Position numbers and translations under genes: made by a program
Virus record (IMG/VR): IMGVR_UViG_3300030107_001970
Coordinates: 8,908-43,912 of that record
Direction: 5' to 3' (one strand)
Origin: a virus
Length of the DNA: 35,005 bases
Notes under the pieces: model-generated
Databases searched by the model: none
What the model was told of the DNA's origin: nothing
The model's input: the letters and a program-made list of their open reading frames with translations, nothing else
Part shown: positions 1 to 35,005 of the stretch, piece after piece
Position numbering within the stretch: the stretch's first letter is position 1
Layout: each line of letters opens with the position of its first letter

Positions 1-202
1 GTTCAGGATGAGGAACTACATAACTGACTACTTCCTCTGTCTCAAAGGTTTCTTCAGGATTACCTCTACAAATCTTCTTTATTCTAACTATATGCTCATC
101 ACTCTTCACTCCTTCCTTTACCGATCTTCCTAGAACTTCATATTCAAGATAATCAGTACTTTGAGGTTCTACATATTGAACAAATTTCTTTTCTTTAGGC
201 AT
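1..202 (-). CDS. Unknown protein, N-terminal part only (runs off left edge)
   Basis: An open frame starts at an ATG (200-202) and runs off the left end of the window without a stop, giving about 67 residues beginning MPKEKKFVQYVEPQSTDYLE. The start lies two bases after the stop of the preceding small gene, the tight packing seen throughout this operon. The visible part is charged and soluble, with no signal peptide, membrane segment or motif I recognise. Genes 62, regA and 43 normally follow gene 44 in T4-like phages, but this N-terminus does not look to me like gp62 or RegA. Function unknown. Confidence 0.7.
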   Translation of the reverse strand, partial: MPKEKKFVQYVEPQSTDYLEYEVLGRSVKEGVKSDEHIVRIKKICRGNPEETFETEEVVSYVVPHPE

Positions 203-204
203 GA

Positions 205-378
205 TTAAATTCCTCTTTTAGTTTCTTCTTGTTTGAGTTGTCTTTCAAATTCATATTTCATAGTTGTTAATGGTTGAATTAAAAAAGATTTCCATTCATT
301 ATCTTGAATAAGATCTTCTAAATGGGCAATATGTTCTAGTGCAAATACTAGTTTAACATGATTATTCATTTTTGGCAT
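205..378 (-). CDS. Small conserved-looking phage protein, 57 aa
   Basis: A 57-residue frame starts at the ATG 376-378, sharing one base with the pyrE stop (TGATG), and ends in TAA at 205-207. The protein begins MPKMNNHVKLVFALEHIAHL and ends in a charged tail rich in K, E and R. It reads as one or two amphipathic helices without membrane segments. A second in-frame ATG lies three codons in (367-369), but the coupled stop-start junction favours the first. It sits in a co-directional, overlapping run after pyrE, so it is very likely translated. I do not know its function; it resembles the short helical proteins commonly found in T4-like cyanophages. Confidence 0.65.
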   Translation of the reverse strand: MPKMNNHVKLVFALEHIAHLEDLIQDNEWKSFLIQPLTTMKYEFERQLKQEETKRGI

Positions 379-959
379 CAACACCCCTCAGAATCATGAG
401 TATACTCCACATTATCATCTTTTATAATATCATCCAATACAAAAATACTTTTAAGTGCTAACTTATGATGAGCCATAGCATCATCCACTTCTTCATGTTC
501 TTGACGATCTACAATAGAAATTACTGTATCAACAACATATCCTGCCTCTCTTACCTTCTCTGCTGCTTTAATAGCAGAAGCACCCGTTGTTATAACATCT
601 TCTAAGACAACTACCTTAGACCCTTCTGGGAGCACTGGACCCTCTATCCATGCACTTATACCATGACCCTTTGGTTCTTTACGAACAATTAACCCACCAG
701 TCAATCTACGATTCCATAAATGAGATGCCATAGCCACCCCACTAACAAGAGGATCAGCACCTAATGTAAGACCAGCAACTGCTTTAACATCGTCATCAAT
801 ACAATCAAGAATTATATTAGATACTAAATCTAACCCTTTACCAGTAAGAATAACTGGTTTACAATTTATATAATGTTCACTACTTCTACCTGAAGAAAGA
901 AGGAACTGACCATGACGATAAGCATAATTCTTTAATAAAGATAATAGTTCTTGATTCAT
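378..959 (-). CDS. pyrE: Orotate phosphoribosyltransferase (PyrE)
   Basis: Predicted to convert orotate and PRPP to orotidine monophosphate in de novo pyrimidine synthesis. The 193-residue length is near the family norm. The PRPP-binding signature VVVLEDVITTGAS is at about residues 117-129, and the flexible catalytic-loop region RKEPKGHG is at 93-100. The start ATG overlaps the stop of the tiny upstream membrane-protein gene by four bases (ATGA), which suggests translational coupling. It lies directly downstream of clamp loader gene 44, within the DNA replication operon. PyrE homologues are known as auxiliary metabolic genes in some cyanophages, where they plausibly raise pyrimidine supply for phage DNA. 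Both the family and the catalytic motif look intact. Confidence 0.93.
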   Translation of the reverse strand: MNQELLSLLKNYAYRHGQFLLSSGRSSEHYINCKPVILTGKGLDLVSNIILDCIDDDVKAVAGLTLGADPLVSGVAMASHLWNRRLTGGLIVRKEPKGHGISAWIEGPVLPEGSKVVVLEDVITTGASAIKAAEKVREAGYVVDTVISIVDRQEHEEVDDAMAHHKLALKSIFVLDDIIKDDNVEYTHDSEGC

Positions 960-1075
960 TTCATAATCTCCAGGATAGCATAAACACTGACAATTGAAGA
1001 AAAAATTCCACTAATTAATAAGATAATTCCTATAAATCCAAAACAATCTAATTGAAAAGGAGATTTCTTCTTCAC
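956..1075 (-). CDS. Tiny single-pass membrane protein, 39 aa, GTG start
   Basis: A 39-residue frame starts at GTG (1073-1075), overlapping the gp44 stop as GTGA. It ends at TGA 956-958, overlapping the pyrE start as ATGA. This double four-base overlap is the main evidence that it is real. The protein has a short basic start (KKK), then a hydrophobic stretch of about 22 residues containing GFIGIILLISGIFSSIVSVY, and a short charged tail. It therefore probably spans the membrane once, with the N-terminus inside by the positive-inside rule. Function unknown. It occupies the place where gene 62 follows gene 44 in T4, but it is not gp62. Confidence 0.65.
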   Translation of the reverse strand: MKKKSPFQLDCFGFIGIILLISGIFSSIVSVYAILEIMK

Positions 1076-2016
1076 TTGAATTTACATTCTACCATAATCT
1101 CGGTAAGACATGCAAGCATATTTATCTCTTGGTCGGCAACGAAGGCAATCTGATACTGATACTTAGCAATAATAAGAACAGCAGCAGGAATGGTGCTAGG
1201 TATAAGGGAAGTGTAAAGATTATCGTAAATGCGACGCAAAAGTACAGCAGGATCATTGTCCAGATTATCGACACACCATTTACGTACTTCTGGAAAGTTT
1301 TTCTCTTTAAGGTTTTTAATGAGATCATTTACTTTTACATCTGAAAAATGTGCAAGAATACCACTATCAATTTTTCCACTTACAGAATATCTTTGACATT
1401 CATTTAAGACTCTTCTCCAGTCTGGGAAGTGTTGATTGATGAGTTCTGCGAGGACTTTCTTATCAGCTTCAATCCGTTCTCCGTCCAAGATGGATACAAG
1501 TCTTGAGAAGAATTTTGCTGCGATTTCTTGTTTTTGTTTTCCTTTAATTCCGAACTCAACAACGGCGCATCTGCTATGGAGGGGCTCAATGATTTTGTTT
1601 TTGTAGTTACAGGTAAAGATGAATCTACAGTTTCCTGAGAATTCTTCGATACTTGCTCTAAGTAAGAGTTGTACATCGGATGTTGTGTTATCTGCCTCAT
1701 CAATGATGATGACCTTGTGCTTCGCCTCCGAAGACAGCGATACAGTAGATGCAAAGTTTTTTGCATTGTTACGTACCGTATCGAGGAATCGTCCCTCGTC
1801 TGATCCGTTAATGACATAGAAGTCTACTCCCAATTGATTGCACAGTGCTTTAGCAACTGTAGTTTTACCACACCCAGCAGGGCCAGATAAAAGTAAATTA
1901 GGTACTTCACCCGCTTCCAAAAACTCAAGAAAAGTTTTCTTGGTTGCTTCTGGAAGGATACATTCTTCAATAGTCTTAGGTCGATATTTTTCAACCCAAA
2001 GGAATTCATCCCTCAT
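1072..2016 (-). CDS. 44: DNA polymerase clamp loader large subunit, T4 gp44-like
   Basis: AAA+ ATPase that, with gp62, opens and loads the gp45 sliding clamp at primer ends. The 314-residue protein is close to T4 gp44 in length (319). It shows the RFC-like N-terminus WVEKYRPKTIEE, Walker A GPAGCGKT (about 45-52), Walker B IIIDEADN (103-110) and the SRC motif (148-150) that carries the trans-acting arginine. The gene overlaps the small upstream gene by 11 bases, and the tiny membrane-protein gene follows it with a four-base overlap. The sliding clamp lies about 1.3 kb upstream in the same operon. The partner gp62 is not in the window, and none of the next four frames downstream resembles it. 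Confidence 0.95.
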   Translation of the reverse strand: MRDEFLWVEKYRPKTIEECILPEATKKTFLEFLEAGEVPNLLLSGPAGCGKTTVAKALCNQLGVDFYVINGSDEGRFLDTVRNNAKNFASTVSLSSEAKHKVIIIDEADNTTSDVQLLLRASIEEFSGNCRFIFTCNYKNKIIEPLHSRCAVVEFGIKGKQKQEIAAKFFSRLVSILDGERIEADKKVLAELINQHFPDWRRVLNECQRYSVSGKIDSGILAHFSDVKVNDLIKNLKEKNFPEVRKWCVDNLDNDPAVLLRRIYDNLYTSLIPSTIPAAVLIIAKYQYQIAFVADQEINMLACLTEIMVECKFK

Positions 2017-2272
2017 AATTTCTCAATCTCACATAATAAGGTGCTAGAGTCCAAGTACTAAAGGTGTTATCAGTAATACCTCTCTCTAGATTTAACTCTT
2101 GGAGCATTCCCCAATCGCCATCATCCCCAATAAGGATCTGAACCCATTGTACACCATCTTCAAGTAATTGCACAGCCTTATCTTGAGCAGCAGTCCAATC
2201 ATCATATTTATTTTCAAAAGTGATGTTCTTAGGATAAGAATCATCTAATCCGCATACTTTGTACATTGTCAT
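2006..2272 (-). CDS. Unknown small acidic protein, 88 aa
   Basis: An 88-residue acidic soluble protein with several aromatic residues (YDDW, QWVQILIGDDGDWG). No signal peptide, membrane helix or catalytic motif is evident. It overlaps the upstream membrane-protein gene by about 30 bases and the gp44 start by 11. A second ATG two codons in (2264-2266) is an equally plausible start. Its reading frame is clean and its position inside the replication operon supports expression. I recognise no family and propose no function. Confidence 0.7.
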   Translation of the reverse strand: MTMYKVCGLDDSYPKNITFENKYDDWTAAQDKAVQLLEDGVQWVQILIGDDGDWGMLQELNLERGITDNTFSTWTLAPYYVRLRNYEG

Positions 2273-2438
2273 TTGGGTTCCAGTGTCGAATTACACCAGC
2301 AGTAATAAAGCAATTAGTAACAAGATAACTAACAAAGATAATACTCCTAATAACGCAGACTGCATTATCGTACTTTGCAGTTTTAGTATCCGAGAAACTT
2401 CCCAAGGCATACTTCCATACCCTCCATAATTTAATCAT
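2241..2438 (-). CDS. Small membrane protein, 65 aa
   Basis: A 65-residue protein with an N-terminal aromatic/basic stretch (MIKLWRVWKYALGSFSD). A hydrophobic segment of about 20 residues follows at roughly 30-50 (VIRSIIFVSYLVTNCFITAG), then a short polar C-terminus. One transmembrane helix is likely. The start overlaps the methyltransferase stop by eight bases and the 3' end overlaps the next small gene. Small proteins with this LW..W.YALGSFSD-type beginning recur in T4-like cyanophages as far as I recall, but no function is known to me. Confidence 0.72.
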   Translation of the reverse strand: MIKLWRVWKYALGSFSDTKTAKYDNAVCVIRSIIFVSYLVTNCFITAGVIRHWNPNDNVQSMRIR

Positions 2439-3366
2439 TTTTTTCTATTAATCCATCTAATGATGGTATTTCAATTAAGTTGCGGTACTCTTCATGTAGT
2501 TCACACCCAACATAATCCCTATTTAGAGACCTTGCAACCCTAGCAGTTGTACCAGATCCCATAAATGGATCTAATATAATATCCCCAGACCTACTACCTG
2601 CCTTTATACATGGTTCAATAAGATCAGGTGGATACACTGCAAAGTGAGCACCTTTATATGGTTTGTTAGTTACCTTCCAGACAGATCTTTTATTCTTTGT
2701 TCGATATGATTTTGTAAGACCTGTATGTGGTGATAATCCTGTTCCTTTGTTGTGGTACTTTCCGTTTGTCCTATCCCTAGTTCCCCAGTCTTTTGCTGGT
2801 TCTTTGATCGCTTCATTGTCATAATAGTATTTTTTATTCTTGCTTAGTAAGAAGATATATTCATGAGATTTAGTACATCTATCTCTTACCGACTCTGGCA
2901 TAGGATTTGGTTTATGCCATATAATATCCTGACGTAGATACCACCCATCTGCTCTAAGAGCAAAGGCAAGCATCCAAGGAATACCAATTAAATCCTTCTC
3001 CTTTAATCCTTCTAATTTATTACCACGCTTATTACACTTATCTGGTAAATCTTGTTTAGTTTTACTTACCGACTGCTTAGGATATGATTGTCCTTTACCA
3101 GGTCTGTAGTTATAATAACTATCACCTATGTTAACCCATAATGTACCATCATCAGTTAGGCAATCTCTTACCAAACTAAAAACTTCAACTAAGTTTTGTA
3201 TGAATTCTTCAGGTGATTGTTCTTGACCTATTTGATTATCTTCTCCACCATAATCCCTAAGACCATAATAAGGCGGTGATGTTACACACATCCTCGCCTT
3301 ATCGGTGTGAGACGCAAATTGTTTTAAGGTCTCTCTACAATCCCCATAGAGGATAGAATTTCTCAT
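2431..3366 (-). CDS. DNA methyltransferase, beta-class N4-cytosine/N6-adenine type
   Basis: Predicted to transfer a methyl group from S-adenosylmethionine to an exocyclic amino group in DNA. The catalytic motif IV, TSPPY, is at residues 29-33 and the SAM-binding motif I region, DPFMGSGTT, is at 266-274. The catalytic motif preceding the SAM motif is the beta-class order. A central WHKPNPMPESVRDR block (about 150-163) is typical of such enzymes. The start is coupled to the gp45 stop as TAATG. No restriction endonuclease gene is nearby, so it is an orphan methyltransferase, perhaps protecting phage DNA from host restriction or marking it. TSPPY often goes with N4-cytosine, but the base and target site cannot be read from the sequence. 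Confidence 0.9.
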   Translation of the reverse strand: MRNSILYGDCRETLKQFASHTDKARMCVTSPPYYGLRDYGGEDNQIGQEQSPEEFIQNLVEVFSLVRDCLTDDGTLWVNIGDSYYNYRPGKGQSYPKQSVSKTKQDLPDKCNKRGNKLEGLKEKDLIGIPWMLAFALRADGWYLRQDIIWHKPNPMPESVRDRCTKSHEYIFLLSKNKKYYYDNEAIKEPAKDWGTRDRTNGKYHNKGTGLSPHTGLTKSYRTKNKRSVWKVTNKPYKGAHFAVYPPDLIEPCIKAGSRSGDIILDPFMGSGTTARVARSLNRDYVGCELHEEYRNLIEIPSLDGLIEKND

Positions 3367-4028
3367 TAACTAAAGGATGAATCAGGTTCTAAGGCAATGA
3401 AGTATGTAAGTTCATAATCCTTACATCTAAATCTAGATAATAATTTCTTAGATACTACTACATCATATGTACCAGGTATAATCTTAATGTTCTCTACTTT
3501 AAAGTTGAATATAAACTCATCACTTGTCTCACCAACTGTAATGGCAAAATCATTAGATGTATCATTCTTCTTATCTCTAGCAACAATCTTTACTACACCA
3601 TTCTCACCAATAACAGATAAATCAGGTAACTGATAAATTCCTGCTGCTTTAAGCAAACGATCTAACTGTTGGGTGTTCAACTCAAAAGATACATCTTCAC
3701 TAGGAAGATCTAAGTTCTTATCAGGAGGTGTAACTATTACACTAGGATCAGCAAAGAAGTATTTGGATCTCATCCTACCTTCTTTAATAACCACATGTCC
3801 TTGGTTCTCAAAGTCCAAATCTGGATTCTGGTGCAATCCCATACCATTAAGGAATTGATTCAAATCATAAATCCCAAAATCTTTAGGGAACGATTCATTG
3901 ACTTCTGCTTCTGCAAGTATGTTCTTCATTACAGAAATGGTACGAAGTTTACTACCCTCTTTAAAAAGAATAGATTGATTGATGTTGCTAAAATTCTTGA
4001 GTAGATTAATAGTCTTATCAGAAAGTTT
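3366..4028 (-). CDS. 45: DNA polymerase sliding clamp, T4 gp45-like
   Basis: Trimeric processivity clamp for the phage polymerase and, in T4, the mobile activator of late transcription together with gp55 and gp33. The frame is open to 4070, but I choose the ATG at 4026-4028 (MKLSDKTINLLKNFSNINQS). This gives 220 residues, near T4 gp45 (228), and an 11-base overlap with the upstream stop instead of a long one. The pattern FSNINQSILFKEG near the N-terminus and the hydrophobic strands ending LTYFIALEP fit the clamp fold. The methyltransferase follows with a one-base overlap, and gp44 lies further down the operon. Confidence 0.9.
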   Translation of the reverse strand, partial: KLSDKTINLLKNFSNINQSILFKEGSKLRTISVMKNILAEAEVNESFPKDFGIYDLNQFLNGMGLHQNPDLDFENQGHVVIKEGRMRSKYFFADPSVIVTPPDKNLDLPSEDVSFELNTQQLDRLLKAAGIYQLPDLSVIGENGVVKIVARDKKNDTSNDFAITVGETSDEFIFNFKVENIKIIPGTYDVVVSKKLLSRFRCKDYELTYFIALEPDSSFS

Positions 4029-4827
4029 CATAACGAGTGTTAGTATAATCAGGTTCTTTAGTGTTACCACTGAAGTAATAAAGGAGTAAGCAATAATGCA
4101 TTGCTTTTAGGATGTCCTGCTTTGCAGATCCCTTCTTATCATAGCGACTCAAATACTTAAGTGCATTAGAGCGACAAAATGATTCTGCATCCCCTACAGA
4201 GTGAATAAGATCAAGGGTTTGAGTATCAGAATTCTTATTTGTATAATGTCCTCTATAAGTAGAAGAGACATAATCTTTAAGATCTGCAATACCTTTATCT
4301 TCTTGGTATTTGTGAGATTTATATCCTAAATCTGGTTGAGGTTTTGACTCCTCATATTCAGTTTTATCTTCTCCAAGAAAAGGTGTATTAGTTGGTAAAG
4401 TAAACTCTACTGCATCATTAGAAGCAAATAAATCTGACTTTGCCTTAGCATCCTCAAGTGGAGAAGTATCAGTACCAAAGGTAACAACATCTTTTCCATA
4501 AAGATCAAAACCACTAGTATCAATGTTAATAGTTTCTGCTGCACCAACCATGTTATCTACTTGGAAGTCAACTGCACTAGCATAATCAAAATTAACATGA
4601 TGTGCTATTTGATCATCATTATCTGATAAAGGATCTGTAGCAAATGGATTTGGCATATCACCATTCCGATCATAATCATACCAATACTTAGAATGCTTTG
4701 GTTCAGGATTGATCAGATCATACTCATCACTCTCTTGAGGAGTGATGGTAGTTGATTCAGGTTTTGGATCATACTCATCACTCTCTTGAGGTGTCACTCT
4801 ATTCTCGTCACCCATAATAGAAGTCAT
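4018..4827 (-). CDS. DUF3310-like protein with acidic repeat-bearing N-terminus
   Basis: A 269-residue protein in two parts. Roughly the first 180 residues are acidic and low in hydrophobics, beginning with an imperfect tandem repeat (TPQESDEYD at about residues 12-20 and 29-37). The last 80 residues carry a pattern typical of DUF3310: HYTNKNSDTQTLDLIHSV, then FCRSNALKYLSRYDKKGSAK, then a helix DILKAMHYCLLLYY. Small DUF3310 proteins are common in phages and their function is unknown. A good host-type promoter lies just upstream in the end of the CobS-like gene. The following gp45 start overlaps its stop. The N-terminal extension looks disordered. Domain assignment is from remembered family features, not a search. 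Confidence 0.7.
   Translation of the reverse strand: MTSIMGDENRVTPQESDEYDPKPESTTITPQESDEYDLINPEPKHSKYWYDYDRNGDMPNPFATDPLSDNDDQIAHHVNFDYASAVDFQVDNMVGAAETINIDTSGFDLYGKDVVTFGTDTSPLEDAKAKSDLFASNDAVEFTLPTNTPFLGEDKTEYEESKPQPDLGYKSHKYQEDKGIADLKDYVSSTYRGHYTNKNSDTQTLDLIHSVGDAESFCRSNALKYLSRYDKKGSAKQDILKAMHYCLLLYYFSGNTKEPDYTNTRYETF
4716..4791. repeat. 25-bp direct repeat, 51 bp apart
   Basis: The 25 bases at 4716-4740 are repeated exactly at 4767-4791. The offset is 51 bases, exactly 17 codons, so the repeat is in frame. It encodes two copies of a TPQESDEYD block near the start of the DUF3310-like protein. The flanking codons are only partly similar, which suggests an older duplication still recognisable at DNA level or one maintained by recombination. 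Confidence 0.85.
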
Positions 4828-4841
4828 ACTTTTCTCTTAAT

Positions 4842-4870
4842 ATTATACCAAGGATTCTTCTTCTTGTCCA
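4842..4870 (-). promoter_or_regulatory. Sigma-70-type promoter with extended -10
   Basis: On the minus strand TGGACA (4865-4870) is followed by a 17-base spacer and TATAAT (4842-4847), with TGG directly before the -10 box, i.e. an extended -10. Transcription would begin near 4835 and read the DUF3310-like gene, gp45, the methyltransferase and onward. It sits across the stop codon of the CobS-like gene. This is a read of consensus only; no transcript data are available. Confidence 0.65.
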
Positions 4871-5982
4871 TCTTCTGTTGGTACAAAATCAGGATCAACT
4901 TTATCATAGAGTTCCATAAAGGACTGCTTAGTCTCATCATCGAATCTATTAAGACACATTTTAATTGCCTTTTCCTTACTATTAAAGATACTATACGCTC
5001 TAATGATGTGTGTCAAACGACGAGTTGATATAACTTCATCAATACCACCATCATAGAATGTCTTACGGATGATGTCTGCCCAATCTACAAGACGCTTACA
5101 GAATACTGTATTCTCACAAGGTTCTCTGCTATCTAATAGTTGAATACCAACCTCTACTGCCTTTGCAGTAAGGATCTTATGCTCAGTAGCAGGAACAGGA
5201 TACTGTTGCTCAAAGGTTACACAGAATCTTTCTAGGAATGCTTCATTAAGAACATTGGTTCCAATGAATCTTCCATCTTCAGATCCCTTACCCTTGGTAT
5301 TAGCAGTAGCAATAATGTTAAAACCACGAGCAGGTTTTACAAACTTACCAATCTTTTTAAGGAATACTCCTTTACCTTCTAGGACGGACTGGAGACACAA
5401 GATCTTGTTAGAGGCAAGATCAACTTCATCCAAAAGCAATATTGCCCCTCTTTCGAGTGCTTCGATAACAGGACCGTTGTGCCAAACAGTGCTGCCATTA
5501 ATAAGACGGAAACCACCAATGAGATCATCTTCGTCCGTTTCGATTGTGATGTTGACACGAATTAACTCCCTATTTAATTGAGCACATGCTTGCTCTACAC
5601 TAAAAGTTTTACCATTACCAGATAGTCCAGTAATAAATGTTGGGTAAAATAGTTTTGATTGAATGATCTTTTTTACATCAGTAAAAGGACCAAACTTAAC
5701 AAAAGTAGCATCCTTATCAGGAACTAAATTTTGTTGAACAACAGGTAATGCTGCAGGTGCTTGATAAGCAGTATTTAAATCTTCCACAACTTGAGTGGTT
5801 ACCTCCAAATTCCATTTACCTTTTGAGACTTTGAACTCTTGAATCTTCTTAGTTATGGTCTGATAACCAATATCATTCATAGCACAAAATGCTTTAATGT
5901 CTGCAGTGGTAAACTCTGTACCGTAATTGGTTTTTAAACCGTTAATGACTTCTTCTTTAGTCATTTTAGTTTCAAAGGCCAT
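4843..5982 (-). CDS. cobS: CobS-like AAA+ (MoxR-type) ATPase
   Basis: A 379-residue AAA+ ATPase of the CobS/MoxR group. Walker A GLSGNGKT is at about 119-126, Walker B ILLLDEVD at 181-188, sensor-1 ATANT at 225-229, an ERF arginine motif at 251-253 and STRRL (sensor-2 region) at 319-323. CobS is the ATPase subunit of aerobic cobaltochelatase, and cyanophage homologues are commonly annotated cobS. The N-terminal ~100 residues are a separate small helical region. The gene next upstream in the operon is a CobT-like VWA protein, and such ATPase/VWA pairs work together as remodelling machines. The substrate here is inferred neither by motif nor by context, so a direct role in cobalamin synthesis is unproven. 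Confidence 0.85.
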   Translation of the reverse strand: MAFETKMTKEEVINGLKTNYGTEFTTADIKAFCAMNDIGYQTITKKIQEFKVSKGKWNLEVTTQVVEDLNTAYQAPAALPVVQQNLVPDKDATFVKFGPFTDVKKIIQSKLFYPTFITGLSGNGKTFSVEQACAQLNRELIRVNITIETDEDDLIGGFRLINGSTVWHNGPVIEALERGAILLLDEVDLASNKILCLQSVLEGKGVFLKKIGKFVKPARGFNIIATANTKGKGSEDGRFIGTNVLNEAFLERFCVTFEQQYPVPATEHKILTAKAVEVGIQLLDSREPCENTVFCKRLVDWADIIRKTFYDGGIDEVISTRRLTHIIRAYSIFNSKEKAIKMCLNRFDDETKQSFMELYDKVDPDFVPTEDGQEEESLV

Positions 5983-6005
5983 AATGTAATTGTTTCAGTA
6001 ATCAT

Positions 6006-6011
6006 ATTATA
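6006..6011 (-). promoter_or_regulatory. Possible -10 box before the CobS-like gene
   Basis: A perfect TATAAT on the minus strand lies 24 bases upstream of the CobS-like ATG, just after the stop of the 49-aa gene, in the only short intergenic gap here. No convincing -35 box is found at 16 to 18 bases, and it has no extended -10 TG. It may be a weak or activator-dependent promoter, or chance in AT-rich sequence. Confidence 0.35.
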
Positions 6012-6015
6012 TACG

Positions 6016-6165
6016 CTATTTAATAGATAATTGTTTTAAATGTTCCAGTTCTTCAACTGTCTCCGATAGTTTTTTTATAAGGTTATTTGCCTCTTCAGCA
6101 GTAATGCTAGGTGGGTGACTATGCACACACCTAGCAATCAGATCCCATTCATGTCTAGTAAGCAT
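6016..6165 (-). CDS. Small helical protein, 49 aa
   Basis: A 49-residue frame starts at the ATG 6163-6165, sharing one base with the stop of the large VWA gene (TAATG), and ends at TAG 6016-6018. The sequence starts MLTRHEWDLIARCVHSHPPS and continues as a charged helix with leucine spacing (LIKKLSETVEELEHLKQL) that looks like a short coiled coil. It lies between the two halves of the CobS/CobT-like pair and is probably co-translated with them, so it could be a small partner or adaptor, though that is inference from position only. No recognised family. Confidence 0.65.
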   Translation of the reverse strand: MLTRHEWDLIARCVHSHPPSITAEEANNLIKKLSETVEELEHLKQLSIK

Positions 6166-8396
6166 TATGCAATGAGTTCTACAAACTCACTAAGTACCTT
6201 TTTATTTAGACGCTTATCCTTAAGAGAACGGTTAAAATAACTCTTTATTTGTGCCTTTGTAGGTGCTTCGGTAAGTACCGCAGTACAATCAGTTGATGAT
6301 AAAACACTATTAGACATTCCAAAATACTTAGCATAACCTTCTACTTTAATGGAGAAACTCTTAGACTTCTTCCATTCTTTCTTTGCTTGAACATACTCAG
6401 GAGAATCAATCATACAGTAGCGACTAAGCATATAACTATGATCTCTTGATTCCATTAAACGAATACCAACAAAGTTAACATCTTTTTGAATATCAGTAAT
6501 ATACTTAATTAAAAGTTGAGTAAACTCATGATAACGAGCAGGAATCTTATACGTTCTACCAGTCTTACGATTACGTATATAATCTCTCTGACAATTAACC
6601 TGACATGAACCCATAAACATCCCTTCTTCCCAATGACGTTTTACTTCCCTATGACGGTGTAGATGATGTGCTTCTCCATCACTAAGAACTACAACATTAA
6701 CCTTCTCCATCTTACATTCTTCTCTGAACGCAGGAATTATCTTATTCAAAGATACTATTGCTTCATTTAAAGGTGTTCCTGATAAAGATAGTTTATGTGG
6801 AGTTGGATACTCAGTATAATCTCTAAATGAGTGAGCAACTCTCCAAATGTTCTTCATTTGTTTTTCTAGATCAGGTGTTCTTACATTACTGTTAAAGAAC
6901 TCCATCATAGAGAATCTACTATCAATTACAAACTCACCTTCTTTTGGTATGTAATGATCTGGATATGGTATTTGTTGATGAGTTTCTGGATGATACTCAA
7001 GACGATTCCATTCATATGTAAATGCAAATACCTTAAATGGAATATTTGTTTTCTTACAGAACCAAATTAGGTTATAAAGTTGCTTTAAAGTATCCTTCAT
7101 TACAGTCTGCATTGATCCAGACCAATCTAATACAAATACTAATCCATGACTTTGACCATCAGCAAAAGTAGTTACCTTTTTAAATAAGTCTTCATTAAAT
7201 TTGTAAGTATGAAGTTTAGTACAATCAAGTACACCAGTTTTAGATGTAGCAGCACGAGCATATGCTGATGCTGCTTTTTTCATTTCAAACTCTTTAATAA
7301 GATAGTTAACTGCCTTTTGTGCATCTTTTTTATACTGATCAAAGGTTGCATCAACACTCTTAAAATCTGATCTATAATAAAAATCTCTATTACTTCTATT
7401 AAGATACCTTTCTCTCTGTTCAGGATCATTAAGAATATCTTGTTCCCACTCTCTCCAAGTTTTCTCAATGTAATCATGGATATCTTTGTTCTTAGCAACA
7501 ACTGTATCAAGATCCACATCTGTAAATGTTAGATACTCATTTGGAAGAGAATCTCTAGATATAAGATCACTGATCTTTTGTCTCAACAACTCATCAGTTT
7601 GAACCTGTGGTTCCTTATCATCAGATTCTTCAGGTCTACCATCAGTCATTGTTGGAGACTCTTTTGTTTCCTCATTCTCCTGTTGTCCTTCTGCTTCTTC
7701 TTCCTCTCCTTCACCTTTAGTATCACCTTCTTCTTCCTCTTCTGCTTCTTCCTCACTATTATCACCATCTGTAGTAGTAGCAGGTAATCCCATATCCATT
7801 TTTATTGATGCAGCATTCTCAGTATCAGAATCTTCATCTTCTTCCTCTTGTTCTTTTGCTTCTCTACAATAGTTGTATAATACTTCTGCTGCATGCTCTG
7901 CTTCTTCAAAAGTTTCTGAAGCACCAACCAGATCAACAATCTCCTGCTCTTGATCAGTGAACCATATTGCAAGGAATGCTCCAATCTTATAATGTAAATT
8001 TACTTTATCAGCAAGAGTAAGATCATTAATATCTTCATTAGCAAGATTAAAGAAGTCGTCTTCAAATAATATTTGATAACCATTCTTAAATGTTTTACCA
8101 AGTCCAAGATATTTACGCTTCATCAATTTCTCTATACGAGCATCTTCAGTTACATTAAGGAATGCCTGAGGAACATCTACTTTAGGATCTCTATTAGGTG
8201 TGTATAATGCATGCCCTACTTCATGACCTACCAACATATCATAAACAACCTCATCTGCCTTATCCCACATAGGAAGTGTTAATACACGAGTCTGAACATT
8301 AAACGCAGCAGTTTCAACATCCTTATTCTCAATGATTAGATCTTCTGTAGCAAGTAATTTTGCTAGGGTTCCTTTGATTTCTAAATTGACAGACAT
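6165..8396 (-). CDS. CobT-like protein: N-terminal HExxH metallopeptidase-like domain plus VWA domain
   Basis: A 743-residue protein with three visible parts. Residues 1-170 contain HEVGH (58-62) followed by NVTEDARIEK (81-90), a zinc-metallopeptidase-like H..H..E arrangement also seen in some CobT-like proteins. Residues about 170-270 are a strongly acidic linker with long runs of E. The C-terminal part is a von Willebrand A domain with the MIDAS residues DWSGS (424-428), SGTPL (540-544) and LSDGE (571-575). CobT is the VWA partner of CobS in cobaltochelatase, and the CobS-like gene follows after one small gene. An ATPase-driven protease or chaperone acting on a protein substrate is equally possible. 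The start is the ATG at 8394-8396, where the conserved-looking MSVNLEIKG begins. Confidence 0.82.
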   Translation of the reverse strand: MSVNLEIKGTLAKLLATEDLIIENKDVETAAFNVQTRVLTLPMWDKADEVVYDMLVGHEVGHALYTPNRDPKVDVPQAFLNVTEDARIEKLMKRKYLGLGKTFKNGYQILFEDDFFNLANEDINDLTLADKVNLHYKIGAFLAIWFTDQEQEIVDLVGASETFEEAEHAAEVLYNYCREAKEQEEEDEDSDTENAASIKMDMGLPATTTDGDNSEEEAEEEEEGDTKGEGEEEEAEGQQENEETKESPTMTDGRPEESDDKEPQVQTDELLRQKISDLISRDSLPNEYLTFTDVDLDTVVAKNKDIHDYIEKTWREWEQDILNDPEQRERYLNRSNRDFYYRSDFKSVDATFDQYKKDAQKAVNYLIKEFEMKKAASAYARAATSKTGVLDCTKLHTYKFNEDLFKKVTTFADGQSHGLVFVLDWSGSMQTVMKDTLKQLYNLIWFCKKTNIPFKVFAFTYEWNRLEYHPETHQQIPYPDHYIPKEGEFVIDSRFSMMEFFNSNVRTPDLEKQMKNIWRVAHSFRDYTEYPTPHKLSLSGTPLNEAIVSLNKIIPAFREECKMEKVNVVVLSDGEAHHLHRHREVKRHWEEGMFMGSCQVNCQRDYIRNRKTGRTYKIPARYHEFTQLLIKYITDIQKDVNFVGIRLMESRDHSYMLSRYCMIDSPEYVQAKKEWKKSKSFSIKVEGYAKYFGMSNSVLSSTDCTAVLTEAPTKAQIKSYFNRSLKDKRLNKKVLSEFVELIA

Positions 8397-8566
8397 AGAC
8401 TTTTTAACTTGTTATACACATTATAAAACCCCTTCCGTGGGGAAGAGGTGTTTAGTAGACGCTTTTTTAATTGTCTACGTCTTTCTCTTGCACTACGCAA
8501 CGCTTGAGGTTTAAGCGTTCGCTTCGGTTCTTTGCCCGAATTGTGCTGCCAGTTAGGTAATTTCAT
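8381..8566 (-). CDS. Very basic small protein, 61 aa
   Basis: A 61-residue, highly basic protein with a run of arginines and lysines (ALRSARERRRQLKKRLLN) followed by NTSSPRKGFYNVYNK. It overlaps the upstream gene by 14 bases and the large VWA gene by 16, typical of the packing here. Its charge suggests nucleic acid binding. The 3' half of the gene also contains a GC-rich hairpin followed by TTTT and a TATAAT, so the DNA may be doing two jobs. I recall similar short basic proteins in cyanophages but know no function. Confidence 0.68.
   Translation of the reverse strand: MKLPNWQHNSGKEPKRTLKPQALRSARERRRQLKKRLLNTSSPRKGFYNVYNKLKSLCLSI
8420..8425 (-). promoter_or_regulatory. Possible -10 box before the VWA gene
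   Basis: A perfect TATAAT on the minus strand, 23 bases upstream of the VWA gene ATG and directly after the hairpin at 8425-8448. No good -35 box or extended -10 is seen. A terminator followed at once by a new promoter is a plausible arrangement, but the evidence is only this six-base match. Confidence 0.3.
8425..8448 (-). terminator. Possible intragenic terminator-like hairpin
   Basis: On the minus strand an 8-base-pair stem (8441-8448 pairing with 8429-8436, one G-U pair) encloses the loop CCAC and is followed by TTTT (8425-8428), then TATAATG. It resembles a short rho-independent terminator but lies within the 61-aa gene, over the codons for NTSSPRKGFYN. The U tract is short, so it may attenuate, protect an RNA end, or simply reflect codon choice. 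Confidence 0.4.
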
Positions 8567-8783
8567 CGAACTTTTTAAGTGAGTCCTTAAGATTGGATGA
8601 ACAATCAGGAGGTTCAGGTTCTACTATACCATGAATCTTCTTCCATTTGTTGTGCAATGCACCCATCATCCAAGATTGAGCAAGACTCCTAGGACCATTC
8701 TCAAGAAGATCTAACTCATACCTACTAGAAGTATATGCTTTATAATCTTCTCTCCAATTGGAATCATCATAGGGTTTGTCCAT
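8553..8783 (-). CDS. Unknown protein, 76 aa
   Basis: A 76-residue soluble protein beginning MDKPYDDSNWREDYKAYTSS, with several aromatic residues and a central SLAQSWMMGALHNKWKK helix. It overlaps the epimerase stop by 17 bases and the following basic small gene by 14. No signal, membrane segment or catalytic motif is visible. Its position among overlapping co-directional genes supports expression. I do not recognise a family beyond a general resemblance to short cyanophage proteins. Confidence 0.68.
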   Translation of the reverse strand: MDKPYDDSNWREDYKAYTSSRYELDLLENGPRSLAQSWMMGALHNKWKKIHGIVEPEPPDCSSNLKDSLKKFDEIT

Positions 8784-9678
8784 TAATCCAATCCTCCAGA
8801 TCTACAGTTGGTCTCCAACCAAAGATTAACCTGAGTAAAGTATTCTGTGCAAGTGTTTCTCTTGCTTCACCAGTTCTCTCTGGAATATATGTGATCCTAT
8901 TATCTAGGCATGTGACCATTCTTGCAACTTGATTAACAGAATAGTTTGTACCATTACCTACATTATAAACTTCTCCATAATCCTCATCTTTAATATCAGT
9001 AACAGCAGCAAGATAATTTGCATGAACTACATCAGACACATGTGTAAAGTCTCTACGTTGCTCACCATCACCAACAACAGTTAACTTCTCACCTGCTGCT
9101 CTTTGACGTAAGAATATACCAATAACAGGAGCATACTGTCCTCTTAGTGGTTGACGCTCACCATAGACATTAAAGTATCTAAAGATAACAGTCTTAAGAC
9201 CAAATAGATCTGTGTACATCTTACACAACTTCTCACCAGCAACCTTAGATACTGAATAAGGATTTAAACAATCCTCTGGGTTACACTCAGCATTTGGTGT
9301 CTTACCCATACCATAAGCAGATGATGTAGATGAATACATTACCTTCTTCACACCTGCTTCTCTAGCACATTGCAAGACCGTTGTAGTACCTACACAGTTG
9401 ATCTCAACTGCTTTTATAGGATTCTCAATTGCTGGTTGAATTCTTGCTTCTGCTGCAATATGGAATACGTAATCAACACCATCATATAATGGTCTTGTAT
9501 TCTCATAATCACAGATATCAAACTTATGATTCTCTGCTTTATCATTCCAGTAAAACTGATCATGAGCATCAGAATACTCATTGTCAATTACAATCACCTC
9601 ATGTCCTTCTGAAAGAAGTTTATCTACGAGGTTTGATCCTATGAATCCTGCTCCTCCAGTTACTAATGATCTTGTCAT
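8767..9678 (-). CDS. NAD-dependent sugar-nucleotide epimerase/dehydratase (extended SDR)
   Basis: A 303-residue extended short-chain dehydrogenase related to UDP-glucose/UDP-GlcNAc 4-epimerases. The Rossmann motif TGGAGFIG is at about 7-14, the SSTSSAYG strand at 116-123 and the catalytic YSVSK at 141-145. The later blocks FRYFNVYGERQ and the DGEQRRDFTHVSDVV substrate region are also present. It would interconvert a nucleotide sugar, perhaps for host surface polysaccharide change, virion glycan or DNA modification. It sits between recombination gene 46 and small unknown genes with no other sugar gene in view, so the pathway is undetermined. It overlaps gp46 by four bases. Confidence 0.88.
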   Translation of the reverse strand: MTRSLVTGGAGFIGSNLVDKLLSEGHEVIVIDNEYSDAHDQFYWNDKAENHKFDICDYENTRPLYDGVDYVFHIAAEARIQPAIENPIKAVEINCVGTTTVLQCAREAGVKKVMYSSTSSAYGMGKTPNAECNPEDCLNPYSVSKVAGEKLCKMYTDLFGLKTVIFRYFNVYGERQPLRGQYAPVIGIFLRQRAAGEKLTVVGDGEQRRDFTHVSDVVHANYLAAVTDIKDEDYGEVYNVGNGTNYSVNQVARMVTCLDNRITYIPERTGEARETLAQNTLLRLIFGWRPTVDLEDWINGQTL

Positions 9679-11390
9679 GATTTCATCCTACTAAATCCTT
9701 TAATTTTTTCAAATTTAATTACATTTGAGAATTTATCTTGTAAACCCTCCTTATGAGAGATTACAAAGACATTTGCCTTCTCTACCACAAATCGAATGAT
9801 CCGAAGAAATTCGTCTGTGCCGAACCCATCGAGAGAAGAATCAAATGTCTCATCAAAAATGATGAGATTACAATTCAACGAGTTCTTTATTTTAGCAACT
9901 TCTCGCCACGTAAACAAAAGTGCCAAGTCAATCCTCATCTTCTCACCTTCACTAAAAGAAGAATATGAGAAGTCCTCATGTATAGGAGATTTGATAGACT
10001 CATTAAACTCCTCATCTAATGAGAAGTTAATATAAAAGTCCATCATCTGAAGATAACGGTTTACCTGCTGATTAATCAGAGGTAGATACTTCCTGATGAT
10101 TTTGGTTTTAACACCACCATCCTTCAGGAGATCAAATACAAAGTTGTACCTTATTATATCATCTTTTCTAGAATCCGCATCTGCCGTGGCAATCTCAAAT
10201 TGTTTTTTAAAGTTTGCTAACTTTTCATTTTCAGTATTTCTGTCTTCAAGTTGAGTGGTAAGAGTTTGAATTTCCTGTTCCAGATCTCTGACTTGCTTTT
10301 GGAATCCAGAGACTTTGGTGTTAACTTGAGAAATGCCATGCGTTAGATTAGTTACCTCGTCGGATATTTTAATAAAGGTGGACTCCCTCAACTCTTCCTC
10401 TTTAATTGCTTCTTCGAGTTCTTTATACCCAGATTGCAACTCTTTTGCTTTATTTTGGGAGTCCTTAATTTTATTTATTCTGAACTCCTCCTCAATGGAT
10501 TGGGTACATGTAGGGCATGTTACATTATCTGTGAAGAACTTATGTTCTTTAGTAATGGTAGATACTTTTTGGGTAATTTTTCCTTTAAGGTTTCCTAACT
10601 TACGAAGTTTTTCTCTTGATCCACCAAAAGATTCTAACTCAGTATTCTTAGATTCTAAAGACTTTTGAAGTTCCTTTTCTTCTTCTAATAGATTTTCTTG
10701 TTCTTTAATAAGTTGCTTAATTGACTTCTTTTTATTACTAATATCCTTCTTACCTAATGCCTCAATCTCATCCATAAAAGATTGCTGCATCTCATACTTT
10801 TCCTCCAAAGTCATCAATTTATATTCTAACTGTTTAATCTCATCCTTAACTATTTTAGTCTTATCCTTAAGAACAGAATTCATCTGAGAGAATATTTTAA
10901 TATCAAGTAAATCCTCTATAACCTCTCTCCTATTAGAAGCACTTAATTGCATAAAAGGAACAAAATTACTACTACCAAGAATAACAATCTGTGTAAATGA
11001 CTTATAGTTCATCTTAAGAACTACATTCTCTAACCAAGTCTGCTGTGCATTTGCATGAGCATCTTGATTTAATACCTCACCATTCTTAGAGATATTAAAC
11101 TTAGTTGGTTTAATACATCTAACAATCTTCCATTCAACTGTACCAATCTCAAACTCAATCTCAACCTCTGTCCCTTTTTCATTAACACTATTAATTAATT
11201 GACTCTTACTTACACCCCTATAAGATTTACCAAATAATGAAAATGTCAAAGCATCGAGAATAGTACTTTTACCAGCACCGTTATTCCCAACAACTAAAGT
11301 ATTAAATGAGTTTTTATCAAATACAATCTCAGTAAATTGATTGCCCGTACTCAGAAAATTTTTATACCGAAGTTTTTTAAATGTTATCAT
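9675..11390 (-). CDS. 46: Recombination endonuclease subunit, T4 gp46-like (Rad50/SbcC type)
   Basis: ATPase subunit of the gp46/gp47 complex that resects DNA ends for recombination-dependent replication. The 571-residue protein has Walker A GNNGAGKS (about 35-42), a long coiled coil interrupted by the zinc hook CPTC (292-295), the ABC signature FSEGEK (479-484) and Walker B LIIFDETF (509-516). This matches T4 gp46 in size (560) and order. The partner gp47 is encoded just upstream, separated only by a DUF3110-like gene, and the start overlaps that gene by 14 bases. Confidence 0.96.
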   Translation of the reverse strand: MITFKKLRYKNFLSTGNQFTEIVFDKNSFNTLVVGNNGAGKSTILDALTFSLFGKSYRGVSKSQLINSVNEKGTEVEIEFEIGTVEWKIVRCIKPTKFNISKNGEVLNQDAHANAQQTWLENVVLKMNYKSFTQIVILGSSNFVPFMQLSASNRREVIEDLLDIKIFSQMNSVLKDKTKIVKDEIKQLEYKLMTLEEKYEMQQSFMDEIEALGKKDISNKKKSIKQLIKEQENLLEEEKELQKSLESKNTELESFGGSREKLRKLGNLKGKITQKVSTITKEHKFFTDNVTCPTCTQSIEEEFRINKIKDSQNKAKELQSGYKELEEAIKEEELRESTFIKISDEVTNLTHGISQVNTKVSGFQKQVRDLEQEIQTLTTQLEDRNTENEKLANFKKQFEIATADADSRKDDIIRYNFVFDLLKDGGVKTKIIRKYLPLINQQVNRYLQMMDFYINFSLDEEFNESIKSPIHEDFSYSSFSEGEKMRIDLALLFTWREVAKIKNSLNCNLIIFDETFDSSLDGFGTDEFLRIIRFVVEKANVFVISHKEGLQDKFSNVIKFEKIKGFSRMKS

Positions 11391-11646
11391 TCTCAGGTGG
11401 TATCACAAGATCATTACCAGTAATTATTGCATACTCATATCCATGCAACTGGCATGTTTTGACAATTAAATGGTCATCGACTTCTAAGACATTTAATTCA
11501 GGATGATTCTCCCTCTCTTCTAACATCATAGCAAACCGATCACAATCGTCTTCCTGTTCAAAAAGATATAGAACTTGTCGTCCCTGTTCATTTGTAACGG
11601 AGTACGCTCCTTGGTCTTCACGACCTTCTAGGGTAAGTATGTACAT
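11377..11646 (-). CDS. DUF3110-like small protein, 89 aa
   Basis: An 89-residue protein with the pattern YILTLEGREDQGAYSV, then VLYLFEQEDDCDRFAMMLEE, then NVLEVDDHLIVKTCQLHGY. This is like DUF3110, a family best known from cyanobacteria and their phages. The function of the family is unknown. It lies between gp47 and gp46, sharing one base with the gp47 stop and overlapping gp46 by 14 bases. It is therefore co-expressed with the recombination nuclease and may act with it, which is inference from position. The family call is from memory of the sequence pattern. Confidence 0.72.
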   Translation of the reverse strand: MYILTLEGREDQGAYSVTNEQGRQVLYLFEQEDDCDRFAMMLEERENHPELNVLEVDDHLIVKTCQLHGYEYAIITGNDLVIPPENDNI

Positions 11647-12683
11647 TAAACTAATTCACATGCCTCCCTATAGATTTCCTGTATAAGACCCTGAATTTGT
11701 GACTTGTTTAAAGTAGTTTCAGTTTCTTCTACATACCTATTTAATAGTGATATAGTATCCTCAGATTCAATATCAGTATCATCAACCTTATCGTTTATAT
11801 CATTGAAGTTCTCTACAATCCTTAACTCTGCGATATTAGCAGCATAAAGTTTATCTACAAACTTCTCAAATTTTTTAGGATAGGTCTTCTTCTTTACAAA
11901 CAATTTTACTATCTTATCCGTATATTGTCTAGCATCAAATGTCTGTGCATTGTCATCCTCATAATAGACATTATAAAAAATTCTATATGGATTACGAATC
12001 TCCTCAGTTTCAAGAGTCTCAGTATCAAATATATGGAATCCTCTATTGTCTCCAGTATCATTAGCAAACATCTCATATGGATTACCTAAGTAATATATCT
12101 TTCCATTATTAGATCTTGTATGATAGTGACCAGAAAATACCTTTGCAAATTTATCATAAACATCAGTCTCATACCCATTCATCATGACATGTCCACGAGT
12201 AGCAGTGAATCCGTTCAATTCTAAATGACCAAAAACAACTTTTGCTTTAGATGCTTTAATCCTTTTAAAAGTCTCATCTTCATTCTCTTTACATACCCAA
12301 GGAACTAATAAAGTCTTTAACTTACCAAACTTAACTTCTGTAGTATCAGAATAACAAGTTATATTAGGGTATTCCTTAAGTAGTAAATCTATAGCATTTA
12401 CTTCGTTGGTATTCTTATAATAAGCAGTATGGTTACCAACAATAGTATGGATAGTATAGGATGTAAGTTTATCAAAATAATTCTCCTTTGCCCATTTTAA
12501 GGCAGCAAAATCTATACCCTTCCTATTATCAAAAGTATCTCCCATATCAATAATGGTATCAATACCTCTGTTCTCTATTTCTGGAAAGAATATATCGTTA
12601 TAAAATTTTAGAAAGTAATCGTGGAACAATTTGGAATTCTTACGAGCACCAAAATGTTGATCGGTTATTATTGCTACCTTCAT
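11646..12683 (-). CDS. 47: Recombination endonuclease subunit, T4 gp47-like (Mre11/SbcD type)
   Basis: Metallophosphoesterase nuclease subunit of the gp46/gp47 end-resection complex. The 345-residue protein has the expected metal-binding motifs in order: TDQHFG (7-12), MGDTFDNRK (47-55), GNHTAYY (83-89), then GHLELNG and GHYHTR further on. T4 gp47 has 339 residues. The start overlaps the gp55 stop by four bases (ATGA). Its C-terminal part is helical and charged, as expected for the gp46-binding region. Confidence 0.96.
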   Translation of the reverse strand: MKVAIITDQHFGARKNSKLFHDYFLKFYNDIFFPEIENRGIDTIIDMGDTFDNRKGIDFAALKWAKENYFDKLTSYTIHTIVGNHTAYYKNTNEVNAIDLLLKEYPNITCYSDTTEVKFGKLKTLLVPWVCKENEDETFKRIKASKAKVVFGHLELNGFTATRGHVMMNGYETDVYDKFAKVFSGHYHTRSNNGKIYYLGNPYEMFANDTGDNRGFHIFDTETLETEEIRNPYRIFYNVYYEDDNAQTFDARQYTDKIVKLFVKKKTYPKKFEKFVDKLYAANIAELRIVENFNDINDKVDDTDIESEDTISLLNRYVEETETTLNKSQIQGLIQEIYREACELV

Positions 12684-13171
12684 TGATACCGAGTCTTGGA
12701 ATGAATAGAATCTTTTATACTATTATAGTCGGAATAGTTCCCACCTTCAGTGAGACTATCGTCATGAAAGACTTCTTCATAACCATTCTTCTCGATAATT
12801 TTGTTTTTAATTTCTAACTGCTTCTTTTCTTTTTGTATCCTACGTAAAAACGCATAATGAATAATCTGCGTAAAGTAAGCAAAAGGATTTTGGGATTTCT
12901 CAGGATTAAAATTATGTATGTATTGAACGCAATTTTCGATTCCATCAGAGATCATGTCATCCTTAAAGATGTAATTAACAAAATTTGGTTTAAAAGATAA
13001 ATGGGTTGCTATCTTTAAAAAACATTCACCAAGGTAATTGGTAATCCTAGGTTTAGGTTTACCCAATTCCTCTGCTTCAGCAACATCCTTTTTATATAAA
13101 ATTAAGGCAGCAAGAAATTCCTTATTATTGACGTAATGAATAGATCTTTTTCTTTTAGTTACACCAGCCAT
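12680..13171 (-). CDS. 55: Sigma factor for late transcription, T4 gp55-like
   Basis: Phage late sigma factor that directs host RNA polymerase to TATAAATA-type promoters, with gp33 and the gp45 clamp as co-factors in T4. The 163-residue protein is close to T4 gp55 (185). Its conserved core, SDGIENCVQYIHNFNPEKSQNPFAYFTQIIHYAFLRRI (about 84-120), is like sigma region 2. The gene has its own good host-type promoter and the SD-like AGGGA before the ATG. No gp33 gene is seen in the window. Many late promoter elements occur in the head/tail half of the window, matching its role. Confidence 0.93.
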   Translation of the reverse strand: MAGVTKRKRSIHYVNNKEFLAALILYKKDVAEAEELGKPKPRITNYLGECFLKIATHLSFKPNFVNYIFKDDMISDGIENCVQYIHNFNPEKSQNPFAYFTQIIHYAFLRRIQKEKKQLEIKNKIIEKNGYEEVFHDDSLTEGGNYSDYNSIKDSIHSKTRYQ

Positions 13172-13194
13172 ACGAATTTCCCTGTGTTGAAGTA

Positions 13195-13223
13195 ATTATA
13201 ACATCTATAACGAATGAGGACAA
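13195..13223 (-). promoter_or_regulatory. Sigma-70-type promoter with extended -10 upstream of gp55
   Basis: On the minus strand TTGTCC (13218-13223), a 17-base spacer and a perfect TATAAT (13195-13200), with TGT just before the -10 box (extended -10). It ends 24 bases upstream of the gp55 ATG, within a 107-base gap between genes. It is well placed to start the gp55-47-46-epimerase operon in the early or middle period. Consensus reading only. Confidence 0.7.
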
Positions 13224-13265
13224 CTTGACAAGGTATCAGAAAATGGGTACAATGTGCCTGTCAAG
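13224..13265. repeat. Inverted repeat of -35-like heptamers
   Basis: CTTGACA (13224-13230) on the plus strand and its exact reverse complement (13259-13265) are 28 bases apart in the gap between gp55 and the next gene. Each arm contains TTGACA, one facing each way, and lies next to the gp55 promoter. It could be an operator, a second promoter -35 box, or a loose RNA stem. Confidence 0.45.
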
Positions 13266-13278
13266 GTTCAAAGGGTTC

Positions 13279-13683
13279 TTATTGGTCCTTCTCAAAGAGC
13301 TTCTCTAAAATCTCTTTAGTATCAGCGACGTTACCTTTATATCCCATTTTACCATTAATCTTTTTTCTGATCCCTGAGGGGTCTTTTTGTTGGGCATCTG
13401 CTTCTCTTACCCAAGATTGATACATCATAATCATCTCAATATCCTTAGATTCGCTTACAGTAATAACATTATCCATATCAATAACAAACATATCTTCTTT
13501 AGTCGTCTTTAACCAAGGTTCTAATTTATAACCACTTAAACCTCTAGGTCCGTGAATAGATTCTAAAGTAATAGGATTTGTTATTAATAGTAATGTCTTA
13601 TCTTCTTCGTAACAGGGAGCAACCTTCGTGTAAATCTCTTCACCGCTCTTGAGTTTAATTGTTGCGTAAAAATCGTCTTCCAT
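13279..13683 (-). CDS. Unknown conserved-type phage protein, 134 aa
   Basis: A 134-residue protein with an N-terminal beta-rich region (DFYATIKLKSGEEIYTKVAP), a central NPITLESI strand, an EPWLKTTKEDMFVIDMDNVITVSES block and a charged C-terminus. The first ~85 residues look like a small barrel of the LSm/Hfq-like type sometimes noted in cyanophage proteins, but no RNA-binding signature is certain. The ATG follows a good SD-like AGGAG. It is the last gene of the uvsY-uvsW run before the gp55 promoter gap. Function unknown. Confidence 0.78.
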   Translation of the reverse strand: MEDDFYATIKLKSGEEIYTKVAPCYEEDKTLLLITNPITLESIHGPRGLSGYKLEPWLKTTKEDMFVIDMDNVITVSESKDIEMIMMYQSWVREADAQQKDPSGIRKKINGKMGYKGNVADTKEILEKLFEKDQ

Positions 13684-13691
13684 ATATTCTC

Positions 13692-15152
13692 CTATTTTAA
13701 ATTTACAGTTACGATGTCATAATTAAATTTTTCTTCGTTGTAAATTTTTATTCTCTCAATGAGATGATTTAACGTATAGTTCTTCTTCGACCTGTAAGAA
13801 CAATCATCAGATATATCATATAATCTCGCTTTAGTTTTATTATTACCCTTCCTAAGAACTCTACCAATTGATTGAAGATTGCGTATCCTAGACTTAGATG
13901 GGGAAGCAAAAACTACATTATGAAGGTTTCTAATATTTATACCCGTGGAAAACACACCATAAGATGCTACAATTACGGCATTCTGTTCACAGTCTACAAT
14001 CTTTCTTACTTCTTCCCTCTCTTCAGTATCTACTCCACCATGAACAAAGAATATTTTTCTTTCTGTAAAGGAAGATGATTGGATTAATTCAAATAAGGGT
14101 TTACCATGTGCTTCAACTCTTTGGAATAACACAAGTGTATTACCTTTTAAATCAAGAACTAAGTTTTTAATAAAGTTATTTCTTTGTTCATGATTAATAA
14201 GATATTGAACTTCATCTTCAAATACTTCAAATTTTTGTGGTGAATGTTTTAATACAATACATTGAATATCCAACTGTGCAACATGACCCTTCTCCATTAA
14301 TTCAGCAGTTCTAGTTACCTTATAGGATGGACCAAACACTCCTTCTAAGACCCACTTATGGGTCTGTGTGCCATCTAAAGTACCAGTGAATCCAAACCTA
14401 TACTTAGCGTTGTCCAACTTCGTCATTATAGATATTAAGGACTTACTTTTAAATAAGTGAGCTTCATCACCAATAACAACATCATAATCTTCAAAGAATG
14501 GTCGATCTAATTTATAGATAGATTGCCATGTAGTAATAGTAACTGGGAATTCATTCGTCTTCTCTTTACCCGAATATATACGGTGACAATATGAATCAGG
14601 AACCCATCCGTAGTCAGCAAAGTCCTTATACATCTGCTCTACAAGCGATGTCGTTGGCACAACTAGAAGTATTTTTTGGTTCTTACTTACAAAATACCTT
14701 ACGATTGCGTAAATCATCAGCGATTTGCCAGAAGCAGTGGGAGATATCAATAATCTTCTATTATGCCTTAAAGCATCATATACTCCCTCAACCTGATAAT
14801 CCCTCGCTTTCAAATTAGTAATAGATGTTATATAATCCTTTACTCCTTCTCTAGATACTCCTTCATTAATCTCAAAAGGAGAACCATAAAATTTATTTGC
14901 TTCAAATTTAAACTTATAATCTCTACTAACACAAAAAGATACTAAACGATCTAAGAGACCAACATAAAGTCTTTTAGATCGCAAATCATATAAATGTATT
15001 TCTCCATTCCAATTCCTACCACGATACTGTGGCATAAACTTTGCGTTTGGAACTTCAAATGTAAAATGATCTCTTAATTCATAGTCAACATGTGGTTCAG
15101 CTACTATTTTAAGATGTACCTCATTTAACTTATGAATAACTACATCAACCAT
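13692..15152 (-). CDS. uvsW: UvsW-like DNA/RNA helicase
   Basis: Superfamily 2 helicase that in T4 unwinds R-loops and branched DNA and helps switch from origin-dependent to recombination-dependent replication. The 486-residue protein has Walker A SPTASGKS (137-144), GDEAHLF (228-234, motif II DEAH), FTGTLDG (255-261, motif III) and QSIGRVLRKG (427-436, motif VI). The N-terminal ~100 residues match the small UvsW substrate-recognition domain in position. T4 UvsW has 503 residues. The gene overlaps uvsY by eight bases, the usual T4-like cyanophage pairing. Confidence 0.95.
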   Translation of the reverse strand: MVDVVIHKLNEVHLKIVAEPHVDYELRDHFTFEVPNAKFMPQYRGRNWNGEIHLYDLRSKRLYVGLLDRLVSFCVSRDYKFKFEANKFYGSPFEINEGVSREGVKDYITSITNLKARDYQVEGVYDALRHNRRLLISPTASGKSLMIYAIVRYFVSKNQKILLVVPTTSLVEQMYKDFADYGWVPDSYCHRIYSGKEKTNEFPVTITTWQSIYKLDRPFFEDYDVVIGDEAHLFKSKSLISIMTKLDNAKYRFGFTGTLDGTQTHKWVLEGVFGPSYKVTRTAELMEKGHVAQLDIQCIVLKHSPQKFEVFEDEVQYLINHEQRNNFIKNLVLDLKGNTLVLFQRVEAHGKPLFELIQSSSFTERKIFFVHGGVDTEEREEVRKIVDCEQNAVIVASYGVFSTGINIRNLHNVVFASPSKSRIRNLQSIGRVLRKGNNKTKARLYDISDDCSYRSKKNYTLNHLIERIKIYNEEKFNYDIVTVNLK

Positions 15153-15582
15153 AACCTGCTTGGAATTTCATAAATTCAACAGCATTCTTAATCTGGTATG
15201 TTCTATTTTGAATAACCCTAAGTATACTTTCCAAATAATTTAAAATAGTATCATAATAATCTATTTTTAAACTAACTGAAGATAAACTCTCGTCTGCGTC
15301 TAGGTATTTTTGAAGTGTGTCTTTGTCTCTAATTTTTTTAGGGAAGGGATTCTCTGTGTAAACCTCAGGATCTGCTTTTCCCGTGAAGTATTCATACCGT
15401 TCATGACGAGTGTTCTTACGCTGTTGCTCTGCTTTTTTCTTTAAAAGAACTATGTTATTATAGATCTCATAGTATTTAGCATGTAATTTAGGGATATTTA
15501 TAGACTCTGTATGTAAATTGTCAAGGTCAATGTTGGAGTCTTTCTCCCACATTTTCTGTATCATATCAAGGTCAAGTGTCAT
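15145..15582 (-). CDS. uvsY: UvsY-like recombination mediator
   Basis: Predicted to load the UvsX recombinase on gp32-coated single-stranded DNA. The 145-residue protein (T4 UvsY has 137) begins LDLDMIQKMWEKDSNIDLDN, the characteristic UvsY N-terminus. It continues with a lysine-rich central helix (LLKKKAEQQRKNTRHERYEY) and a long C-terminal helical pair. It is followed directly by uvsW with an overlap. The start ATG is coupled to the stop of the upstream membrane-protein gene by ATGA. Confidence 0.92.
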   Translation of the reverse strand: MTLDLDMIQKMWEKDSNIDLDNLHTESINIPKLHAKYYEIYNNIVLLKKKAEQQRKNTRHERYEYFTGKADPEVYTENPFPKKIRDKDTLQKYLDADESLSSVSLKIDYYDTILNYLESILRVIQNRTYQIKNAVEFMKFQAGYG

Positions 15583-15887
15583 CCATCAAATCCTCCATCT
15601 TGTATCCACTTCTTTATCCACCGTGGTGCATAAAAAATTGCAAAAGAACCACCCCAGAAGGTTGCTAACACTGCTATGTGAAACAATCTATTAGGGTTTA
15701 ATATTAATCCTAAACCTACAAGGATCATCCAAGTATAATCTAAAGTACCGTGAAATCTATACCATGCATTATCACCATACTTTTTAATAAATTTATCTCT
15801 TTGTCTTGCGAACCACGGTGATACGTGTCGCATCATAACAAATCCTTCATTGAAGAACATGACAAAGAATCCAATCCAAAATATCAT
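15579..15887 (-). CDS. Membrane protein of unknown function, 102 aa
   Basis: A 102-residue protein with a hydrophobic N-terminus (MIFWIGFFVMFFNEGFVMM), a basic middle (RQRDKFIKKYGDNAWYRFHG), a second long hydrophobic stretch near residues 50-85 and a basic C-terminus. Two or three membrane-spanning helices are likely. It overlaps both the gp3-like gene upstream (ATGA) and uvsY downstream (ATGA). No family known to me; it could be a holin-like or accessory inner-membrane protein, but nothing in it proves that. Confidence 0.75.
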   Translation of the reverse strand: MIFWIGFFVMFFNEGFVMMRHVSPWFARQRDKFIKKYGDNAWYRFHGTLDYTWMILVGLGLILNPNRLFHIAVLATFWGGSFAIFYAPRWIKKWIQDGGFDG

Positions 15888-16447
15888 AAAGTTTTTCCCT
15901 CTGGGCTTTGTATCTTATAGAAAGTATACTTGAAAACTGCCTCTGCTGTAAAGTACTCTATGTCTGGATTAGTAGCATCAAATGATAAATCTGACAATGC
16001 TACTGGGAACATATCATTAAACTGAACTTGGAATTGTACTCTTTGATTACTATTCAATGCCTGTAAGGTTCCATCAGAATATATGTCCATCGACTTTGCT
16101 TGAGGTTCATTCTGCTTATTAGTTCTTTCAAGTCTAGCAACTTCATTTAATGTTTCTGGATAACCTAAACCACGCATCCAGTTTTGTATCTGCATATAAT
16201 TTTCTAAATCTTCATCAACTATAAACCTTAGAATAAAATCATCAAAGAACATCTTATCACCAGGAACATCAATATCCTTTAAGTAAGTTGGTTGCACTGC
16301 TACACCCAATTGTAAACCAGGAATATTTGCAGAGTTTGATAAGAATGATACCTTTCTAGCTCTACTCAAGGTAAATCTAAATCCTATAGAGGATAAGAAG
16401 TTCCTGTTAGATAACTGATTGGTATAGAGATTTCTAGATTCTGCCAT
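15884..16447 (-). CDS. 3: Tail completion / sheath stabiliser protein, gp3-like (tail-tube fold)
   Basis: A 187-residue virion protein. Its place between gp23 and uvsY is where T4-like cyanophages usually carry gene 3, whose T4 product caps the tail tube. The sequence resembles the tail tube protein gp19 of the same window. VDEDLENYMQIQNWMRGLG here lines up with NDEDFKLRTSFEQWMNQM in gp19, and FNDMFPVALSDLSFDATN with FYDIFPTNVSQIDLSYDTS. A tube-like fold is therefore likely. Gene 48 or 54-type tube cap proteins are the main alternatives. The SGNH hydrolase gene lies just upstream with no overlap. Confidence 0.72.
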   Translation of the reverse strand: MAESRNLYTNQLSNRNFLSSIGFRFTLSRARKVSFLSNSANIPGLQLGVAVQPTYLKDIDVPGDKMFFDDFILRFIVDEDLENYMQIQNWMRGLGYPETLNEVARLERTNKQNEPQAKSMDIYSDGTLQALNSNQRVQFQVQFNDMFPVALSDLSFDATNPDIEYFTAEAVFKYTFYKIQSPEGKTL

Positions 16448-16448
16448 T

Positions 16449-17114
16449 TTACATATGTGGTTTTAAGTAATTAATAAAGTAATCAGCAATTACAGAATGT
16501 TGTTCTGCTCTAGGATGATACGTGTATGGGTCAACTAATTTATTATTATCTGCAAATTCAAAACCAGTTTCAACTCTATCAGTATCGAAGTTAAGACATA
16601 TCAAAGATAAAAGATCTCTTTTAGATCTTTTTGAACCAATAAGATTATTTGGTTTTATACTATACTCCTTAGAGATATAGGTATCATACCAAAAATTAAT
16701 AATGGTGGGTTTTATTCCATTATTTAACAGTTTAATATATTGATTCCAATGAAGGATATCTAATTCCAAGTCTTTTATAGTAGTACTATCTCTTTTTAAA
16801 CTAGTAAGACCCCATAAAATTATTATTTTATTTTTAGTCTTAGTTAATTCTTGAAATTTTTTACCAATAAAAAACTTTTTAGCAGATTCAAATTGTTGTG
16901 TATTAGTAGAGTCAAAGGTACTAAAATTTAAATGATCAATATTAAAATGATCTACAACCTTCTTTCTCCATCCTTTTTTCCAACAAATGTCTTCATTACG
17001 TTTGAATAATTCTTCAAAACGTATCTTGGTCATACCTTTTGTATAACCTGCACCTTCACCTACAGTCCAACTGTCACCAAAGGTTATTAATATAGTACCA
17101 CTATTTAGGTTCAT
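16449..17114 (-). CDS. SGNH/GDSL-type hydrolase-like protein
   Basis: About 222 residues from the ATG at 17112-17114. It has the block I-like motif TFGDSWTVGEG near the N-terminus (catalytic Ser of GDS at about residue 15) and a C-terminal DPYTYHPRAEQH that fits the Asp/His block of this superfamily. Such enzymes hydrolyse esters on lipids or sugars, and homologues occur in phages with unknown targets. The frame is open to 17180, but a longer form would overlap pcyA by 80 bases, so the shorter start is preferred; no strong SD is seen. Long lysine- and isoleucine-rich segments make it more AT-rich than its neighbours. Confidence 0.72.
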   Translation of the reverse strand: MNLNSGTILITFGDSWTVGEGAGYTKGMTKIRFEELFKRNEDICWKKGWRKKVVDHFNIDHLNFSTFDSTNTQQFESAKKFFIGKKFQELTKTKNKIIILWGLTSLKRDSTTIKDLELDILHWNQYIKLLNNGIKPTIINFWYDTYISKEYSIKPNNLIGSKRSKRDLLSLICLNFDTDRVETGFEFADNNKLVDPYTYHPRAEQHSVIADYFINYLKPHM

Positions 17115-17793
17115 CAAACAACACTTCATCCATATATCTATCTGTCCATTCTTTATCAAAGCATCTCTCAAGGATGCCACGAGTCTTATCGTTCTTCTTC
17201 TGTTGATTACAATAATTTAACTGTGCTTTTAATCTTTCTTCTTCACCATGTACAGGTTTAGCATCCATAACCGCCAAGGTATAGATGGTAAGATATGATT
17301 CTACAGCATTAACAAACTGCGATTCCTCTACTTTGTTAGTTGGTCTAAGGAATTTACAGTAAGGTGAGAATATATCACCCCATTCAGGAAGAGTCCTTTC
17401 TTCTTTAAAATTAAAAGAGGTACTAATGTTTCTTAACTTCTCGGTAAGGGTGGAAGAGAAATCACCAACAGGTGATAAATCAACGATAGCAGCCCCAACT
17501 CCTCTAGGAGTAGCGACAATATCAGCACCAAAGATTGGTAAGTCATATTTTGGATCAGGAAAAAATACACAGTGTAGGACATCTAAAGATCCTAATTTAG
17601 CAGTTTCTAAATGAATCTTGCGAAGACCTGGACACTTATACACTTCATTATGTATCTGTAACTTCTCTTCGTCCATAGTACCATATATCTCTGACATCTC
17701 AGGACTAAGGTGTAATGGATGAATTCCAGGTAATGAACTGTACGAACAACGAATAACAGTAGATATTTTATTAATCAATTCATGAACTTGCAT
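17101..17793 (-). CDS. pcyA: Phycocyanobilin:ferredoxin oxidoreductase-like bilin reductase (PcyA)
   Basis: Ferredoxin-dependent bilin reductase predicted to reduce biliverdin IXalpha toward phycocyanobilin, the phycobilisome and phytochrome pigment. The 230-residue protein has the family core: IHLETAKLG, VLHCVFFPDPKYDLP, IFGADIVATP, AAIVDLSPV. The catalytic residues known from cyanobacterial PcyA (Glu76, His88, Asp105 in Synechocystis) correspond to Glu63, His74 and Asp91 here. The Glu-to-His spacing is one residue shorter. The start at ATG 17791-17793 is preceded by GAGGA; an in-frame ATG 12 codons earlier is less likely. Phage pcyA genes are known in marine cyanophages. PebS and PcyX are related alternatives, but the sequence is closer to PcyA. 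Confidence 0.9.
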   Translation of the reverse strand: MQVHELINKISTVIRCSYSSLPGIHPLHLSPEMSEIYGTMDEEKLQIHNEVYKCPGLRKIHLETAKLGSLDVLHCVFFPDPKYDLPIFGADIVATPRGVGAAIVDLSPVGDFSSTLTEKLRNISTSFNFKEERTLPEWGDIFSPYCKFLRPTNKVEESQFVNAVESYLTIYTLAVMDAKPVHGEEERLKAQLNYCNQQKKNDKTRGILERCFDKEWTDRYMDEVLFDEPK

Positions 17794-17890
17794 TCTTTTT
17801 TTCCTCAATTTGTTTTTTCCATGCTTCAATAAGCAATTCTAACTCTTTAATCCTTACTTTTGTGGACTTAATTTTCTCATCAAGATGCAT
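17780..17890 (-). CDS. Tiny coiled-coil-like protein, 36 aa
   Basis: A 36-residue frame from ATG 17888-17890 to TGA 17780-17782, overlapping the upstream gene by 11 bases and the pcyA start by 14. The sequence is nearly all helix formers and charged residues (MHLDEKIKSTKVRIKELELL, then EAWKKQIEEKK) with heptad-like leucine/isoleucine spacing. It fills the only gap between the two larger genes, and the pcyA SD lies inside it, so translation through it could help start pcyA. Function unknown; chance is possible given the length. Confidence 0.5.
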   Translation of the reverse strand: MHLDEKIKSTKVRIKELELLIEAWKKQIEEKKNASS

Positions 17891-18440
17891 CTTTTAAGTC
17901 CTCAGGTTCACAATTAGGATTAATACTTTCTACCATTGTACCACCTATATCAGAACCTGCATCCATACCCATCATCGTAGCAGCTCCAGCAAGAACCCAA
18001 CCAACGAAGGGAACCCCAGTGAGACTAGGGGCCACAGCAGCACCAACACTAGCACCGACCATTTTACCTGTTCCCTTTCCTGATCCGATTGCTTCGATGC
18101 ACTCTTCGGATTTTGAATTCTTTGCTGCCACTTTGTTAAATGAGTACTCAGACCCATCCACCTTGACTTCTTCTCTGACACGAACAATGTTGTTACCCAG
18201 TCCCAGAAAGCCGCCTTTCTTTTTAATATCCCGTTCCACAAGCATCGTCTTGGGATCGTTTGCACGATATTGTATTTTATATCCTTCCTTACTTGCTTCT
18301 ACTTTGTAAGACGTATATGGACCAACTGGTAGATTTACTACAGGCATGGTCTTCCTATTGGCAAGTAACCCAATCATACCAATGTGGGTTATGCCCAGCA
18401 CAGTTCCTAAACTAATTGCTATCCATTTATTATTCAACAT
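17880..18440 (-). CDS. Membrane-anchored protein with glycine-rich C-terminus, 186 aa
   Basis: A 186-residue protein from ATG 18438-18440, with SD-like AGAAGAG eight bases before it; a GTG three codons earlier is the alternative. An N-terminal hydrophobic helix (WIAISLGTVLGITHIGMIGL) acts as a signal anchor. A soluble region follows (SYKVEASKEGYKIQYRANDP), then a glycine/alanine-rich stretch near residues 125-175 (GKMVGASVGAAVAPSLTG, VLAGAATMMGMDAGSDIGG) that looks like a glycine-zipper membrane motif. Such motifs are found in pore-forming or membrane-associated proteins, so a role at the host envelope is plausible but unproven. Cyanophage homologues are, as I recall, of unknown function. Confidence 0.75.
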   Translation of the reverse strand: MLNNKWIAISLGTVLGITHIGMIGLLANRKTMPVVNLPVGPYTSYKVEASKEGYKIQYRANDPKTMLVERDIKKKGGFLGLGNNIVRVREEVKVDGSEYSFNKVAAKNSKSEECIEAIGSGKGTGKMVGASVGAAVAPSLTGVPFVGWVLAGAATMMGMDAGSDIGGTMVESINPNCEPEDLKDAS

Positions 18441-18462
18441 AATAATCACTCTTCTAATAATA

Positions 18463-18496
18463 TATAGGGGGTTTATACTTAAATTAACCCTCTATA
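18463..18496 (-). other. Imperfect hairpin in the gap between two small genes
   Basis: An 11-base stem with one mismatch (18486-18496 pairing with 18463-18473) and a 12-base AT-rich loop. It spans the stop of the 52-aa gene and the leader of the glycine-rich membrane-protein gene. No long U tract follows on either strand, so it is a weak terminator candidate or an RNA processing or attenuation structure. Confidence 0.4.
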
Positions 18497-18642
18497 ATAA
18501 GGTTGTACCAATCTTCACTCATTCCTTCAATGATACTATCTGCGTTATCTCTATCAGTAGCGTACTTTTCAGAGATTAAATGTTCAACCACTTTCTCATA
18601 GTTCTTCACTATTTCCTGTGCTTGCTTCGGTGATGGTTTCAT
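18484..18642 (-). CDS. Small acidic protein, 52 aa
   Basis: A 52-residue frame from ATG 18640-18642 to TAA 18484-18486, starting MKPSPKQAQEIVKNYEKVVE and ending MSEDWYNLIIEG. It is acidic and helical, with no membrane segment. Its first 47 bases overlap the 3' end of the 68-aa gene in another frame. A perfect late promoter element (TATAAATA, 18673-18680) lies 30 bases upstream of the ATG, and GGAGGA is also upstream. These together support a genuine late gene. The composition resembles short proteins I recall from cyanophages; function unknown. Confidence 0.68.
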   Translation of the reverse strand: MKPSPKQAQEIVKNYEKVVEHLISEKYATDRDNADSIIEGMSEDWYNLIIEG

Positions 18643-18802
18643 CTGAATCCTTTGCAACGATTTCCTCCAATTTATTTATAGCAGCAGAAATTCCTGCTAA
18701 ACGAACTTCAAGAGACTCTTGAGCACGTCTATAAAACTTTAATTGGAACTGTCTATACTCTTTAATAGACTTCCTTGCTCTGCAGAACATTGGTCGTAAC
18801 AT
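18596..18802 (-). CDS. Small helical protein, 68 aa
   Basis: A 68-residue protein beginning MLRPMFCRARKSIKEYRQFQ. The first half is basic; the second half is an amphipathic helix (AGISAAINKLEEIVAKD) ending in an acidic, serine/threonine-rich tail. It follows peptide deformylase after a 12-base gap and overlaps the next small gene by 47 bases out of frame. No known domain. The strongly patterned N-terminus and its place in a chain of co-directional genes support that it is expressed. Confidence 0.7.
   Translation of the reverse strand: MLRPMFCRARKSIKEYRQFQLKFYRRAQESLEVRLAGISAAINKLEEIVAKDSDETITEASTGNSEEL
18673..18680 (-). promoter_or_regulatory. Late promoter element TATAAATA (within the 68-aa gene)
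   Basis: An exact T4-type late -10 sequence on the minus strand, 30 bases upstream of the 52-aa gene ATG, a spacing like that before gp20 and gp18. It lies inside the 68-aa gene. It could drive the 52-aa gene, the glycine-rich membrane protein, the 36-aa gene and pcyA late in infection. Confidence 0.55.
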
Positions 18803-18814
18803 AAGTTTACAATA

Positions 18815-19258
18815 CTATTTAGCACGTTCAGTGAAGTCGATACCTTCCATGTGATCATATTCATGCAAAAATATCCTTGCAATGAATCCTTCTAGTTTTA
18901 CTTTATGTACTTCTTTACCTTCATCTTCATATTTAACAACAATATAATCTGGTCTTTCAACATCCAAAAAGACATCGGGATAGGATAAACACCCTTCCTC
19001 TAATTTTACCATCTTCTTAGATTCTTTTATTATTTTTGGATTAAAACATGTAATTGTCTCTTGCAACTCCATGTTAGATATCATTACAAATGCTCGTTCT
19101 TTTATACCTATTTGGTTTGCTGATAGTCCCACTCCATTATAGTGGAACATATTTTCATGCAATTGATAGGATAACTTAGATCTATCTAAGTTGTAACTAC
19201 ACTTATCTATCCTTGCGTGTAATAGTGGATCGTTGGATGGCAACAGTTTTTGAATCAT
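18815..19258 (-). CDS. def: Peptide deformylase
   Basis: Removes the formyl group from the N-terminal methionine of new proteins. All three family motifs are present: GVGLSANQIG (42-51), EGCLSYP (88-94, Cys metal ligand) and HEYDH (132-136, two His ligands and catalytic Glu). At 147 residues it is shorter than host enzymes (about 170 or more) and lacks a long C-terminal tail, as is usual for cyanophage deformylases. Phage deformylases are thought to favour host photosystem proteins such as D1. No photosystem gene is in this window. The upstream small coiled-coil gene overlaps its 5' end by 56 bases. Confidence 0.93.
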   Translation of the reverse strand: MIQKLLPSNDPLLHARIDKCSYNLDRSKLSYQLHENMFHYNGVGLSANQIGIKERAFVMISNMELQETITCFNPKIIKESKKMVKLEEGCLSYPDVFLDVERPDYIVVKYEDEGKEVHKVKLEGFIARIFLHEYDHMEGIDFTERAK

Positions 19259-19355
19259 ATTCTAATAGTGTTCTGAGATACATGACCTCTTGCTTTAGTT
19301 CCTCATTCTCTTGCTCTAGTTCTTCAATGTGATCTAGGTAGATAATGACACTCAT
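19203..19355 (-). CDS. Small coiled-coil protein, 50 aa
   Basis: A 50-residue frame from ATG 19353-19355 to TAA 19203-19205. After MSVIIYL the protein is a clear coiled-coil stretch (HIEELEQENEELKQEVMYLR), then a basic tail. The 5' leader has the SD-like TTGAGGA and, 23 bases before the ATG, a TGTAAATA that fits a late promoter with one mismatch. Its 3' end overlaps the deformylase gene by 56 bases in a different frame. It is the first gene after the gp23 terminator region. Function unknown. Confidence 0.65.
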   Translation of the reverse strand: MSVIIYLDHIEELEQENEELKQEVMYLRTLLEYDSKTVAIQRSTITRKDR

Positions 19356-19378
19356 GCAAATTCCTCAAGTTGAATAAT

Positions 19379-19386
19379 TATTTACA
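19379..19386 (-). promoter_or_regulatory. Possible late promoter element TGTAAATA
   Basis: Seven of eight bases match TATAAATA on the minus strand, 23 bases upstream of the 50-aa coiled-coil gene. The strong terminator after gp23 means the deformylase group needs its own promoter, which makes this site more likely than the match alone would suggest. Confidence 0.45.
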
Positions 19387-19389
19387 AGT

Positions 19390-19497
19390 TTAAGGTTTTC
19401 TTAATGTAAAGTTTGTAAAGATGGGTTCTTCGCCCCTGGTATAGAACCCATCAAAGATTACTCCAGAGCAGTCATAGGTAGCGATGCCTTGACTCAT
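19390..19497 (-). CDS. Possible micro-ORF, 35 aa
   Basis: A 35-residue frame from ATG 19495-19497 to TAA 19390-19392, starting MSQGIATYDCSGVIFDGFYT and ending EEPIFTNFTLRKP. The composition looks protein-like. However, no SD sequence precedes the ATG, it starts about 12 bases after the gp23 terminator T-tract, and a perfect 10-base-pair hairpin lies within it. It may be a real short gene read by leak-through, or part of a structured untranslated RNA. Uncertain. Confidence 0.35.
   Translation of the reverse strand: MSQGIATYDCSGVIFDGFYTRGEEPIFTNFTLRKP
19420..19452. other. Perfect 10-bp hairpin in the gap after gp23
   Basis: GATGGGTTCT (19420-19429) and its exact reverse complement (19443-19452) are separated by a 13-base loop. 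No T tract follows on either strand, so it is not a classic terminator. On the minus strand it falls inside the possible 35-aa ORF. It could be an RNA stability element or protein-binding site. Confidence 0.55.
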
Positions 19498-19508
19498 ATA
19501 TTATTGCA

Positions 19509-19536
19509 TAAAAAAAGAGACCCGTAAAGGGTCTCT
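19509..19536 (-). terminator. Rho-independent terminator after gp23
   Basis: On the minus strand an 8-base-pair stem AGAGACCC/GGGTCTCT with a 5-base loop (19516-19536) is followed at once by seven T residues. It begins 23 bases past the stop of the major capsid gene. A strong terminator at the end of the 22-23 transcription unit is a known T4-like arrangement. Confidence 0.88.
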
Positions 19537-19558
19537 CTTAAGATATGTAATATCTGAA

Positions 19559-20962
19559 TTACATGAGGTTCTTGATTTGAACACGTCTGTAGTAGCGGTT
19601 CTGGTTAACCTTAAGTCTTCCAAGACCTTGATCTGTACCTTCGGCAAATGGGTTAGCAACAAGACCGTATCTTGTCTTAAATCCAATTTTTGGTTGGAAG
19701 GTGTTCTCTCCCACAGCACGTACCATTTGTAGCGGAACGTAAGGGCAATAGAACAGACCAGCGTCATAAGGAGAAGATCCTTTGTATCCTACAACGTAGT
19801 ACTGTTGAGCAGCAACGTTAGCAGCATAAGGGTCGATGTAAACTCTATACTTACCGAGTAGAACACCAGCAAATGTATTGCCTGTGTCATCAACGTTAAG
19901 GTTAGCGTTAAGAGCAGGTGTGTAGTCTAGTACTCCAGCCATTGACAATGCAGATGCAACGTCAGCAGAACACATGATTACATTACCCTTTCCACGACGA
20001 GTTCTTTGTGCGATTGCGTTAGCATCACGCTCGATCTGGAATAAGAGACCTTTAAACTTCTCAACGGACCAACGACCATTACTGTCGATGTCTAAGTCGA
20101 AGACACCTGCAGTTGCAGTGTTAGCAGCAGCACCTTGTTCAGCAACCTTGTAGATGGTACGGATAACTTCACGGTTAATTTCCGCAAGGATCTCTGTACT
20201 TAGGATGTTTGCAAGTTCTGCTTCAGCGTTCAATCCGTGGATCGCCTTGAGGTCTTGAGCGAGTTCTAGTGAGTACTCTGCTTTTAGAGCTCTTGACTTG
20301 GCTTCAACGAGAACTTTCTCGATGCTGAATGCCATTTCGTTGAACTGGTTGCCAGTACCATTTCCTAGGTTCTCAGCATCTCCAGTCTTCATACCCTGAC
20401 CTACATTGTAGCCAGTAGATGAAGCAGTTCCAACAGGATTAAGAAGACCTGGGTTTGAACCTGCTTGTGAGGTTGTACCCATACCTGCAACGCCGTCGGA
20501 GAATCCGCTTGCCTCATCAAGACCATCGTCCTGACCAGAGAATGCAGTATCAACTTCGTTGTAGAAGGTCTCAGTTCCGCTCTGATTAGTGTAGCGTGAA
20601 CGCATTGCGAAGATAAGTCCAGTAGGACCACTCATTGGTTGTACGCCAGCTAAATCGTATGCCACCAAGTTAGGCATAGCACGACGTATAAGACTGATAA
20701 GAACAGGGTCGAAACCAGCGACAGGACCTGCAGCATCAGCGTCAGCTCCGAATCCACCGCCAGCACCAGCAGCATTACCTGCGTTGGTTGGTGTTTCTGT
20801 CAACATTCCAGATGAGAATGCTGTTTGTTCTCTTAAAAATTGTTCTTGGTTTTCTAGCAAGACTGCGGTAACAGCTCTTTTATGAGAATCTTCGATTTTA
20901 TCTAGACCATCATAATCGAGAACTGGAGCCCACTTCTCTTGCAAGGCTTCTGATTGAAACAT
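19559..20962 (-). CDS. 23: Major capsid protein, T4 gp23-like
   Basis: Precursor of the main head shell protein. The 467-residue length is typical of cyanophage gp23. The segment ISLIRRAMPNLVAYDLAGVQ (about 89-108), followed by PMSGPTGLIFAMRSRY, is the diagnostic gp23 signature. The T4 gp21 protease cuts after a hydrophobic-X-Glu motif; a candidate here is LTE (54-56), which would remove about 56 residues. The ATG follows SD-like AAGGA. Scaffold gp22 lies 52 bases upstream, and no promoter element is obvious in that gap, so gp22 and gp23 are probably co-transcribed. GC content appears higher than in neighbouring genes, as is common for capsid genes. Confidence 0.97.
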   Translation of the reverse strand: MFQSEALQEKWAPVLDYDGLDKIEDSHKRAVTAVLLENQEQFLREQTAFSSGMLTETPTNAGNAAGAGGGFGADADAAGPVAGFDPVLISLIRRAMPNLVAYDLAGVQPMSGPTGLIFAMRSRYTNQSGTETFYNEVDTAFSGQDDGLDEASGFSDGVAGMGTTSQAGSNPGLLNPVGTASSTGYNVGQGMKTGDAENLGNGTGNQFNEMAFSIEKVLVEAKSRALKAEYSLELAQDLKAIHGLNAEAELANILSTEILAEINREVIRTIYKVAEQGAAANTATAGVFDLDIDSNGRWSVEKFKGLLFQIERDANAIAQRTRRGKGNVIMCSADVASALSMAGVLDYTPALNANLNVDDTGNTFAGVLLGKYRVYIDPYAANVAAQQYYVVGYKGSSPYDAGLFYCPYVPLQMVRAVGENTFQPKIGFKTRYGLVANPFAEGTDQGLGRLKVNQNRYYRRVQIKNLM

Positions 20963-21014
20963 TGCTAGTTTCCTTAAATGTGTTAATTGAGTTTTGAATT
21001 AAATAATCTTAAAT

Positions 21015-22250
21015 TCACTTCTTAGCGATGCCTGAAAGTGTCTTAAGGTAAGCATTCATTGACTGTGATGCGTATGCATCATCTGCAACGTCAACCCCTT
21101 CAGATAGGGTTTCAGATTTTGCTTTTGCTGGAGAATTTCCTTTTGAAGGGTAATAAGACTCCTTCAATGTCTCCAATTTCTCACGATATTCGTCGTCACT
21201 TTCAAACTCCACACTCTCTGCTAAGGAAGCTAACTTCTCTTTTTGCGACAGTGCTAAACCTTCAGATACGTCAGCGAAGATCTCTTGAGCAACAGACTCT
21301 GCAAGTCTCTTGTTCAATGTGATATTCTTTTCGATCTGCTCGTTGAGCTTGGTCTCCATGTCATCAAGTTTGTCTACCATATTCTCAAGGACATCATATT
21401 TGTCTTCAGGGATTGATACATAATGTTCTTCAAAAAGACTCTTCATGCCACTGAGGAATGATTCGGTCATCTCTGCCTTGAGTCCAGACTCGATTGCGAG
21501 CTGGTTTTCAGTGACCCATTCTTCTGCAACATATTCTAGGTATGAATCAATTCGCTCTGTAATAGAACCACGAATTGCATCTACCTCTTCTACGAGTTTT
21601 TCCTCGTAAGTTTCCTCGAACTGCTTTGTCATATGCTCTTTAACTTCAGATACTTTAGATCTGAGAGCGGCTTCAAAGATTGTACGAGCTTTAGATTGGA
21701 ACTCTTCACTAAGTTCTTCTCCATCAAGAAGTGCCTTAACGTCTTCTTCAACGTCAATTACTTCTTCTTCTTCTACTGCTTCTTCTTCAGCAACGACTTC
21801 AGCAGTCTCTTCTGCTTCAGTTGCTTCTTCTTCAGCAACGACTTCCTCTTCAGTAGTCTCTTCTTCAGCAACAACTTCATCAGTTGCTACTTCGTCTTCA
21901 GCGACAACTTCCTGATCAGCTTCGAGTTTCACTTCTTCTTCCTCAGGTACGTTTGCGAGTTTTTTACCAACGCCTACATCATTACCTGATGCACCGTCTT
22001 TCTTACCTTTACGGTTCGTTACTACGTCCTTAACCTGCTTGAGGGTAGAACCAGGTGTCTTCAGGGCTGCTGAATTGTCATCTGGCTTGTAGTTTGTAGG
22101 ATCTGGTCCACCAAGATCTTCCCAAGTTTGAGGCGTTCCACCTGTTGTTAACTTGGGCATTGCATCCCCTGCTCCTGCTTTCGCATTCACGGCAGTGTTG
22201 GATTGCTTAGTGCCCGCTTCCATTTCCTGTAAATTTTTGTCACTAGACAT
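21015..22250 (-). CDS. 22: Prohead scaffold protein, T4 gp22-like
   Basis: Internal scaffold around which the gp23 shell assembles and which is later degraded by gp21. The 411-residue protein lies exactly between gp21 and gp23. Its middle (about 105-170) is a very acidic low-complexity region of repeated VVAEEE/TEEEVVAEE-like blocks. The C-terminal half is predicted long helices (FEETYEEKLVEEVDAIRGS, MVDKLDDMETKLNEQIEKN). It is longer than T4 gp22 (269), mostly because of the acidic region and the N-terminal glycine/proline-rich part. A late promoter element lies 38 bases upstream. Confidence 0.9.
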   Translation of the reverse strand: MSSDKNLQEMEAGTKQSNTAVNAKAGAGDAMPKLTTGGTPQTWEDLGGPDPTNYKPDDNSAALKTPGSTLKQVKDVVTNRKGKKDGASGNDVGVGKKLANVPEEEEVKLEADQEVVAEDEVATDEVVAEEETTEEEVVAEEEATEAEETAEVVAEEEAVEEEEVIDVEEDVKALLDGEELSEEFQSKARTIFEAALRSKVSEVKEHMTKQFEETYEEKLVEEVDAIRGSITERIDSYLEYVAEEWVTENQLAIESGLKAEMTESFLSGMKSLFEEHYVSIPEDKYDVLENMVDKLDDMETKLNEQIEKNITLNKRLAESVAQEIFADVSEGLALSQKEKLASLAESVEFESDDEYREKLETLKESYYPSKGNSPAKAKSETLSEGVDVADDAYASQSMNAYLKTLSGIAKK

Positions 22251-22288
22251 TTGAAGTTTCTCCGATTTGCTGTGTAGAAATCTATATT

Positions 22289-22296
22289 TATTTATA
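22289..22296 (-). promoter_or_regulatory. Late promoter element TATAAATA before gp22
   Basis: An exact match to the T4 late -10 sequence on the minus strand, 38 bases upstream of the gp22 ATG, in the 71-base gap after gp21. It is expected to be read by RNA polymerase carrying gp55. It probably drives gp22 and gp23 up to the terminator at 19509-19536. Confidence 0.75.
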
Positions 22297-22321
22297 AATT
22301 TGGTTATTTAAGTTATATTAA

Positions 22322-22972
22322 CTATAATGTATTGAGAAAGTCTTGGAATAATCCAAGTTTCTTCTCTTCAAGATTCCTAGAGACTACTGCACGTTCAATA
22401 TTATTCCTAGTTGTCTCTGCAGCACGTTCCAATAACGCACCATTATCCCAATACCATTCCTTACCTTCCATGATGCCTTGAACAAATGCATCAGGTGCAG
22501 AAGGGTCTGCCACTATATCAGCAGCAGTTGCCAACATGAAATCTTCACCAACTTCCTTGTATCCTTTAGGGGAATCCCTTAAAGAACCAATACCTCTAGA
22601 AGATACTCCAAGAGTTACACCGTCCTTTAAAAGAGACTCAGTTATCTTACCCATAGGGGTAGATAAAATCTGTGCCTTACCAACAAAGTTGTTGCCTTCT
22701 TGCTTCAATTCTGTAATTTTGTGTGAAACTCTATCGAGGTTTACGGTAGGACCATCGGGATGACCCAATTCTCCAAGAGCACGTCCTTTAGCGACGTAAT
22801 CCTTAGAATACCTTCCAACCTCTTTCTCCATAATTTTCATTGGATATAACCGACCATTACGGTTTACCATTTCACTCTGGAGGAAGACACCTTTAATGAA
22901 AAGATTCTTCTTACCACCAACTGCTTCGGTGATAACTTCTACCTTTTCAATCTCTTCTCTTATGAGTTTCAT
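22322..22972 (-). CDS. 21: Prohead core protease, T4 gp21-like
   Basis: Serine protease that cuts the scaffold and capsid precursors during head maturation. The 216-residue protein (T4 gp21 has 212) has ALGELGHPDGP with His71 and LGVSSRGIGS with Ser124/125, matching the His/Ser catalytic pair of herpesvirus-like prohead proteases. The phrase SEMVNRNGRLYP near residue 33-44 is a strong family mark. A late promoter lies 25 bases upstream of the ATG, in the short gap after the small core-type gene. Confidence 0.95.
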   Translation of the reverse strand: MKLIREEIEKVEVITEAVGGKKNLFIKGVFLQSEMVNRNGRLYPMKIMEKEVGRYSKDYVAKGRALGELGHPDGPTVNLDRVSHKITELKQEGNNFVGKAQILSTPMGKITESLLKDGVTLGVSSRGIGSLRDSPKGYKEVGEDFMLATAADIVADPSAPDAFVQGIMEGKEWYWDNGALLERAAETTRNNIERAVVSRNLEEKKLGLFQDFLNTL

Positions 22973-22997
22973 TTTACCAAAAAAACACTTTATTATA

Positions 22998-23005
22998 TAT
23001 TTATA
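22998..23005 (-). promoter_or_regulatory. Late promoter element TATAAATA before gp21
   Basis: An exact late -10 sequence on the minus strand, 25 bases before the gp21 ATG, directly beside the stop of the 57-aa gene. It is followed by TATAAT, which may be chance. Confidence 0.72.
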
Positions 23006-23179
23006 CTATTCTTCTGATTCAGGAGATTCTTCTGCTTGTGGAGCAAACGCTGAATCATGTACAGAAGGCTTCATTCCATCAATTCTCTCAGAAGATTTTG
23101 TGTATAAAATATCTTTAATTTTATCGGTAATATCAGACGCAGATGCATCATTTACAACCATATCTAAAAGTTCATCCAT
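23006..23179 (-). CDS. Small head-cluster protein, 57 aa (prohead-core candidate)
   Basis: A 57-residue frame from ATG 23177-23179 to TAG 23006-23008. It begins MDELLDMVVNDASASDITDK and continues with a helix (IKDILYTKSSERIDGM), ending in an acidic tail of glutamates and serines. T4 has small acidic core proteins (gp67, gp68) just upstream of gp21, and cyanophages carry a short protein with a DMVVND..S..I.DKIKD-type start in this place. A core or scaffold role is therefore reasonable but unproven. A CTAAATA element 27 bases upstream may be its late promoter. The radical SAM operon starts 67 bases away on the other strand. Confidence 0.78.
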   Translation of the reverse strand: MDELLDMVVNDASASDITDKIKDILYTKSSERIDGMKPSVHDSAFAPQAEESPESEE

Positions 23180-23199
23180 TGTCTTTTATAAAGTAATTT

Positions 23200-23214
23200 G
23201 CTAAACTATTTAGC
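23200..23214. other. Short palindrome between divergent promoters
   Basis: GCTAAA and TTTAGC, a perfect 6-base inverted repeat with a 3-base centre. It contains the minus-strand CTAAATA element and abuts the plus-strand AATAAATA. It could bind a dimeric protein or fold as a small RNA hairpin. Confidence 0.45.
23207..23214 (-). promoter_or_regulatory. Late-type element GCTAAATA for the 57-aa head gene
   Basis: On the minus strand, CTAAATA matches the last seven positions of the late -10 consensus with one change. It lies 27 bases before the 57-aa gene ATG, the same distance range as the other late elements in this window. Confidence 0.5.
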
Positions 23215-23222
23215 AATAAATA
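23215..23222 (+). promoter_or_regulatory. Late-type promoter element AATAAATA for the radical SAM operon
   Basis: A plus-strand match to the late -10 sequence (seven of eight bases), 24 bases upstream of the first radical SAM gene. The SD-like AAGAAGGAG (23225-23233) lies between it and the ATG. A predicted start near 23228 would give a leader of about 20 bases. The same AATAAATA form occurs before gp18 and gp20. Confidence 0.6.
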
Positions 23223-23246
23223 CCAAGAAGGAGTACAGATATCAAT

Positions 23247-25109
23247 ATGGTGGCGAACGTCTACCTATTTCAACCACAGTTTTCAGTTGAAGTTAGAAAG
23301 GAAGATAACTATTGGATGCCGTATAGTGCTGCATGCTTATGGAGCTACTGTACACAATTTGAAGACATAAATGAGCACTATAAATTTAAAGAACTTTTCT
23401 TTAAAAGAGAACATCCAGATAAAATTTTAGAACGTTTAGATAACCCAGTAGTATGTGGGTTTAGTTGCTTTGTATGGAATGTTCAATATCAATTACATAT
23501 AGCAGAGATAATTAAAAATAAATATCCAAATTGTATTATTGAATTTGGTGGTCCTCAGACTACCCAAAAAATGCTTGATGATAACGACTTTATAGATTGT
23601 ATCCAACTTGGTGGTGATGGAGAACCACACTTCTTAGATCTACTTAGAAGTGTAAGAGATGGTAATGAGATAAAAAAAGTTTATGAAAGAGATAGATTAA
23701 AAGAACTAAACTTTATAAGTCCGTATCAAGCAGGAGTATTTGATAAACTAGTAGAAGATAATCCAGATACTATATGGGCAGCTATTATAGAGACTAATAG
23801 AGGTTGCCCACATATGTGTACTTACTGTGATTGGGGTGGAACCACTTACGGTAGAGTTAATAAGTTTGACATGGGAAGAGTACAAGATGATTTAAATTGG
23901 ATCATTAATCATAAATGTCAATACCTATTCTGTATTGATGCCAACTTTGGAATTTTTAGGAAGAGAGATTTAGAAATAGCACAAATGCTACGAGATGCAG
24001 CAGATCATCCAGATAGTATAATTGAAGATATTGTTGTACAAGATTCTAAAAATGGAACATCTGGATTTGAAATATCACATGTATTAGGAGAATATGATAG
24101 GAGAGGTGTTACTATAAGCGTTCAAAGTATGAACCAACCAACTTTAAAAGCAATCAAGAGGGAAAATTTAAAATTAAATGATATTGCAAGTCATATGAAA
24201 TTAGCAAATAAGTGGGGTGTTATGTCATACACTGAACTTATTCTTGGTCTTCCTGAAGAGACATTTGAATCTTGGAAGGAAGGATTCTGTGCTCTATTAG
24301 AAGCAGGTCAACACTATTCTATTGATGTTTGGTTTTGCCAAGTATTTGGTAATACTGAATTAAATAGTGAATTATCTAGGAAGATATATGGCATCAAAAC
24401 TATTACTGCAGAAGATTATATATCATTCTCCAATAGAAAAGATTATCAAGAAGTAAAAGAGACAATAGAACTTATTAATAAAACCAATACACTATCAACA
24501 GAAGATTTAGTACAATGCTACCTATATGGTTGGATGATAGTTCAATTCCATATAAATGGATACTCTCAATGGGTTGCCAAATATTATAGACATAAACTTG
24601 ATATACCATATAGAAAATTCTATGACACTATGTTTGAGAGAATAATTAAAGATGATGGACATATAGGAGAAAGTTATAGAAATCTATATGATAGAATTTA
24701 CAGTTATATGTCAACAGGAAAAGTTGCAGAAGATAAGGATAGAGGACATAAGTTAGAAATGTCTATGGCAACTGATCGTGATGCTCTCTTTGAATACAGA
24801 GAAAAGACTTTTGAATTTGTAAAAGAATGTGCGGATACCTTAGAAGGTGTAGATCCAGATTTATTCGCCTTCCAGAAGGAATACGTGTATAATCCTGAGA
24901 TAGAATATCCATTAATATTAAAACTTCCTTTTGATATTGAGACCCCTTGTTGGGATAATAAGGATATATATTATAAGATGACCAATTCTAGAACAGAAGA
25001 AATGAGGTACGATACATGGTTATTAATCAGAAGAGGATTAATGAAAAATGCTATCGTAAGAATGAAATCTCCTGTTATAGAATCGCATAAACTAGGGTTA
25101 CATGCATAA
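23247..25109 (+). CDS. Radical SAM protein with B12-binding-like N-terminal domain (copy 1)
   Basis: A 620-residue enzyme in three parts. Residues 1-140 look like the Rossmann-type cobalamin-binding domain of BchE-type radical SAM proteins (VVCGFSCFVWN, IIEFGGPQ at 97-104, GGDGEPHFLDLL), without the DxHxxG motif. Residues about 180-400 are the radical SAM barrel with the iron-sulfur motif CPHMCTYC (Cys187, 191, 194), then SVQSMNQPTLKAIKRENL and LILGLPEETFESW. The remaining ~220 residues are an unassigned helical region. Family members methylate unactivated carbons or phosphorus, or do other radical chemistry; the substrate is unknown. It overlaps copy 2 by eight bases. Plus-strand orientation within a minus-strand head module is unusual. 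SD spacing to this ATG is long (13 bases). Confidence 0.87.
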   Translation: MVANVYLFQPQFSVEVRKEDNYWMPYSAACLWSYCTQFEDINEHYKFKELFFKREHPDKILERLDNPVVCGFSCFVWNVQYQLHIAEIIKNKYPNCIIEFGGPQTTQKMLDDNDFIDCIQLGGDGEPHFLDLLRSVRDGNEIKKVYERDRLKELNFISPYQAGVFDKLVEDNPDTIWAAIIETNRGCPHMCTYCDWGGTTYGRVNKFDMGRVQDDLNWIINHKCQYLFCIDANFGIFRKRDLEIAQMLRDAADHPDSIIEDIVVQDSKNGTSGFEISHVLGEYDRRGVTISVQSMNQPTLKAIKRENLKLNDIASHMKLANKWGVMSYTELILGLPEETFESWKEGFCALLEAGQHYSIDVWFCQVFGNTELNSELSRKIYGIKTITAEDYISFSNRKDYQEVKETIELINKTNTLSTEDLVQCYLYGWMIVQFHINGYSQWVAKYYRHKLDIPYRKFYDTMFERIIKDDGHIGESYRNLYDRIYSYMSTGKVAEDKDRGHKLEMSMATDRDALFEYREKTFEFVKECADTLEGVDPDLFAFQKEYVYNPEIEYPLILKLPFDIETPCWDNKDIYYKMTNSRTEEMRYDTWLLIRRGLMKNAIVRMKSPVIESHKLGLHA

Positions 25110-26943
25110 CGTCTACATGTTCCAACCACAGTATGCTGTGGAAATAAGAAAAGAAGACACCTACTGGTTGCCTTATAGTGTAGGGTGTCTATGGAGTTAT
25201 TGTAGTCAGTTCAAAGATATTACAGATAACTTTGAATTAAAAGAGTTTATATTCAGAAGAGAAGATCCAGCAGATATATTAGATCGTTTAGATAATCCAG
25301 CAATATGTGCGTTTAGTTGTTATATTTGGAATGAACGCTATAATTTACATGTAGCAAAATTAATCAAAGAGAAGTATCCAGACTGTATTATTGAATTTGG
25401 TGGTCCTCAAGGAACAAAACATTTACTTGAGTATGAATTTATAGACACCATCATCATCTCTGAAGGTGAAGAATCATTCTGTGATCTTCTACGAAAGATT
25501 AATAATAATGAATCAATTGAACGTGTTTATGCTAAGGAAAGAATTGAAGTCTTGGACTTCCCTAGCCCTTATCAGAGTGGTCTTTTTGATAATATCATTC
25601 AGAATAATCCTGATGTCATGTGGGCTATGACTATGGAGACTAATCGTGGTTGTCCACATATGTGTACTTACTGTGATTGGGGTGGAATGACATATCAGAA
25701 AATTAAAAAGTTTGACCTTGAACGGGTCAAACAAGACATTGAATGGGCAGGTGATCATAATGTTGGATTTATATTTAATGCTGATGCCAACTTCGGTATC
25801 TTTAGAGATAGAGATGTTGAGATTGCAAAGATGTTTAGAGAAGCAGCAGATAAAGGTAATCTAGAAGCAATCAATATTCAATACACTAAAAATTCTACAG
25901 AAGTTGTTTTTGAAATTGCAAAGATAGTTGGTGACATTAGTAGAGGAGTAACTATAAGTGTTCAGAGTATGAATGAACCTACACTTAAAGCAATTAAAAG
26001 AAAGAATATGAAGGTTAATCGGATAACCGAACAAATAGAGAAGAGTAAAGAATATGGAGTTAAAACATATACTGAATTTATTTTAGGTCTACCTGAAGAG
26101 ACCTTAGATTCATGGAAGGAAGGATTCTCAAAAGTTCTTGAATGCGGTCAACATGAATCAATTGACGTATGGTTCTGTCAACTATTTGGCAATACAGAAC
26201 TGAATAGTAAACTCTCAAGAGAATTACATGGAATAAAAACTATTAAGTCTGAAGATTATGTTTCCTTTGGTAATGACAGAGATTATGATGGAGTTGTAGA
26301 GATTATAGAACTCATCTCTGAGACAAATACAATGAGCAATGACGAATTAATAGAAGCATATATGTATGGTTGGTTAATTGTTCAATTCCATATTGCTGGT
26401 TACACTCAAGTAATATCAAAATACTTCCATAATAAATTGGACATATCATATAGAAGATTCTATGATTGCTTGTTTAATTATGTAAGAGAGAATGAAGGAA
26501 TGCTAGGAGATCATTATAGAGAGATCTTCACTTCAGTTAATCATTATATGAAAACTGGAAAAATATTAGATAAAGGTAAGCATGGTCATACTCTACATGC
26601 AGGAAGTTTTGCCTTCATGTTTAATAATAAAGAATATATCTTCTCAGAGATAGAGGATATGCTTATATCTCAAGCACCTATGATTGAAGAGTGGACTGAT
26701 ATAAACTATCCAATAGATCCCAATATATTCCATGCACAAAGATGTTTTATATTTGATGAGAACATAAAATATCCTCATGCATTTAGATCAAATTATGACT
26801 TAGACACATGGGAAGATAAACAAATTGATTATCTTATTGATACTGAATTTAAAAACTTTGATAAGAATAACCCACATGAGGTATTCATATTAAGACGCAA
26901 AGGTCTACTTAAGAATCAGATGAAGCAACTATGTACGGCTTAA
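25102..26943 (+). CDS. Radical SAM protein with B12-binding-like N-terminal domain (copy 2)
   Basis: A 613-residue paralogue of the preceding gene, alike over its whole length: MFQPQYAVEIRKEDTYWLPY against LFQPQFSVEVRKEDNYWMPY, ETNRGCPHMCTYCDWGG in both, and GVTISVQSMNEPTLKAIKR against GVTISVQSMNQPTLKAIKR. The cluster cysteines are 184, 188 and 191. The cobalamin-like domain contains IIEFGGPQ and SEGEESFCDLL. Its ATG lies inside the end of copy 1 (eight-base overlap), so the two are probably translated together and may form a heterodimer or act one after the other. The 3' end runs 35 bases into the opposing oxygenase-like gene. Confidence 0.87.
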   Translation: MHNVYMFQPQYAVEIRKEDTYWLPYSVGCLWSYCSQFKDITDNFELKEFIFRREDPADILDRLDNPAICAFSCYIWNERYNLHVAKLIKEKYPDCIIEFGGPQGTKHLLEYEFIDTIIISEGEESFCDLLRKINNNESIERVYAKERIEVLDFPSPYQSGLFDNIIQNNPDVMWAMTMETNRGCPHMCTYCDWGGMTYQKIKKFDLERVKQDIEWAGDHNVGFIFNADANFGIFRDRDVEIAKMFREAADKGNLEAINIQYTKNSTEVVFEIAKIVGDISRGVTISVQSMNEPTLKAIKRKNMKVNRITEQIEKSKEYGVKTYTEFILGLPEETLDSWKEGFSKVLECGQHESIDVWFCQLFGNTELNSKLSRELHGIKTIKSEDYVSFGNDRDYDGVVEIIELISETNTMSNDELIEAYMYGWLIVQFHIAGYTQVISKYFHNKLDISYRRFYDCLFNYVRENEGMLGDHYREIFTSVNHYMKTGKILDKGKHGHTLHAGSFAFMFNNKEYIFSEIEDMLISQAPMIEEWTDINYPIDPNIFHAQRCFIFDENIKYPHAFRSNYDLDTWEDKQIDYLIDTEFKNFDKNNPHEVFILRRKGLLKNQMKQLCTA

Positions 26944-27541
26944 ATGATTCTATTGCCTCATCCCAAAGGATTCTGTGTTCATAATTTTTATCCTTGTCTA
27001 TTAGAGCAATAGTAATAGTAAATCTCTTGTCATCTGTAGGGTTATGAGAACTATGCAGAGGACCAACATTAATAAGACTAGAAGTACCAACTTCCACTTC
27101 ATGCTCGATAGTGGACTCCTCTGGTCTAGCAACTAATACTTTGCCATGATAATGGTCATCTATTCTATCCCCACCTGCTCTTGGATCTACGGTGCTAACT
27201 TCAAATGCTTTATCAGAAGACCACCATCGCATAGTGCTTCCTTTAGCACCAATTTGATATACTATTTTTGCCCACGACCAATCACCAATATTATCAGAAT
27301 GTACAATACCATCCTCATGTGGTGGAGTATAAAAAAACTCTATCCAATGAGAACTATATCCCATACTGTTTAACCACGGGAGAATTTTATCATTACCTAA
27401 ATCTTCAAATTGTAGTTGCTTATGGAATTGCAACCATCCCATACCTTTAGTTTTATATTGTGATACGTCTATATTTGGAAGATAATCAGGTATATTTAAA
27501 AACCTATGATAATCTATTTTCAGATCCTCCTGTACGTTCAT
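26909..27541 (-). CDS. 2OG-Fe(II) oxygenase-like protein
   Basis: About 210 residues from the ATG at 27539-27541. The signature of the 2-oxoglutarate/iron oxygenase fold is visible: VHSDN (H81 and D83, HxD) and, about 80 residues later, GPLHSSHNPTDDKRFTITIA. The latter supplies the distal His (163 or 166) and the Arg (173) that would bind 2-oxoglutarate. Such enzymes hydroxylate proteins or small molecules. The frame is open to 27571, but all ATG starts lie inside the upstream gene; a strong AGGAGG at about 27525-27530 lies downstream of the chosen ATG, so the true start is uncertain. It converges with radical SAM copy 2, with a 35-base overlap. Confidence 0.7.
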   Translation of the reverse strand: MNVQEDLKIDYHRFLNIPDYLPNIDVSQYKTKGMGWLQFHKQLQFEDLGNDKILPWLNSMGYSSHWIEFFYTPPHEDGIVHSDNIGDWSWAKIVYQIGAKGSTMRWWSSDKAFEVSTVDPRAGGDRIDDHYHGKVLVARPEESTIEHEVEVGTSSLINVGPLHSSHNPTDDKRFTITIALIDKDKNYEHRILWDEAIESFKPYIVASSDS

Positions 27542-27902
27542 CAAAGTCATGGATATTCTCTGATCCACCAATAGCGAATGGATTATATTTACTAGTTGCT
27601 ATCTTATACATTTTTTCATGAACGGTCTCTTCTACTGGACCTTCATACTCCTGTCCATCTTCTTCATCAATAAACCAGTTTGCTACTTCTTCTTCTGGTC
27701 TTGGATTCTCTTCGATTGCAATCATTTCTAAATCTAATTCGGATCTACGTTCAGGTGGTGCATACTTGTTATCACCATTTGCTATTGGCATTGAATCATG
27801 TGGATGTGCCAATTCATTAATTACTCGATTCAACCAGTCAGTACTATCCTCATCTTTTTTTGCCTTAAGAGGAAACCAACTGGACGGATTTAGTGAGATC
27901 AT
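27504..27902 (-). CDS. Unknown head-module protein, 132 aa
   Basis: A 132-residue acidic protein following portal gene 20 after a one-base gap. It starts MISLNPSSWFPLKAKKDEDS and is rich in E, D, N and P, with no membrane segment (middle part RRSELDLEMIAIEENPRPEE). Cyanophages commonly have a hypothetical gene here, so it is likely part of the regular head module and not of the inserted segment. A structural or assembly role is suggested only by position. The oxygenase-like gene starts within its last 40 bases. Confidence 0.78.
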   Translation of the reverse strand: MISLNPSSWFPLKAKKDEDSTDWLNRVINELAHPHDSMPIANGDNKYAPPERRSELDLEMIAIEENPRPEEEVANWFIDEEDGQEYEGPVEETVHEKMYKIATSKYNPFAIGGSENIHDFDERTGGSENRLS

Positions 27903-27903
27903 A

Positions 27904-29556
27904 TTAAGTAAGGGTTGGTGCTTCAGGATCTAGGGGAGTTTTACCAGATGCTCCATTAGAGTTATCTGGTGACATACCACCCATAGGTTCCATTGGTAAT
28001 CCTGTCTCAGGATCAATAGGAGCCATTGGATCTGGTATTACACCCTGTTCTATCTCTTTTGCAATCTGCTTATCTTGTTCGATTATCTCCTCATCAGTCT
28101 GACGGATAATCTTACGACGAACCCAATCTTGTGAGTAGTATTTACCAACATAAGGTTCTGCAGTAGCAGCAATATTCAATCTCTCTGTCATTAATTCTGC
28201 TTCCTTCAGTTCAGAGAAGTGGTTATCATATAAGAAGTCATATTGAATATGCTCTTCTAGTTTTTCCCAATCTTCTGGTGATACTAGGTTCTTAAGTAAA
28301 CATTGTGTCTTCAACATATCGTTGAACATTCTAGAGAATCTCTTACGTAGTCTACCTACAAACTTAGTAAACTTAAGTTCATCTCTAAGGATCTCTGAAG
28401 ACCTTCCAAGGTTAAACCCACCTTCACCACCTTGTCTAGACTCAGGTACGTTTAAGGATCTATAGAGTTTACTCTGGAAGTACTTAATATCTGATAGTTC
28501 ACCTAAGTTCTGTCCACCTGGTAGTGTAGTAATCTCAGTTCCTCTACCACCTTCTCTACGGGGTAACCAGAAGTCTTCCAACATGGACATAAACTTCTTG
28601 TCATCACGGATCTCACCAGTGCTGGCATCATACACCAACTTATTACGATAACGCATCATAACGTCACGTAGATATTGTTCTGCCTTCATCTTAGGAAGGT
28701 TACCAACATCAATATAGAATATCCTTCTTTCTGGTGCTCTTGATAATCTGTATATAACAAGAGAATCCTCAATCATTCTAAGTTGATTAAGAGATTTAAT
28801 TGCTTTGTGTAGATATGATAATGTTGTACCTTTATTTCTATCAACTAATCCAGAAGTACAATATGTAATTGCATCTCTTGCAAACTTGGTTCCACCACCA
28901 GATCCTTTACCTGGTTGTCCACCATAAGGTGCTACTTGTTGCTTAGGGTTATATACAAAATACTCCTTAATATTTGGGAACGGAGACTGCATTGGGTCAT
29001 CCCTTCCATCATTCTGCTGTACACCACCATTCTTATCTTTTTTAGTAATTGATTCACGAACATAACGCATCTTCAATGCATCAATATACCTCAACTCTTG
29101 AATTCCATCATGTGGATTCTTTAAGTCAATTACTTTATGGTAATATAATCTTCCATCAACATACCAATTTCTATAAATCTCATGTGATTTCTTATCGAAA
29201 TCTAGAAGTTCTAATATAGTTTTAAATTCTTCTCTAATCTTTTTCTTTAAACTATCCCCTGCATTTAAATTATCTAGATCAATTTGAACAGGACTATCAT
29301 TTAAATCACTAACTATTGCTTCGTTTACAATATCTTCAATAGCACCATCACACTCTGGGTGAAGTGCCATCTCTCTGTATCTCTTAATGAGATCATATTC
29401 GGTCTTATATACACCTTCAATATCTACATAAGAACCAAAAAATCCACTGGTCAAGTAGTGATCAACCCCATCCTCGTTTGATTGAGGTATGGGGGATACT
29501 ACGCCAGGGGATTTCTTTTCGTTATCCTCTATAGAGAATCCAAACAACTTGGCCAT
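27904..29556 (-). CDS. 20: Portal vertex protein, T4 gp20-like
   Basis: Forms the dodecameric DNA entry channel at one head vertex and is the docking site for terminase. The 550-residue protein (T4 gp20 has 524) contains family landmarks: YREMALHPECDGAIEDIVNE (about 60-79), RAPERRIFYIDVGNLPKMKA and EDFWLPRREGGRGTEITTLP. These are widely used to recognise cyanophage g20. The C-terminus ends in a proline/glycine-rich tail. An AATAAATA late element, overlapping an extended -10 TATAAT, lies just before it at the end of gp19. Confidence 0.97.
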   Translation of the reverse strand: MAKLFGFSIEDNEKKSPGVVSPIPQSNEDGVDHYLTSGFFGSYVDIEGVYKTEYDLIKRYREMALHPECDGAIEDIVNEAIVSDLNDSPVQIDLDNLNAGDSLKKKIREEFKTILELLDFDKKSHEIYRNWYVDGRLYYHKVIDLKNPHDGIQELRYIDALKMRYVRESITKKDKNGGVQQNDGRDDPMQSPFPNIKEYFVYNPKQQVAPYGGQPGKGSGGGTKFARDAITYCTSGLVDRNKGTTLSYLHKAIKSLNQLRMIEDSLVIYRLSRAPERRIFYIDVGNLPKMKAEQYLRDVMMRYRNKLVYDASTGEIRDDKKFMSMLEDFWLPRREGGRGTEITTLPGGQNLGELSDIKYFQSKLYRSLNVPESRQGGEGGFNLGRSSEILRDELKFTKFVGRLRKRFSRMFNDMLKTQCLLKNLVSPEDWEKLEEHIQYDFLYDNHFSELKEAELMTERLNIAATAEPYVGKYYSQDWVRRKIIRQTDEEIIEQDKQIAKEIEQGVIPDPMAPIDPETGLPMEPMGGMSPDNSNGASGKTPLDPEAPTLT

Positions 29557-29584
29557 TACAACTATCTAATACTTCTGTTGGTAC

Positions 29585-29595
29585 TATTTATTATA
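29585..29595 (-). promoter_or_regulatory. Late element AATAAATA overlapping an extended -10 before gp20
   Basis: On the minus strand TGGTATAATAAATAG contains an extended -10 TATAAT (29590-29595) and AATAAATA (29585-29592), overlapping each other and the gp19 stop, 28 bases before the gp20 ATG. The site may be read by both host sigma and gp55. A weak CTGACC lies near the -35 position. Confidence 0.6.
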
Positions 29596-30190
29596 CCACA
29601 GGTGTGCCAGTTTGGTCAGTTGCTTCTGCTTGCCAGTATTGTACTTGGAATTCAACGGTATATTCTTCTATTGTGTCAGAAGTATCATATGAAAGATCTA
29701 TCTGAGATACATTCGTTGGGAAGATGTCATAGAACCTATAAGTTCTTAAAGGAACAGTACTATCTGCATCAGTATTCTCAGTGGAGAACTTCTGTTGTCC
29801 TCTACCTAACTGATAAACATAAGCATCTGTCATATAAGATGATGGGTTGGTTGCTCCAGTAGCATTATCCAACTTACTCATTTGGTTCATCCACTGCTCA
29901 AATGAAGTTCTTAGTTTAAAGTCTTCATCGTTGATTACAGTAACAGTCCATGTGTCGAAGGTTCTGTCTCCAGCAACCTTTAAAATACGACCTCGGAATG
30001 GTACGTCAATCTGAGCAATGTTGGAAGCAGGTAATGCTGCTGCCTTACATAAAAAACTGAATGTATCATCATCCCATCCAGTTACGAAAGATGGGAATGT
30101 TGGAATTGATACTTCAAATAAATTTGGTCTTGCTGCACCGCCTAAGAGTTTTGCCTTAAAGTCGGTGATGTTCCTGATTTCTCTTGCCAT
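29591..30190 (-). CDS. 19: Tail tube protein, T4 gp19-like
   Basis: The 199-residue subunit of the inner tail tube. It starts MAREIRNITDFKAKLLGGAA and contains NLFEVSIPTFPSF, FDTWTVTVINDEDFKLRTSF and PLRTYRFYDIFPTNVSQIDL, all typical of phage tube proteins. The T4 protein has 163 residues. A perfect AGGAGG lies ten bases before the ATG. It sits between sheath gp18 and portal gp20, the standard T4-like order, and a second protein with the same fold pattern is encoded at 15884-16447. Confidence 0.94.
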   Translation of the reverse strand: MAREIRNITDFKAKLLGGAARPNLFEVSIPTFPSFVTGWDDDTFSFLCKAAALPASNIAQIDVPFRGRILKVAGDRTFDTWTVTVINDEDFKLRTSFEQWMNQMSKLDNATGATNPSSYMTDAYVYQLGRGQQKFSTENTDADSTVPLRTYRFYDIFPTNVSQIDLSYDTSDTIEEYTVEFQVQYWQAEATDQTGTPVV

Positions 30191-30228
30191 TGGTTTTGAT
30201 CCTCCTTTTTATTTAATCATCCAGTGGG

Positions 30229-33018
30229 TCAAACTCTACCAGCGACTTCTTCAAAGCTAACACCAGTACGGGTAGCAACGAAGGTCAGTGTGATGTAGTT
30301 GATCGACTTCGCAGGCTTCAGGAAGATGTCTGCTCGGAACTCATTATTATCAATGATATCTGGAGTGTTGTTAGTCTCATCACAAATTACTAGGTAATCA
30401 TAGATACCTCGCTTCGCTTGGACATCTCGTAGATAAGGTTCAACGATATTAACGAAGTTTGCCCTCGTAATCTGATCGTTAAACTCAAAGAGTTGTGCTT
30501 GTGCTGCTCTCTCTAATGCTTGCTCAACTGTCAAGAATAAACGACGAACGTTAATTCTATCAAAGGCAGAAGCATAAGATAATGCAGTCTTATCACCGAA
30601 TAGGATGATTCCTGTTCCAGGAGTATTGATAATTGAGTTAATCCTGTTGGAATAAAGTATGTCTCTCTGAGACTTAGTTGGGTTGTATGCTAGTTTAATA
30701 GCATTCTTAATATTACCTCTTTGCTGTCCAGCAGGTGAGAACCAAGGATAGGCAACTAGGTTAGTACGACACATCAATCCAGCAATGTCGGGGTTGCATG
30801 GAAGATAACGGAACTTGTTATTGAATCTGTCGTAAGTGTACTTATAACCACTATCAAAGATTGCATAAGATGAAGATGTAAGTGGTCCAAAGAACTCAAC
30901 AATGTTTCCAGTTTGAGTAATAGGATCAGTAATGTTAACTACCGTTCCTTTATGTGGTGATAAACAAGCAACACAATCCTTTCTAGAATCAGCAACAGCA
31001 ATTAATTTATTTGCTTTTGCTTGAGACTGTGCAAGGTTATCTGAAGATGGTCCCATCAACAGATAGTCTACTTGAACCTCATCCTTATTATCAAACAGGT
31101 TGTATGCAGTAATCAGATCTCCTAATTCTGCTTTAAGTCCACCACCGTTTGTATAATTCTGACCAGCATCAAGTTTATAAGTTTGATCACCAATAGAACT
31201 AAAGGTATTACCTTCAGCATTTCTATCCCAAGTCGTTTGATATCTTTGTAGTGGATACCATAACGTTGGCATATCACTATCATCATAAACTCTGTTTCCA
31301 TCTTGGAAGAAAGTACCTACAGGGTATGACTGATGATATGTATCATTAGCATTACTCTGGTTAGAACCAGCGTAGATATAATCCGAGAAGTTTGCAAGAT
31401 AAGACTTGTACCATGTCTTCTGAGGAGCATTTGCTTCAGATACAGCATCCTTTGCTTTAGACAAACTTAGATGCTTCTCAAGGATATTTCCTTGAATACC
31501 TGTTAGTGAACCTGAATCATCAACAACAACGACGTGCATCTCATCATTTCGTCCACCCCTTTGAGCAGCATAGTTTGATGTTCCTGGTTTAGGTGCGATG
31601 CTATTCCAGTATATCGTTGAGTTGTCTAGGTTCAATTTACGTGAATTGTACCAATCATCAACACCAGAGACTAAAACTCTAGAGTTAGTTGTTAAAGTTT
31701 CAATAACAACTTCGTCATTATTCAGTGCAGTTACGCTTAATTTTACGTCATCCGTAATTGCTGTACCACCAATACCTGCTCCACTAACAGTGATTGTTGT
31801 ACCAACACCATAAGCAGATCCAGGACTTGTTAGTGAGACGGTTCCAATACCACCAGTTGCATCTCTGAATATGGTGAATACTGCTCCAGTACCTTCAGCA
31901 CTTGTACCTGTTAGGTTAGTGTAAGTACCACTAGAAGCAGATGGAACTGATGTAAATGTGGTTAAACCAACTGTGTTGACTGTACCTTGATTTAGGTCAT
32001 AACCACCTACTGATGTACCAGCGATAGATACGGTATCTCCAACCGTGTATCCAACACCAGCATTTACTATGGTTGCACTAGCAACATTACCATCTGTACT
32101 ATTACGTACAATAGTGAACGTTGCACCAGCACCTCCACCACCAGTTGTACCACCAACACTAACGTAAGTCTGGTCTTGTTCACCTTGAATTGCACTAGAA
32201 GTGGTAATACCAATAGTTTCTATTGAGTCCTCAGGTGATACAACATCGCCGTCAGAGTCAAGTATTGTAAGTCTTTGATCTTTTAAGAAGGATGCATACT
32301 TACTACCTTCTGAATAATTTACATAGTATTCTCTACCTGGTTGTGTACCACCAGTTGAGACACGAGAACGAACTTTAATATTGAGAATACTTATTCCTGT
32401 ATCAGGTCCATCAACTAACTCTGTGATAACTCCTTTTAGATATCCGTTGAAGACTTCAGTAGTACCCGCTCCTGGAACGACTTGACCACTAATATCAACT
32501 GTAACTCCATATCCAACTTGAGCACCCATATTGGTTACTGCCGTTGTAGCAATACCAATGACCTGATCTGCCATGTCGTCTACGTAGCAGACTTTTAGAC
32601 CATTTGACCATTGTCCAGGGTTCTTAGCAGCATAATAGAAGTTTGGATTTGCATCCAAGAAGTTTGTATTATAGTCGTCAAAGTTTTTAATCTTTGTACT
32701 TGCGACAGATGAAGTACCAACACCAACGTTACCGTTTGCTAGGTTGTCGTCATCCGATCTAATTACCTTAAGAACACCACCGTATGAGAGGTACTGCGAT
32801 GCTGACATCCAGTACTCATATTGAGCATCGGTATCATAGGGTTTTCCAAATGTACTTATAAGGTCTTGCTCTGTGGCAATATCAATAGGTTCTGATACAG
32901 GTCCAATTTCAAAAGGTCCTGCGATACCTCCAATATTGTCAAGAACGTTTTCCGCTCTACCGACGGTTAAGTCAACTTCTCTAGTTAGTACACCAGGAGA
33001 TAATTGAGGAGTTGCCAT
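30229..33018 (-). CDS. 18: Tail sheath protein, T4 gp18-like, with inserted repeat region
   Basis: Contractile sheath subunit. At 929 residues it is much longer than T4 gp18 (659). The N-terminus (LSPGVLTREVDLTVGRAENV) and the C-terminal half (FDRINVRRLFLTVEQALERA, RDVQAKRGIYDYLVICDETN) are characteristic of sheath proteins. Part of the extra length is an insertion around residues 285-430 with two similar glycine-rich, beta-type units (GGAGATFTIVRNSTDGNVAS and GTGAVFTIFRDATGGIGTVS, each followed by a VGYTVGDTVSIAG-like strand pair). These probably form surface domains on the sheath. A late promoter element lies 39 bases upstream, with SD GGAGA near the ATG. Confidence 0.95.
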   Translation of the reverse strand: MATPQLSPGVLTREVDLTVGRAENVLDNIGGIAGPFEIGPVSEPIDIATEQDLISTFGKPYDTDAQYEYWMSASQYLSYGGVLKVIRSDDDNLANGNVGVGTSSVASTKIKNFDDYNTNFLDANPNFYYAAKNPGQWSNGLKVCYVDDMADQVIGIATTAVTNMGAQVGYGVTVDISGQVVPGAGTTEVFNGYLKGVITELVDGPDTGISILNIKVRSRVSTGGTQPGREYYVNYSEGSKYASFLKDQRLTILDSDGDVVSPEDSIETIGITTSSAIQGEQDQTYVSVGGTTGGGGAGATFTIVRNSTDGNVASATIVNAGVGYTVGDTVSIAGTSVGGYDLNQGTVNTVGLTTFTSVPSASSGTYTNLTGTSAEGTGAVFTIFRDATGGIGTVSLTSPGSAYGVGTTITVSGAGIGGTAITDDVKLSVTALNNDEVVIETLTTNSRVLVSGVDDWYNSRKLNLDNSTIYWNSIAPKPGTSNYAAQRGGRNDEMHVVVVDDSGSLTGIQGNILEKHLSLSKAKDAVSEANAPQKTWYKSYLANFSDYIYAGSNQSNANDTYHQSYPVGTFFQDGNRVYDDSDMPTLWYPLQRYQTTWDRNAEGNTFSSIGDQTYKLDAGQNYTNGGGLKAELGDLITAYNLFDNKDEVQVDYLLMGPSSDNLAQSQAKANKLIAVADSRKDCVACLSPHKGTVVNITDPITQTGNIVEFFGPLTSSSYAIFDSGYKYTYDRFNNKFRYLPCNPDIAGLMCRTNLVAYPWFSPAGQQRGNIKNAIKLAYNPTKSQRDILYSNRINSIINTPGTGIILFGDKTALSYASAFDRINVRRLFLTVEQALERAAQAQLFEFNDQITRANFVNIVEPYLRDVQAKRGIYDYLVICDETNNTPDIIDNNEFRADIFLKPAKSINYITLTFVATRTGVSFEEVAGRV
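31729..32166 (-). repeat. Two diverged repeat units within gp18
   Basis: At the protein level, residues about 285-350 and 365-430 of the sheath protein share the pattern G-G/T-G-A-x-FTI-x-R-(N/D), then V/S-x-x-x-x-PG/AG-x-x-Y-x-VG-T/D-T-x-(S/T)-(V/I)-(S/A)-G. The period is about 80 residues. The DNA copies are diverged and not identical. Confidence 0.65.
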
Positions 33019-33057
33019 GTTCTATGTCTCCAAAAATTCTCAGTTTTGTTCTAGAGA

Positions 33058-33065
33058 TATTTATT
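33058..33065 (-). promoter_or_regulatory. Late promoter element AATAAATA before gp18
   Basis: Seven of eight bases match TATAAATA on the minus strand, 39 bases before the gp18 ATG, in the 71-base gap after gp17. It probably drives gp18 and gp19. Confidence 0.68.
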
Positions 33066-33089
33066 AAAATATAACTTTAGAATAGCTTA

Positions 33090-34736
33090 CTACCTATACT
33101 CCCACATGTAAGACATGTCACCATACTCATCTGTATACCACCTATCTCCCACATTATCAACAAAACTATCATCATCAAGACCATTCTCAATAAATCCAAA
33201 TGGAGCCATATCTTGCTCTATTTGATTTTTTTGCTCATCGTAAAGTCTCTTACGAACGTCTTGATCGGTTATCTCTTTAAAGTAATCCTGCTCAACTAAC
33301 CATGCATATATGACCAGACACATCGCAAGGTCATCATTACATCCATCCTCTGCTTCAAATGAATTACTTTTTTGAATAAAAGTTGTTAATTCGGCAATAA
33401 TCTCATAATCCTTGAATATTATCTTATCTGATTCAATTAAAGTTTTTAAGTTTAAACATCCAACCTTCTTAACTGTCTTGGACATTTTTACACCAAGTTG
33501 TGTCTTCTTACCAGAAAATCCTTGACCAACAACCTGACCTGCTCTACCTCTCATAGAACACATAAGAACATTTTCATATTCCAAGTCATAATTAAGAATA
33601 GATGCAACTTGATCTCCTACATCATTTACTTCACATAAGATGTAAGCATTATTATAATTCTTAGCAACATCATGAACAATTGATGGGAATAGCATAGGTT
33701 TAATTTCATTATTCCTATACTTTGCTACTAATTCATGTGGGAAGGTTGTTATATCAATTACAGTAAATGCAGAATAATCATTACCTACACCACGAGCAAC
33801 GTCAACAGTAACAACATAATTGTGGTCATTTTCAACCCCTTTATATACATCCAATCCTCTATTGCTTAATGCAGGTGATTCATATACTAAAGTTCTCAAC
33901 TTTGCTGGTGATATGAGAGTATCTACAGATCCTAAGAATTCACATTCAAACTCAACTTTAAACTGCTGTTCGGAAGTATTTGCAATGGTTTGCAACTTCC
34001 ATGCTTCATCTCTACCTGGAACATCCCACCAATTAACCTCAGTTGGTATATACTCATTCTTCTTACGTTCAGAATCATGCCAAAGTTTATAGAAGTGATT
34101 CATCCCGTGAGGGGTAGAAACAATTATAACCTTAGTATTTTTACCAGATGAAATGGTAGGATAAACCGAACTAAAGAACTGATCAGCAATATGGTTTTGA
34201 ACAAACGCAAATTCGTCCAAGAATATAATGTTATAAGATCCACCACGAACTGCAGATGCAGATGTAGATGCAGCAATGATTTTAGAACCATTCTCTAACT
34301 CAAGAGATGCTTTGTTCCAAGTTAAAACTCCTTGTTGCAACCATCTTGGTAAATTCTCATATGCAGTTTGAAGTCTATCTAAAAGATCCTTAGCAGTTGA
34401 TGCTTTGTTAGCAAGGATCGCTATATTCACATTATCATTGAAAATAGCATAATACAGTAGATAAGATACAACAATAGTTGACTTACCAGACTGTCGAGGT
34501 AATTTGCAGATGTTAAAACGGTTATTATGAAACTTATCTAACATCTCCTCCTGAAAAGAATACGGTTCAAATTGCTTTAAACCGTAGTCTAGGGTAACAA
34601 TGTTTATATAATTCTTCGCAAAATATATCGGATCATCTATACATCTAGAAAACTCAAGGACTTGCTCCTCAGTAAATTCCTGAGTAGTATTTGCCTTTTT
34701 TAATAAGGGATTACCAAGATAATGATCAACAGCCAT
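33090..34736 (-). CDS. 17: Terminase large subunit, T4 gp17-like
   Basis: DNA packaging motor ATPase and nuclease. The 548-residue protein has Walker A LPRQSGKS (79-86), Walker B IIFLDEFA (170-177), the coupling-type motif STPHGMNHFY (207-216) and the start of the RNase H-like nuclease domain VVTVDVARGVGNDYS with Asp312. T4 gp17 has 610 residues. No intron or intein is visible: the motifs run in one continuous frame. It lies just downstream of a partial small structural-type gene, separated by four bases. Confidence 0.97.
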   Translation of the reverse strand: MAVDHYLGNPLLKKANTTQEFTEEQVLEFSRCIDDPIYFAKNYINIVTLDYGLKQFEPYSFQEEMLDKFHNNRFNICKLPRQSGKSTIVVSYLLYYAIFNDNVNIAILANKASTAKDLLDRLQTAYENLPRWLQQGVLTWNKASLELENGSKIIAASTSASAVRGGSYNIIFLDEFAFVQNHIADQFFSSVYPTISSGKNTKVIIVSTPHGMNHFYKLWHDSERKKNEYIPTEVNWWDVPGRDEAWKLQTIANTSEQQFKVEFECEFLGSVDTLISPAKLRTLVYESPALSNRGLDVYKGVENDHNYVVTVDVARGVGNDYSAFTVIDITTFPHELVAKYRNNEIKPMLFPSIVHDVAKNYNNAYILCEVNDVGDQVASILNYDLEYENVLMCSMRGRAGQVVGQGFSGKKTQLGVKMSKTVKKVGCLNLKTLIESDKIIFKDYEIIAELTTFIQKSNSFEAEDGCNDDLAMCLVIYAWLVEQDYFKEITDQDVRKRLYDEQKNQIEQDMAPFGFIENGLDDDSFVDNVGDRWYTDEYGDMSYMWEYR

Positions 34737-34740
34737 CTAA

Positions 34741-35005
34741 TTAGTTTGCAAATCCTACAGCAGCACCAAAAACAGTAGCGTCAGCAGCAAAAATTGCTTC
34801 AGTTGATTTTTTCCCAACAATTTCAACACTATTGCCTAATAGTGTAAAAGTCCCAATTGTTGTAGATCCTCCAACAGAATCAATGACGGATATTAATCTA
34901 GCAGTAGCAGTAGTATTAACAAGGCGAACTGCTGCTGCACCACCAAAGATAGATGCACCTGATGCATCAGTGCCACATGCTGCTTGAGTTCCTTTAATTA
35001 AAGTG
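34741..35005 (-). CDS. Small virion-type protein, C-terminal part (runs off right edge)
   Basis: An open frame enters at the right edge and ends at TAA 34741-34743, giving 88 residues of the C-terminal part. The sequence is rich in A, G, T and V and looks all-beta (FGGAAAVRLVNTTATARLIS, then GTFTLLGNSVEIVGKKSTE, ending AAVGFAN). Similar short beta proteins with an AVRLVNT-like phrase occur next to terminase genes in cyanophages and are thought to be structural, possibly head decoration or fibre-related. The start lies outside the window. Confidence 0.7.
   Translation of the reverse strand, partial: TLIKGTQAACGTDASGASIFGGAAAVRLVNTTATARLISVIDSVGGSTTIGTFTLLGNSVEIVGKKSTEAIFAADATVFGAAVGFAN

Follow-up and report, generated by a model that had tools for sequence, protein, structure and literature searches.

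Locus and gene content

The locus described here raises the question of why radical SAM enzymes and an oxygenase-like protein should be encoded among the head genes of a T4-like phage, and what these enzymes might modify. The window analysed, a stretch of 35,005 nucleotides taken from an IMG/VR virus record of 43.9 kb, has P-SSM2-like cyanophages and single-cell marine viruses as its nearest deposited DNA relatives (~75% identity). Given this relatedness to cyanophages, we suspect that the host is a cyanobacterium. Two tandem radical SAM genes on the plus strand, RS1 (23247-25109; 620 aa) and RS2 (25102-26943; 613 aa), share 8 nt and encode paralogues that are 51% identical. Both point toward the minus-strand gene OX (26909 to probably 27517; ~202 aa), the last 35 nt of which are shared with the end of RS2. 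For RS1 and RS2 these coordinates, strands and lengths are exactly those of an initial annotation made from the sequence alone, and the oxygenase-like open reading frame occupies positions 26909-27571 of the minus strand.

Every other plausible gene of the window lies on the minus strand, in the T4-like head-module order that the annotation had described. On one side, the cassette is flanked by gp23, gp22, gp21 (Peptidase_S77) and a 57-aa protein (23006-23179, minus strand; phrog_14164), which adjoins gp21, is kept in cyanophages and represents the flank of the insertion, outside the cassette. On the other side are h132 (27504-27902, minus strand; 132 aa), which overlaps the start of OX, followed by the portal gene gp20, h199, gp18 and gp17, the last three labelled from position and homology to P-SSM2. 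The gp20-gp21 gap of P-SSM2 holds only one small protein, sized and placed like the 57-aa protein of the window. The sign of the GC skew is reversed across 23.0-26.9 kb of the window.

Comparison with a relative gave dN/dS values of 0.20 for RS1, 0.10 for RS2 and 0.08 for OX, and thus the three are not chance open reading frames. The gene h132, which is restricted to the marine clade of the window, evolves fast (dN/dS 0.22, versus 0.05-0.10 for its neighbours).

RS1 and RS2 as cobalamin-dependent radical SAM enzymes

RS1 and RS2 almost certainly belong to the TokK/CysS type of class-1 cobalamin-dependent radical SAM enzymes. Both proteins carry the CPHMCTYC motif and match Pfam Radical_SAM, as the initial annotation had proposed, and its B12-binding-like domain is matched as well, but under the gathering score. 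Sequence searches of the PDB retrieved TokK (E 2.9e-75 for RS2 and 2.5e-64 for RS1) and CysS (2.1e-40 and 1e-34, respectively). The KedN5 C-methyltransferase family (NF033712) is the top NCBIfam model for both proteins by ~30 orders of magnitude, although the scores of 152 bits for RS1 and 184 bits for RS2 place both outside this family, for which the curated cut-off is 700.

An AlphaFold2 model of RS2 (residues 1-613; mean pLDDT 88.7) superposes on TokK with a Z of 34.4 and an rmsd of 3.0 over 589 aligned residues, and on CysS with a Z of 30.1; the remaining solved relatives reach a Z of at most 19. The model has the three-domain layout of an N-terminal Rossmann cobalamin domain, a radical SAM domain and a C-terminal domain. 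The last of these had been taken for a novel region of ~220 residues. Structure prediction, one of the checks proposed at that stage for residues 400-620, instead extends the TokK/CysS-type assignment through this region. The superposition of the RS2 model, which is TokK-like throughout, identifies the region as the C-terminal domain of the TokK/CysS group and rules out a novel domain.

The three cysteines of the CxxxCxxC motif that would bind the [4Fe-4S] cluster (C184, C188 and C191) are invariant in 44 sequences. The same is true of W76, which aligns without gaps to TokK W76. This tryptophan (Trp76 in TokK, Trp75 in CysS) lies below the cobalt (PMC12846815). In the alignment, the equivalent of CysS Trp188 is retained as RS2 W174, while the substrate-contacting CysS residues Trp271 and Ser273 are replaced, which suggests that the phage enzymes share the chemistry of CysS but act on a different substrate. 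Most likely, RS1 and RS2 would use the [4Fe-4S] cluster, SAM and cobalamin or pseudocobalamin to transfer methyl groups onto unactivated carbons.

OX as a putative hydroxylase

OX matched no sequence family in Pfam (E 0.1), NCBIfam or PHROG, and a sequence search of the PDB gave no meaningful match. An alignment-based model (pLDDT 76.8) adopts a double-stranded beta-helix, and, by their titles, almost all of its top 50 structural matches are oxygenases of the 2OG or a related non-heme kind. On a second look, proline 3-hydroxylase and a nucleoside-antibiotic hydroxylase lead the structural ranking, with a best Z of 8.5, which is moderate. H91-x-D93, H173 and R183 (numbering of the 220-aa reading) are invariant in 22 sequences. 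Given the beta-helix fold and the invariant HxD...H...R pattern, OX is very probably an Fe(II)/2OG hydroxylase. These features fit the 2OG-Fe(II)-oxygenase-like gene facing the radical SAM pair that had first been described.

The open reading frame of OX extends to a TTG at 27571, but translation probably starts at a non-canonical ATA codon at 27517. In several marine relatives, a stop codon interrupts the frame between the two positions, and the sequence is conserved downstream of it, which argues for the ATA. An AGGAGG sequence lies eight bases upstream of this codon, within the end of h132, and in other clades the OX protein starts with MN-x-YHRF at the matching position.

A conserved module

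Relatives of OX were found on 61 viral contigs. gp20 adjoins OX in all 58 contigs with readable upstream sequence, and a convergent radical SAM gene is present in all 54 with readable downstream sequence. A survey based on gp21 found the cassette in 44 of its 60 nearest relatives for which the sequence could be read; down to ~82% gp21 identity, no readable relative lacked it. gp23 seemed to be missing from L130 and L136, but this stemmed from the choice of open reading frames; the gene is present in both, where it is 93-94% identical.

We also compared 38 distinct gp21-gp20 intervals that are complete; the cassette queries themselves enrich this set. Radical SAM genes are present in 27, and these intervals often include OX (20/27) or a gene for a GT25-like glycosyltransferase (19/27), and occasionally a third radical SAM gene (2/27). 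Neither OX nor the GT25-like gene was found in any of the 11 intervals that lack radical SAM genes. Gene order and opposite orientation are constant across cassettes. Taken together, these surveys bear out the suggestion that two radical SAM enzymes and one oxygenase form a modification cassette, and they supply the survey of co-occurrence in other phages that had been proposed with it. The fixed partnership makes it quite likely that RS1, RS2 and OX act in one shared pathway. Its steps are separable, given that OX is missing from 7 of the 27 intervals with radical SAM genes and that 2 of the 27 have a single radical SAM gene.

The initial annotation had held that independent scattering of these genes in other phages would speak against a cassette. 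Relatives of RS2 do stand alone in other phages, but OX does not. The lone RS2 relatives occur in sugar-gene neighbourhoods (L181-L189) or, in L154, beside a DnaB-like helicase gene. The L154 protein is 68% identical to RS2, and its isolated location indicates that an RS2-type gene can move alone.

Whole-gene exchange of RS1

The two radical SAM positions differ in their history, with RS2 conserved and RS1 exchangeable. Between the window and locus L006, protein identity is 96% for gp21, 95% for RS2, 97% for OX and 98% for gp20, but only 51% for RS1. The corresponding DNA is 99-100% identical just before RS1, falls to ~35-70% across it and returns to 90-99% at RS2, so that the breakpoints coincide with the edges of the gene. 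The reverse case is found in L002, where RS1 is 91% identical to that of the window although gp21 is 87% identical, with a dS of 0.22 in RS1 versus 1.40 in gp21. Among 135 pairs of loci with RS2 at least 85% identical, which are not independent of one another, RS1 is less than 60% identical in 68.

An assembly chimera is an unlikely source of this pattern, given a second IMG/VR contig, from another sample, that is 99.9% identical over 4 kb including RS1, and the recurrence of the split in those 68 pairs. dN/dS is well below 1 in all genes compared. The drop in identity, the reverse case in L002 and these dN/dS values together indicate that the RS1 position carries exchangeable, functional alleles that are swapped as whole genes.

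Timing of expression

The start codon of RS1 is preceded at a distance of 25 nt by the T4-type late-promoter motif ATAAATA (23216-23222, plus strand), which is followed by AAGGAG, a ribosome-binding-like sequence read at 23228-23233 on the same strand. Four other genes of the window, gp22, gp21, gp20 and gp18, are closely preceded by the same motif. Of 59 related loci, which were not deduplicated, 43 have it near the leading plus-strand gene of the cassette, from up to 150 nt upstream of this gene to 90 nt into it, as measured from the start in the annotation. Several of the loci without the motif have a small gene in front of the cassette. Across the window as a whole, ATAAATA shows no enrichment (13 found, 17 expected), and thus only its position is informative. 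Given the motif before RS1 and the orientation of OX in the direction of gp20 transcription, we predict that the cassette is expressed late, as had been surmised, and consider this likely.

Distribution and origin

Relatives of the cassette radical SAM genes occur in at least 577 candidate stretches of IMG/VR, and a search of 50,697 deposited phage records gave one distant match. A maximum-likelihood tree unites the phage proteins in a single clade (support 100/100), within which RS2 is a single group (100/98) and RS1 falls into several. Two long records that contain the cassette (149 and 247 kb) have two Photo_RC genes each, as psbA and psbD would give, and for this reason their hosts are likely cyanobacteria.

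The nearest well-placed cellular relatives among the matches listed are only ~30-35% identical and belong to gut Clostridia. In some of these (L047, L048, L049 and L067), two or three tandem B12 radical SAM paralogues of ~640 aa, of the same group, are found. Clear orthology to a host pathway enzyme had been named as a finding that could explain the function without the neighbouring genes; no such orthologue is present among the cellular matches listed.

These results bear on the possibility that the cassette consists of auxiliary metabolic genes whose target is a host metabolite, for instance a lipid, tetrapyrrole or cofactor, with an accidental location among head genes. Cyanophages carry many auxiliary metabolic genes, and B12 radical SAM enzymes include the lipid and tetrapyrrole enzymes HpnJ and BchE. 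However, the HpnJ and BchE models match RS1 and RS2 ~30 orders of magnitude more weakly than KedN5, and the 78 best cellular loci listed include no cyanobacterial relative, and so give no sign of a gene taken from the host. Nor would a housekeeping supplement be expected to keep a fixed place among late genes or to exchange RS1 alleles, and we consider this explanation very unlikely.

Possible substrates and targets

Gene neighbours in relatives, rather than in the window itself, make the case for a sugar. The GT25-like glycosyltransferase gene that accompanies many cassettes is absent from that of the window. Its product matches cyanophage glycosyltransferases, many of them annotated as GT25, in tblastn searches (E as low as 3e-45) and has an invariant EDD-type acidic motif, MEDDYDLS. 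Its best match to Pfam Glyco_transf_25 (E 0.036, 14 bits) is below the cut-off of 24 bits, and a PDB search gave no match. In the distant phage relatives L181-L189, an NDP-sugar epimerase gene is adjacent to the RS2 relative, and several of these loci also have a DegT aminotransferase, GTP cyclohydrolase I and further radical SAM genes. The window has an NDP-sugar epimerase gene of its own (8767-9678), amid replication genes, and the epimerase genes of L181-L189 are its distant relatives. We regard the chance that the substrate is a sugar or glycan as about even. The initial annotation had considered a capsid or tail protein a natural candidate for the target; we rate glycan or sugar chemistry as no less likely.

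Display of the product on the virion is possible, if somewhat doubtful. It is suggested by the position of the cassette, its predicted timing, the variability of RS1, and the occurrence of virion-like proteins at this junction in other phages of the group. In L227, L231, L250, L267 and L137, the gp20-gp21 junction has sense-strand genes for virion-like proteins, either of the MAQWN...QERSLFE type (413-641 aa) or a fibre-like protein of 1697 aa. In one case such a protein co-occurs with the radical SAM pair.

The explanation that we tentatively favour, at slightly below an even chance, is a pathway active late in infection, in which a single moiety of a glycan or amino-sugar type on the virion is C-methylated, hydroxylated and in many cases also glycosylated. 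In this scenario, RS2 would add a common methyl group, RS1 would add one that differs between lineages, and the unit that they methylate would be hydroxylated by OX. In many relatives the GT25-like enzyme would transfer the modified group, which might then be displayed on the particle. Whole-gene exchange of RS1 could alter the exact decoration, as would be expected if a host receptor, a host defence or a superinfecting phage reads it. A bolder version, which we consider rather unlikely, is that the cassette is a modular virion-decoration locus of uncultured cyanophages in which one C-methylase stays constant and its partner is swapped between strains as an entire allele, shifting particle chemistry in a serotype-like manner. 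Against a glycan substrate, TokK and CysS act on pantetheine-linked small molecules (PMC12846815), and the cassette of the window has no GT25-like gene, the GT25 assignment itself being under the Pfam cut-off. Moreover, the gp20-gp21 junction looks like an insertion hotspot, and the location beside head genes could reflect this rather than the target.

The position in the head module and the late-promoter motif would equally suit direct modification of virion-protein side chains (e.g., of gp20, gp23 or h132), in which C-methylation and hydroxylation would occur in a RiPP-like manner without a dedicated precursor. The fold of OX, like that of proline 3-hydroxylase and ribosomal-protein hydroxylases, is consistent with such a role, as are weak matches to RiPP C-methyltransferase models. 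Those matches, however, are far below the cut-offs and below KedN5, the nearest solved relatives use small molecules, and h132 is missing from relatives that retain the cassette enzymes. The overlapping genes in the cassette of the window also leave no space for a precursor gene. We consider protein modification of this kind unlikely. A RiPP cluster with its own precursor was rejected, as RS1, RS2, OX and h132 overlap and the far side has only the conserved 57-aa phage protein.

We judge it similarly unlikely that the enzymes make a diffusible, natural-product-like small molecule that acts on the infected host, competing phages or neighbouring cells. KedN5, TokK and CysS are natural-product enzymes, and OX superposes on antibiotic-pathway hydroxylases (7v4m, EvdMO1 and AviO1) about as well as on any other structure. 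Yet two or three enzymes do not make a biosynthetic pathway, genes for scaffold building, transport or resistance are absent nearby, and late expression would leave little time for a diffusible product.

Comparison with known systems

If the product of the favoured decoration pathway is carried on the virion, it would represent a phage surface chemistry without a description in the open-access papers searched. It would also depend on a vitamin that most cyanobacteria make only as pseudo-B12 (PMC5816740). In that case RS1 alleles would offer a genetic handle on selection for surface variation, and the idea that RS1 exchange changes the decoration is testable by comparison of natural strains.

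Glycosyltransferases encoded by mycobacteriophages, an analogy for what the cyanophage cassette might do, have been proposed to decorate the phages' own capsids, and excerpts of that report do not include radical SAM enzymes in virion glycosylation (PMC11256854). Radical SAM genes in marine phages are mentioned in general terms in excerpts of other studies, without the composition or site of a cassette (PMC5332604, PMC7029224, PMC7150976, PMC9301287). A comparable arrangement is a sugar island in the cultured Synechococcus phage S-SCSM2R (L191; PQ898602.1, ~226-236 kb), in which GT25 glycosyltransferases, several 2OG oxygenases, an amidinotransferase and a radical SAM maturase are adjacent. 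Unlike the cassette, this island lies outside the gp20-gp21 gap, its radical SAM protein is annotated as SkfB/NifB/PqqE-like rather than B12-type, and no OX or RS1 homologue was found in it. The initial view that no described phage system has this composition agrees with our searches, in that nothing alike was found in the deposited phage records, and no phage cassette of like composition and place in the open-access papers searched.

Among individual enzymes, TokK (a carbapenem methylase of Streptomyces) and CysS (a cystobactamid methylase) share with RS2 the whole-chain fold, the three domains, the CxxxCxxC motif and the tryptophan below the cobalt. However, the phage enzymes are only ~22-26% identical to them, retain the substrate-contact positions only in part and, unlike TokK and CysS, are encoded as tandem pairs with a hydroxylase. 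KedN5 is the top-scoring family model for all phage copies tested, but at 149-184 bits they are well short of its cut-off and are not members of the family. OX shares the beta-helix, the HxD motif, the distal His and an Arg ten residues later with Fe(II)/2OG hydroxylases of the proline 3-hydroxylase type, although the structural match is limited to the Z of 8.5 and has no counterpart in family or PDB sequence searches. In proline 3-hydroxylase, the spacing from His to Arg is the same as in OX.

Antibiotic pathways are the best-known setting for cobalamin-dependent radical SAM methylases, and here such enzymes are encoded on hundreds of viral contigs. The parts of the cassette are known kinds of enzymes; what is new is their combination, their fixed partnership and the exchange of RS1 as a whole gene.

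Follow-up and report, generated by a model that had tools for sequence, protein, structure and literature searches.

A probable paired divergent late promoter between the head genes and a radical-SAM cassette of a T4-like phage

Late promoters of the T4 type, which depend on gp55, gp33 and gp45, carry the octamer TATAAATA at −13 to −6 and need just a TATA-like box, with no −35 element; published variants include NATAAATA in S-PM2 (PMC2984593) and CTAAATA in Aeh1 (PMC1524935). The bacterial bidirectional promoters described by Warman, Grainger and colleagues (PMC12825309) consist of pseudo-symmetrical DNA that polymerase engages either way with mutual exclusion, a −10 element being common to both directions and transcripts starting on either side of it or within it. 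Among the pelagimyophages, a related marine group of T4-like phages, cassettes of radical-SAM genes were reported in a variable island, the host recognition cluster, and the prediction of middle and late promoters was described as unsuccessful (PMC7029224). Back-to-back late promoters were not described in the parts covered of the open-licence literature on divergent or bidirectional late promoters, where "divergent" is used in another sense, and no transcript map of a relative was found by title or abstract. The locus analysed here resembles the T4-type late promoter in its octamers, with A or C at −12 and a loose −13, in having no −35 box, in its position before virion genes and in the presence of gp55 and gp45 in the same DNA, but it carries two copies back to back in 14–16 bases, facing divergent late operons. 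As in the bacterial bidirectional promoters, the DNA is pseudo-symmetrical and would be read either way with mutual exclusion; unlike them, it has no shared −10 element but two separate 6-bp cores 2–4 bp apart, which have at most the −12/−13 positions in common. In the window none is shared, and the predicted starts lie 27 bp apart. The pelagimyophage report mentions its radical-SAM cassettes in the host recognition cluster; the cassette studied here lies between gp20 and gp21.

The window, by which we mean the whole stretch of 35,005 nucleotides that was analysed, comes from an uncultured-virus record of 43,912 bases and carries a T4-like head and tail block, including gp18, on the minus strand. 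On that strand lie the gp20 portal gene (27904–29556; Portal_T4, E 1.1e-194), a 220-aa gene (26909–27571) without a match in Pfam, PHROGs or NCBIfam, a 57-aa gene of unknown function (g57, 23006–23179; phrog_14164) that by T4 gene order would occupy the place of genes 67/68, and the genes for the gp21 prohead protease (22322–22972; Peptidase_S77, E 1e-39), the gp22 head scaffolding protein (21015–22250; phrog_237, E 2e-102) and the gp23 major head protein (19559–20962; phrog_138, E 8.8e-172). The preliminary description of this DNA had stated that the late sigma factor gp55 is encoded in the window, and we found it on the minus strand at 12680–13171 (phrog_234, E 1.2e-68). The sliding clamp gp45, the DNA polymerase processivity factor, is encoded on the same strand at 3366–4070 (phrog_223, E 2.1e-87); gp45 is an activator of T4 late transcription. 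Among the assignable genes of the window, only a two-gene cassette (23247–26943) lies on the plus strand. Its products, radical SAM copy 1 (23247–25109) and copy 2 (25102–26943), are TokK/CysS-like: both match the methyltransferase TokK in the Protein Data Bank (7kdx; E 2.5e-64 and 2.9e-75, respectively), both keep the CxxxCxxC motif, which is intact as CPHMCTYC in copy 1, and both match NCBIfam KedN5, a methylcobalamin-dependent radical SAM C-methyltransferase, although far below the cut-off. The best reading of the cassette is that it encodes cobalamin-type radical-SAM enzymes.

Two late-promoter octamers had been proposed on opposite strands between g57 and the cassette, and both are present at the distances given. 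The minus-strand element GCTAAATA (23207–23214) faces the 57-aa gene, whose ATG is 27 nt away, and gp21-22-23; the plus-strand element AATAAATA (23215–23222) faces the cassette, whose first gene, radical SAM copy 1, has its ATG 24 nt away. The octamers abut without overlap and together make up 16 bases (23207–23222). Both are TATAAATA-like with a TAAATA core, so that on the plus strand the cores read TATTTA and TAAATA (23217–23222) with a gap of 4 bp; the minus element has C at −12, as do Aeh1 late promoters (PMC1524935). When the octamer is numbered as in T4, from −13 to −6 (PMC1524935), transcripts would be expected to start at 23228 on the plus strand and 23201 on the minus strand, the same values as had been predicted earlier. 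Because the window holds 74 one-mismatch matches to TATAAATA against 102.6 expected, which is fewer rather than an enrichment, a lone near-match says little and the case rests on comparison. In shuffled sequences, a plus core 2–4 nt from a given minus core arose in 1.6%, and a back-to-back pair arose in 0.15% of shuffled 60-nt leaders.

The association of the motif with late genes was examined in distinct 70-nt upstream stretches of genes whose protein match begins at residue 1. A sense [AC]TAAATA was found upstream of gp18 (10/10), gp20 (38/38), g57 (48/48) and gp22 (18/18) in every case, and in part upstream of gp21 (29/52) and uvsW (8/11). Conversely, none of the distinct upstream regions of gp55 (0/6), gp47 (0/21), gp46 (0/11), gp45 (0/1) and gp44 (0/1) had it, nor did those of an Sm-like gene (0/22) or a uvsY-like gene (0/19). 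The exact motif is also missing before the late genes gp17 (0/10), gp19 (0/19) and gp23 (0/40), and some late genes must therefore depend on a variant or on transcription that begins further upstream. In the window, the stretch upstream of gp23 (20963–21014) has no sense TAAATA motif, and transcription of gp23 may start at the promoter of gp22 or of gp21. The genes called gp17, gp19, gp44, gp46, gp47 and uvsY are those that we take to be such from gene order and general knowledge, with partial backing from the annotation of S-SCSM1 and its kin. Among 315 other upstream regions, 105 of which have a sense late element, none contained a back-to-back pair.

We next compared the pair among relatives. 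Contigs were collected by matches to radical SAM copy 1 (14 loci), gp21 (80) and the 220-aa gene (29), and seven named phages were added. The starting set comprised 132 sequences, namely 131 loci and the window. Two copies of the window (L001 and L002), 32 sequences without a match to the 57-aa gene and two that were too short (L040 and L059) were left out; of the 96 remaining rows, 39 repeated another row, which left 57 distinct loci. Of the 39 loci with the cassette, 38 had TATTTA-N2-4-TAAATA upstream of g57, as did both unclassified loci but none of the 16 without the cassette; these 16 all kept the minus core. The gap between the cores of the 38 pair-bearing cassette loci was 3 (n = 29), 4 (n = 5) or 2 (n = 4). 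Over 37 distinct sequences the cores are invariant and both strands have A or C at −12, while the right flank varies (at most 1.0 bit per column). Across loci, the first possible start codon follows the plus core at distances of 5 to 38 nt, indicating that the plus core holds its position relative to the minus core and not to the gene. In the single exception (L039), the plus gene begins at the expected position of the core, and CTTAAATA is found within the g57 leader instead. The proposal that a plus-strand late promoter is tied to the cassette is thus borne out by the 38/39 and 0/16 counts, by the invariant core and by a motif that marks late rather than replication genes. The accompanying argument against a recent passive insertion is likewise supported, since this cassette occupies one and the same site in phages with gp21 proteins that are 80–100% identical.

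The contrast between loci with and without the cassette has to be read with two qualifications. In a gp21 tree of 56 loci (L012 has no gp21), the cassette state needs only two independent changes, so that 38 versus 0 does not amount to 54 independent tests, and a sign test on the two independent pairs is without power. Moreover, the minus core of cassette-free loci is found at the gp20 stop codon, at positions ranging from 2 nt inside to 8 nt past it; the absence of a pair there is partly a coding matter, because the DNA right of this core consists mostly of the last part of gp20. As far as sequence comparison goes, the shuffles, the invariance of the cores against a changing flank and the 315 pairless upstream regions are stronger controls than the cassette contrast.

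Back-to-back sites were also sought in 34 whole phage records, 16 of which have one such site, 15 of these at divergent gene boundaries. Among 22 records scanned with a gap of 2–4, 11 of the 12 with the cassette have one site, always at the gp20/g57 cassette boundary, and of the 10 without it S-SKS1 and S-CRM01 have one site each, both between divergent genes, that of S-CRM01 at 32579–32593. Seven more records were scanned with a gap of 1–6: HTVC008M has a site at 18922–18937 between gp2 and gp4, Aeh1 one at 122804–122817 between gp4 and gp48, and P-SSM2 one inside gp7, whereas T4, KVP40, S-PM2 and Syn9 have none. We take the P-SSM2 site as chance. Five further whole records had no back-to-back site. 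For the comparison of gp4 and gp13 relatives, 44 of 46 loci were entered (L166 and the fragment L208 were left out), of which 30 were distinct. At the pelagimyophage gp2/gp4 boundary, the pair is present in 13 of 14 distinct close relatives of HTVC008M gp4 (identity at least 59%) and in none of 14 relatives with identity of 51% or less. Only two loci were found with S-CRM01 gp13, one being S-CRM01 itself, and the other has no pair. Judged from these records, back-to-back predicted late boxes are a recurrent, although not universal, solution to the strand switch between late genes. In HTVC008M (L157, 18916–18943), just 5 nt separate the late core from the ATG on both sides of gp2/gp4, and in L011, L012 and L026 the plus core of the cassette likewise lies 5 nt before an ATG; at such sites initiation of the T4 type would give leaderless mRNAs starting at AUG.

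One could envisage that the cassette is expressed mainly early by the host sigma70 polymerase, with the late box secondary or serving a second wave. Overlapping early and late promoters have been proposed for S-PM2 (PMC2984593), and TGATATAAT occurs 10–11 nt past the plus core in 6 of 37 distinct loci (L004, L005, L006, L009, L022 and L033), two more loci having TATAAT further on. However, the TATAATG of these eight loci contains an ATG that in some is a possible start codon, and the sigma70-like sequence is confined to a minority, as opposed to the late core in 38 of 39 loci. The window itself has no TGATATAAT beside the plus core, and no sigma70-like site, with −35 and −10 hexamers 16–18 nt apart, begins at 23180–23247 on its plus strand. 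We consider predominantly early expression unlikely, although in the six loci TGATATAAT beside the plus core is possibly an added early promoter.

Alternatively, the pair could be a single palindromic operator for a dimeric regulator rather than two promoters. TATTTA-N-TAAATA is an inverted repeat, and the window has a longer one over the minus element, TTGCTAAA-CTA-TTTAGCAA (23198–23216), with 8-bp arms at 23198–23205 and 23209–23216 and a 3-nt loop; as a DNA hairpin it scores a z of −2.9. The preliminary description had placed a 6-bp palindrome between and over the two elements. An inverted repeat is indeed there, but its arms are 8 bp, not 6, it spans the minus element but reaches only two bases into the plus element, and it is not general: it is limited to part of the clade and, unlike the two cores, which are general, is absent or interrupted in most other loci. 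We set the repeat aside as a hairpin or operator, as it is clade-restricted and whole in neither predicted transcript, and it is probably dispensable. The cores themselves do not have the fixed half-site spacing of a dimer operator, their gaps being 2, 3 and 4 at the cassette and 4, 5 or 2 at gp2/gp4; each half is a motif found alone before gp18, gp20 and gp22, and apart from the site inside P-SSM2 gp7 the pair is confined to diverging genes. An operator in place of two promoters therefore seems improbable. That the pair arose by chance in AT-rich leader DNA, where one-mismatch TATAAATA matches are common, can be practically dismissed given the 1.6% frequency per shuffle once a minus core is present, the 37 distinct sequences with invariant cores and changing flanks, the 315 upstream regions without a pair and the second conserved boundary at gp2/gp4.

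We conclude, with a probability of roughly 85%, that the two elements form a paired divergent gp55-type late promoter of a T4-like phage, serving the head genes on one side and the cobalamin-type radical-SAM cassette on the other. Since T4-type late promoters need no −35 element, each half would be a complete late promoter. The minus half would be the original promoter of g57 and gp21-22-23, which in cassette-free phages stands at the end of gp20; the cassette would have been inserted between the gp20 block and this promoter, an insertion presumably tolerated because the downstream head genes keep a promoter of their own, and the plus core would supply the inserted genes with theirs. By analogy with T4, on which the proposed use of gp55 and the late timing are based (PMC2988020), either half would be transcribed by the polymerase of the host carrying gp55, with the gp45 clamp assisting. 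The two halves would not be read at once, as one bound polymerase would cover the other box, a prediction modelled on the mutual exclusion at bacterial bidirectional promoters (PMC12825309). Both operons would come on together, late, and expression of the inserted genes probably begins in step with virion assembly. If so, a late-box pair of 14–16 bases, with nothing else needed, would be a simple rule for a strand switch inside the late regions of some T4-like phages, and would allow competition between polymerases to be tested cleanly where a promoter has no −35 elements. The paired late promoter also predicts the timing of a radical-SAM enzyme family of uncultured phages, which bears on the targets of these enzymes, and gives a pattern with which late promoters can be sought in phages where earlier attempts to predict them reportedly failed.

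The cassette itself is not uniform among relatives. Compared with L008, the window is 96% identical in gp21 and 95% in copy 2, but only 48% in copy 1; compared with L004, it is 87% identical in gp21 and 91% in copy 1. By these identities, copy 1 is exchanged between lineages while copy 2, the conserved copy, and gp21 stay alike (window, L004 and L008–L012). The plus promoter had been described as facing radical SAM copy 1; this holds for the window but not for every relative: between the promoter and copy 1, some carry a small ORF, others a glycosyltransferase-like gene (phrog_2835). These exchanges leave the paired promoter in place. The type of g57 leader changes within one gp21 clade (L011 and L026 versus L005 and L006), and together with the swaps of copy 1 this suggests recombination at the promoter. 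We tentatively raise the further possibility, which we think less likely than its opposite, that the symmetrical pair serves as a permanent slot for expressing swappable cargo on the strand opposite the head operon. The cargo, be it a glycosyltransferase-like gene, a small ORF or cobalamin-type radical-SAM methylases, would be exchanged by recombination just downstream of the pair, the two directions would compete and thereby set how much cargo enzyme is made relative to head protein, and the enzymes would act late on the assembling virion or the host.

A few minor features of the cassette region were recorded. The tail ends of copy 2 and of the 220-aa gene on the minus strand share 35 nt (26909–26943), and a terminator scan of the window gave no site at this overlap, so that late transcripts may collide there. 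L068 and L117 have three radical-SAM genes per cassette. In L004, the small ORF between the promoter and the radical-SAM gene (2098–2253) has a PxPFxT..SDNDDxIAHxVN stretch in common with the N-terminal part of the DUF3310 protein encoded in the window (4018–4827), and this stretch could be a recognition peptide.
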